Positions 1-41,793 of a stretch of DNA of 41,793 nt are shown here, piece by piece. The position numbers were made by a program, and so were the translations under genes. The notes below the pieces were generated by a model that did no database searches, was not told where the DNA came from, and was given only the letters and a program-made list of their open reading frames with translations. The DNA is from Candidatus Poribacteria bacterium (GTDB lineage: Bacteria; Poribacteria; WGA-4E; UBA9662), in NCBI GenBank assembly GCA_002709695.1, contig PAQF01000033.1:13627-55419 (forward strand), written 5' to 3'. Each line of letters begins with the position of its first letter. Position 1 is the stretch's first letter.

Positions 1-403
1 TCCCCCACCAGCAGAGAATTCCGGACTCAATAGGGCGATTGTCCAGGTTAGTATCCCAGTGTAATCCTGGTTCTTTAGCTTCTGGATCCAGTGAAGGTGG
101 ATTCATACTGGCTCGGTCAAAACTAACCCATAATTTTTCTGTTTGCCAGATTTGACTGAAAGCTTGATGGATTTTTGGGTATTGGCGATTATCCCATAGC
201 GCTTGGTGTTGGTATATTTCGACCATGATGCTGCGACGTGGAGGATCAGGATACCAAGTATCTGGGTTAACAGGATCCATTTTAAGAAACTCCCATACGG
301 CTTTTTCTGTGCGTTCGACATTTTCTCTAGGAACCGCGTTACGCACAATGACATATCCGTTTTCCTCCCAAAAGTCAAGATCAGGTTGGTTGAGTGGTGA
401 CAT
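1..403 (-). CDS. Phytanoyl-CoA dioxygenase (PhyH) family protein, C-terminus cut by window edge
   Basis: Reading leftward from an ATG at 403, the frame stays open to the window edge and gives the first 134 residues of a Fe(II)/2-oxoglutarate oxygenase of the PhyH family. The start is well placed: an AGGAG ribosome site lies at 414-418. The N-terminus (DFWEENGYVIVRNAVP) is the usual PhyH opening helix and strand, and GLHWDTNLDN near residue 119 carries the HxD iron-ligand pair. The distal His and the 2-oxoglutarate-binding Arg would lie outside the window. Members hydroxylate diverse small molecules, and the substrate cannot be predicted. Two more PhyH genes lie at 4.9-6.6 kb, but these are separate paralogues. 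Confidence 0.85.
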   Translation of the reverse strand, partial: MSPLNQPDLDFWEENGYVIVRNAVPRENVERTEKAVWEFLKMDPVNPDTWYPDPPRRSIMVEIYQHQALWDNRQYPKIHQAFSQIWQTEKLWVSFDRASMNPPSLDPEAKEPGLHWDTNLDNRPIESGILCWWG

Positions 404-733
404 ACTACATTTTCTCCTAATTATAGTCCTTTTTTAAAATGAGTTGTTGTTTTCGGGTAGAACCTATTAGTGTATAGATTTCTTTCGTTGGTGGCTTAGA
501 TGACAAACTGTATCATTTTTACAAGATGTCTAAATTAAGTTTTTAAGCTCTTATGGTATAATTCTATAGTACCATTTTCGTACTTAATCTAGGATAAATC
601 AGATGGTAGCTAAAGTCAATTCCCGCGATAAATTGGTAAAATCATTGTTGGTGATTTTATAGTTTTCGTGGTGATGTTTTTGACTCGATCAAGTTTTTTG
701 TCCATAGGATTGGTTTAAAGGAGTTTTTTGATT
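404..733. other. Intergenic region between divergent genes, no gene seen
   Basis: This 330-base AT-rich gap separates the leftward PhyH gene from the rightward aldo/keto reductase. It contains an isolated TATAAT at 557-562 with no convincing -35 box, a short inverted repeat (AGTAC at 568-572 and GTACT at 580-584), and an AAAATCA/TGATTTT arm pair near 635-660. I see no coding frame, RNA gene or strong terminator. Confidence 0.5.
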
Positions 734-1540
734 ATGATCTGTAAGATTCCAAAAATCACTCTTGGTCGAACAGGATTAAGAGTGACCCGACTCGGCATTG
801 GAGGTGGATATTGTGAATCAGCTGACGGATACCGTACAGCTCTGGACTATGGGGTCAATTATGTGGATACGGCGCGGAATTATAGGGGTGGGGAAGACGA
901 AAAAGTAATAGGACAAGCCATCCAGGGTCGTCGCGATCAACTAGTATTAGCTACTAAGACTGCTGCTCGTTGTGCCGAAGGGGCTCGTAGGGATTTAGAA
1001 ATATCCTTGAGGTCGCTTAAAACCGAATATATTGATGTTTACCAGTTGCATCACCTTAATACTTCAGTTGAACGGGAACAGGCGTTGTTATCTGGTGGTG
1101 CATTGGAAACTGCCCAAAGAGCGCAAGAAGAAGGCTTGATTCGCTTTATCGGTGTGACTGGGCATGATTGGCAACAGGTCGGCCAAGCTGTGGACTCTGG
1201 GGTGTTTGATACTGTTCTGTGTTGGTATAACTGTGCTATGAAGGAGCCAGAGGGAGCTGTTTTCCCCAAGTCGTTAGATCTAAATGTAGGTGTGATCATT
1301 ATGAATGCTTCGCGCAATGATCGGCTATTCAGTCGAACTGGCATACCTCCAGAAGAACATTTTTATCGTTATGTTCTTGGGCACCCGGCTGTTCATATCA
1401 CAATCATGGGACTCAGAAGTGCGGAGCGTTTCGGCCGGATAGCATTATGCCTTTCCGATAATATTGGGTTGACAGATCAAGAAGAGATGGTATTGGAAAA
1501 CTATGGTTATCAGATGCGTGAACAAGGACAGTTAGATTAA
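734..1540 (+). CDS. Aldo/keto reductase family oxidoreductase
   Basis: This 268-residue protein is an NAD(P)H-dependent (beta/alpha)8-barrel reductase acting on carbonyl substrates. It opens with the family N-terminus LGRTGLRVTRLGIGG. The catalytic tetrad is visible as D45 and Y50 (VDTARNY), K75 (LATKT) and H106 (YQLHHL). At about 270 residues it is shorter than the usual 300-330, as in the compact bacterial AKRs. I chose the ATG at 734 because AAAGGAG at 717-723 is 10 bases upstream; a TTG at 728 would leave only 4. The next gene begins 6 bases after the stop, so the two are probably cotranscribed. The physiological substrate is unknown. Confidence 0.88.
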   Translation: MICKIPKITLGRTGLRVTRLGIGGGYCESADGYRTALDYGVNYVDTARNYRGGEDEKVIGQAIQGRRDQLVLATKTAARCAEGARRDLEISLRSLKTEYIDVYQLHHLNTSVEREQALLSGGALETAQRAQEEGLIRFIGVTGHDWQQVGQAVDSGVFDTVLCWYNCAMKEPEGAVFPKSLDLNVGVIIMNASRNDRLFSRTGIPPEEHFYRYVLGHPAVHITIMGLRSAERFGRIALCLSDNIGLTDQEEMVLENYGYQMREQGQLD

Positions 1541-1546
1541 GCAAAT

Positions 1547-1954
1547 ATGTACAGGGAATGTGGTAGTTGTACCATGTGCTGTAAACTTCTTGGTATCCCG
1601 GAAATTCGGAAACCTGCCAATCAATGGTGTGAAGATTGTAATGTGGGGAAAGGTTGCCAGATCTATCAGGATAGGCCGCTCAGTTGCCGTCAGTTCGATT
1701 GTCTCTGGCTCCAATTGGACGGAATTCCAGAGGAATTTAGACCGGATAAAACACAGGTTGTTCTGTCCTTGACGGATCACTACGATGAGGATATTGTGGC
1801 TTATTGTGATCCAGAATATCCTGATAATTGGAGGAATGGAGCTTTCGGCCAATGGTTATTGAATACTGCTAATAAGCTATCTGAACGGCTTTTCGTTGTT
1901 TGTGGTGATGATCGTAAGGTAGTTCATTTGAGGAGTGGTGCTAACAAGAATTAG
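1547..1954 (+). CDS. YkgJ-type cysteine cluster protein
   Basis: This 135-residue protein begins with CGSCTMCC (Cys 5, 8, 11, 12) and has further cysteines in WCEDCNVGKGC and RPLSCRQFDC. This is the spacing of the YkgJ/CxxCxxCC family, thought to bind a metal or iron-sulfur centre; the molecular role is not established. The second half is acidic and lacks cysteines apart from two isolated ones. The gene follows the aldo/keto reductase by 6 bases, which suggests a two-gene operon, possibly a redox enzyme with a metal-binding accessory. That functional link is inference. Confidence 0.8.
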   Translation: MYRECGSCTMCCKLLGIPEIRKPANQWCEDCNVGKGCQIYQDRPLSCRQFDCLWLQLDGIPEEFRPDKTQVVLSLTDHYDEDIVAYCDPEYPDNWRNGAFGQWLLNTANKLSERLFVVCGDDRKVVHLRSGANKN

Positions 1955-1983
1955 GCTTGACGTGTTGAAAATTCTTAGTTGCT

Positions 1984-2715
1984 TCATTTAAGTATTAGCT
2001 TTATTCCTGTTAGGAAGACAATAGTCAAAATAATCCTTGTAAAGGCTTTAGCAGATGTTCTGTGATTTAAATAAAAACCTAGTGTCGCTCCTATAGCTAT
2101 TAGCGGGAAAAATGGGAGAATGCGCAGAAGAATCTGTGCGTTCATAACATTTAACTTTATGTATACAGGGATCTTCAGCAGATTGACAGAAAAGTAAATT
2201 AGTGTCGCCGTGGCCACAAAAACTTGGTTTTTCAGATTTTGTGATAGCAGGAACATCATTGTTAGCACACCGCCAAGGTGTGCGATTGTTGAAAAAAAAC
2301 CTGTGGCGGCACCAACCAGAATACCTAGCCCTGGTTGTGTTTTAAACTGTTCTTTTCCTTTTAGCCGCTGATGCTGAAGAATTTGCAGCAGAGCGAAACC
2401 AATAGCAGTTATGCCAATCATTTTGGCTAAAATTCGGTCGTCAAATCGTCCCAGAAAAATTGATCCTATTCCAATGCCAACAACTGCTCCCGGTACAATA
2501 AAAGCTATGTTAAGTTTGTCCCATTTTCGCCAGTAGAAGAACAAGGATACTATATCGCAGATGAAAAGGAGTGGAAGCATCATACCTAGGCTTTCCTTGG
2601 TTGGGTATATTAACATTAGCATTGGTCCTACGATTAGACCTGCACCACCACCGAAGCCTGCTTTGGTTATTCCGATTAACAGCGTGCCAATCAAGAGAAC
2701 AGAAAATTTAATCAA
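1984..2715 (-). CDS. TauE/SafE-family (TSUP) membrane permease
   Basis: This 243-residue, strongly hydrophobic protein has about seven to eight predicted membrane spans. It shows the family's glycine-rich first helix (KAGFGGGAGLIVGP) and the repeat-like second-half motif (FFSTIAHLGGVLTMMFL). TSUP proteins export or import small organic anions such as sulfite, sulfoacetate or sulfonates. The exact substrate cannot be read from the sequence. It runs leftward, convergent with the YkgJ gene and divergent from the Gfo/Idh/MocA gene at 2942, so it is probably a single-gene transcript. The length is normal for the short members of the family. Confidence 0.85.
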   Translation of the reverse strand: MIKFSVLLIGTLLIGITKAGFGGGAGLIVGPMLMLIYPTKESLGMMLPLLFICDIVSLFFYWRKWDKLNIAFIVPGAVVGIGIGSIFLGRFDDRILAKMIGITAIGFALLQILQHQRLKGKEQFKTQPGLGILVGAATGFFSTIAHLGGVLTMMFLLSQNLKNQVFVATATLIYFSVNLLKIPVYIKLNVMNAQILLRILPFFPLIAIGATLGFYLNHRTSAKAFTRIILTIVFLTGIKLILK

Positions 2716-2853
2716 TATCTTTATTATCCTAAAATAGTCTTGAGTTCTAATATCATTAGCAGATTCAGCAGTCTAGAGGAGAAACTTCAAAATATCAAGA
2801 GCGAAAAACTATTTTAGGGTAAAAATCTTAATTCTAGGTTGTACATGCTTGGA

Positions 2854-2882
2854 TTGTTCTCTTTTCCTTATTTTGATATAAT
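2854..2882 (+). promoter_or_regulatory. Sigma-70-type promoter for the oxidoreductase/isomerase pair
   Basis: TTGTTC at 2854-2859 and a perfect TATAAT at 2877-2882 are 17 bases apart, ideal for a housekeeping promoter. It lies about 60 bases upstream of the ATG at 2942. Confidence 0.6.
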
Positions 2883-2895
2883 GTAAATATTACAT
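2881..2895. promoter_or_regulatory. Palindrome ATGTAA-ATA-TTACAT overlapping the promoter, candidate operator
   Basis: A perfect 6-base inverted repeat with a 3-base centre begins at the end of the -10 box and covers the expected transcription start. This is where a repressor would be expected to bind. No regulator gene adjoins it, so the operator role is inference. Confidence 0.4.
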
Positions 2896-2941
2896 AAGGT
2901 AGAATTATGTTTGGAAATCAGTAGTTAAGGAGAAGCAATAG

Positions 2942-3955
2942 ATGTCAAAAGTTCGTCTAGCGATAGTAGGTTGTGGTGGCAACTCATCTGGTCATGCCCG
3001 AAGGATGGACCAAATGGATGAAGTTCAGATTGTAGCCACTTGTGATGTTAACACCGATATTGCCAATAACTATATTGATAGAAATGTACCAGATCTTATC
3101 CCTCGTCCAGAAGCTTTTGATAATGTGGACTTAATGTTGAATGATATGCAACCTGATGCTGTGCTAATTTCTACTCCACATACTTTGCATTTTGAGCATG
3201 GGATGAAAGCCTTGGAAGCAGGTTGCCATGTGTTGATGGAAAAACCGATGGTTACATCAGCAGAAGATGCTTACACCATTGCTAAGAAGGTGGAGGAAAC
3301 GGGAAAAGTTTTCGTTATTGGTTATAATACGCCGTGCTCAGCAAATTTCTATTATCTTCGTGAGCAAATTCGAAATCAAACATTTGGCAAATTGGAATTA
3401 ATAGTTGGTTACATTACCCAAGGATGGAAGAATGCAACAATTGGTGCATGGCGGCAGAAACCGGAATTGTCTGGTGGTGGACAAGCATATGATAGTGGAG
3501 CTCACTTATTGAATAGTCTTTGTTGGGCTGTTGAAGAAAACATTGGAGAAGTCTACGCTTTCACTGATAATTGTGATACTGCAGTTGACATCAATTCATC
3601 AATCAATGTTAAGTTCGAGAATGGTGTCCTTGCCAGTATTGCTATTAGCGGTAATTGCCCCAGCCCCGGTGGTACGCATATGGCTTTTATTTTTGATAAT
3701 GGTCGAGTGGAAATTGATGGTTGGGGTGGTGGTTGGATACGGGTCTATGAAGGCTCGAATCATGTAGAAGAGCCTCCGATTACCGAAGAAATGTCAGCTG
3801 GATCACCAGATGATAATTTTATTGATGCGATTCTAGGACGTGCAGAATCGCGTACTAGTCCCCTAAACGGAATTATTCAGTCCGAGTTGATGGATGCTAT
3901 CTACAAATCGGCTGAAACCGGTATGCCGGCTCGGCCTAGTCGTAGGTCTAGCTGA
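2942..3955 (+). CDS. Gfo/Idh/MocA-family NAD(P)-dependent oxidoreductase
   Basis: This 337-residue protein has an N-terminal Rossmann fold (RLAIVGCGGNSSGHARRM), the family hallmark EKP in LMEKPMVTS (near residue 101) and the C-terminal substrate-binding motif GGGQAYDSGAHLLNSLCW, whose Asp and His are typical catalytic positions. Enzymes of this family oxidise or reduce sugars, inositols and related polyols. An AAGGAG ribosome site precedes the ATG. A sugar isomerase/epimerase-type gene follows 65 bases later on the same strand, a pairing typical of inositol or modified-sugar catabolism. A promoter and candidate operator lie directly upstream. Confidence 0.93.
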   Translation: MSKVRLAIVGCGGNSSGHARRMDQMDEVQIVATCDVNTDIANNYIDRNVPDLIPRPEAFDNVDLMLNDMQPDAVLISTPHTLHFEHGMKALEAGCHVLMEKPMVTSAEDAYTIAKKVEETGKVFVIGYNTPCSANFYYLREQIRNQTFGKLELIVGYITQGWKNATIGAWRQKPELSGGGQAYDSGAHLLNSLCWAVEENIGEVYAFTDNCDTAVDINSSINVKFENGVLASIAISGNCPSPGGTHMAFIFDNGRVEIDGWGGGWIRVYEGSNHVEEPPITEEMSAGSPDDNFIDAILGRAESRTSPLNGIIQSELMDAIYKSAETGMPARPSRRSS

Positions 3956-4020
3956 TGTTATTTTACCAGCCGCCTCTTCGGGATGCTTTTTAGCCTTCAA
4001 TTTTTCGTAATTATTTGAAT

Positions 4021-4878
4021 ATGGAAATTGTTCTCAATTCCAAATTTTTTGCCCATCTTTCAATTGAGCAGCTAGGTGAAAAAGCTACTGAACTTGGTTA
4101 TGATGGAATTGATATCTGTATTCGTCCCGGACATCCAATTCAGATAGATAATGCTGCCAAACTCTTGCCACAAGCGATGAGGGTATGGGAAAAACAGGGG
4201 CTTACTTGTCCATTAGCTACTGCAGCTGTTGATCTTAATCAGCCTACTCAAGAAGCGGAGAGGTTATATGCTGCTTGTGCTGAGGCTGCGATTCCTCGCC
4301 TGAAAATTGGTTTTTGGCAGTATAAAGCAGATGATGACTACTGGCGAGTTGTAGAGTCTGCTCGGACTGATCTCGCAGGTTTTGCTAGATTCAGTAAACA
4401 GTATCAAATACAAACCTGTTATCAGATCCATAGTGGTTCATGTCTAGGATCAAACTGTGCTGGGTTAATGCATCTTATTAAAGGGTTTGACCCGAAATAC
4501 ATTGGTGCGTATCCTGATCTTGGTCATTTGGCATTAGATGGTGAAGATTGGGATATGGGCTTTTCAATGATCAAAGACTATATCTCTGTTGTTGGAATTA
4601 AGGATGCGCTGTATCTTCGTCAGTCTGAGGGACAGATGCCTTCTTATATTCCGTGTTTCGTGAAAGTTGGGGAAGGTTGTGTCAACTGGCATCATAGTTT
4701 AAGGAAGTTATATAGTCATGATTTTGATGGTCCTTTAGCTGTTCACACGGAATACAAATTTGACGAATCAATTATTCGGCAAGTTGGATATGAAGATATT
4801 GCACCTCCAAATTTAGACCAGTGGGCTAAAGACGATGTTGCTTTTTTGCGACAAGTGTTGTTAGATGTGATGGCCTAG
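4021..4878 (+). CDS. Sugar phosphate isomerase/epimerase (IolE/AP-endonuclease 2-like TIM barrel)
   Basis: This 285-residue TIM-barrel protein of the xylose-isomerase-like superfamily begins with LSIEQLGEKATELGYDGID, the usual beta1/alpha1 signature. Likely metal-site residues sit in CYQIHSGS, in AYPDLGHLALDG (Asp and His) and in AVHTEYKF (a late Glu). The first canonical Glu ligand seems to be replaced in the IHSGS segment, so catalysis may differ from IolE or hydroxypyruvate isomerase. The ATG at 4021 is preferred over a TTG at 4015, although neither has a clear ribosome site. It follows the Gfo/Idh/MocA gene closely and probably acts in the same pathway. Confidence 0.85.
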   Translation: MEIVLNSKFFAHLSIEQLGEKATELGYDGIDICIRPGHPIQIDNAAKLLPQAMRVWEKQGLTCPLATAAVDLNQPTQEAERLYAACAEAAIPRLKIGFWQYKADDDYWRVVESARTDLAGFARFSKQYQIQTCYQIHSGSCLGSNCAGLMHLIKGFDPKYIGAYPDLGHLALDGEDWDMGFSMIKDYISVVGIKDALYLRQSEGQMPSYIPCFVKVGEGCVNWHHSLRKLYSHDFDGPLAVHTEYKFDESIIRQVGYEDIAPPNLDQWAKDDVAFLRQVLLDVMA

Positions 4879-4925
4879 GTTGCGATTCTGAGGTTTAGGT
4901 GTGGTGTTTATTTACTGGTTTCGTT

Positions 4926-5750
4926 TTAACGTGTTGGTAATTGATCTCCGTTGGGTTTGGGGATTGGTTGCCAGTATCCCTTGGGATCGGAACCACGGCA
5001 TATAACACCTTCTGCTTGGTGATCATCTCGGCCTCGAACGTCCGGTGGATTATAACGTATAGTTAAGCCACAGCGGCGACGGTTAGACGTATTGGGGTCA
5101 GATCCGTGTAGTAACAAGTCCGAATGTATTGAAATCTGACCTGCCTTCATAGTTACAGAAATTGGTTCTCCATACTTATCTGAGTTTCGTACTGATTGTC
5201 CCAAAACGTTATTGTCTTCTGGTTTGCTGTGCTCAAATGGAATTTGGCCATGCAAGTGTGAGCCTGGAATGAACTGCATAGGGGCGTTATCCTCGTCCAC
5301 GTCATCAATAGCTAACCAGACAGTGATGACCTTGCTTGGTGTTAATGGCCAATATGATGCGTCTTGATGCCAGTTGACCCTTTTTCCATCAGTTGGTTCT
5401 TTGCTGAAATAATGGGTCATAGTGCAGATGAGGTTTTCTCCTAACAAATCAGTCATATAATCTAATATCCGATCTTCGTAACACAGATCATAAATACCAC
5501 GGCAATACCGATGCCAACCGTTAATTGAATAGCTATTGTAACCTTTTTGGGTTGCTTCTCCCATTAGTTTTTCAAAATAAATCCGGTTCTTCTGTGCTTC
5601 TTCCGGAGAGAAAACATCGAGCGGAAAAAGATAGCCTTTTTCGTTGAAGTGCCGAATTTGTTCTGTCGTTAATTTTTTAGGATTCTGTCTTCCTACAGGA
5701 GAAAAACTGAGTTCCCTTTGCATGTCGGGCAAGGCGTTTGTAATTGACAT
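4926..5750 (-). CDS. Phytanoyl-CoA dioxygenase (PhyH) family protein
   Basis: This is a complete 274-residue Fe(II)/2-oxoglutarate dioxygenase. The iron ligands are visible as HQD in VNWHQDASYWPL and the distal His in DLLLHGSDPNTSNRRR, whose arginines include the likely 2-oxoglutarate anchor. The LAIDDVDEDNAPMQFIPGSH block is the characteristic core. An AAAGGA site lies 7 bases before the ATG at 5750. It converges with the sugar isomerase gene, 47 bases apart, and follows the next PhyH gene by 66 bases on the same strand, so the two PhyH genes may form one transcript. The substrate is unknown. Confidence 0.92.
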   Translation of the reverse strand: MSITNALPDMQRELSFSPVGRQNPKKLTTEQIRHFNEKGYLFPLDVFSPEEAQKNRIYFEKLMGEATQKGYNSYSINGWHRYCRGIYDLCYEDRILDYMTDLLGENLICTMTHYFSKEPTDGKRVNWHQDASYWPLTPSKVITVWLAIDDVDEDNAPMQFIPGSHLHGQIPFEHSKPEDNNVLGQSVRNSDKYGEPISVTMKAGQISIHSDLLLHGSDPNTSNRRRCGLTIRYNPPDVRGRDDHQAEGVICRGSDPKGYWQPIPKPNGDQLPTR

Positions 5751-5816
5751 TATAGATCCTTTCTATTCATAATAATCTTAATCTATAGTGAGTTCAAGAA
5801 TATCTGGTTTTGAGTT

Positions 5817-6584
5817 TTATTCTGCGTCAAAGTGATTTACACCTCTCAACAGGAGGTTGTCGGATAAAATTTCCCCTTTTGAATTCTGTGTTCCTACCGG
5901 CATGTAATGAATGACCATAGCCCGGCGATCACGGCTAGAATTATTGGGATTAGTTTGGTGTAGAGTTAAACAATGGTGAACCATTCCGTGGCCAGCTAAC
6001 AACGGAACTGGCACTGCTTGGTTGTTGTCGATGTTGGTCGTTAATAGTGCTGGTAGTTCTTTTCCTTCTGATTTGGCTCGACTGTGGTCAAGCCTGCCTT
6101 CAACGTGGCTTTTTGGGATAACATTCATGCAGCCGTTGTCTTCATCCGCATTGTCTAGAGCAATCCAGATACTGACTAAGTTTGGAGGTGAACAGCGCCA
6201 GTAACCGTTGTCTTGGTGCCATGGAACTTCTCCACCAATGTGTGCGGGTTTATATAAGGATTGATCATGAAAGAGTTGAATGTTTTCTCCAATTAGACTT
6301 TCAGCAATGTCCAACAACGGTTGGTGGAACAGCAGTTTATAAAATTGTTCATTCCTTGACCACATCTCCATGATTTGTAGCATCTTAATTGGGTTTTGTG
6401 GCTGTTTACCTTCTGTGGTTGCTAGATTGCGTAGTCCTTGGCTATCAGTATTCATTTGTTCGGCGAAAACCTTATCATACTGTTCTCGTAAAGTCATCAA
6501 ATGATCATTTTCAATTAGCTGGTGATCAATCTTCAAGTAGCCTTGATATTGAAAATCTTCAATTGCTTCCTTTGGCAAATACAT
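5817..6584 (-). CDS. Phytanoyl-CoA dioxygenase (PhyH) family protein
   Basis: This is a complete 255-residue paralogue of the gene at 4926-5750. It carries VPWHQDNGYWRCSPP with the HxD iron ligands, the core IALDNADEDNGCMNVIPKSH, and the distal His in LTLHQTNPNNSSRDRR followed by the anchoring Arg. Sequence similarity to its neighbour is confined to these core blocks, so this is an old divergence or a separate acquisition rather than a recent tandem duplication. It is the first gene of the leftward pair. The product is probably cytoplasmic, because no signal peptide is present. Confidence 0.92.
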   Translation of the reverse strand: MYLPKEAIEDFQYQGYLKIDHQLIENDHLMTLREQYDKVFAEQMNTDSQGLRNLATTEGKQPQNPIKMLQIMEMWSRNEQFYKLLFHQPLLDIAESLIGENIQLFHDQSLYKPAHIGGEVPWHQDNGYWRCSPPNLVSIWIALDNADEDNGCMNVIPKSHVEGRLDHSRAKSEGKELPALLTTNIDNNQAVPVPLLAGHGMVHHCLTLHQTNPNNSSRDRRAMVIHYMPVGTQNSKGEILSDNLLLRGVNHFDAE

Positions 6585-6988
6585 AGTGGTTTACTCTTCC
6601 TTGTATTAATGGGTTCCAAAATAGCACGAATTATCAAACCGAGCAAGAGTTTTCAAAGTGCGTGTACATGAGAACAGAAATGGGATGCCAAATACTATTT
6701 CTGTTCGCTTAGTTAGATCGCGGATTGTTTTGCATAATTGTTTTTTTATTTGGATAGATATTATCATTGTTGATCCATTAAATTAGTGTTATAATCCTTC
6801 CCGTCCGTGTTCGACAGTTTTTTGGTCTATGGATGCTGTATAGAGCTTTTTGCTATTTTATCATTTTTCCTATCCTGATAGTTTCTGAAGAATATTCCGC
6901 AATCATTTTCTGCTATTATAAGCACACGTTTGGATCGCTGTTTTATGTTTATTTTAAGAATATAGTTTGATTAAAAGATCTTAATTAT
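6585..6988. other. 404-base divergent intergenic region, no gene seen
   Basis: This T-rich, AT-rich region lies between the leftward PhyH pair and the rightward secreted protease. TTGATC at 6770-6775 and TATAAT at 6790-6795 are only 14 bases apart, too close for a standard promoter. TGCTATTAT at 6911-6919 resembles an extended -10 element about 70 bases before the protease start. No ORF, RNA gene or hairpin terminator is evident. Confidence 0.4.
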
Positions 6989-9169
6989 ATGAAGTCCTTT
7001 CGAAATCACTTTATACTTTGTTTCGTGTGTTTTTTTGTTTTTTTTGCTACTTTTGATGTTAGTAGTCAAAAGCAACGACAGTTGAATGTCATGCATTATA
7101 GAAAAGGGGTTAGTCGAAACACTGGTGCTAGAGTTCCTCCGCCGTTCTATTTTGGGAATAGGCAACTTGATTTGGGCAATGCAAAAATTATTGTTACTTA
7201 CGATAAAGGGTTTGATCAAAACCCAAGAGCCAAGGCTGCTTTCCAATATGCTATAGATCTTTTAAAGCAGGAAATTGATTCAGGTGTTGAGATTAGAATT
7301 GATGCTCTTTTGCAACCTCTTGAAGGTGACATATTGGGTGGGGCAGGCGCAATGAAGGCCCACAAAAATTTCGGTCATGGGAAGCCGGGGGTTTGGTATT
7401 CTGATGCTATAGCTGATAAGTTATCGGGTATAGATCAAAATCCAGATCAGCCTGACATCCTTGCTGAGTTCAATAGTAATATAGATTTCTATTTTGGTAT
7501 GGATGGAAAAACTCCTGCCAGCAGATTTGACTTCGTTACTCTTGTACTTCATGAACTGATTCACGGTATTGGTTTTGTTGGACAGGATAGTTACGATGTT
7601 TCTACTGGGGAAGGTTCGATTAGAAGCGAAGGGGTTCCCAGCATTTATGATTTGTTTGTGGTCAATGGTTCTGGCCGTGAGATCATCAGTTTTAACGACC
7701 CATCAGTTGCTTTGGGCAGACTTATGACTGGCGGTGAACTCTTTTGGAATGGTGTATCAGGCAAAGTCCGTAATGCAGGGAGCCTACCTAAACTCTATGT
7801 GCCTACGCAATGGGAGGAAGGAGCAAGCTATTCTCACTTGGATGAAACTACCTATCCTCCAGGAGATATCAATACGTTAATGACGCCAGATCAGGATATG
7901 CAGGAATCAACTCATGATATAGGACCTATTGTTCGAGGTATGCTGGAAGATATTGGTTGGACCGTCAATTCACTCGTTGAAGTTAACGAAGCGACAGTCC
8001 AAAGTATCACAGGTAATGGTGCTGGAGAGTTTGTTGCTCCTATTGGGATTGGTGCTGGAATACCTATCAAAATCGTTTTCGATACCATTGACATAACCAC
8101 CGTTGTATCTATTGATGAAAGTGATGTGAGTGAATCCTTTCAGTCTAATAATGGGAAGATTCAGGGAGGTCCTTTTACTTTTAATCTTCCAATGGGCGAA
8201 TACGTTGTGAAGGAAACTTATATTGGAAAAGTAAAGAGTTCTACTCAGTTAATTGGTGCGCCGACTATCCTTTTAGATCCAATTATAATTAAGCGGAACC
8301 TGATTGTGGAAACGCCAACGTCCTACACGTTATCAGTTGATAGCAGGGTCGAAAACCTCGAAGGGAAAGTCGTCGGCGATTTTGCCGGGAAAGTTCGTGT
8401 CCAGGGAGTCCTAGGTGCTAGAACTAGCATCACCATAATTAGTACCAGGGCAATTCGTCCCAGAGAAATAATTCGGTATCGAGCTGAAGTCTCTGCGTTG
8501 CTCAGTTCCGAGACCATGATTTCTAAATGGGTGGGTGCGATCTTGGTTGGGGATATCGATGGTAATGGGAAGGTAGATATCCTTGATTTGGTAAAGGTTG
8601 CTAGTCAATTTGGTCAAGTTGGAGAAAACCTGCTGGGAGACGTTAATAACGATAATGAGGTAGATATTCGTGATTTGGTGAGAGTCGCTAGTAACTTTGG
8701 TAAAAATAATGCAGGTGCAGCACCCGAACAATTAGTTAGCCAAATGGTTTTCACTAACGAGCAGAAGCACAGCATTCAATCAGCTATAGTGGAGTTGGAA
8801 GGTATGCTATTTAGATCTAAAATAGAAGAATTGGTGTTTGACTTGTTAGTATCAATTCTACCTGAAGACCTACCAGCGCAAACCCGACTTCTGCCTAATT
8901 ATCCTAATCCTTTTAATCCTGAAACGTGGGTGCCATTTGTACTAAGTTATGGTTCTGAAGTCAAGTTAGCTATCTACAATGTGGAAGGAAATTCTGTTAG
9001 AAATATAAGCATGGGTTATGTTGAGGCTGGGAGTTATGTCAGTCAGTCAGAAGCTATCTATTGGGATGGTAAGGCGGAAACTGGTGAAAAAGTCGCTAGC
9101 GGAACATATTTCTATACTTTGAAAACGGATAGGTCTGTATTTACAAAAAAAATGATTGTTCTAAAGTAG
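6989..9169 (+). CDS. Secreted metzincin-like protease with dockerin-type repeats and a C-terminal sorting-type domain
   Basis: This 726-residue protein has a signal peptide (residues 1 to about 27, very Phe/Cys-rich). A catalytic-type domain follows with HELIHGIGF at 188-196 and, further on, SHLDE and a NTLMTP segment that could supply the third ligand and the Met-turn of a metzincin zinc site. A beta-rich linker comes next. Near residues 520-575 there are two dockerin/EF-hand-like calcium loops (GDIDGNGKVDILDLV and GDVNNDNEVDIRDLV). The C-terminus carries NYPNPFNPETWVPFVLS and ends in a FlgD/Por-sorting-like beta domain. It is therefore probably exported across the inner membrane and displayed or secreted. 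Substrate and sorting machinery are unknown; no cohesin is seen in the window. Confidence 0.85.
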   Translation: MKSFRNHFILCFVCFFVFFATFDVSSQKQRQLNVMHYRKGVSRNTGARVPPPFYFGNRQLDLGNAKIIVTYDKGFDQNPRAKAAFQYAIDLLKQEIDSGVEIRIDALLQPLEGDILGGAGAMKAHKNFGHGKPGVWYSDAIADKLSGIDQNPDQPDILAEFNSNIDFYFGMDGKTPASRFDFVTLVLHELIHGIGFVGQDSYDVSTGEGSIRSEGVPSIYDLFVVNGSGREIISFNDPSVALGRLMTGGELFWNGVSGKVRNAGSLPKLYVPTQWEEGASYSHLDETTYPPGDINTLMTPDQDMQESTHDIGPIVRGMLEDIGWTVNSLVEVNEATVQSITGNGAGEFVAPIGIGAGIPIKIVFDTIDITTVVSIDESDVSESFQSNNGKIQGGPFTFNLPMGEYVVKETYIGKVKSSTQLIGAPTILLDPIIIKRNLIVETPTSYTLSVDSRVENLEGKVVGDFAGKVRVQGVLGARTSITIISTRAIRPREIIRYRAEVSALLSSETMISKWVGAILVGDIDGNGKVDILDLVKVASQFGQVGENLLGDVNNDNEVDIRDLVRVASNFGKNNAGAAPEQLVSQMVFTNEQKHSIQSAIVELEGMLFRSKIEELVFDLLVSILPEDLPAQTRLLPNYPNPFNPETWVPFVLSYGSEVKLAIYNVEGNSVRNISMGYVEAGSYVSQSEAIYWDGKAETGEKVASGTYFYTLKTDRSVFTKKMIVLK

Positions 9170-9201
9170 TCTTATCATGCAGGAATTGAGATTTTTATAC
9201 G

Positions 9202-9221
9202 ATTGGTGTGCCAATTTCCCT
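9202..9221 (+). terminator. Weak hairpin between convergent genes
   Basis: ATTGG-TGTG-CCAAT (9202-9215) followed by a pyrimidine-rich stretch lies between the stops of the protease and the TPR gene. The stem is only 5 base pairs and AT-rich, so the terminator role is doubtful. Confidence 0.25.
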
Positions 9222-10268
9222 TTATTCTTCTGCGAGTATATCCTTTGCTTCCTTGAATTCTATCTCTGCTTCTGCGATTTTACCTTGTTCTTTATAAACT
9301 AAACCCAGGTTGTGATGGGCTATTGCATTATTGGGGTCGAGCTTTATCACCTTTTCAAACTCAACTTCTGCTTGTTGGTACTTACCTTGATTATAATATA
9401 CTAACCCCAAATTGCCATATATTTCTGCGTTGTTGGGATTAATTTCTACCATTTTTTTAAACTGTTCAATCGCTGATGGATATTCTCCAAGGTTGTAATG
9501 TACCAGTCCTAAGTGATTGTGTGCTATTGCATTATTGGGGTCGAGTTTTATCACCTTTTCAAACTCAACTTCTGCTTGCTGATATTTGCCTTGGCTATAG
9601 CAGACTAGGCCTAGGCCATTATGTGCCTCTATATTATTTGGATTGATTCTTATTACCTTTTCGAATTCGGTAACTGCCTGCGAATACTTGCCTTGATTAT
9701 GGTAGGCTAAGCCTAGATTGTTTTGTGCTTCGATGTTGGTTGGATTGATTCTTATTACCTTTTCGAATTCGGTAACTGCCTGCGAATACTTGCCTTGATT
9801 GTGGTAGGCTAAGCCTAGATTATTATGTACTTCTATGTTATTTGGATTAATTTCAATTACTTTCTCGAACTGTTGAATTGCTTGTTGATACTCACTTTGG
9901 TTATAGTGTACCAGCCCCAAGTTATAATGTGACCATTCCGATTTTGGATTAATTTCAATTACTTTCTCGAACTGTTGAATTGCTTGTTGATACTCACCTT
10001 GGTTATAGTGCACCAGCCCCAAGTTATAATGTGACCATTCCGATTTTGGATTAATTTCTATCACTTTTTCGAACTGTTGAATTGTTTGTTGTTCAATTGA
10101 TGTATTGTTGATTAGTTTCATGTTGTTAGTAGTCTCTGAAACATTAGTACTACACCCGGTGAACCATAGGGCATAGAGTGAGGAAAACTGAATTCCCAGA
10201 ATGGCCATCTGCCCCAGTTGCCTTGTAGTTGCAAAAAACTGCAAGCTCAACCTATTATTTCGTAGCAT
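9222..10268 (-). CDS. Tetratricopeptide-repeat (TPR) lipoprotein
   Basis: This 348-residue protein has a hydrophobic N-terminus ending in a lipobox-like LWFTGC (Cys 39), so it is probably lipid-anchored in the envelope. A short linker is followed by eight consecutive 34-residue TPR units of the pattern NNLGLAYHNQGKYSQAVTEF. TPR superhelices bind protein partners. Units 1 and 2 and units 3 and 4 are almost identical even in DNA, indicating recent internal duplication. The ATG at 10268 has an AGGAC site; an in-frame ATG at 10205 would shorten the pre-lipobox segment and is also possible. It lies 65 bases beyond the spermidine-synthase-like gene and is probably the last gene of that leftward cluster. 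Confidence 0.9.
   Translation of the reverse strand: MLRNNRLSLQFFATTRQLGQMAILGIQFSSLYALWFTGCSTNVSETTNNMKLINNTSIEQQTIQQFEKVIEINPKSEWSHYNLGLVHYNQGEYQQAIQQFEKVIEINPKSEWSHYNLGLVHYNQSEYQQAIQQFEKVIEINPNNIEVHNNLGLAYHNQGKYSQAVTEFEKVIRINPTNIEAQNNLGLAYHNQGKYSQAVTEFEKVIRINPNNIEAHNGLGLVCYSQGKYQQAEVEFEKVIKLDPNNAIAHNHLGLVHYNLGEYPSAIEQFKKMVEINPNNAEIYGNLGLVYYNQGKYQQAEVEFEKVIKLDPNNAIAHHNLGLVYKEQGKIAEAEIEFKEAKDILAEE
9843..10065. repeat. Near-identical 102-base tandem repeat inside the TPR gene
   Basis: Two consecutive TPR-encoding units differ at only a few bases (for example caccttgg against cactttgg and gtgcacc against gtgtacc). The 34-codon unit matches 102 bases. This is recent in-frame tandem duplication rather than an independent element. 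Confidence 0.75.
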
Positions 10269-10333
10269 TATTAATGTCCTAGTCCATAGTTAAGTAGAAG
10301 TTCTTTTAGAATTGTAGTTGTTTTGTTGATGAT

Positions 10334-11986
10334 CTAATAGTAACGCCAATTTTGGTCCTCGTAGTAGAACATAAGGGTCGGTTTAAGAAGCGTATTAATT
10401 TTAGTTTCAAGTTCGTTTACATCTTTACCAAATTGGAACATCGCTTGAATCAAATTGTTGGTCAAGAAGTTAGTTTCAACTGCCAGGCGGATGTTTTTAA
10501 TTTCATTTGTGGTTTTTGATGCCAGATTAAATCCCCAATCGCCCATTGAGGGTATTTCTAAATGGTACGCATAGGTGTGTAGGCCAGCTTTTTCTATTGT
10601 ATGATGTATGCACCAGAAAGCCTCGCGTGAGAAGAATGGCGATGTGCTTTGGGTGACAATCACGCCTTTGGTATTTAGTATGTTCTCAATTAATTTATAG
10701 AATGTGACGCTGTAGAGTTTTGATAATGATTCGTGATTTGGATCAGGTAGATCTATTATAACAACATCAAAATTATGGTCGTGATGTCCCCACTCAACAA
10801 ATTTGTATGCATCTTGATTAATTATGGCAACCTTTTTGTTTAGTAGAGATCCTTGGTTAAGTTGGACAATTTCGGGATTGTTGCTGCAGACTTTGGTAAT
10901 TTCAGGATCTATATCAATTAACACAATTCTTTCTACCTCTGGATATCTGAGAACCTCTCGAGCTGCTAAACCATCACCACCGCCGAGAATTAGTACATTA
11001 GTGTGTTTATCAGCTAAGTTCATCGCAGGATGAACTAGCGCTTCGTGATAACGATATTCGTCAACTGAACTGAATTGAAGATTCCCGTTGATAAACAGCC
11101 TCAGGTCTGTTCTATTGTTAATTATCTCAAGGTTGGGTGGTTTCTTAATGGTATTATTGGCAGGTGATGTCTTCCTCATTTCTCGCTTTGTCAAAACGAT
11201 TTTTTGATATCTCGATTGATTTGACAGTTGAATGTGGTCTCGGTATAGTTTGCGTTCAAGCCAGTGGTCGATATCAGTGGAATATATAGCTGCGATAGTG
11301 AGGCTTCCACTTGTTATTACGGTTGCAAAAGTCAGAAGATGTTTGTCTTCAATACTCTTCCAGTATTGGCATAGCAACAGTCCTGCTACAAAAATATTCA
11401 GCAAGCCAATAATGTATGCGCTTTGAACCAAACCTGTATGTTTTAATAAGATCAGGGGGAAAACAACAGACCCTATTAACGCGCCTATATAGTCAAAGGC
11501 AAGAACGTTAGATAGTGTTATGTGGAGTGAATCGTACTGCCCTATAATTTGTGTGAGAATTGGTATCTCTAGCCCGACGAGCGTACCTATGCTCGTAATC
11601 AGAACGAACATAACTACAAGATAGACCGTAACCGATTCATTAAAGATATATGTGTTGAAGAGAACTGTGGAAGATATACCTCCTATCAAAGCAATAGCGA
11701 TTTCAATCAGTATGAATCGGGCCACTAGGCAACGTGAAAAGTACCTTGATAGATAAGATCCTAAACCCATTGAACTCATAAACAGCCCAATGGTGATCGA
11801 AAACTGGTATACGCTGTTTCCGAGGAGGTAAGATGAGACAGCAGCTATAATGAGTTCATATATAATTGCGCATGTTGCTATTAGGCAAACTGAGAAAAGC
11901 AGGGCAAATACGGCCCATTTGCTAGTTTGGTGTAAATTAACAGGTCCTTGGTGGGAATTTTCGTTGTTTTCTGGTTTTACTGTCAT
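10334..11986 (-). CDS. speE-like: Membrane-anchored polyamine aminopropyltransferase (spermidine synthase)-like protein
   Basis: This 550-residue protein has two parts. The first 240 residues or so are about seven to eight hydrophobic membrane spans. The rest is a class I methyltransferase-like fold matching spermidine synthases, with the nucleotide-binding LILGGGDGLAAREVLRYP near residue 330 and the acidic LIDIDPEI. The canonical catalytic segment (usually DSTDP or similar) appears as VIIDLPDPNHESLSKLYS, keeping two Asp residues but with a different surround. The acceptor may therefore not be putrescine. Its ATG overlaps the upstream stop as ATGA, so it is translationally coupled to the DUF2617-like gene. 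TM-fused versions of this family occur with DUF350/DUF4178/DUF2617 genes in other phyla. Confidence 0.88.
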   Translation of the reverse strand: MTVKPENNENSHQGPVNLHQTSKWAVFALLFSVCLIATCAIIYELIIAAVSSYLLGNSVYQFSITIGLFMSSMGLGSYLSRYFSRCLVARFILIEIAIALIGGISSTVLFNTYIFNESVTVYLVVMFVLITSIGTLVGLEIPILTQIIGQYDSLHITLSNVLAFDYIGALIGSVVFPLILLKHTGLVQSAYIIGLLNIFVAGLLLCQYWKSIEDKHLLTFATVITSGSLTIAAIYSTDIDHWLERKLYRDHIQLSNQSRYQKIVLTKREMRKTSPANNTIKKPPNLEIINNRTDLRLFINGNLQFSSVDEYRYHEALVHPAMNLADKHTNVLILGGGDGLAAREVLRYPEVERIVLIDIDPEITKVCSNNPEIVQLNQGSLLNKKVAIINQDAYKFVEWGHHDHNFDVVIIDLPDPNHESLSKLYSVTFYKLIENILNTKGVIVTQSTSPFFSREAFWCIHHTIEKAGLHTYAYHLEIPSMGDWGFNLASKTTNEIKNIRLAVETNFLTNNLIQAMFQFGKDVNELETKINTLLKPTLMFYYEDQNWRYY

Positions 11987-12543
11987 GAATGTTCGGAGTT
12001 CACTTTGATTTTTGAATGGGTAACAACGGCAGTAAGTTCTTCGACAAAGGAATGAAAAGTTTCTATCTCCAATTGGTTATCATTGGCTTTGAGGACATTG
12101 ATTATAGTTACTGGTTCAGTAGTGGAAGTTTCTGTACTAGGGAAACTATGCTTTAAATGAAACAGCGCCTTGTTATGGTCTGGTTCGGAATTCTTGGAAA
12201 AAGACTTTTCATTTGGATACTGTATCATTTTGAGACTTGTTCGGTACATAAACTTTTCGCCAACATGGAACTCGCAATGGTGATTCTCCAAGCTACGGAT
12301 CAATTCGATCTGTCCTGTTGACGGTAGTACTTTTGCGTCAGCAGTAATTACTTCTGCTAACTCTGTTTGTTCGTTTTTAATGTTAACAACATGACTGCTG
12401 CCGATAATCCAGAAGTTTGCTCTATACCTGTTTCGTACAATGGTGAGCTTTTTAAAGATGTGGAACAGATTTGGTTCTAAGCAACGTTTATAAAGACCAA
12501 ACTGAAGGTTCTTGATGTCTTGTTTAATGTAGATGTGCTTCAA
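11983..12543 (-). CDS. DUF2617-like protein
   Basis: This 186-residue soluble protein has no signal peptide. Family-like landmarks appear in order: IIGSSHVVNI (residues 46-55), LAEVITAD, a C-x-F segment (HHCEFHVG), LKHSFPS, PVTIINVL, and a late ETFHSFVEELTAVVTHS matching the W-TWH-YP pattern of DUF2617. The identification rests on this ordered pattern and on position, since DUF2617 genes commonly adjoin spermidine-synthase-like genes. The biochemical role is unknown. It overlaps the SpeE-like gene by 4 bases, implying coexpression and perhaps a physical partnership. Start: ATG at 12543 with a weak AGGACA-type site. Confidence 0.6.
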   Translation of the reverse strand: MKHIYIKQDIKNLQFGLYKRCLEPNLFHIFKKLTIVRNRYRANFWIIGSSHVVNIKNEQTELAEVITADAKVLPSTGQIELIRSLENHHCEFHVGEKFMYRTSLKMIQYPNEKSFSKNSEPDHNKALFHLKHSFPSTETSTTEPVTIINVLKANDNQLEIETFHSFVEELTAVVTHSKIKVNSEHS

Positions 12544-12820
12544 TGTCTTTTATGTCCTAATTTGTATTGAAGTATGAAAGGTTTTGGATAGTTAGGGTGG
12601 AAAGGATTTATCGTTATATAAATGGGGATGATAAAGATAAGAAAAGGAGAAGATACTCCTTACTTGGCGATCCTTTGCGTAGAATGTTTGGGTAAAACTT
12701 ATGGCATAGGTTTAAAAAAGGGGGGTGGTGTATTCAAATCAAATTAGTTCCTTTGATTTGAACCAAGTATGTTTTTCTTAATCTGTTCAACTTGGTGGAT
12801 GAATTGTGTTAAGATTACAA
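12544..12820. other. 277-base gap inside the SpeE/DUF350 cluster, structured but non-coding
   Basis: No coding frame is evident. It contains the 11-base inverted repeat described separately, a second arm pair (ACCAAG at 12762-12767 and CTTGGT at 12791-12796), an AAGGAG/CTCCTT pair at 12644-12661, and a run that reads CCCCCCTTTTTT on the transcribed strand. It could attenuate or divide transcription between the two halves of the cluster. Confidence 0.45.
12733..12762 (-). terminator. Perfect 11-base inverted repeat, putative attenuator or terminator
   Basis: TTCAAATCAAA (12733-12743) and TTTGATTTGAA (12752-12762) pair perfectly around an 8-base loop. On the leftward transcript the hairpin is followed about 12 bases later by a C-run and then a T-run. 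The stem is AT-rich, so it may be a partial terminator or a protein-binding palindrome. Confidence 0.4.
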
Positions 12821-13141
12821 TTAAAGTATTGCTGCTGCTACAATCAGTCCTAAAGCGATCATAATACCAGCAACGATAACCCCCGCAGCAGTGTTGTTCT
12901 TGTCCTCTATTTCTGCATTGAGGTTGAAGGGGGTAATCAAATCAAAAATTTTGAATCCGATCATAAGTACTATAATGCCTAAGATGCTGTAGATTGCAGA
13001 TGCAACTAATCCTTCTGATAAATTCGCCCAGATGCCATTGTCTATTGATTGTGTTTGAAGGGTATTTTCTTGGGCTATTGCAATAATGCTTAACATGCAC
13101 GACATCACGACAAAACTGTACTTTGCTGTTTTGGTTTTCAT
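12821..13141 (-). CDS. DUF350-family membrane protein
   Basis: This 106-residue protein has an N-terminal signal-like hydrophobic stretch (residues 8-24) and then two further hydrophobic helices joined by the short polar linker FDLITPFNLNAEIEDKNN, which is the hallmark region of the DUF350/YjfL family. The last helix (GVIVAGIMIALGLIVAAAIL) is glycine/alanine-rich and ends the protein. DUF350 proteins are small inner-membrane proteins with no defined biochemistry that recur beside DUF4178, SpeE-like and PspA-type genes. The AGGAG site 5-6 bases before the ATG is good. The gene lies 39 bases after the DUF4178-like gene. Confidence 0.82.
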   Translation of the reverse strand: MKTKTAKYSFVVMSCMLSIIAIAQENTLQTQSIDNGIWANLSEGLVASAIYSILGIIVLMIGFKIFDLITPFNLNAEIEDKNNTAAGVIVAGIMIALGLIVAAAIL

Positions 13142-13180
13142 ATTACTTCTCCTATGTAAAGATTGCCCAGTTTTCTGAGA

Positions 13181-13762
13181 TTACGAGTTGTCAGACGTAC
13201 TATAAATCTCGATGTCTGATTCCCGAATATATCTACCAATAGATGCTTCATAAGTGTTTTCATTCCAGTATTGGATATTAATCGTGTGTTCTTGCTCCTC
13301 GTCTGCAAAATCCCAGTAGTAAAATGACTTGCCATTTGGTCGACAATTCTCATGTAATTGGTTTTCTCCTGAGTCAATTACGTGATATACAACATTGTCA
13401 AAATCAAACTCCCCTGTGTGCTGGGTATCAAAAATTTCTAGATCTGTAGATGTCAATTTCAATTTCTCAAAACTAATTTCCTTTGTGATGGTTGCGATTA
13501 GGCCTCCATTTTGTTGCCAGTTTAGCCAGAATGTTATTCCCCCATCACCAGTTAGTTTTAGCTCAAACGATTCTTCTTTTCCTCCGGTATATCTGTTTTT
13601 TTGCTCAACTAGATATTCGTCTCCCTTTACTAGGATAACTCCACTGGGTTGTACATTGTTTAAATATGATGTTGACAAATCGGGTTTATCCTTTTTTCTT
13701 AAGAGAAGCCAAGCCCATCCTGCTATGGCGGAGATAACAATGAGCAAGACAAAGATCTTCAC
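13181..13762 (-). CDS. DUF4178-like membrane-anchored protein
   Basis: This 193-residue protein has one N-terminal transmembrane helix (residues 2-20) followed by RKK, so the rest is probably cytoplasmic. The soluble part is beta-rich and carries landmarks of DUF4178: LVKGDEYLVEQKNRYTGG, ELKLTGDGGITFWLNWQQ, FDFDNVVYHVIDSG and YYWDFADEEQEHTINIQYW. DUF4178 domains occur with DUF350 and SpeE-like genes, and their function is unknown. The start is GTG at 13762. It sits between the lipoprotein gene (64 bases upstream) and the DUF350 gene and is probably in the same transcript. Confidence 0.75.
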   Translation of the reverse strand: MKIFVLLIVISAIAGWAWLLLRKKDKPDLSTSYLNNVQPSGVILVKGDEYLVEQKNRYTGGKEESFELKLTGDGGITFWLNWQQNGGLIATITKEISFEKLKLTSTDLEIFDTQHTGEFDFDNVVYHVIDSGENQLHENCRPNGKSFYYWDFADEEQEHTINIQYWNENTYEASIGRYIRESDIEIYSTSDNS

Positions 13763-13826
13763 GGTTCCATTCCCTTTCTTTGGTTAGGACGAGTCAAACA
13801 TGATTAAAACGAGGAGTAGTTAAATA

Positions 13827-14846
13827 TTATTTCCCAAATCCTCGGCTCCCTCCCCGAAAAGAACTGGCGGATCGGCTTCGATTCAGACCTTTTGATGAAG
13901 AAGATCTACTACTTCGTGACGAAGTGGTATTTCTGCCAAACCCACCGCTGCGTGATGTAGATGTTACCTGCCGAGATGCCATAACACGCTTGGACTTCAT
14001 GTTTTGAATGGATTTTGGAGCCTGCTGAGTACGGTTTTTGGCTTTGCTACTTCTGCTTATATTATTTCCTGCTGTTTTAGAAGGCATTGCTCTTCTATAG
14101 CGAGTTGTGGTGCGTGTTACTGTGCGTGTTCTCACAGGAGCATGCCATCCACCATAATAACTCCCATACCAACCTCCGTACCATCCAGGACCATACCAAC
14201 CATAGGGTCTGAAAAGTATGTCTCGTATGATCATATATCGAAAATACGATGTCATCCAGCTATGTTCATTAGCGTAATACGAACTTTTGTGGTGGAGAGC
14301 TCTGCCTTCATATACGTGTTGGTTGGATTCGGCATTAATCGTCATTGAGGAGCTATTTTGCTCATAAGTTAATGATACTGCTACCAGTTCTATCCCATCT
14401 TTTGCTATTTGGTGCCAATTGGCATTTTGATCTGGGTCTATGGTGTGTTGGCTTGGATCTGGTACGCGAAGTGAGTATATGGCTGACTGTTGTTGCACCG
14501 ATTCGGGGACAACGAGTAAGGGATCTCGGTTTCCGTCTTCGTTGAGATCAACTTGATAATTAACCTCTGGGTCGTCCATTATCTTTTGGCTCAGGCTCTG
14601 CACAATTTTTTGCTGGAATTTTTTTGATTCAGGTTTTTCCTGAGGCGCTGCTTCTCTCAGAACCTCTTTCATGACATCCGGAAGGATGGCTGGATTTAGT
14701 TTGTTGGTCAGATCAATCTTAGTAGAAACTGTTGCTCTGGCAACACCAACTGGATAATCTTGGGAACCCTTGTCACATCCGAAAAAGAACACCCCAGTAG
14801 CGGCTACTGAACAGATTGTTAATACTATTAGGAAAAGCCTTTTCAT
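13827..14846 (-). CDS. Lipoprotein with Tyr/Trp/Gly segment and RS-rich tail ending in GFGK
   Basis: This 339-residue protein has a clear lipobox (VFFFGC, Cys 24), so it is lipid-anchored. A soluble region holds the phrase QVDLNEDGNRDPLLVVPES. It leads to a hydrophobic/aromatic stretch (WMTSYFRYMIIRDILFRPYG), a Gly/Trp/Tyr-rich block of repeated WYG units near residue 220, and a basic, Arg/Ser/Thr-rich low-complexity tail that ends SFRGGSRGFGK. I do not recognise a catalytic domain. Actinobacterial clusters of this type contain DUF4247 proteins with comparable glycine-rich ends, so this may be a distant counterpart; that is inference. A 20-base gap separates it from the upstream acidic-protein gene. 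Confidence 0.72.
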   Translation of the reverse strand: MKRLFLIVLTICSVAATGVFFFGCDKGSQDYPVGVARATVSTKIDLTNKLNPAILPDVMKEVLREAAPQEKPESKKFQQKIVQSLSQKIMDDPEVNYQVDLNEDGNRDPLLVVPESVQQQSAIYSLRVPDPSQHTIDPDQNANWHQIAKDGIELVAVSLTYEQNSSSMTINAESNQHVYEGRALHHKSSYYANEHSWMTSYFRYMIIRDILFRPYGWYGPGWYGGWYGSYYGGWHAPVRTRTVTRTTTRYRRAMPSKTAGNNISRSSKAKNRTQQAPKSIQNMKSKRVMASRQVTSTSRSGGFGRNTTSSRSSRSSSSKGLNRSRSASSFRGGSRGFGK

Positions 14847-14866
14847 TTTGTCTATGTCCTAGTTTC

Positions 14867-15742
14867 CTAAAATGCCAGCCAAACAGCGCCTATGAACGCT
14901 GTTGTTAAAAATCCACCACCGATAACTGCATATGGGTCGTAGTAGAACGGATCGTATCCCCATCCGTTCCAGGTTATTTCTTCCTCATATTCTTCAATTA
15001 CATCTTGTTGGGTTTTCAATGAATCTGGAGGTGACAAGTATCCGTTGTTATCGCCATTGATATCATCAGTCCATCGTTTTTGGGTTTCTTCGATTCCCTG
15101 CTCAATAATGTCGAGTATCACAGTCTCGCCTAATATCTTTTCACCAGTTTCGTTGTTAATATAGCTTAGATCTTCGGGCCAGAGATTTGTATTGCTGATT
15201 TCATTAACTTCTTCCCAAAAATCGCTGGAAACGAGGTCGAACTGCCAACATTTTTCCATCCCAATTCGGTTTTCAGATAAGAGTGACATAAAAGCGATAG
15301 TGAAAGGGTTGAGGTCTGTCTTACGACCTTCCTTTTCTGCTAATCTTTGTTTGTAGATACAAACTGCTATTCTCAAGTCTTCCCATATGGGTTGTCCTTC
15401 TTCATCTACTTCATCCCAGTCAGCTTCGTCTTCAGCAAAAGTGCCTTCAAGCAAGTCGACGCCGGCGAATATGTCGTATGTTATTATAAAGTCCCACCAG
15501 CGGGAAATGAAATTATGATAAATCAATTCTCCTTTGCGCGTTGGTGAATAATATTCAGCACCTTCCTTTATTGTCCAGTATTCGTCGTAGTATTCACTGA
15601 TGAGATCTTCTAGAAAGACATAGTCACCTTCCATTAAGGCAGGTATTTGTTCATTTCTTTCTATCATTCGATATAGTACGAAACGAGAGGACAATTTTTT
15701 CTGTAATTCTACTCCCATTTCCAAAGCTTTTTTGGGCACCAT
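14867..15742 (-). CDS. Acidic protein of unknown family with a C-terminal hydrophobic segment
   Basis: I do not recognise this 291-residue protein. It is mostly alpha-helical and strongly acidic, with clusters of Glu/Asp and aromatic residues (EDLISEYYDEYW, EEVNEISNTNLWPEDL). It ends in a Gly/Ala-rich hydrophobic segment (YAVIGGGFLTTAFIGAVWLAF) that could insert into a membrane as a tail anchor. No signal peptide is present. An AAGGA site is 4 bases before the ATG at 15742, and promoter-like boxes lie about 80-110 bases upstream, so it is probably the first gene of the SpeE/DUF350 cluster. Its place at the head of the operon suggests a cluster-specific partner. Confidence 0.7.
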   Translation of the reverse strand: MVPKKALEMGVELQKKLSSRFVLYRMIERNEQIPALMEGDYVFLEDLISEYYDEYWTIKEGAEYYSPTRKGELIYHNFISRWWDFIITYDIFAGVDLLEGTFAEDEADWDEVDEEGQPIWEDLRIAVCIYKQRLAEKEGRKTDLNPFTIAFMSLLSENRIGMEKCWQFDLVSSDFWEEVNEISNTNLWPEDLSYINNETGEKILGETVILDIIEQGIEETQKRWTDDINGDNNGYLSPPDSLKTQQDVIEEYEEEITWNGWGYDPFYYDPYAVIGGGFLTTAFIGAVWLAF

Positions 15743-16150
15743 GTATTCCTTAACAAGTACACTTCAACGTGATAACCGACGAGATTTTGAGTGTCAACCT
15801 GATTCCACACGTGGTTCCATTATATCCAAGTATAGGTAACTGCTGTCAAGCAAAAAAGTGTATACTTTATCTGAGGTTACAGTGACAGTTAAGCGGCTCA
15901 AATTAATCTTGTTCATTCTTTTACTCGTACAGAATATATGTTTGAATTTTCTAGAAGTTGAGGCAAATGTTCGATTAATGTGTATTTTGTAAAGGGTCGT
16001 CGTTTATTTATGCGAGATTACTGTTTGTTTTTAATAAAAAAATATTTGAATATAATATCTATGAGGGGGGTGGTTATAAAATGTTCCTCCGGTTTAGCCT
16101 CATAAATTTGGTTATGATGTAGTCATCCCAAGCAGGATAGAGGATTTTGT
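15743..16150. other. 408-base intergenic region
   Basis: Apart from the leftward promoter near 15819-15849, I see only AT-rich sequence without a coding frame. A GGGGGGTGG run occurs near 16063-16071. It divides the leftward cluster from the decayed rightward BNR gene, so it may once have held a divergent promoter for that gene. Confidence 0.4.
15819..15849 (-). promoter_or_regulatory. Candidate promoter of the SpeE/DUF350/DUF4178 cluster
   Basis: Read leftward, a perfect TTGACA (15844-15849) and a perfect TATAAT (15819-15824) are present with a 19-base spacer, longer than the optimal 17. It points at the acidic-protein gene beginning at 15742. Confidence 0.5.
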
Positions 16151-17053
16151 GTGAATGAAAGAAGGGTCATATGGTTTCTTTCATCGGAAGGTATTTTGGA
16201 CCAAAGTCGCAACCTAATTCCAGATACTCCATTTGGAAACTCGGCTATAATTGCTGGAGTGGTTGGGCAAGATTGTTTGGCTGTTATTGTCGATAGTTAT
16301 GATGTATGGAGGTTTGCTTCAGAGGTGTGGAAAAAATTGCTCTGCTAATGTTGTCTTGAATTGTCTTTGTTGGACGACTGGCAATCGTTTACTTGTAGGC
16401 ACTGCAGGTGTTCGTTTGCGCGTAGGTCGTCGATGGAAACCTGCACTTTATTGCTAGTTTTGACTCAGTTGCGGAACGTGAATTTTGAAAGACTCCATGA
16501 GGGGTTCCTGATGTGCGTTCATTAGTGGTTGCTACGGATGGGACGATATACGCTAATATTCATGTTGGTTGGCTTGCTCGTTTCAGAGATGCAGAGGGGG
16601 AACTTGGCGAGTCTTGCAAGAAGGTTTGGAAATGAATGTTCATCAAGTGGTTACTTACTTATCTAATCCAAGTGCAGTTATTGCTGCTACCGCTAGTGGT
16701 TTTTATCTGAGTGATGACCATGGGTGTACATTTACTTGCCAAAGTAATGGTATTGTTTGCCGTTATCAAAGGGCTTGTGCTTGTTTTTTTGATGCCGATA
16801 TTTATCTTGTTTCTACTTCTAAGGGGCCCCATGGTTGTGTAGAAGCACAACTGTACCGAGGCGAAAATGCTGGAAGGGATTGGGAATTGGTTGGGGGCTT
16901 ACCCAAAAAAATAGATGGGAACATTTTATTGGAGGAGCCTGTGCACTCGTGATCATTGAGGATACTTTTCTATATGAAACTAGTGATTGGAGTATGACAT
17001 GGAATAAAATAGGAGGAGGTTACCCCAAGTTTTCTGGTGCCCTCGTGTTATAG
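16151..17053 (+). pseudogene. Decayed BNR-repeat/beta-propeller (sialidase-like) protein gene
   Basis: One protein can be followed through several frames. The start MNERRVIWFLSSEG and PFGNSAIIAGVVGQ run to a stop at 16346-16348. The reading moves to another frame near LLVGTAGVRLRVGRRW, then to GVPDVRSLVVATDGTIYANI (from 16501), then, after a shift in the G-run near 16600, to GGTWRVLQEGLEMNVHQVV and FYLSDDHGCTFT. Near 16925 it shifts again to LVIIEDTFLYETSDWSMTWN, stopping at 17053. In-frame readthrough would add DDGWLSREF. The phrases FYLSDDHGCTFT and SDWSMTWNKI are BNR/Asp-box-like. At least four frame breaks plus stops make this a pseudogene rather than one sequencing error. Confidence 0.75.
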
Positions 17054-17218
17054 ATGTATTATGATGATGGTTGGCTCAGTCGAGAATTTTCAGCAAAAGC
17101 AAGTATTGGGGTAACCCAGATCTTGGCATCCCGGTAGCAAGATCCATTCGAAGATGGTCTAGATAGCGGAGTCCTATTCCAAAGGTGGCTGATTTTCAGT
17201 GGAATACTAGTTTGGAAT

Positions 17219-18730
17219 TTAGAGTAGTTCTTTAAGGGATTGGATACGTGATGCATGGCGGAGTTTACGAAGTGCTTCGTCTTCAATTTGTCGAACTCGT
17301 TCTCGACTAATATCAAGTCTGCGCCCTATTTCTGCCAATGTGTATTCGGTTCCGTCCCTTAGCCCATAACGCCATTTAATGACGTCTTTCTCTCGTTCGG
17401 ATAGTGTACTGAGAACACGTTCAAGCGATTCCTTTTCTGAACTTACGAGTAGTTCTTGTTCTGGAAGAGTTTGGTCTTCATCTGGTAAAAGGTCTGAGAT
17501 CGTAGCATCCGATGAAGAGTCGCTAATGGGGGAGTCCAGTGATACGGTACTGCGGGTGCTCTGCAAAATCTCTATGACACGTGACTCACTTAGGTCTACT
17601 GCTTGTGCTATTTCCTTTAAGTTTGGGTCTCTCTCCAATTCTCGTGATAGTTTTGATTGCGCTTGCCGAATTGATCTGCGAGTTTCGCCAACGTAGCAGG
17701 GAATTCGAATAATTTGACTTTGTTGGTCCAGTGCTCGTTTGATTGCTTGCATAATCCACCAAGTGGCGTATGTGCTGAAACGAAACCCCCGCTTTAGATC
17801 AAATTTTTCAACTGCTTTCATCAATCCAATGCTTCCTTCCTGCATCAAATCTAGAAACGACAGGGAAGATCTGTTAAAGTTATGTTTTTTTGCAATACTG
17901 GCAACAAGCAACAGGTTTGCTTCAACAATACACATTTTTGCGTATTGTACTTGTGCAGTGGCAACCTTGATCTTTTTCCAAAGGGAATCGAAATCAAAAT
18001 TGAATAGATCCGTATCATTGTTTGTTTGGTCAATTATGTCATCAGAGTTTTTCAATTCCTCAACGAGTGTATCTGCTTCAATAGTATTTACATTGCTATT
18101 TTTGAGGTTATTAGAAGAACTCCCGCCATTTTTTGATTCTTCGTTAGCTACGATTCTTGCTGGAGGTAGAGTAGTAACAATTTCTAGTGAATGAATAGTA
18201 TCAACTCTGACTTGATACTTTTTAATTTCTGTTTCGATACGTTTCAGGATAAGGTCCAAATCCATAGGACTCCACCAGTCTAAGTCTTTTTCTGTTTGGG
18301 TTTTTGTTCCACGACGACGTTTAGTTGAGGCTCGCACGCGTTCGATGATAATTGGAGGTAGTTGTTGGAAAAGTTGAGAGACCTTTTCCTTTCCTCTGTT
18401 AAAATCCTGAAAAAGTTCCACTTCTTTCTTTGGGTTTAGCAGTGGGGTACGAGCAATTTCTTGAAGATAAGAAAAGGCTTCATCCCTGGTACCACCCTCC
18501 ATTCCGTCTCCTGTTCTTGGCTTATACTTGGAGATCAGATCATCCTCATCATCAAGTTCATCTTCTCTATTATATGTATTACTCAGTGATTCATCTGCTG
18601 GTTGACTTAGGATTGGATTTTCATCTTCATATTGTGTCGCAGAATCTGATTGACTGTAAGTTACAGAACCTACGTCGAAATCTTGATCATCCGAATTGTC
18701 TCGTGTTCTTATGTTTGTTCCTTCAGACAT
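17219..18730 (-). CDS. RNA polymerase sigma-70 family factor (RpoD/SigA-like)
   Basis: This 503-residue protein directs RNA polymerase to promoters. The N-terminus (1-70) is acidic and unlike a normal region 1.1. Region 1.2 is at about 80-115 ([21 protein letters not shown]). A poorly conserved spacer follows to about 265. Region 2 contains [19 protein letters not shown] and [18 protein letters not shown] (core binding, -10 recognition). Region 3 is near 345-385, and region 4 ends the protein with [20 protein letters not shown] (-35 helix-turn-helix). The domain set fits a group 1 or 2 factor, and the wide variable spacer is notable. Whether it is the only primary sigma cannot be judged from one window. 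Confidence 0.93.
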
Positions 18731-18904
18731 TTGTGTAACTACCTCTAATTTAGGTTTTCTTTTGTCTCAATATTGTATTTTTAGTAGATATTCCACTTGC
18801 TTTATTGTAGAATTTGCTTAGTGTCTAAGGTGCATTTGCAATTTTGGAAATGCATTTTAGGTTTTTGATATAGTTTGTGAAAAAACAAAACGGTTGTGTG
18901 CCAA

Positions 18905-19471
18905 ATGAACAAATCCGATGTCCTCAAACGCTACGAAGCAGGTGATTTTTTCAAAAATGAAAACTTAGAAGGAATCGACCTCAGCCGTGTTAATCTGGCA
19001 AAAGCTGATTTCTCAGAAGCTAACTTGCAGTTTTCGGAATTCAAAGATACCAATTTGAATGAATCTAATTTCAACTATGCGGACCTATCTAATGCTGATT
19101 TATCAGGAGCTATTTTGAAGAACGCTTTCCTTGTTGGTGCTAATTTAACTAATGCTAATTTGGAACGAACTGATCTTCGTGGTGCGTTTTTAAGTGGCTC
19201 AACACTTTGCAGCACGAATTTCCGTGATGCTGACTTAAAAGGTGCCATTATTGGATCCCCAAATTGGATTGCCCCAGATGCCTTCAGCCCTTACACTGAC
19301 TTTAAGGGGGCAAACCTCGAAGGTACAATCTTTGGTGAAACAACACCTAGAGGCGCTTCCATCCTAGGTGCTAAGCTTACAAGTGCATATCTCTACGAAG
19401 TTAATTTTTCCGAATCGGTGTATCATCCCCAACAACTTGAAGAAGCTATCACAAACAAAATCGTACGATAG
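18905..19471 (+). CDS. Pentapeptide-repeat protein
   Basis: This protein of about 188 residues is built largely from A(D/N)Lxx pentapeptides (for example LSNADLSGAILKNAFLVGAN and ANLTNANLERTDLRGAFL), which fold into a right-handed quadrilateral beta-helix. There is no signal peptide, so it is probably cytoplasmic. Roles in the superfamily range from DNA mimicry and gyrase protection to scaffolding, and none can be assigned here. The ATG at 18905 is preferred; a GTG at 18896 is also in frame and neither has a clear ribosome site. It is divergent from the sigma-factor gene and convergent with the ABC exporter gene. Confidence 0.9.
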   Translation: MNKSDVLKRYEAGDFFKNENLEGIDLSRVNLAKADFSEANLQFSEFKDTNLNESNFNYADLSNADLSGAILKNAFLVGANLTNANLERTDLRGAFLSGSTLCSTNFRDADLKGAIIGSPNWIAPDAFSPYTDFKGANLEGTIFGETTPRGASILGAKLTSAYLYEVNFSESVYHPQQLEEAITNKIVR

Positions 19472-19570
19472 TTTGCCCTTAAAATATGCACAACCCAATT
19501 AAATACGTTCCTTTTGCTAAAATGGTTTACAGCTTTTTTGTTTTTTCGCATTTGTTCTTAAGATTCAGAG

Positions 19571-21379
19571 CTAACGGAACTGGATTTCAGTTAGTTTTTG
19601 ATAAATACCATTTTTTTTAATTAGTTCTTGGTGTGTACCCCTTTCAGTAATTTTCCCTTCGTTCAGCACAAAAATTTCATCTGCGTTGATGATTGTTGAA
19701 AGCCTATGAGCAATGACAAATGTTGTTTGTCCTTTCATTAGGTATGATAATGATTGTTGAATAAGTGATTCGGATTTACTGTCTAGTGAAGAAGTTGCTT
19801 CATCAAGTAGTAGAATCCGTGGGTTCTTGGCAATTGCGCGTGCGATTGAAATTCGTTGCCTCTCACCTCCTGATAACATGAGACCTGATTCTCCAACTTC
19901 TGTTTCATAGCCATTTGGCAGTCCAACAATGAAGTCATGTGCATTAGCTAATTTTGTCGCTTTGAGAATTTCAGACTCTTTGATGTCTGCTTTACCATAG
20001 GCGATGTTAGCGCTGATGGTTCCAGAAAAGAGTATTGTTTCCTGTGGTACTATCGCAATTTGTTGCCGTAAGGATTCCAAACTGAAGCGGTTTATTTGGT
20101 GGCCATCAATCAAAATTTCTCCTAAAGTTGTCTCGTAAAACCTAGGTATTAAATTGAGCAATGTTGTTTTTCCCTGTCCGCTTGGTCCTACTAGGGCAAT
20201 TATTTTCCCTGACTCGATGCGGAAACTGACACTGTCGACAACTGTTTCTTGGTTGTTGTACGTGAATGACACATTGCGGAACTCAATTTCACCGCTTATC
20301 GGAGGGAGATTCGGGCCTTTGTTATGTTCTAGATTTTCATTTTTAAAATCAAGTACGTGAAACACTCGATCAGCTGATGCTAGACTTTGTTGTAGAATTG
20401 TATTGAATTGGCTAATGGTACGTATTGGTTTAAACATTAAGCTGATCATGGCGACGTAACCAATAAATTCACCTGTGCCTAGATTACCGAGAATTACTTG
20501 CCTACATCCAAGACCGAAAACTACTACCACTCCGATTGCGCTAATTAATTCAACTAGAGGGTTGAGCAACGAAGTCAGGCGGATTCGCTTAATTGTAGTA
20601 CGATATTGTTGCTTTGTTGTGTCTAAAAAATTGTCACGTTCAAAAACTTCAGCAGTGAAGCTCTTGATTATTTGAGTTCCATGGATTGTTTCCTTGAGTT
20701 GGGAAGATAGGTCTGCCGTATTTTGTTGGATTTTTCCAGAAGTAGCACGAATCCTTTTGCCAAATTGATTGATCAAGTGTACAAGTGGAGGGAAAATTAA
20801 CAGTATTAGAATTGTGAGCTTAAAACTGCTGATTAACATTGCAATTATAAAAACTGGGAGGTAGATAATTGCACGTATTACGTTTGAGGTAGAGCCGATA
20901 GTTCTGTGTAGAGACCTGACATCATCGGTCATTCGAGTAATTAAATCTCCAGACCGATGATCTTTTAAGGTTCCTATGGGAGCAAAGACGATCTTTTCAT
21001 ACATTTCGTTTCTCAGTTGGGTAATCAATTTTAGTCCGACTAGGTCCATGAGAAAACTGTTGAAGTAGGAAAAAATTCCTTTTATCAATACTAGACATAA
21101 TCCGCCTCCTAACACATATCCGATTAAATATATTGCTGCCTGTTGGTTTGCAATTGCAAATGGTATCCCGTCAAAAAAATTTGGAATGGTAAAGAATCTG
21201 ATGATCAGCGGTTTTTCAAATGTGTGTGTTTCTATTGATTTTAAGGCGTCAATTGTACTCGCTAGCACTTGTATATAGCCAAGGTCTCCGATTGCGATTA
21301 TAAAGGAACAGAACATTGATAAAAGAATCAGGCCAATATAGGTTGCCATGTATTTGGCAAGACGGTCGAATGTTTTCAT
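19571..21379 (-). CDS. MsbA-like ABC exporter (fused permease and ATPase)
   Basis: This 602-residue half-transporter has six membrane helices in residues 1 to about 320 and a C-terminal ATPase. The ATPase shows Walker A (GPSGQGKTTLL), the signature LSGGERQRISIARA, Walker B (RILLLDEATSSLD) and the H-loop IAHRLST. Such proteins work as homodimers to flip or export lipids, glycans or peptides. Beside GalU, glycosyltransferase and LpxL-type genes, a lipid-linked oligosaccharide or lipid A-core flippase role is plausible; this is an inference from context. The gap of 128 bases to SppA is the longest in this leftward run, so it may have its own promoter. Confidence 0.93.
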   Translation of the reverse strand: MKTFDRLAKYMATYIGLILLSMFCSFIIAIGDLGYIQVLASTIDALKSIETHTFEKPLIIRFFTIPNFFDGIPFAIANQQAAIYLIGYVLGGGLCLVLIKGIFSYFNSFLMDLVGLKLITQLRNEMYEKIVFAPIGTLKDHRSGDLITRMTDDVRSLHRTIGSTSNVIRAIIYLPVFIIAMLISSFKLTILILLIFPPLVHLINQFGKRIRATSGKIQQNTADLSSQLKETIHGTQIIKSFTAEVFERDNFLDTTKQQYRTTIKRIRLTSLLNPLVELISAIGVVVVFGLGCRQVILGNLGTGEFIGYVAMISLMFKPIRTISQFNTILQQSLASADRVFHVLDFKNENLEHNKGPNLPPISGEIEFRNVSFTYNNQETVVDSVSFRIESGKIIALVGPSGQGKTTLLNLIPRFYETTLGEILIDGHQINRFSLESLRQQIAIVPQETILFSGTISANIAYGKADIKESEILKATKLANAHDFIVGLPNGYETEVGESGLMLSGGERQRISIARAIAKNPRILLLDEATSSLDSKSESLIQQSLSYLMKGQTTFVIAHRLSTIINADEIFVLNEGKITERGTHQELIKKNGIYQKLTEIQFR

Positions 21380-21507
21380 AATTGGGGCTATTCTCTGAGG
21401 GTCAAACGAAAAGCTCGTATATGTTCAGTAACACCTGATTTATATTGCTAGATTTCTTTGCGAATTGGGAGGTGTTATGGTTGTACGAGAACTAGATGGG
21501 ACTATAG

Positions 21508-22371
21508 TCATTGCGTTGAGAAATTTAATTCATAACGAAATGAAGTAGATGGTAGGATTCTTTGATTCATATTGTTTGTAAGATTCAGTAGTTTTTCAAG
21601 AAGTGTTGGTTTCTGTTTTATACGTGTTGTTTTGGGCTCGCCTTTGATTCCAACAGTTTGGGCTGCGTAATTGATTGTGTCTTGTAAATTGCCTAGTTGA
21701 TCGATTAGCATCTTCTCGGATGCTTGTTTCCCAGTGAAAATTCGTCCATCAGCACAAGCTTCGATCTCATCTGGTGTGAGCCGGTCGCTACGGCCTTCAA
21801 TAATTGCCTGAATAAATTGGGACCTGACATCGTTGACAGTTTTTTGGATTAAGCTTTTTTCAGCTGGTGTCATGTTGCGTTGTGATGCTCCGATATCTTT
21901 ATATTCCCCGCTTTTGATGGTTTGGTATTCAATTCCTATTTTATCATACAGTGTTTTCATTTTTATGAACTGCATAACAGCACCAATACTACCAGTAAGT
22001 GTTCCTGGGTTTGCAAAGATTTCTTGTGCTGCACAGGCAATATAATAACCACCAGATGCAGCGGTACTACCCATAGATGCGAAAATTGGTTTACTCTTCA
22101 GCTTTTTAAGTTCGCTGTAAATTTCTTGAACTGGGGCTACTCCACCTCCTGGTGAATCAATTCGAAGTACGATAGCCTTTACACTGGTGTTATTTCGATG
22201 AAGATGAATGTGTTTGATAATTTCTTCTGAATCATTGATTACACCATGGATTTCAATAATTGCTACTTTATCTCCGATTGCTTCAGGATTGATTAGTGCT
22301 TGGCCGAAAAATAGTATGAAAATTAGTATTGCACCTGTGATTAAAATGATATATTTGATTTTGCGAGACAT
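21508..22371 (-). CDS. sppA: Signal peptide peptidase SppA
   Basis: This 287-residue protein is the short form of SppA. An N-terminal membrane anchor (residues 6-24) is followed by an S49 protease domain with LRIDSPGGG, the nucleophile Ser 106 in STAASGGYYIA, and the general base probably Lys 158 in IKSGEYKD. It cleaves residual signal peptides in the membrane after secretion. A GGGAG site precedes the ATG, 14 bases after the GalU stop, so the two are cotranscribed. Neighbouring SecA in the same run is a coherent export context. Confidence 0.93.
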   Translation of the reverse strand: MSRKIKYIILITGAILIFILFFGQALINPEAIGDKVAIIEIHGVINDSEEIIKHIHLHRNNTSVKAIVLRIDSPGGGVAPVQEIYSELKKLKSKPIFASMGSTAASGGYYIACAAQEIFANPGTLTGSIGAVMQFIKMKTLYDKIGIEYQTIKSGEYKDIGASQRNMTPAEKSLIQKTVNDVRSQFIQAIIEGRSDRLTPDEIEACADGRIFTGKQASEKMLIDQLGNLQDTINYAAQTVGIKGEPKTTRIKQKPTLLEKLLNLTNNMNQRILPSTSFRYELNFSTQ

Positions 22372-22385
22372 AACAAATTTCTCCC

Positions 22386-23267
22386 TTATAATTCTAACAT
22401 TTTTTTCGCATATTCCCGGAATTCTGCACCGAGTTCTGGGTCTGCTAGGGAAAATCTAAAAAACGCTTCAAAATAAGCACGATAGTTTCCTATATCAAAT
22501 CGTTTCTCGCCATGATCGAGTTTCAAACCAAAGATTCTATCTCTGTTCTGTAATGCAAGATGAATAGAATCAGTTATTTGGATTTCGTTGTTTCTGCCGG
22601 GCTTTGTCTGGCGAATATAATCGAAAATTTCAGGCGAGAATACGTATCGTGCTGCAACTGCCAAGTTGCTTGGAGCTTCTTCTAAACTTGGCTTTTCAAC
22701 AATATCCGCAATTGAAAAAGTCCGACCTTGCTCAAATTCAGGTGCGGCAATGCCATATTTGACAACCGACTCAAATTCGACTTCTTCAAATAATATGGAT
22801 ACATTCGCTTGGTTTATCATATATGTGTCTATTAAATTTTCCAATACGTTATTTGTAGGTTTGGATTGGATGATGGAATCACCTAGGCACACAACGAAAG
22901 GTTCATTATTGACAAAAGTTTCTGCTTTGCTAATTGCGTCAGCTAGTCCCTTTGGTTGACTTTGCCGTGTATAGAAAAATTCAATCTCGTCATTAATGTC
23001 TTGAAGTTGACTGAAATGTGTTAGATGTGGATCAAGATGGTCTTCTAGTGTACGTTTCTTCTGATTGGTGATAATTAGTATTTTATTGATCCCGGCTTCC
23101 TGTATTTCTTCGACTATATGCTGGATTACCGGTTTCCTGCCAACCAATAGCATTTCTTTTGCTTGGGATTTAGTAGCAGGTAGTAAGCGAGTGCCTGAAC
23201 CTGCCGCGGGTATTACAGCTTTTTGTGGTCGTTTTGGTGGTCTATGAATGTTTGGTTCAAATGTCAT
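22386..23267 (-). CDS. galU: UTP-glucose-1-phosphate uridylyltransferase GalU
   Basis: This 293-residue enzyme makes UDP-glucose from UTP and glucose 1-phosphate for polysaccharide synthesis. The nucleotide-binding motif AVIPAAGSGTRLLPATK and the following KEMLLVGRKPVIQHIVEE are diagnostic of the GalU family. CLGDSIIQSK and IADIVEKP also fit. The frame can extend to 23306, but the ATG at 23267 is chosen because it overlaps the upstream TGA as ATGA (translational coupling) and gives the usual length. Confidence 0.93.
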   Translation of the reverse strand: MTFEPNIHRPPKRPQKAVIPAAGSGTRLLPATKSQAKEMLLVGRKPVIQHIVEEIQEAGINKILIITNQKKRTLEDHLDPHLTHFSQLQDINDEIEFFYTRQSQPKGLADAISKAETFVNNEPFVVCLGDSIIQSKPTNNVLENLIDTYMINQANVSILFEEVEFESVVKYGIAAPEFEQGRTFSIADIVEKPSLEEAPSNLAVAARYVFSPEIFDYIRQTKPGRNNEIQITDSIHLALQNRDRIFGLKLDHGEKRFDIGNYRAYFEAFFRFSLADPELGAEFREYAKKMLEL

Positions 23268-23857
23268 TTTAATGTGATGATACTTAAAATAGTACGAACA
23301 ATCCATAAGGTATCAGAATAAAAATTACGTTTTTTAATGTATTCTAGATCTATCTGTAGTTTTTCTTGCATAAGTATGCTGATATAAAACTGTTCTGGGT
23401 TAGATTGGTTTTTCAGCTTTTCGCTTTCGTTTCGGTTCGCGAATTGAGAAGGTCCCGTTATACCAGGGCGCACCTGCAGTATTTGGCGTTGGGCTTGTGT
23501 ATAGTGCTGAACGTAATTTGGGGATTCAGGACGTGGACCAATAAGACTCATTTCGCCCTTGATGATGTTTATGAATTGTGGGATTTCATCTAGTTTCCAG
23601 CGTCTTAGGAAGGAGCCGATTGGTGTAATACGTGGGTCGTGGTAAGCAGTGAGTTGTTGCCCAAACGAATCGGCATTTGCGACCATTGTTCGGAACTTAT
23701 ACATTTCGAAAATGGCACCGTACTGTCCAACTCTCTTTGCCTTGTACAAGATGGGACCAGGTGATTGCAATTTTGCTAAGATGGCAACTGCTAAGAAAAT
23801 TGGTAGTAAACCGATCGAGGATAGAATTGCAAATGCAAGATCAATAATCCTTCTCAT
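23264..23857 (-). CDS. Undecaprenyl-phosphate sugar-1-phosphate transferase (PglC/WcaJ-type)
   Basis: This 197-residue monotopic membrane enzyme starts surface-glycan assembly by moving a sugar phosphate onto undecaprenyl phosphate. An N-terminal hydrophobic helix (LAFAILSSIGLLPIFLAVAI) is followed by the signature SPGPILYKAKRVGQYG and FEMYKFRTM, and then by LRRWKLDEIPQFINIIKGEM and SLIGPRPE. It matches the small PglC-like core without the extra N-terminal membrane domain of WbaP or WcaJ. It begins 2 bases after the dehydratase gene and overlaps GalU. Confidence 0.93.
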   Translation of the reverse strand: MRRIIDLAFAILSSIGLLPIFLAVAILAKLQSPGPILYKAKRVGQYGAIFEMYKFRTMVANADSFGQQLTAYHDPRITPIGSFLRRWKLDEIPQFINIIKGEMSLIGPRPESPNYVQHYTQAQRQILQVRPGITGPSQFANRNESEKLKNQSNPEQFYISILMQEKLQIDLEYIKKRNFYSDTLWIVRTILSIITLK

Positions 23858-23859
23858 GT

Positions 23860-25809
23860 TTATCTGACAGACGATAAATCGATTACTTCGGTTTCGGTTG
23901 TTTGATCATTAGTGTTGAGTGGTTCATTAGCAAGAAACCGATTTGGCACATAAGTTGGTACAATCTTCTGGAGTTCCTTGATAATTTCATCAGTTTTCAG
24001 GTGATTGGCAAGGTCTTCTAACTGTTGGATTTGGCCTAGCAATTTCTTCTCTTCGATTGCTTCAAGATGTGCGACGAAAATCCGTTGGTGTTTGGTTGCA
24101 GTTACGCCTTCTTCTGCTGTCAGTAGCTCTTCGTATAATTTTTCTCCTGGTTCTAACCCCGTGAATTCTATTCGGATGTCACGCTCCACTTCTAGTCCAG
24201 AAAGACGAATTAAATCACGGGCGAGGTCGAGGATTTTAATTGGGTCTCCCATATCTAGGATAAAGATCTCTCCGCCATTTCCCATTGCTCCAGCTTGAAG
24301 TAATAGTTGAACCGATTCAGGGATAGTCATGAAAAATCGTATAACGTCTCGGTGTGTAACCGTTACTGGACCACCTTTTTCTATTTGACGTTTGAATTTG
24401 GGCAAAACGCTTCCACGACTATCAATGACATTCCCAAAGCGAACTGCGACGAATTTCGTGCCGTTATGATATGCTTTGCTTTCGATTAATTTTTCTGTTA
24501 CCCGCTTGGATGCTCCCATTACACTAGATGGATTGACTGCTTTGTCAGAAGAGACAAGAATAAATGATTCAACTCGATGATGTACAGCCGCATCGACTAA
24601 ATTCTTGGTACCAAGAATATTATTTTTGACAGCTTCGTCAGGATTAAGCTCCATGAATGTTACGTGTTTGTGGGCAGCAGCATGGAAAATAATTTGTGGC
24701 TGGTGGCGATCGATAACTCTGAAGATCTTGGGTCGGTCACGGATATCACCAATAATAGTGGTACGATTTAGGTGTGAGTGGGTCTCGGCTAATTCGTGTT
24801 CAATGTGGTATAGGCTATTTTCACCTCGAGCGTAGAGGATTAATTGTTCTGGTTTAAACTGTGAGATCTGCCGGCATAACTCGGAGCCTATTGATCCTCC
24901 GGCACCGGTTACCATTACCCGTTTGCCAGCTAGTGATTGGGAAACTTCTGCAAGATCAATCTGAGCAGTCTGTCGATTCAGCAAGTCTTCAACTTGAACA
25001 TTCCGAATTTGACTGAAGCTGACCTTCCCTGACAGGATTTCGTCAACACTAGGCACTATTTTAAATGCACACCCTTTTTGCTCGCAGAAGTGAATAATCT
25101 CTCGTATTTTTGTTCCTGCTGCGTTTGGCATCGCGATAACCACAGTATCAATTTGGCGCCGTCGGGCAATATAGGTCAAATCACGTGTAGTACCAAGGAT
25201 ATCAATTCCCTGAATTCGTTTCCCTGCGTTTTCCCGGTCATCATCAATAAAACCAATTGGGAAATACCCTTTTTCTGGGTTTTGATGCATACTTCGTAGG
25301 ACGTTAACCCCTATGTCTCCAGCACCAATGATGAGGACACGTTTGCGGGGGTTTACAATTGGTTTTTTTTGCCATTCCTCCAAGAGCCGTGGTGAAAATT
25401 TTAACCCGTAGGTAAGAATACAGTTATAAAGACCATCAAGTAATTGAAATGTGGCGATGTCGATAATCGAGGTCTGTTTGGTCATACTGTTTGTGATTAT
25501 AAGCAACGTAGGAATAAGGAGAGTTGTAGAGAGACCAATACTCGTAGTTAATAGGGTGAATTCATATATGCTGGCAAAGCGCCAGACTTGTTTGTGACAT
25601 TGAAGTACAAAAGAAGTTGCAACCCTCACTACAGTTACGGTGACAATAATGGCAATGATTTTACTGCCGAGCATTCCTTGCATACCCATGTGCTGGGTAA
25701 AGTCCAAGTTTAGAAAATTACTAGTGCAGATGGTCAGTAAAAGAGCGGTATTAATCAGCAGAAGATCAATCAACACTGAACTAATTAACTTAGTTCGCAA
25801 CTTTGACAT
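23860..25809 (-). CDS. CapD/FlaA1-type nucleotide-sugar dehydratase/epimerase (PglF/WbpM-like)
   Basis: This 649-residue protein has four N-terminal membrane helices (to about residue 140), a first Rossmann-like domain with VLIIGAGDIGVNVLRSMHQ, and a second catalytic SDR domain beginning at VMVTGAGGSIGSELCRQ. Motifs FHAAAHKHV, SSDKAVNPSSVMGASKRV and VAVRFGNVIDSRGSV match the UDP-GlcNAc 4,6-dehydratases. Such enzymes make modified sugars for capsule, O-antigen or protein glycosylation. It overlaps the upstream glycosyltransferase gene by 25 bases and is 2 bases from the sugar transferase, which would attach its product to the lipid carrier. Confidence 0.93.
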   Translation of the reverse strand: MSKLRTKLISSVLIDLLLINTALLLTICTSNFLNLDFTQHMGMQGMLGSKIIAIIVTVTVVRVATSFVLQCHKQVWRFASIYEFTLLTTSIGLSTTLLIPTLLIITNSMTKQTSIIDIATFQLLDGLYNCILTYGLKFSPRLLEEWQKKPIVNPRKRVLIIGAGDIGVNVLRSMHQNPEKGYFPIGFIDDDRENAGKRIQGIDILGTTRDLTYIARRRQIDTVVIAMPNAAGTKIREIIHFCEQKGCAFKIVPSVDEILSGKVSFSQIRNVQVEDLLNRQTAQIDLAEVSQSLAGKRVMVTGAGGSIGSELCRQISQFKPEQLILYARGENSLYHIEHELAETHSHLNRTTIIGDIRDRPKIFRVIDRHQPQIIFHAAAHKHVTFMELNPDEAVKNNILGTKNLVDAAVHHRVESFILVSSDKAVNPSSVMGASKRVTEKLIESKAYHNGTKFVAVRFGNVIDSRGSVLPKFKRQIEKGGPVTVTHRDVIRFFMTIPESVQLLLQAGAMGNGGEIFILDMGDPIKILDLARDLIRLSGLEVERDIRIEFTGLEPGEKLYEELLTAEEGVTATKHQRIFVAHLEAIEEKKLLGQIQQLEDLANHLKTDEIIKELQKIVPTYVPNRFLANEPLNTNDQTTETEVIDLSSVR

Positions 25810-26993
25810 GTTTTCCTTTCAGCTATTTGTTGGTAAACTTCATTTAATTGTGCCCCTAAAATGTTCCAATTATATTTTTCTTCAATTAGTTTTCTGCTTG
25901 AGTTACCAATCGATCTACGGAGTTCTTGGTCTTCGAGAAGCGTGTTGACATGGTTTGCAAAATCGTGTGGTTTGTCGGCTACTAACAGATCTTGTTTTTC
26001 GATTGCCTCGATGCCCATTGAACCAATTGTTGTTGTTACGACAGGAAGGCCCATAGCCATTGCTTCAAGGTGTTTAACTTGCAATCCCGACCCTGAGCGC
26101 ATTGGTGATATAAAGATTGTTGCTTTGTCAAAATAAGGGCGTGTGTCGGGAACATAGCCAGTTATAGTTATATTGTTATCGGCTAGTCGCCTAACTGGGG
26201 CTATTGGATTATTGCCAACAATCGAGAGAGTAACATCAGGGTGCTTATCTATAATCAGAGGCCAAATTTCGTTATGAAAATAAATCGCTGCGTCGTAATT
26301 TGGGAAGTAATTCATTGTGCCTGTAAACAGTAGGTTCAACTCTTTATTTTCTATAGTGCATGGTTGGAAGTAATCGGGGTCAACACCAACTGGAATAATT
26401 GAAAGATTGAGCTCTGTATTTTGTTCAATCAAATAATCATAGTCAGGTTTTGCTACCACTGTGTTGTGATCAAAAAGCTGGGCGAGATCCACTTCATAAT
26501 TGCGTGTTCTTTTTTGTTCAATCTTGAGTAGAGGGGAAACCGCACTGCGATCAATTTTGATCCGCCGGCTTAAATTCAGTGCTATTGAATCGCAAAGATC
26601 CAGCATTTTGGGAATTTCGCTATAATTGGAGATATACTGGCCCATACGAAAGAGATGCGCATGTACTAGCTCGAAATCCATCTTCTGTAGGAGATTATCA
26701 ATTGTTTTTTGCATTTTTATTGATCTCCAATAGTGTGTTTGAAGAGGGGCCTTAGAGAAAAAGTTGAAAATACAGTTTTTCCTCGCTTCAAAGTGGCTAA
26801 AGGGAACAAACTCGGTTCGTTCACAAAACGAAGTAAGTGCCTCGATATTCTCAATTTCTTGTTTAGATTCAACAAAGGAAACAACTGTGACAGCGTGGTG
26901 CTTTGCAAGGTACTTAATAAAATTGTAGTTACGGATTCTATCTCCACGGTGAGGTGGAAATGGACACCTAAGGCTTAAGAATAAGATCCTCAT
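25785..26993 (-). CDS. Glycosyltransferase family 4-like protein
   Basis: This 402-residue GT-B enzyme opens with LRCPFPPHRGDRIRNYNFIK, which is characteristic of the sugar transferases associated with exopolysaccharide loci (similar to TIGR03087). The C-terminal donor-binding half includes NLLFTGTMNYFPNYDAAIYF, SPMRSGSGLQVKHLEAMAMG and GLPVVTT, the usual GT4 pattern with a late Glu. It probably adds a sugar to a lipid-linked precursor on the cytoplasmic face. No exosortase or PEP-CTERM gene is visible in the window. The start overlaps the end of the Trm112-like gene by 26 bases. Confidence 0.88.
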   Translation of the reverse strand: MRILFLSLRCPFPPHRGDRIRNYNFIKYLAKHHAVTVVSFVESKQEIENIEALTSFCERTEFVPFSHFEARKNCIFNFFSKAPLQTHYWRSIKMQKTIDNLLQKMDFELVHAHLFRMGQYISNYSEIPKMLDLCDSIALNLSRRIKIDRSAVSPLLKIEQKRTRNYEVDLAQLFDHNTVVAKPDYDYLIEQNTELNLSIIPVGVDPDYFQPCTIENKELNLLFTGTMNYFPNYDAAIYFHNEIWPLIIDKHPDVTLSIVGNNPIAPVRRLADNNITITGYVPDTRPYFDKATIFISPMRSGSGLQVKHLEAMAMGLPVVTTTIGSMGIEAIEKQDLLVADKPHDFANHVNTLLEDQELRRSIGNSSRKLIEEKYNWNILGAQLNEVYQQIAERKTCQSCELS

Positions 26994-27243
26994 CGTCGAT
27001 AGAAATTCCTTCGCTTGGAATCATGTTCGGTATATCGGACGTTACTCGATAAATTGTCTTTGCATCTAATGTAATTAATGCTTCTTCAAGTAGTTCTTCA
27101 ACAATTTTTCCTCCGACATTTTTTACTAAGCCTTTTTGGATTTTTTTATTCAATTTGGCTTGTATTTCGCTGTTCAGAACCTGTAGTCTGGCCTTGGTGA
27201 CAGGACAGCATAAAATTTCTAACAAATCTTGCTTTACTGACAT
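26968..27243 (-). CDS. Trm112-like protein lacking the second cysteine pair
   Basis: This 91-residue protein contains LLEILCCPVTKARLQVL at the start and IYRVTSDIPNMIPSEGI near the end, matching the two halves of the UPF0434/Trm112 fold. A roughly 30-residue charged insertion (with LVKNVGGKIVEELLEEALI) replaces the zinc-ribbon turn. Only the first CC pair is present, and no second CxxC follows, so zinc binding is uncertain. Bacterial members are often found near cell-envelope and nucleotide-sugar genes, as here. Its end overlaps the glycosyltransferase start. Confidence 0.78.
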   Translation of the reverse strand: MSVKQDLLEILCCPVTKARLQVLNSEIQAKLNKKIQKGLVKNVGGKIVEELLEEALITLDAKTIYRVTSDIPNMIPSEGISIDDEDLILKP

Positions 27244-27282
27244 ATTTTCTTCTTTATACTTTGGGAAATTTTGGTTTTTGTC

Positions 27283-29901
27283 CTATCTTTTTCGCCTTTT
27301 TGGGCGATTACTTCTGGCAGATCTTGAAGTTCTTCGTCTCGGTATTGCTTGTTTTCGGTTGTGTTGCTGAGTTGGTATTCTGCTCCGTTTCTCTTGTCTG
27401 GATTCTGTGTTAAGCTGAGTTTTAAAGATCCATTCACAGATTTCCTCTTCTATGCGTTGATGCATTACCTCAAAAATTTCGAGTGCTTCACTTTTGAAAA
27501 CGACAATTGGATCTTTCCCGCCTTGACCACGATGATGAATCCCTTCTTCGAGATAGTCTATATTGTACAGGTGGTCCTTCCAGTGACTGTCGATTCGATC
27601 GAGAAGTATCATACGTTCCAATTCACGCATGATCTCAGCTCCCATTTCTTCTTCGCGGAGTTTGTATATACTGTGTAAAGATTCAATTATGTTACTCCGA
27701 ATTTGATTTGGTTCTTGTTGTTCAATAGGTGGAGACCATTTGGATAAGTCAATTGGAAATGTTCGCGTTAGCCAGGTGGCAAAAACCTCAGCACCACTTT
27801 CTTCTTCAGGGTCAGGATTAATTAGATAAAAATCAAGATTATCGTCAACGAGATTTTCGATCATCTCCCATATTTTATTTTTTAATTCATCTCCATGGAG
27901 TACCTCATTACGGAGTGAGTAAATTGTTTGACGCTGTATTGTCATTACATCGTCGAATTTTAGTAGCTGTTTTCGGATTGCGAAATGTTTTTCCTCAACA
28001 CGTTTCTGCGCTTTTTCGATAGCTTTAGTAATCCATTTGTGTTCTATTGGAGTTTCATCATCCATACCGACTTTATCCATCATCCCTTGCAGACGATCTT
28101 GCCCAAATTTACGCATCAAGTCATCTTCGAGGGATAAGTAAAATCGGGAAGAACCGGGATCACCTTGCCGGCCAGACCGGCCGCGAAGCTGGTTATCGAT
28201 TCTACGTGATTCATGCCGTTCGGTGCCTATGATGTGTAATCCACCGGCTACTAGAATCTTTTCGCGATTTTCGGTACAAACAGAGCTTGCTTCCTGAAAT
28301 GCTGATGCCCACTCCTCGGATTCTGGGTCTGTCGTATCAGGGTTCAACCGCTTTTTTTGCAGGAGTTGTTTGGTAATGATATCGGGATTGCCTCCGAGTA
28401 AGATATCAACGCCACGGCCTGCCATATTTGTTGCAATTGTTATTGCCCCAGGCATTCCTGCTTGAGCGATGATAGTTGCTTCTCGGGCATGCGCTTTAGC
28501 ATTTAATACTTGGTGACCCAAATGCCGGTTTTTTACCTTCAGCATTTTGCTCAGTTTTTCAGAGTTCTCAATCGAAATCGTTCCGACCAAAACGGGGCGT
28601 TTTTGTTCGTGTTTTTCAAGGATGTCGTCAATTACTGCATTGAACTTCGCTTTTTCGCTTTTGTAAATTTGATCGGCAAGATCAAGGCGGGCTAGAGGGC
28701 GATTCGTTGGCACCACAACAACATCCAAACTATAAATTTGGGCGAATTCAAGTGCTTCGGTTGCGGCTGTACCAGTCATGCCCGATAGCTTATCGTACAT
28801 TCGAAAATAGTTTTGATAGGAGATTCTTGCGCCTGTTTGGCTTTCCTGTGCAATCCGAACGTTTTCCTTGGCTTCAAGTGCCTGGTGTAGCCCTTCGCTA
28901 TAGCGCCTTCCCTCCTGCATCCTTCCGGTAAATTCGTCGACAATGATCACCTCGCCATCTTTTACTACATAATCGATGTCGCGTTTGTAAAGAGCATGAG
29001 CAGTTAATGCTTGATTAATGTGATGTATGGTATCCATATTGTCAGAACTGTAAAGGTCGTCTATTCCCAATAATTTCTGAACTTCATCCACCCCAGGGTC
29101 AGTTAGCATGACTGTTCCTCGTTTACTACCTTTTTCGTCAATCTCGTAGTGGTCATTTAGTTTAAGCCTGGCAATGGCACGACGGATCTTTTGGTATAGT
29201 TCGACTGGTTCACCATGGGGTTCGGCAATAATTAGTGGTACACGGGCTTCATCAATTAGTACACTATCTACTTCGTCTATAATTGCAAAATTATGACCAT
29301 GTTGCACTTTGCCTTCCAAATAGCGTGCCTTGTTGTCCCACAAGTAATCAAAGCCGAATTCGCTATGTACTCCATATGTAATATCAGATTTATAGCCGAG
29401 TCGTTTCTCTTCATGTGACATGCCGCTAAGTGTAAGACCAACGGATAGACCAAGGAAACTATATATTTGCCCCATCCATTCTGCATCACGCTCCGCCAGA
29501 TAATCATTGACGGTGGCAAGGTGAACCCCTTTTCCTTTTAAGGCATTTAAGTAAACAGCTAAGGTGGATGTTAGGGTTTTTCCTTCACCAGTTTTCATTT
29601 CGGCGATGTTGCCTTGATGAAGAGCTATTCCTCCGATAAGTTGGACATCAAAATGTCTTTGGTTTAGAGTGCGAACTGCTGCTTCTCGGACAACAGCGAA
29701 TGCTTCAGGTAGGAGATCATCTAATGATACACCATTGTCTAATTGTTGTCGGAAATTGGGAGTTTTCGATTTTAGCTGAGCGTCTGAAAGCTTTTGAATG
29801 GTGGGTTCAAATTGGTTGATTTGTTCGACCAATGGTTGAAAACTCTTAAAATCCCTATCTTCCTTACTGCCAAAAACTTTTGTTAGTACTTTTTGAAACA
29901 C
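27283..29901 (-). CDS. secA: Preprotein translocase ATPase SecA
   Basis: This 872-residue motor drives proteins through SecYEG. Walker A is MKTGEGKTLTS at 102-112 and the DEAD-like Walker B is IDEVDSVLIDEA. The Q-motif region near LIGGIALHQGN, helicase domain 2 (TIATNMAGRGVDILLGGNP) and the wing/scaffold region with SHWKDHLYNIDYLEEGI are all normal. The start is GTG at 29901 with an AAGGAAA site. The C-terminus ends RSARSNRPKRRKR and lacks the usual cysteine/histidine zinc motif that binds SecB, so it has a basic tail instead. It sits between the membrane-protein gene and the Trm112-like gene. Confidence 0.96.
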   Translation of the reverse strand: MFQKVLTKVFGSKEDRDFKSFQPLVEQINQFEPTIQKLSDAQLKSKTPNFRQQLDNGVSLDDLLPEAFAVVREAAVRTLNQRHFDVQLIGGIALHQGNIAEMKTGEGKTLTSTLAVYLNALKGKGVHLATVNDYLAERDAEWMGQIYSFLGLSVGLTLSGMSHEEKRLGYKSDITYGVHSEFGFDYLWDNKARYLEGKVQHGHNFAIIDEVDSVLIDEARVPLIIAEPHGEPVELYQKIRRAIARLKLNDHYEIDEKGSKRGTVMLTDPGVDEVQKLLGIDDLYSSDNMDTIHHINQALTAHALYKRDIDYVVKDGEVIIVDEFTGRMQEGRRYSEGLHQALEAKENVRIAQESQTGARISYQNYFRMYDKLSGMTGTAATEALEFAQIYSLDVVVVPTNRPLARLDLADQIYKSEKAKFNAVIDDILEKHEQKRPVLVGTISIENSEKLSKMLKVKNRHLGHQVLNAKAHAREATIIAQAGMPGAITIATNMAGRGVDILLGGNPDIITKQLLQKKRLNPDTTDPESEEWASAFQEASSVCTENREKILVAGGLHIIGTERHESRRIDNQLRGRSGRQGDPGSSRFYLSLEDDLMRKFGQDRLQGMMDKVGMDDETPIEHKWITKAIEKAQKRVEEKHFAIRKQLLKFDDVMTIQRQTIYSLRNEVLHGDELKNKIWEMIENLVDDNLDFYLINPDPEEESGAEVFATWLTRTFPIDLSKWSPPIEQQEPNQIRSNIIESLHSIYKLREEEMGAEIMRELERMILLDRIDSHWKDHLYNIDYLEEGIHHRGQGGKDPIVVFKSEALEIFEVMHQRIEEEICEWIFKTQLNTESRQEKRSRIPTQQHNRKQAIPRRRTSRSARSNRPKRRKR

Positions 29902-29956
29902 GAGATGTTTCCTTGGTTAATTCGTGAACTGGTTGATAAATCCTAGAAAGCAAGAA

Positions 29957-31186
29957 TCAATCGTCGATTTTTCCTTTTTCGTTGTCTTGAGTTGTTTCCA
30001 TGGTGATTTTGCCTTCAGGTGTTTGGGTGGCTTTTGGCTTTAGGTCTTCACGTTTCGTTTCAAGGGAATTTGTTTCTTCTTGACCTTGGTCTGGAAATGT
30101 TGGAGCTATTTCCTCACTTTCAAATAGATTTTCCCCGTCAGTCCGTTTCCTCAAAATTGAGTAAATGACTGTGTTTCCAGCTGAGGCAATCGATAGCATA
30201 TAAGCTACAATCAAGGCTAGGATTGACAATGTTGATATTGCCATAATAAAGCCTGTAATTTTGAGCGCAGTTGGGTCGGTATTCTGTGGTGTCAAGAGGT
30301 TAAAAACTACAATTTGGTCGATGTATTTTGGTAGTTTTTCAATTAGGTTGCCGAGAAATACGTTGGCATGTGACATGAAAACCCCTGTTTCTTTAGGGAT
30401 TAGGACCTGAATTGGGAGAAGGATTAGAACGAAACCAATTAAGCAAAAGAACGACCAAGCTAGAGAGCACACTATTTTTGTCAGCAGTAGGAGACCTTCG
30501 TAAATAATGATTCTCCAAGGTTGATTCCAAATGATTGAGAAATGTTGTTCAATGGTTTCGAATATATCTGCATCAGTGGTTGCAATTACTGCTGGAGCGA
30601 AAAGTAAACTTGCTCCTAAAACAACGATTAGGTATGCCATCAGCAGACCTATGAAAAATGCTATAGGCATCAGAATCGATGACAGCATCACAATCCAGTG
30701 CCCGACTTTTGGAATCAGTCCGAGTAAACCGATAGCAATTGGTATGATTAGAGCAAGGGCAAAGGTTAGTACGATCCCAACGAAGGTGCCGAAAATTACT
30801 TTCCAGCTTTTTTGGACAAAGCCAACTGATTCACTTATTGAAAAGAAGTGGTCACCTCGTAATTGTTGAATGGTAACTTTAGAGACCATTGTGTTGGTTA
30901 AAAAGAAGACTACGAAGTAGAAAAACATCCCCATCCACATCACAGATTTTGTAATTAGCTTGAAGTCACTGTAGTCGGTAATGAATGGGCATATTGGCAA
31001 TAATGCGTAATTATTCCAGAATTCTCTAGCATCGTCTACGCCAACAATAAGTAGGCTTAAGTAAATAAGAATTTCGGTTATACTGTAGGCAAGTACAAGG
31101 CCTATAAAGTGAATGAAGATTTTCTTTGAGCTGAAACCTAACCGTCCAGCTCTAAACACATCTCGAAAATCGAAACGAAAGTCCAT
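29957..31186 (-). CDS. Polytopic membrane protein of unknown function
   Basis: This 409-residue protein has about six hydrophobic spans between residues 25 and 340 (for example FFYFVVFFLTNTMV and IVLTFALALIIPIAIGLLGL) and then a charged, Glu/Lys/Thr-rich cytoplasmic-type tail of about 70 residues (EETNSLETKREDLKPKAT). I recognise no family signature. It is the first gene of the leftward export/polysaccharide run, 55 bases ahead of secA, with a good promoter upstream, so a role in envelope biogenesis is plausible but not shown. Confidence 0.82.
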   Translation of the reverse strand: MDFRFDFRDVFRAGRLGFSSKKIFIHFIGLVLAYSITEILIYLSLLIVGVDDAREFWNNYALLPICPFITDYSDFKLITKSVMWMGMFFYFVVFFLTNTMVSKVTIQQLRGDHFFSISESVGFVQKSWKVIFGTFVGIVLTFALALIIPIAIGLLGLIPKVGHWIVMLSSILMPIAFFIGLLMAYLIVVLGASLLFAPAVIATTDADIFETIEQHFSIIWNQPWRIIIYEGLLLLTKIVCSLAWSFFCLIGFVLILLPIQVLIPKETGVFMSHANVFLGNLIEKLPKYIDQIVVFNLLTPQNTDPTALKITGFIMAISTLSILALIVAYMLSIASAGNTVIYSILRKRTDGENLFESEEIAPTFPDQGQEETNSLETKREDLKPKATQTPEGKITMETTQDNEKGKIDD

Positions 31187-31243
31187 CGCTTATCCGTTTG
31201 TTTCTAGGCTTGTTCTTTGTTGGAGTATGCAAATTAAAACTAT

Positions 31244-31273
31244 ATAATACACTAGCTGTAATTTTCCTGTCAA
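31244..31273 (-). promoter_or_regulatory. Promoter for the leftward secA/polysaccharide run
   Basis: Read leftward, TTGACA (31268-31273) and TATTAT (31244-31249) are separated by 18 bases, giving a leader of roughly 50 bases before the ATG at 31186. Confidence 0.6.
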
Positions 31274-31309
31274 TTACATTGGTTTAAAATCATGTGGTCT
31301 TAGTTTTGC

Positions 31310-31338
31310 TTGACTTTGAACCTTAAGCCTACTAGAAT
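31310..31338 (+). promoter_or_regulatory. Promoter for the rightward pterin dehydratase gene
   Basis: TTGACT (31310-31315) and TAGAAT (31333-31338) are 17 bases apart, about 40 bases before the ATG at 31379. It is divergent from the secA-run promoter, so a single 190-base region drives both directions. Confidence 0.6.
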
Positions 31339-31378
31339 CGAACCTTAAATTTGATCTGAATTCTAAGGGGATTTAGGT

Positions 31379-31666
31379 ATGGTAAGTCCAAAATTGACTA
31401 CATTGCAGATTGAGAATGAAATTCTAAACCTGTCGAATTGGACAGTTCAAAATGACAAGCTTCATAAACAGTACCATTTTGGTTCTTTTATTGAGGCGTT
31501 TGGTTTTATGGCAAGTGTTGCACTAGTTGCAGAATCAATGAACCACCATCCCGAGTGGACTAATGTCTATAATCGCGTTACTATAGATCTAACTACCCAT
31601 GATTCTGGTGGGATTAGTGCGCTTGATTTTGAACTTGCTAAGAGAGCTGACGAAATTGCCGGTTAA
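31379..31666 (+). CDS. phhB: 4a-hydroxytetrahydrobiopterin dehydratase (pterin carbinolamine dehydratase)
   Basis: This 95-residue enzyme dehydrates 4a-hydroxy-tetrahydropterin, recycling the pterin cofactor. The active-site block [21 protein letters not shown] contains the conserved His 56, His 57, Pro 58 and His 74, as in the PCD/DCoH family. The length is normal. The start follows an AAGGGG-type site. No aromatic amino acid hydroxylase gene is nearby in the window. The following acyltransferase frame overlaps or closely follows its stop, so the two are probably cotranscribed. Confidence 0.93.
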
Positions 31667-31694
31667 TCGTTGGCTTTCTTTGAAAAAAGATTTA

Positions 31695-32564
31695 ATGGTA
31701 GTCACAGCTTTTCAATGTTTTTCACTAGTTTTCCAGTTGTTACCGAGGAGAATAGTTTTAATCCTTGGGAAGTGGATTGGTAATTTTTCGTATATTGTGT
31801 TTAGGCGGCGTCGGCAAATAGCGATGACAAATTTGAACATCGCTTTCGCTGGGAAAATCTCGGATCAAGAGATACAGCGAATATGTCGTAAGACCTTTCA
31901 GGGGCTTGGTAAAAATTTGGCTGAATTTTTGCAATTTCCTCGGTTAACAAATGAGAATATTTGGAATTTAGTTAATGTTGAGGGTAAGGAAAATTTAGAT
32001 GCTGCTCTCAGTCAAGGGAAAGGAGCAATAATATTTGCTCCACATTTTGGTAACTGGGAACTTACTGGTCTCGTCACTGGTGTACTAATACCCAACCGGA
32101 TAAAAGCTATCGTTTTTGAACTTAGGAATGAGCGTCTTAACCAATTAGTTTGGAAATATCGACAGCATCTTAGTGCTGAGCTTATTCCTAAACGGAAAGC
32201 TATTCGAAGGACTATACTTGCACTTAAACAGAATTGTGCAATCGGCTTTTTCGCTGATCAAGATGCGGGGGGGAGTGGTGTATTTGTTGACTTCTTTGGT
32301 AAGCCTGCATCTGCAGTTCGTAGTCCCATGATACTTGCTCTCAAGACTGGAGCACCTATATTATTCTCAGTTTGTATTCGTCAGCCTAACGACCAACACT
32401 TAGTTAAAATTTATGAACCGTTTGATATCAAAATTTCGGATAGTTTTGAATATGACGTACAGTACAATACTGAGCGTTTGTTGAAAATTCTTGAAAATGA
32501 AATTCGATGCTATCCGGACCAATGGCTGTGGTTGCATAATCGTTGGAAGACGCAACCTTCATAG
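31695..32564 (+). CDS. LpxL/HtrB-type lysophospholipid acyltransferase
   Basis: This protein of about 289 residues transfers an acyl chain to a lipid A-type precursor, or to a related glycolipid, at the inner membrane. After an N-terminal hydrophobic anchor (FQCFSLVFQLLPRRIVLILG) it carries the catalytic HFGNWE at H117-E122, the FFADQD motif and PMILALKTGAPI, typical of the LpxL family. The open frame extends back to 31599 and overlaps the previous gene. I place the start at the ATG 31695; a TTG at 31680 (giving LKKDLMVV) is an alternative. Neither has a strong ribosome site. Its presence supports a diderm envelope. Confidence 0.88.
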   Translation: MVVTAFQCFSLVFQLLPRRIVLILGKWIGNFSYIVFRRRRQIAMTNLNIAFAGKISDQEIQRICRKTFQGLGKNLAEFLQFPRLTNENIWNLVNVEGKENLDAALSQGKGAIIFAPHFGNWELTGLVTGVLIPNRIKAIVFELRNERLNQLVWKYRQHLSAELIPKRKAIRRTILALKQNCAIGFFADQDAGGSGVFVDFFGKPASAVRSPMILALKTGAPILFSVCIRQPNDQHLVKIYEPFDIKISDSFEYDVQYNTERLLKILENEIRCYPDQWLWLHNRWKTQPS

Positions 32565-32639
32565 AAATTGTCAAGTATCTGGTTCGGATGTTATAATGTG
32601 AGTAGAGTTTCGCAATTTTTGGAGTTATAAAGGGGCGTC

Positions 32640-34145
32640 ATGGTCCGATGCAGTAGGAAATACACTTTTTCGATTGCTGCTTTGACTGTAATTGTTGTAG
32701 TTGTAGTTCTCCTCTTCAACACTATTGGCAAAAATGCACTAAGTGGTCGTGAAGAACGCATAACGACCATGATGCTAATTAACAAACTGAATGAGGCAAT
32801 AGCAAAATCTGAAACTTTTTATTACAAAGATGTAGATCGCGAGAAAGTTTATGAGGGTGCTATCAAAGGAGCGCTTGCAGCACTTGGTGATCCTTACTCT
32901 TTCTATCAATCTCCAGAGTCCTTTCAACGTGAACGTGAAGATCTCATTGCGGCTAAGTTTGGTGGGTTAGGAATCCGGATTTATGTGGATAAGGGGTTGG
33001 TGAAAATTTTGTCTGTTTTGCCTTACACTCCGGCCATGAAAGCAGGTTTGCAAGCGGGTGATTATATCACCAAGATTGAGGGAGAGGCAATTAGTATTGG
33101 AATTACGAGTGGAAAAACACTGAATGATGTTGTTAGTGTTCTCAGGGGAAGAGTTGGTACCAAAGTCAAAATTGCGATCCGTCGTCGCGGAAGCTCTGAA
33201 CCTTTCGAGGTTACTTTAACACGTGGGGAAATCAAGACTGATAGTGTTGAAAAGACTATGATTAACGATGCGATCGCCTATATACGTATTACCAACTTTA
33301 CAGGGCGAACTAGTGAGGAATTCCACCAAGCTATGACAGATCTTTTTAATTCGGATGAGATGAGACCCAAAGCCCTAATTTTAGACCTGCGCAATAACCC
33401 TGGTGGTCTTCTTGATTCTGCTTATTATGTTTCAGATGCTCTTATTTCTGAGGGAATGATTGTTTCAACTCGAGGACGTCATCCGCAATCCAATAAAGAA
33501 TATAAATCTAGTGCAAAAGTCTTGTGTCCGGAAGATATAGAGCTTGTGGTGTTGATAAACGAATACAGCGCTAGTGGGTCGGAAATAGTGGCAGGGGCAA
33601 TTAGGGATCATGTACGTGGTGTTCTTCTAGGGAAAAAAACCTTTGGTAAGGGCGTTGTTCAACAGCGTATCCCTCTAAAACATGGAGGGGCAGTGTCATT
33701 AACTATTTCGACTTATTATACTCCGAATGGCACTTCGATTAATGAGAAAGGGGTTGAACCGCAAGTTGATGTTGACACGACAAAGCTTGAAATCGTTGAT
33801 GCTGAGATGCGACAGAAAATGCGTAATGGTCGTTATGTGAATGATTTTGTGGAGAAGTGGATTGAAGAGGAAGAAAAGAGCACAGGAAAGATTCCTCAAG
33901 ATTTTTCAAAACTTGAGACTAATCTCAGTCAGTTATTTGAAACACTAAAACAAAATAGCATATCGTTGAGTGAAGATTTAGTAAAGTTGGATGCTAAAAG
34001 AGTTTTTAATAATAATGTTGGAATATATCAATTAATTGATCTTTATCATGACAACCAACTTGTGAAAGCGATTAGTATTATTAAAAATGGCGAGGTTCAG
34101 AAAATAATCTCGTCAAAACACTCAGATTCCATAGCCGATCTGTAG
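32640..34145 (+). CDS. ctpA: S41-family C-terminal processing peptidase (CtpA)
   Basis: This 501-residue periplasmic protease is anchored by an N-terminal helix (residues 12-28). It has a PDZ domain (FGGLGIRIYVDKGLVKILSV, then KAGLQAGDYI) and an S41 catalytic domain with LDLRNNPGGLLDSAYY, the Ser in EYSASGSEIVAGA (Ser 312 or 314), and Lys 337 in GKKTFGKGVVQ. C-terminal of the catalytic domain a charged helical extension (residues about 390-500) is longer than in standard CtpA. It cleaves C-terminal tails of envelope proteins. The gene lies 75 bases after the acyltransferase gene. Confidence 0.94.
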   Translation: MVRCSRKYTFSIAALTVIVVVVVLLFNTIGKNALSGREERITTMMLINKLNEAIAKSETFYYKDVDREKVYEGAIKGALAALGDPYSFYQSPESFQREREDLIAAKFGGLGIRIYVDKGLVKILSVLPYTPAMKAGLQAGDYITKIEGEAISIGITSGKTLNDVVSVLRGRVGTKVKIAIRRRGSSEPFEVTLTRGEIKTDSVEKTMINDAIAYIRITNFTGRTSEEFHQAMTDLFNSDEMRPKALILDLRNNPGGLLDSAYYVSDALISEGMIVSTRGRHPQSNKEYKSSAKVLCPEDIELVVLINEYSASGSEIVAGAIRDHVRGVLLGKKTFGKGVVQQRIPLKHGGAVSLTISTYYTPNGTSINEKGVEPQVDVDTTKLEIVDAEMRQKMRNGRYVNDFVEKWIEEEEKSTGKIPQDFSKLETNLSQLFETLKQNSISLSEDLVKLDAKRVFNNNVGIYQLIDLYHDNQLVKAISIIKNGEVQKIISSKHSDSIADL

Positions 34146-34391
34146 GTTATAGTAGGGGCAGAACAGTAGATATTTTTTTTCTGTGGGGCTGTTGGTAAGC
34201 AGGGTGTTCAGTGTTATATTGGTTTTACCTTCCTAAGTTTTACGTTTAAGTCGTGCCTAGTCTATTTGGGCTACTATACTAAATTCCTTCTGCTTTTATT
34301 GTGAAAAATTATGTTCTAGATCCGACTAGATGTTATGAAATCAATAGGTATTAATCAGAACGGGGTTTTATGTTTTGATTAGAGATTATCA

Positions 34392-34649
34392 ATGGATTTA
34401 GGGAAACATGCATTCTTTTTTCAGACAGTCATTGGTGTTTTTCACCAGTTTAGTAAGGTGCTAGTTAGTGCGTCTTTTTTTGAGAGGAATGCTGTTCGGG
34501 AAATGAGTCAATCCTTTGATGTCTATGTCAACCGGCAATGGGGAGGAATTTCGAAAGAGCTTATTTTCTTAATAATGATCTGTGTAATGGGGGGACTAGG
34601 GTATATTTTGAGAAGTTTTAGGGTGAAGAAAATGAAAAAGTGTCTATAA
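34392..34649 (+). CDS. Possible small membrane protein (85 residues)
   Basis: This short frame starts with ATG and ends with a hydrophobic helix (LIFLIMICVMGGLGYILRSF) followed by a basic tail (RVKKMKKCL), which resembles a small tail-anchored or single-span protein. The first half contains aromatic-rich FFFQTVIGVFHQF. No clear ribosome site or known family is seen. It occupies most of the gap between the protease and pyruvate kinase genes on the same strand, so it may be a real small gene or a chance frame. Confidence 0.35.
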   Translation: MDLGKHAFFFQTVIGVFHQFSKVLVSASFFERNAVREMSQSFDVYVNRQWGGISKELIFLIMICVMGGLGYILRSFRVKKMKKCL

Positions 34650-34697
34650 TACTTTGTATTCAATTCGTTGTTACAAGGATATATTCAAAGAGATGAG

Positions 34698-36110
34698 ATG
34701 AATTGTAAACGCACGAAAATTGTTTGTACCATTGGGCCTGCCAGTAGGTCCGTTGAGTTAATCAAATCACTGGTTGGTTCTGGGATGGATTTGGCCCGAA
34801 TTTCGTTCTCGCATGATACCCATGTCGAGCATGCCGAGACCATTCAAAACATCAGAATGGCAGAAGCACAGTTAGGCATAAGGATTCCAATTTTACAGGA
34901 CCTTTCTGGGCCGAAAGTACGGATTGGTGTGTTTGAGTCAGGAGAGGTTGAACTCGTTGAGGATTCCCGGTTTACTTTGATGGTAGAGCAGACAGTTGGT
35001 GATGAAACCAAAGTGTCTGTTAATACACCTGAATTCATCAATGCACTGTCTGTTGGAGATCGAATCTTATTGGCAGATGGTGAAATTCAGCTTCAGGTGA
35101 TTTCTACTACGATAGCTAGTGCTGATTGTGTTGTGGTTGTTGGTGGGGAATTGAGCTCAAAAAAAGGAATTACTGTGCCTGGTGTTGGGATTAACGTATC
35201 AATTCCAACACCAAAGGATATTGAGGATCTGTTATTTGGAGCACAACTTGGGGTTGATTGGATCGCACAATCTTTTGTGCGAAATGTCGATGATGTGAAA
35301 AATCTTAAATTGATTCTTGAGCAGTACAAGTTTGATATTCCCGTGATTGTCAAGTTAGAAAAAAAAGAGGCTCTTGGGGATTTGGAAGGTATCATTTCAG
35401 AAGCTGATGGTGTTATGATTGCCAGAGGGGATTTAGGTTTGGAAGTGCCTTTGGCAGAAGTTCCTACTTGGCAAAAGAAGATAACAAGATTAACAAATGA
35501 TCAAGGCAAACCTGTTATTATTGCAACTCAGATGCTTGAATCTATGGTTAATTGTCCACGTCCAACGCGAGCCGAAGTTACTGACGTTGCTAATGCAATT
35601 ATCGATGGGGCTTCGGCGTTGATGCTTTCTGCTGAAACTGCGGTTGGCAAGTATCCGGCGGCATCAGTTCAGATGATGGCAGAAGTTGCTTTGGTAACGG
35701 AGTCGGAAATTGATTATCTGAGCTCCTTTAAACCGATTACTTTGGGTGGTGAGATCCCAGATGCTATCGTTCATTCCGCCTGCCATACAGCCTTAGAAAT
35801 AGGAGCTAAGCTCATTATTTGTTGCACTCGGTATGGTGATACAGCAAGACAGATTTCCAAGTATAGGCCATTTGCTAAAATCGCTGTTGTAAGTCCATAT
35901 GAGCAAACTTTACGAAAGTCCATGCTTTATTGGGGAACATCTGCTGTTACGACTAAATATGCTGAAGGGATTGATCAAATGATTAACGAATCCAAAGCAA
36001 GCATATTAAAAGCTGGCCTTGGTCACCCAGGAGACAGAGTTGTGATTGTTGGTGGAATGCCAGTTGGCCACTACAGCTCAACAAATATGCTTAAAGCTGA
36101 TATACTTTAA
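34698..36110 (+). CDS. pyk: Pyruvate kinase
   Basis: This 470-residue glycolytic enzyme makes pyruvate and ATP from phosphoenolpyruvate. Signature blocks are TKIVCTIGPASRS, ILQDLSGPKVRIG, VIVKLEKKEAL (catalytic Lys), VMIARGDLGLEVP and IIATQMLESM, followed by PTRAEVTDVANAI. Length and order are normal. The frame continues upstream to a TTG at 34668, but the ATG at 34698, with AAAGAG 5 bases before it, gives the standard start. The protein is cytoplasmic. Confidence 0.96.
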   Translation: MNCKRTKIVCTIGPASRSVELIKSLVGSGMDLARISFSHDTHVEHAETIQNIRMAEAQLGIRIPILQDLSGPKVRIGVFESGEVELVEDSRFTLMVEQTVGDETKVSVNTPEFINALSVGDRILLADGEIQLQVISTTIASADCVVVVGGELSSKKGITVPGVGINVSIPTPKDIEDLLFGAQLGVDWIAQSFVRNVDDVKNLKLILEQYKFDIPVIVKLEKKEALGDLEGIISEADGVMIARGDLGLEVPLAEVPTWQKKITRLTNDQGKPVIIATQMLESMVNCPRPTRAEVTDVANAIIDGASALMLSAETAVGKYPAASVQMMAEVALVTESEIDYLSSFKPITLGGEIPDAIVHSACHTALEIGAKLIICCTRYGDTARQISKYRPFAKIAVVSPYEQTLRKSMLYWGTSAVTTKYAEGIDQMINESKASILKAGLGHPGDRVVIVGGMPVGHYSSTNMLKADIL

Positions 36111-36322
36111 AGCGTATGATTATCAGGTGCCAAAACCTTCCTGTTTAATATTTAGTTTTTTTTCATATCCAACCTTGATTTCCTTCGCAATTGTTTTTGC
36201 TGATTTGTGTTATGCTTTCAAGAATTTTCGTTTGTTCTGTTGAGTATTAGGGCAACAAATTCAACTTAAACTAATTGATTAATTCTATATGTTGACTTAT
36301 TTAGTGTGTTAGGAGAAAAATC

Positions 36323-37591
36323 ATGACATTAGGTGATTCGGAGTTGATATCGTCCAATATTAGGACAGCATCTCAACCTTCTAGTTTGAAAATTACCGAT
36401 ATGCGTCTTGTGAGGACAACTACTGGCGGGCCGATTCTCAAGATCGATACCAATCAGGGGATCTATGGCCTTGGTGAAGTTCGTGATGGTGCTAGTAAAA
36501 CTTATGCTTTGCTGCTCAAAAACCGAATTTTGGGTGAGAATCCTTGTAATGTTGACAAAATTTTCCGCCGAATTAAGCAGTTTGGGTTTCATGCCCGTCA
36601 AGGTGGGGGAGTGTGCGGTATTGAAATGGCTTTGATGGATTTGGCCGGCAAAGCTTATGGGGTTCCATGTTATCAACTGGCAGGTGGTAAATTCCGTGAT
36701 GAAGTTCGCTGCTATTCGGATACTCCAACACTAAGAGATCCTGAGGAGATGGGTAAAAAGCTTCAACATCGGATGGATTTGGGATTTACCTTTCTCAAAA
36801 TGGATGTTGGAGTTTCGCTTTTGAGGGATATGCCTGGTACATTATGTGCGCCGGAGGGGAATCTGGAAACGAACAATTTGATGCATCCTTTTACTGGTAT
36901 TCGTTTGACACAAAAAGGGATTGAAACTTTGTGTGAATACGTAGGAACGATACGTGAGATTATCGGATATGAAATTCCTCTTGCGGTAGATCATTTCGGT
37001 CATATTGCTGTTGAGGACTGTATCCGTTTAGCGAGAAGTTTAGAAAAGTATAATCTAGCTTGGTTAGAGGATATGATCCCTTGGCAGTATACTGATCAGT
37101 ATGTTAGGCTCTCAAATTCATGTGCTACTCCCATTTGTACAGGCGAAGATATTTATTGCAAAGAAGAATTCGTGAAATTGTTTGAGGCTAAAGCGATTGC
37201 GATTTGCCATCCCGATCTTGCGACCTCCGGTGGTATACTGGAAACCAAGAAAATTGGGGATTTGGCGCAGGAATATGGTATTGCTATGGCTATGCATATG
37301 GCAGGGACACCAGTTTGTGCTATGGCTAGTGTGCACTGTGCTGCTGCAACCGAAAATTTTCTCGTTTTGGAGAATCATTCTGTTGATGATCCTTGGTGGG
37401 ATGATCTCGTAGTGGGATTACCTAATCCAATTATTCAGGATGGCTATATCAAAGTTCCCGATACTCCGGGACTTGGCATTGATCTGAATCCAGAAGTCAT
37501 TCAGCAGCATCTCCATCCTGATGATTCCGAATATTTTTCCCCAACATACGAATGGGATGGCGAAAGGTCGCACGACAGGTTGTGGAGTTAA
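36323..37591 (+). CDS. Enolase-superfamily enzyme (mandelate racemase/muconate lactonizing-like)
   Basis: This 422-residue TIM-barrel dehydratase or racemase acts on acid sugars or related carboxylates. The metal ligands are Asp 223 (AVDHFGH), Glu 249 (WLEDMIPW) and Glu 275 (CTGEDIY). Catalytic bases are Lys 159 (FLKMDVG, a KxD arrangement) and His 325 (MHMAGTPV). The HisAsp pair and the HF after Asp 223 are not those of a single named subgroup I can identify, so the substrate is open. An AGGAG site precedes the ATG. The C-terminus (YEWDGERSHDRLWS) is typical of the wider dehydratase-like clade. Confidence 0.9.
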   Translation: MTLGDSELISSNIRTASQPSSLKITDMRLVRTTTGGPILKIDTNQGIYGLGEVRDGASKTYALLLKNRILGENPCNVDKIFRRIKQFGFHARQGGGVCGIEMALMDLAGKAYGVPCYQLAGGKFRDEVRCYSDTPTLRDPEEMGKKLQHRMDLGFTFLKMDVGVSLLRDMPGTLCAPEGNLETNNLMHPFTGIRLTQKGIETLCEYVGTIREIIGYEIPLAVDHFGHIAVEDCIRLARSLEKYNLAWLEDMIPWQYTDQYVRLSNSCATPICTGEDIYCKEEFVKLFEAKAIAICHPDLATSGGILETKKIGDLAQEYGIAMAMHMAGTPVCAMASVHCAAATENFLVLENHSVDDPWWDDLVVGLPNPIIQDGYIKVPDTPGLGIDLNPEVIQQHLHPDDSEYFSPTYEWDGERSHDRLWS

Positions 37592-38016
37592 CTGGCGCAG
37601 ACGATCTTTTTCTTCGTCGCATCAGTAATTTGCTTAGGCCAACATTAAGAATCCTATGGGAGGCTATCCTCTTCGTCATTGCATTAATTACTACCAAGCT
37701 ATCTTTATCGCACAGGAGCTTAAAATAAGTTTAAATCTGTTTTTATTGTTTATTCTCAATATGTTACTGATGTGGTCGAATCTCTTGCTTTGATTTTTCA
37801 ATCAAGTAATTTGGTAATATGTTAATTTATTGGTATCTCGGCTTTGGGTTTCTAAGGATATGGGGACTGATAGCCTTAGTGGTTTTGCTTCTTAGGTCTG
37901 TAGTTTGGAAAAAAAGGAATGCTATATTGGTTTATATATATGTTGTAGTTGGACTACTTTAGGCTGTTTTTTAAAATGTCGAGTTATGGAAGATGCTTAA
38001 GATAGGTTAACTAGTC
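37592..38016. other. 425-base intergenic stretch with one tiny hydrophobic frame
   Basis: This region is AT-rich and holds only weak hairpins (for example GACGA/TCGTC at 37600-37618, with a 9-base loop). A 47-codon hydrophobic reading frame is described separately at 37819-37962. I see no RNA gene or strong promoter. Confidence 0.4.
37819..37962 (+). CDS. Possible 47-residue hydrophobic micro-protein
   Basis: An ATG at 37819 opens a 47-codon frame that ends at TAG 37960-37962. The product begins MLIYWYLGFGFLRIWGLIAL, continues with VVLLL, a basic loop (RSVVWKKRNA) and a second hydrophobic stretch (ILVYIYVVVGLL): two possible membrane hairpin helices with a positive connecting loop. No ribosome site is seen, so it may be a chance frame in AT-rich DNA. 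It lies just before the lipoprotein/YdcF pair. Confidence 0.25.
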   Translation: MLIYWYLGFGFLRIWGLIALVVLLLRSVVWKKRNAILVYIYVVVGLL

Positions 38017-38574
38017 GTGGAATCAAGGTTTCTATTTGGGGTGATGATTTTATATGTATTTATCATGTATGGTTGTCGGAAAGTCGTGGTATTACAAGCG
38101 CAAAATTTTCCTTTGGTTGATATTAGTTTAGATAGCTTAAGGGAGAACGATAATAGAATAATTTTTTCCCCTAGTAGTGGAGAATTTATTTTTGAAGTCC
38201 ACAGTTCGAATGGCTTCGGGAAAGCTATTATATCTCTGATTCGAGGCCCATGGCCAGCCAAGGTTTGTTTCCATTTGTATCTGCACGGATTGGAATCTTT
38301 TTCCATCAATAATGGGCTATTTGTGCTTAATACCTCGATACTGAGTTATCCACCGTATAGTGTATTGTGTGAGATAAACACAGTTGGGCAAGATAGTCGC
38401 GAACCCTTGGTAGAGACCAGCCCCTATTGGATGTCTGTCGATAAGGTTTCTATTGGTAACGTGATTTCTGAAGTGCCATTGCAGAATGGATATGTGGAAG
38501 TGGTAATACCTAAGATTGTATTTGAAAGTGAACCTGAAATTTTGTACATTGAATGGGTTGATTTCCTCAGATGA
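38017..38574 (+). CDS. Putative lipoprotein preceding a YdcF-family gene
   Basis: This protein of about 185 residues has an N-terminal hydrophobic stretch ending in a lipobox-like IMYGC, so the mature part is probably lipid-anchored outside the inner membrane. The rest is beta-rich (FIFEVHSSNGFGKAIISLIR) with no recognised motif. The frame starts at a GTG (38017); an ATG at 38041 would still keep the lipobox. Its stop overlaps the next ATG as ATGA, so it is translationally coupled with the YdcF-like gene and the products probably work together. The function is unknown. Confidence 0.65.
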   Translation: MESRFLFGVMILYVFIMYGCRKVVVLQAQNFPLVDISLDSLRENDNRIIFSPSSGEFIFEVHSSNGFGKAIISLIRGPWPAKVCFHLYLHGLESFSINNGLFVLNTSILSYPPYSVLCEINTVGQDSREPLVETSPYWMSVDKVSIGNVISEVPLQNGYVEVVIPKIVFESEPEILYIEWVDFLR

Positions 38575-39176
38575 AAAAGAAATGGCTGATTCTATCATGT
38601 TTTGTAATAGTATTGTTGATGGGTATTGTGATTCCACACCAATTTTGGTTGACCCAGTTGGCAATGTTGTTAATTGTAGAAACAGGTTCGCTTCAACCTG
38701 CTGATGCTATTATCATATTGGCAGGAGATGCAGAGCGCTTTCATCACGGTGTGTCACTCTATGAAGCGGGATATGCGCCGCACATTATATTTACGAGTGA
38801 TTTGACCGCTTTACAGCTTATAGATTTACATATGGACTGGAATGAAATTATTCGAAATGCGATTAAAAAATCAGGTATTCCTGAAGGGGTCACATCACTT
38901 GTTCGTTCAACCTCGACTTATGACGATGCTAAGTATTCTTATCAATTGATGCAGAGGGAAGGGTTCCATTCAGCAATTGTTGTTAGTTCGCCTTATCATA
39001 TGCGGCGGGTACGAATGATTTTTAACAAGATATATAAGAATTCAGAAATTGTGCTTCAATATAACCCAGTTAGAAATAGTTGGTTTAATGTCCAGAAATG
39101 GTGGATGAGAGAGCGGGAACTAATAACTATCAACAACGAATATGTTAAGTTGATCTTCTATTTGTTTAGATACTAG
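38571..39176 (+). CDS. YdcF/SanA/ElyC-family (DUF218) envelope protein
   Basis: This 201-residue protein has one N-terminal membrane helix (residues 5-25) followed by a periplasmic DUF218 domain. Landmarks are ADAIIILAGDAERFHHGVSL, YAPHIIFTSD, STYDDAKYSYQLM and AIVVSSPYHMRRVRMIFNK. Family members (YdcF, SanA, ElyC) affect envelope integrity and polysaccharide carrier metabolism. Translation is coupled to the preceding lipoprotein by a 4-base overlap. Confidence 0.9.
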   Translation: MKKKWLILSCFVIVLLMGIVIPHQFWLTQLAMLLIVETGSLQPADAIIILAGDAERFHHGVSLYEAGYAPHIIFTSDLTALQLIDLHMDWNEIIRNAIKKSGIPEGVTSLVRSTSTYDDAKYSYQLMQREGFHSAIVVSSPYHMRRVRMIFNKIYKNSEIVLQYNPVRNSWFNVQKWWMRERELITINNEYVKLIFYLFRY

Positions 39177-39470
39177 TTTTGTTTTCGTTTGATATTTGAA
39201 AGGTTGTTTAGGTTGATGCCTCGGCTAATGTAGGTAGAAACAGTTTGGTAGGAGTAAACGGGTCTGGATTTTGTTTCAATGGAGGGTCGGGAGAGTTTAA
39301 CTTAGAGTTGCATGCCCAATTTTCATGATATTGCACATGAGGCTGGGGGGATTTTTACTTGAGTGACCCTAATCTCCAGTTAAGGGGTTTGCCACAAGTC
39401 GAAACTTGGGAAATCTGCTGATGCAAGAGGAGAGGTTTTTATAAGTAAATATTATCAGGGGGTATTGTAA
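39177..39470. other. 294-base gap with possible coding remnant
   Basis: No intact frame is present. Short peptides in different frames, such as GSGFCFNGGSGEFNLELH before a stop and SDPNLQLRGLPQVETWEIC after it, look more coding-like than random intergenic DNA. I cannot assign a family. Confidence 0.25.
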
Positions 39471-40844
39471 ATGTCATTAAGGCCTGAACAAGTCCGGTTG
39501 TTTCTTGAAAACACTGAGCCTCTGAAATGGTCACGGAATAATCGTCTACCTTTGTATTTATGGCCTATTATGGATTTGGAGGTGGATGATGAGGCGGAAG
39601 CTGAATCTATCATTCAACAGTTTAATGAGCGTGGAATTGGGCTGATCTCCACTTGGGACCCATCGGATCGGGAACGAACATTAAACAGAGGGTTGGAGAT
39701 TGCTAGAATTCAGATGGAATTAGGATTAAGAGTCAACGTTAATGCTAATCCGTGTACGTATTCGTTTTGTAATGGTGATCTTCGTACTGCTCATATTGGT
39801 GAGGATGGTGAGCCTTTTTTCGACTTATCATTTGGTAAAGCCCACAAAATGGGGTGTCCATTTGCCCTCGATTTTCGCCGGCCGGAAATGCAACAGCAAG
39901 TTGAGTTTTTTGTTCAAGCGTATTATGAAGCTGATTTGGAAATTGGCTTCATTTTTGCCGATTGGGAGATTGATGGCCCTATTGAGTGGAATGGTGCTTG
40001 GGCGGCTTCCAGACGTTGCCAGCGTTGTCAAGATCAAATTGAAGACATTCATGATTTTACGGCTTTTCAATCTGCGTTACGGCAGAAACGAAGTGCACTG
40101 CAGCGGGAGATGTTAGCTGATACTATTATCTCCTGCTTTCCTGATGCGTTGGTTGGAAATTATGGCGTTTACCCCCATGATGGTCATCGTTATTGGTACG
40201 ATTATTTTGAAGAATTTGTGGATGGAGTTCCTTATGAGCAGGAAGGTGGAGCTAAATATCGCCAGTGGTTTGATGAGTTTCCACTGACTGGATATACTTC
40301 TGCTATGCCGGTGGTTTATACTTGGGACAAAATTTGGCGTTGGTACGATTTTGATCAAGTTGACTATCGTTGGTTTTATAATATGCTAAAAGTAGGCAGC
40401 AACGCAGGAAAATCTACTTCGTCTGAAATTCCTATTGTGACGTTTGTACATTGGCATACTGTATATACTGATGATAACAATTTAGGTATACAACAATTTA
40501 GTGAGAATATGTATCAGGAACTTCTATGGCATCTTCTACTGAGGGGGCATGATACGTTTTTCATGTGGTGTCCGTTGGACCAAGCAACTCAAGAAGCACG
40601 ATTAGTGCATCAGGTTTACGCTGCGTCGCTGGAATACAAAGATTTTCTGGAGTCAGGTATTCCTATAAATTTTGATGTCCCGTCCCTGCCTGGACCAGTA
40701 GTCTCAGGACTTAGGCTAGGAGATCATTTGTTATTGAGACGAACTGATTTTGACGATACAAGATCTGATGTGACTTTGACAATTGATGGCTTGTCAGTAG
40801 GAGTGCCGCGTGTTTTTGGGAAATGCATGATGAAGTTACTTTAG
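39471..40844 (+). CDS. Unrecognised TIM-barrel/glycosidase-like protein
   Basis: I do not recognise the family of this 457-residue cytoplasmic-looking protein (no signal peptide). It begins with a beta/alpha pattern (NRLPLYLWPIMDLEVDD, RGIGLISTWDP, LRVNVNANPCTYSF). A prominent acidic motif FADWEIDGPIEW (Asp 164, Glu 166) resembles the DWE-type catalytic centre of glycoside hydrolases such as the hyaluronidase group. Paired cysteines occur in RRCQRCQDQ. The C-terminal 80 residues (GLRLGDHLLLRRTDFDD) may be a beta domain. The gene has a GGGGG-type site before the ATG. It converges with a decayed sugar kinase gene, so it may be part of a carbohydrate-use set. Confidence 0.6.
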   Translation: MSLRPEQVRLFLENTEPLKWSRNNRLPLYLWPIMDLEVDDEAEAESIIQQFNERGIGLISTWDPSDRERTLNRGLEIARIQMELGLRVNVNANPCTYSFCNGDLRTAHIGEDGEPFFDLSFGKAHKMGCPFALDFRRPEMQQQVEFFVQAYYEADLEIGFIFADWEIDGPIEWNGAWAASRRCQRCQDQIEDIHDFTAFQSALRQKRSALQREMLADTIISCFPDALVGNYGVYPHDGHRYWYDYFEEFVDGVPYEQEGGAKYRQWFDEFPLTGYTSAMPVVYTWDKIWRWYDFDQVDYRWFYNMLKVGSNAGKSTSSEIPIVTFVHWHTVYTDDNNLGIQQFSENMYQELLWHLLLRGHDTFFMWCPLDQATQEARLVHQVYAASLEYKDFLESGIPINFDVPSLPGPVVSGLRLGDHLLLRRTDFDDTRSDVTLTIDGLSVGVPRVFGKCMMKLL

Positions 40845-41745
40845 TTTGATTATATTGCTGATGTGTAGTTCATCGGTTATATTTGGCACTGCACCGGCTT
40901 GAGAGCAGATAAAAACTGCCACACGGCAGGCATAATAATTAATGACTTCCAGATCGTTGCTAACAGCTTTATAGTCGTTGCTTCTGTGAATGTATCTCCT
41001 GCGCCGGCAGTCCAACCTCCACCTGAACTCCTTGGCATTCGCTGACTTGGTTGTTTGAAATTAAGATGGCATCTTGCTTTCCTTGAGTCAGTGCAATTAG
41101 GTGTAAATCGTATTGTTTTATCAATATTTTGATAATAGTCATATTAGAGCCAGATAATTTGAAGACTAAAGCTAAGACAGGCAATTCTTCGTCACTCAGT
41201 TTTAGTACATTAGCAAATTTGAGGGATTTCTGAATCAATGTAAAGTCATAAAACTGTTGCCGGAAATTGACGTTGAAGACGCATAAGCAGCTGGGTGGCA
41301 AAGATTTGAGGAAACGTTAGATAGCATCTCACGACATTTGGCTCTGTTGACTCAATGTACCATAGCAGACTGCACTCGCTGTTGAGGTTAGTATCACAAT
41401 TTTCTCAGGCCACGGAATGAAATCCCAAGCTGAATCGGCACAAATCTCAAACTTTGGATGACCTGATGGGTCAAGTTGGACCCGAACTGTTCCTGTTTGA
41501 ATGCTGGTCAGAAAAGGCGATTGATGATGTTTTGATCTGACGTGTTTCTGAAAATGATAAGATTTTTGACCTAGCTGATTTTGGCCAACACAACTGACTA
41601 TCTGTGCATTTGCTCCTAATGCTTGGGCTTGACAGACAAAGTTGGATGGCATACCTCCAAAACGTTTCCCTCCAGGAAAAACATTCCATAACACTTCTCC
41701 AATTCCTGTAATTCGAAAATTGCTTCCCACTTTAGAATCGATCAT
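40836..41745 (-). pseudogene. Decayed PfkB/ribokinase-family sugar kinase gene
   Basis: The leftward frame starts at ATG 41745 and shows the PfkB N-terminus (GEVLWNVFPGGKRFGGMPSN, then GQNQLG). Two in-frame stops follow near 41329 and 41317 (CYGTLSQQSQMS, stop, DAI, stop, RFLKSLPPSCL), then the same frame continues through FNVNFRQQFYD and LKLSDEELPVL. After VEVG a deletion shifts the frame, so the catalytic signature AGAGDTFTEA is read in a second frame. A further shift gives INYYACRVAVFICSQAGAVP to the stop at 40836. Stops and at least two frame changes make this a pseudogene. The substrate was probably fructose or a related sugar. Confidence 0.85.
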
Positions 41746-41793
41746 ATTTATAATTCTATTTGAGTTTGTTCCGGAAGCGCAACATTAGGTGAA

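Follow-up and report, generated by a model that had tools for sequence, protein, structure and literature searches.

What does a spermidine-synthase-like enzyme modify when it is held in the membrane and encoded among genes of mostly obscure function? The question is raised by a cluster in a Candidatus Poribacteria genome, of which we analyzed a stretch of 41,793 nucleotides (the window).

A Poribacterial version of a known operon class

The seven leftward, head-to-tail genes described by the first-pass annotation were all recovered as open reading frames on the minus strand (Table 1). With the curated cut-offs of Pfam/NCBIfam, SpeE-TM (the membrane spermidine-synthase-like enzyme), DUF2617, DUF350 and DUF4178 all scored above threshold, so that the four families named at first were kept without reassignment, and two proteins had no match above cut-off. 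The start of SpeE overlaps the stop of DUF2617 (ATGA, 11983-11986). Between DUF350 and DUF2617 there are 277 bases with a terminator-like site at 12661-12644, and thus transcription of the seven genes as a single unit is only putative. A remnant of an amine-oxidase gene was looked for in this gap, and none was found.

Table 1. Features of the cluster (positions in the window)
Feature	Position	Strand	Remark
Head protein gene	14867..15742	-	No known family; lineage-restricted partner
Anchored RS/G-tailed lipoprotein gene	13827..14846	-	No Pfam family; proposed acceptor substrate
C-terminal decapeptide FRGGSRGFGK of lipoprotein, last residue Lys	13830..13859	-	Proposed modification site
DUF4178 protein, N-terminal membrane segment, domain predicted cytoplasmic	13181..13762	-	Pfam 51.7 bits (cut-off 25)
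DUF350 (YjfL family) membrane protein	12821..13141	-	Pfam 58.7 bits (cut-off 26)
DUF350/DUF2617 gap	12544..12820	.	Holds Tat amine-oxidase gene in relatives
DUF2617 protein, all-beta	11983..12543	-	Pfam 31.5 bits (cut-off 22.3)
DUF2617 codons 49-51 (Ser-Ser-His)	12391..12399	-	Alignment of 27 DUF2617 proteins
SpeE-TM, membrane spermidine-synthase-like enzyme	10334..11986	-	PRK03612 591.8 bits (cut-off 472); Spermine_synth 123.8 bits
SpeE-TM 7-TM N-terminal domain, predicted N-in	11273..11986	-	Hydropathy and K+R per loop, 101 sequences
SpeE-TM catalytic domain, predicted extracytoplasmic	10337..11272	-	Odd TM count and positive-inside pattern
TPR-repeat lipoprotein	9222..10268	-	Pfam TPR

Operons of SpeE-7TM, DUF350, DUF4178 and a lipoprotein have been described as part of the PspA network (Ravi et al. 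2024, PMC11237479). Their anchored lipoprotein is Ctha_1186 or DUF4247, and there are variants without the CesT/Tir-PspA dyad, one of them containing DUF2617. Judged by its sequences, the window cluster belongs to this class, in line with the neighborhood recognized by the first-pass annotation; the class was known, with its function unexplained, and what we have here is its Poribacterial version. It shares with the operons of PMC11237479 a SpeE with an N-terminal 7TM domain, DUF350 and DUF4178, and its anchored lipoprotein is probably the counterpart of theirs, but this lipoprotein has no Pfam family, the amine oxidase is encoded in trans, a head protein has been added and SpeD is missing. 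Neither PspA nor ATP-grasp, already noted as absent from the cluster, matched any of the seven proteins or the neighboring proteins scanned. The actinobacterial DUF4178-DUF2617-DUF4247-DUF350-SpeE operon (Rv2597-Rv2601 type) is made up of the same families, also with DUF2617 instead of SpeD, and its DUF4247 proteins likewise have a G-rich tail and a C-terminal lysine. However, its gene order is different, it has no head protein, and no DUF4247 match was detected in the Poribacterial lipoprotein.

Within the phylum, another species of the same genus (L032) keeps all seven genes linked in this order. In relatives from other families the TPR gene is detached, as is often the head gene, and in G003 and G006 the set is divided between two places. 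Besides the window, L032 is the only one of the Poribacterial loci examined in which the TPR lipoprotein adjoins SpeE. This protein, initially counted as an extension of the set, is therefore probably outside the system, a neighbor whose conservation does not extend beyond the two genomes of the genus. Four other loci (L083, L084, L086 and L087) have the order lipoprotein-DUF4178-DUF350-oxidase-DUF2617-SpeE. The amine oxidase, which carries a Tat-like signal, belongs to the set in these relatives, and a homologue is encoded elsewhere in the genome of the window. It had been passed over in the first-pass annotation, and so had the lack of an AdoMet decarboxylase and the conservation of the terminal lysine (see below).

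The head protein (291 amino acids) is acidic, with 60 D+E and 23 K+R, and has a single hydrophobic segment at its extreme C-terminus. The early description of it as acidic and unrecognised stands, as no Pfam/NCBIfam family matched, and it can now be added that it is lineage restricted, being present in only 6/85 genomes of the phylum. Its gene adjoins that of the lipoprotein in G000, G001, G003 and G006 and that of the amine oxidase in G002. The AlphaFold model is mostly helical, with a pLDDT of 57, too poor for fold comparison, and a fold assignment was dropped.

A C-terminal lysine on the anchored partner

The lipoprotein is composed of a signal peptide (...FFFGC), a conserved ectodomain and an RS/G-rich tail. 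It was found in 12 of the 85 genomes of the phylum, across families and classes, and in 10 of these its conservation is high (50-83% identity to the window). Nothing in Pfam/NCBIfam scored above cut-off; an assignment to DUF1190/YjfM was rejected because the match (15.9 bits, against a cut-off of 22) covered only the composition-biased RS-rich tail. The end of the protein, RGG...GK, is invariant in nine aligned Poribacterial sequences despite indels in the RS tail that precedes it, and the same eight-residue end appears in Actinomycetota, Bacillota and others.

Across many phyla, one product of the SpeE-TM operons that bear DUF4178 is anchored in the membrane and has a flexible tail with lysine as its last residue, usually as GGGxxxGK or YHK; in mycobacterial-type loci the tails end in TK or AK instead. 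A blind positional rule (the anchored ORF between DUF4178 and DUF350) gave a C-terminal lysine in 51/67 cases versus a background of 7.2%, and in the remaining 16 loci the Lys-tailed protein was found by inspection; a first version of the rule often picked DUF4178 itself (26/70 with K) and was superseded. ORFs with a membrane segment and ending in GK or HK made up 56/231 of those within 3.5 kb before SpeE versus 5/1073 elsewhere, and were present in 69/78 loci with DUF4178 or DUF350, 2/21 without them and 0/99 on the opposite strand, although the genomes behind all these tail counts are related, the ORFs are small and the statistics are uncorrected for kinship. The C-terminal 8-mer GG[GS]xxxGK keeps its spacing on unlike scaffolds, i.e., the Poribacterial lipoprotein, DUF4247 proteins, DUF4178-TM-ectodomain fusions and small anchored proteins. 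By this tail, the RS/G lipoprotein, first regarded as an unusual extra, is a core member that probably fills the anchored lipoprotein slot of these operons. Its terminal lysine is a plausible target of the SpeE-like enzyme, which reverses the earlier idea of a modified target presented to lipid-anchored partners: the anchored protein itself resembles the target. A literature search for C-terminal lysine together with aminopropyltransferase found nothing, and the main text of PMC11237479 mentions neither the terminal lysine nor a periplasm-facing enzyme.

The enzyme, its orientation and its donor

The closest solved relatives of SpeE-TM are aminopropyltransferases, e.g., 1uir, and the spermidine synthase motifs YHE, GGGDG and DxxDP are kept (Y313-H-E, GGGDG at 335-339 and DLPDP at 412-416). 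It shares catalytic domain and motifs with the soluble SpeE that accompanies SpeD, but differs in having a membrane domain and a catalytic domain predicted to be external, in a genome without SpeD. In 101 sequences, seven hydrophobic segments precede the synthase domain, and K+R per loop averages 2.5-3.4 on one face of the membrane versus 0.1-0.9 on the other. This charge pattern and the odd number of segments predict an N-in protein whose catalytic domain is extracytoplasmic, facing the same side as the tail. The tail carriers have one TM, mostly with N-in/C-out charge (47 for, 7 against and 14 equal), and the Tat-like signal of the amine oxidase points to that side too. The envelope location and the aminopropyl-type modification, proposed from the start, both agree with these data, the latter as a probable chemistry.

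The motifs would also suit an ordinary membrane-held polyamine synthase that makes spermidine or a variant of it in free form for export, with an unmodified tail that serves in binding or assembly (its partner being DUF350, SpeE or an anionic surface). Among 80 SpeE-TM loci from other genomes, spread over many phyla, DUF4178 is found in 59/80, DUF350 in 56/80 and an adjacent SpeD, as such a synthase might have, in 41/80, and in most of them DUF4178 and DUF350, often with SpeD and amine oxidase, flank the enzyme gene. Some SpeE-TM genes have neither DUF4178 nor DUF350 nor a tail beside them, and the enzyme can thus act on a different acceptor. We consider this explanation rather unlikely, since it leaves unaccounted for both the invariance of the extreme C-terminal residue on unlike scaffolds and the predicted external catalytic domain. 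Modification of a membrane lipid or another envelope amine (e.g., to aminopropyl-phosphatidylethanolamine), with lipoprotein, DUF350 and DUF4178 sensing or responding, is near to the views of the first-pass annotation and of PMC11237479, which proposes membrane dynamics linked to polyamine levels or aminopropylation of other substrates. Every part is indeed at the membrane, but the set contains no lipid-binding or lipid-modifying partner and the obligate terminal lysine is again left without a role, making a lipid target unlikely.

The acceptor model needs a donor. No SpeD (PF02675) was found in the genome. The same family is absent from nine Poribacterial genomes with operon genes, from Ca. 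Frackibacter and from 30/32 actinobacterial DUF2617 genomes; among the Poribacterial DUF2617 genomes tested, SpeD is missing in all but one. In Actinomycetota, SpeE-TM is present in 32/32 genomes with a clear DUF2617, of which the 30 just mentioned lack SpeD, and the three SpeE-TM genomes without DUF2617 all have it. From this distribution, DUF2617 is predicted to stand in for AdoMet decarboxylase as a non-homologous protein. A look-alike motif (WIIGSSHV vs VIAESHIS) had suggested a divergent SpeD, rejected given an hhalign probability of 0 and an all-beta AlphaFold model (pLDDT 87.8). Foldseek with this model gave no usable PDB match (TM-scores of about 0.2, at most 0.24). Four residues, S50, H51, E64 and H164, do not vary among 27 aligned members. 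The lack of PF02675 could also mean that SpeE-TM in DUF2617 lineages takes AdoMet as such for its donor and transfers a 3-amino-3-carboxypropyl or methyl group, while DUF2617 acts on donor or product. This is quite improbable, as SpeE-TM proteins accompanied by DUF2617 and those accompanied by SpeD have common catalytic motifs and, in Poribacteria, 47-48% identity, and a DUF2617 at the position of SpeD agrees at least equally well with a part in donor supply.

A candidate surface modification

Our preferred reading, with a probability of roughly 0.4, is that this PspA-less SpeE-TM/DUF350/DUF4178 membrane operon encodes the enzyme together with its dedicated acceptor, the anchored lipoprotein. 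After export, the lipoprotein would stay anchored to the membrane through its N-terminus, and its flexible RS/G tail would bring the terminal lysine into the SpeE-TM active site, on the same outer side. The usual acceptor of spermidine synthase is putrescine, which the lysine side chain resembles. SpeE-TM would move an aminopropyl group onto this side chain, so that the tail would end in a polyamine. Most lineages would obtain the donor, decarboxylated AdoMet, through SpeD, and the present one through a DUF2617-dependent route. Donor movement or gating of the complex may fall to DUF350 together with the 7-TM domain, and sensing or regulation from the cytoplasmic side to DUF4178, and the Tat-exported flavin amine oxidase, encoded elsewhere in the genome, could trim or reverse the mark. 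The families, their linkage, the C-terminal lysine and the SpeD/DUF2617 exclusion come directly from the sequences, whereas the topology is predicted and each chemical step is inferred. It should be noted, against this model, that an extracytoplasmic aminopropyltransferase requires decarboxylated AdoMet outside the cytoplasm, for which no transporter is known to us. Binding or localisation could instead be the role of the terminal lysine, and for DUF2617 neither a relation to SpeD nor a match to a known fold was detected. The broader version, a widespread and hitherto unrecognised extracytoplasmic protein-modification system with an outward aminopropyltransferase, an obligate C-terminal lysine, DUF2617 replacing SpeD where it was lost and a Tat amine oxidase trimming or erasing, is put forward as doubtful.

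A parallel is offered by E. coli yjfIJKLMC and ygiBC, which likewise combine an anchored RS/G-tailed protein with a polyamine-related enzyme (and DUF350 in yjf). They differ in having an ATP-grasp ligase instead of SpeE-TM, and the tails of YjfM and YgiB, encoded beside genes annotated as peptide-spermidine ligase, end in GG, not K.

The operons occur in many phyla, including mycobacteria-like and other actinobacteria, and we found no reported substrate for them. The fixed C-terminal lysine on the anchored partner provides a concrete candidate acceptor, and the SpeD/DUF2617 swap a concrete candidate biochemical role for a domain of unknown function. If true, this would be a new type of cell-surface post-translational modification, parallel to the peptide-spermidine ligation of E. 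coli YgiC/YjfC (Pederick 2023, as cited in PMC10948618).

Gene content and order in Poribacteria

The seven leftward ORFs of the cluster were found as described in the first-pass annotation, and its assignments of four of them to SpeE-TM (a membrane spermidine-synthase-like enzyme with a 7-TM N-terminal domain and a catalytic domain), DUF2617, DUF350 and DUF4178 were all above the curated cut-offs in profile searches. The same searches gave no family above cut-off for the RS/G-rich lipoprotein (339 residues) or the head protein (291 residues); the last gene codes for a TPR protein of 348 residues. Operons with a SpeE-7TM fusion, DUF350, DUF4178 and a lipoprotein (Ctha_1186 domain) are described in Ravi et al. 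2024 (PMC11237479), including variants with DUF2617 and DUF4247 but without PspA, and others with AdoMet decarboxylase and polyamine oxidase. This class includes the window, as its four families had suggested: the cluster is genuine, is conserved and belongs to a known operon type, with lineage-specific additions.

Another species of the genus has all seven genes linked in an unchanged order. The TPR gene was seen to adjoin SpeE only within the genus, and the head protein is present in six of the 85 genomes of the phylum examined. The lipoprotein, first regarded as an unusual extra, is instead part of the core: it is present in 12 of the 85 genomes, two of them with weak, disrupted matches only, and the other 10 copies are well conserved across families and classes. 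More distant Poribacteria (G065, G066, G067 and G070) have the series lipoprotein, DUF4178, DUF350, Tat-type flavin amine oxidase (PF01593), DUF2617 and SpeE-TM. The oxidase slot is empty in the genome holding the window (5.2 Mb, 96% complete) and in G001, G003 and G006, each with a related oxidase-like gene elsewhere; in G002 such a gene adjoins that of the head protein. Two separate parts, head-lipoprotein-DUF4178 and DUF2617-SpeE, make up the set in G003 and G006. This distribution and these gene orders define the core as lipoprotein, DUF4178, DUF350, DUF2617 and SpeE, to which the oxidase is added in trans.

Features of the window and of the compared loci (L) in other genomes (G)
Location	Coordinates	Observation
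Window	9222-15742	Seven-gene cluster, leftward
Window	9222-10268	TPR gene; repeat units nearly identical (NPKSEWSHYNLGLVHYNQ.EYQQAIQQFEKVIEI), which suggests recent repeat expansion
Window	16151-17053	Upstream of the cluster; rightward ORF fragments resembling a decayed gene, longest piece without Pfam match
Window	27283-29901 and 31599-34145	SecA, lipid A acyltransferase-like and S41 protease genes near a polysaccharide cluster
L068 (G063)	6866-8873	Head-protein homologue (33-34% identical), then lipoprotein with RS-rich end (..RRSSSRRSGRGR), no terminal Lys
L087 (G070)	4698-5255	One in-frame stop within DUF2617, from either decay or an assembly error
L117 (G063)	1908-2620	Membrane protein with CxxCH haem-type motif (DCSHCHGK) in the DUF2617 slot, between oxidase and SpeE-TM
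L069 (G002:C48)	7725-8069	SpeD homologue on phage-like contig; genome otherwise with DUF2617
L035-L040 (Poribacteria family f4)		SpeE-TM, SpeD and Tat amine oxidase, beside lipoate-ligase-like and FGE-sulfatase-type genes; without DUF350, DUF4178 or lysine tail
L243-L246 (actinobacterial)		Two-gene DUF2617-SpeE-TM units apart from the full operon; DUF4178, DUF350 and lysine tail not detected; some genomes with two SpeE-TM/DUF2617 pairs

SpeD and DUF2617 at SpeE-TM loci

AdoMet decarboxylase (SpeD, PF02675) was not found in the window genome, G001, G003, G006, G063, G065, G066, G067 or G070, and the single PF02675 gene of G002 is only on a contig of phage-derived appearance. Phages are known to carry decarboxylases with altered substrate, and this homologue may be one of them. 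Another Poribacteria family has SpeE-TM without DUF2617 nearby; there SpeD is present, usually within a few kilobases. Among 80 SpeE-TM loci from many phyla, SpeD was found in 41, DUF2617 in 2 and both in none, and for loci with neither, 22 of 28 tested genomes had SpeD elsewhere. No SpeD was found in the genome of Ca. Frackibacter, which has DUF2617. SpeE-TM was above cut-off in 35 of 299 Actinomycetota genomes, with SpeD in 2 of the 32 that also have DUF2617 and in all 3 without it (a weak DUF2617 match in G409 was excluded); in three genomes with two copies, DUF2617 and SpeE-TM numbers are equal. The exceptions are six genomes of other phyla without SpeD, and without DUF2617 at the SpeE-TM locus, and G063 (79% complete), where neither was found. 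From these counts, which ignore kinship and take Poribacterial DUF2617 near the loci, we infer that DUF2617 replaces the function of SpeD, or the need for it.

Profile comparison showed no relation between DUF2617 and SpeD. Its confident all-beta model had no match in the PDB; invariant residues in the alignment include S50, H51, E64 and H164.

The C-terminal lysine and membrane topology

In the Poribacterial lipoproteins the RS/G tail itself is variable, but RGG...GK is kept at the very end. The same end recurs in other phyla on unlike proteins, namely DUF4247 proteins of Actinomycetota and Frackibacter, DUF4178-TM-ectodomain fusions of Clostridia, and small single-TM proteins (46-66 residues) of Bacteroidota, Acidobacteriota, Leptospiraceae and others that end in YHK, FHK, SHK or GK and are located between DUF4178 and DUF350; mycobacterial-type loci have TK or AK. 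Near SpeE, 35 of 1535 ORFs on the same strand end in the pattern G[GS].{1,5}GK, versus 0 of 2955 others, and 56 of 231 membrane-anchored ORFs end in GK or HK, versus 5 of 1073 elsewhere. Loci with DUF4178 or DUF350 have such an ORF in 69 of 78 cases and loci with neither in 2 of 21; for the opposite strand the count is 0 of 99. A blind positional rule recovered a terminal K in 51 of 67 cases (ORFs in general, 7.2%); the 16 misses had a K-ending ORF in the operon on inspection, a step that was not blind.

Seven hydrophobic segments were found in SpeE-TM (101 sequences), with mean K+R per protein of 2.5, 2.6, 3.1 and 3.4 on one side and 0.17, 0.13 and 0.89 on the other. By this distribution the N-terminus is predicted to lie inside and the catalytic domain outside. 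Of 69 tail carriers, 68 have one TM; the charge favours an outside tail in 47 and disfavours it in 7. The Tat-like signal of the oxidase points outward too.

A candidate acceptor

Lysine carries in its side chain the four-carbon amine also found in putrescine. Given an obligate terminal Lys on a flexible anchored tail, on the same side as the aminopropyltransferase domain, the simplest reading is that this residue would be the aminopropyl acceptor of SpeE-TM. A weak point of this model is that a donor is required outside the cytoplasm. A parallel solution may be that of E. coli YjfC and YgiC, whose annotation is peptide-spermidine ligase (Pederick et al. 2023, cited in PMC10948618) and which adjoin RS/G-tailed DUF1190 proteins ending in GG. 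There, ready-made spermidine would be ligated to a C-terminal carboxylate, whereas the tails of SpeE-TM operons end in Lys, the proposed acceptor. What is new here is the rule of a terminal lysine, the prediction that the catalytic domain faces outward, and the exclusion between SpeD and DUF2617, which together make the function of SpeE-TM operons testable.
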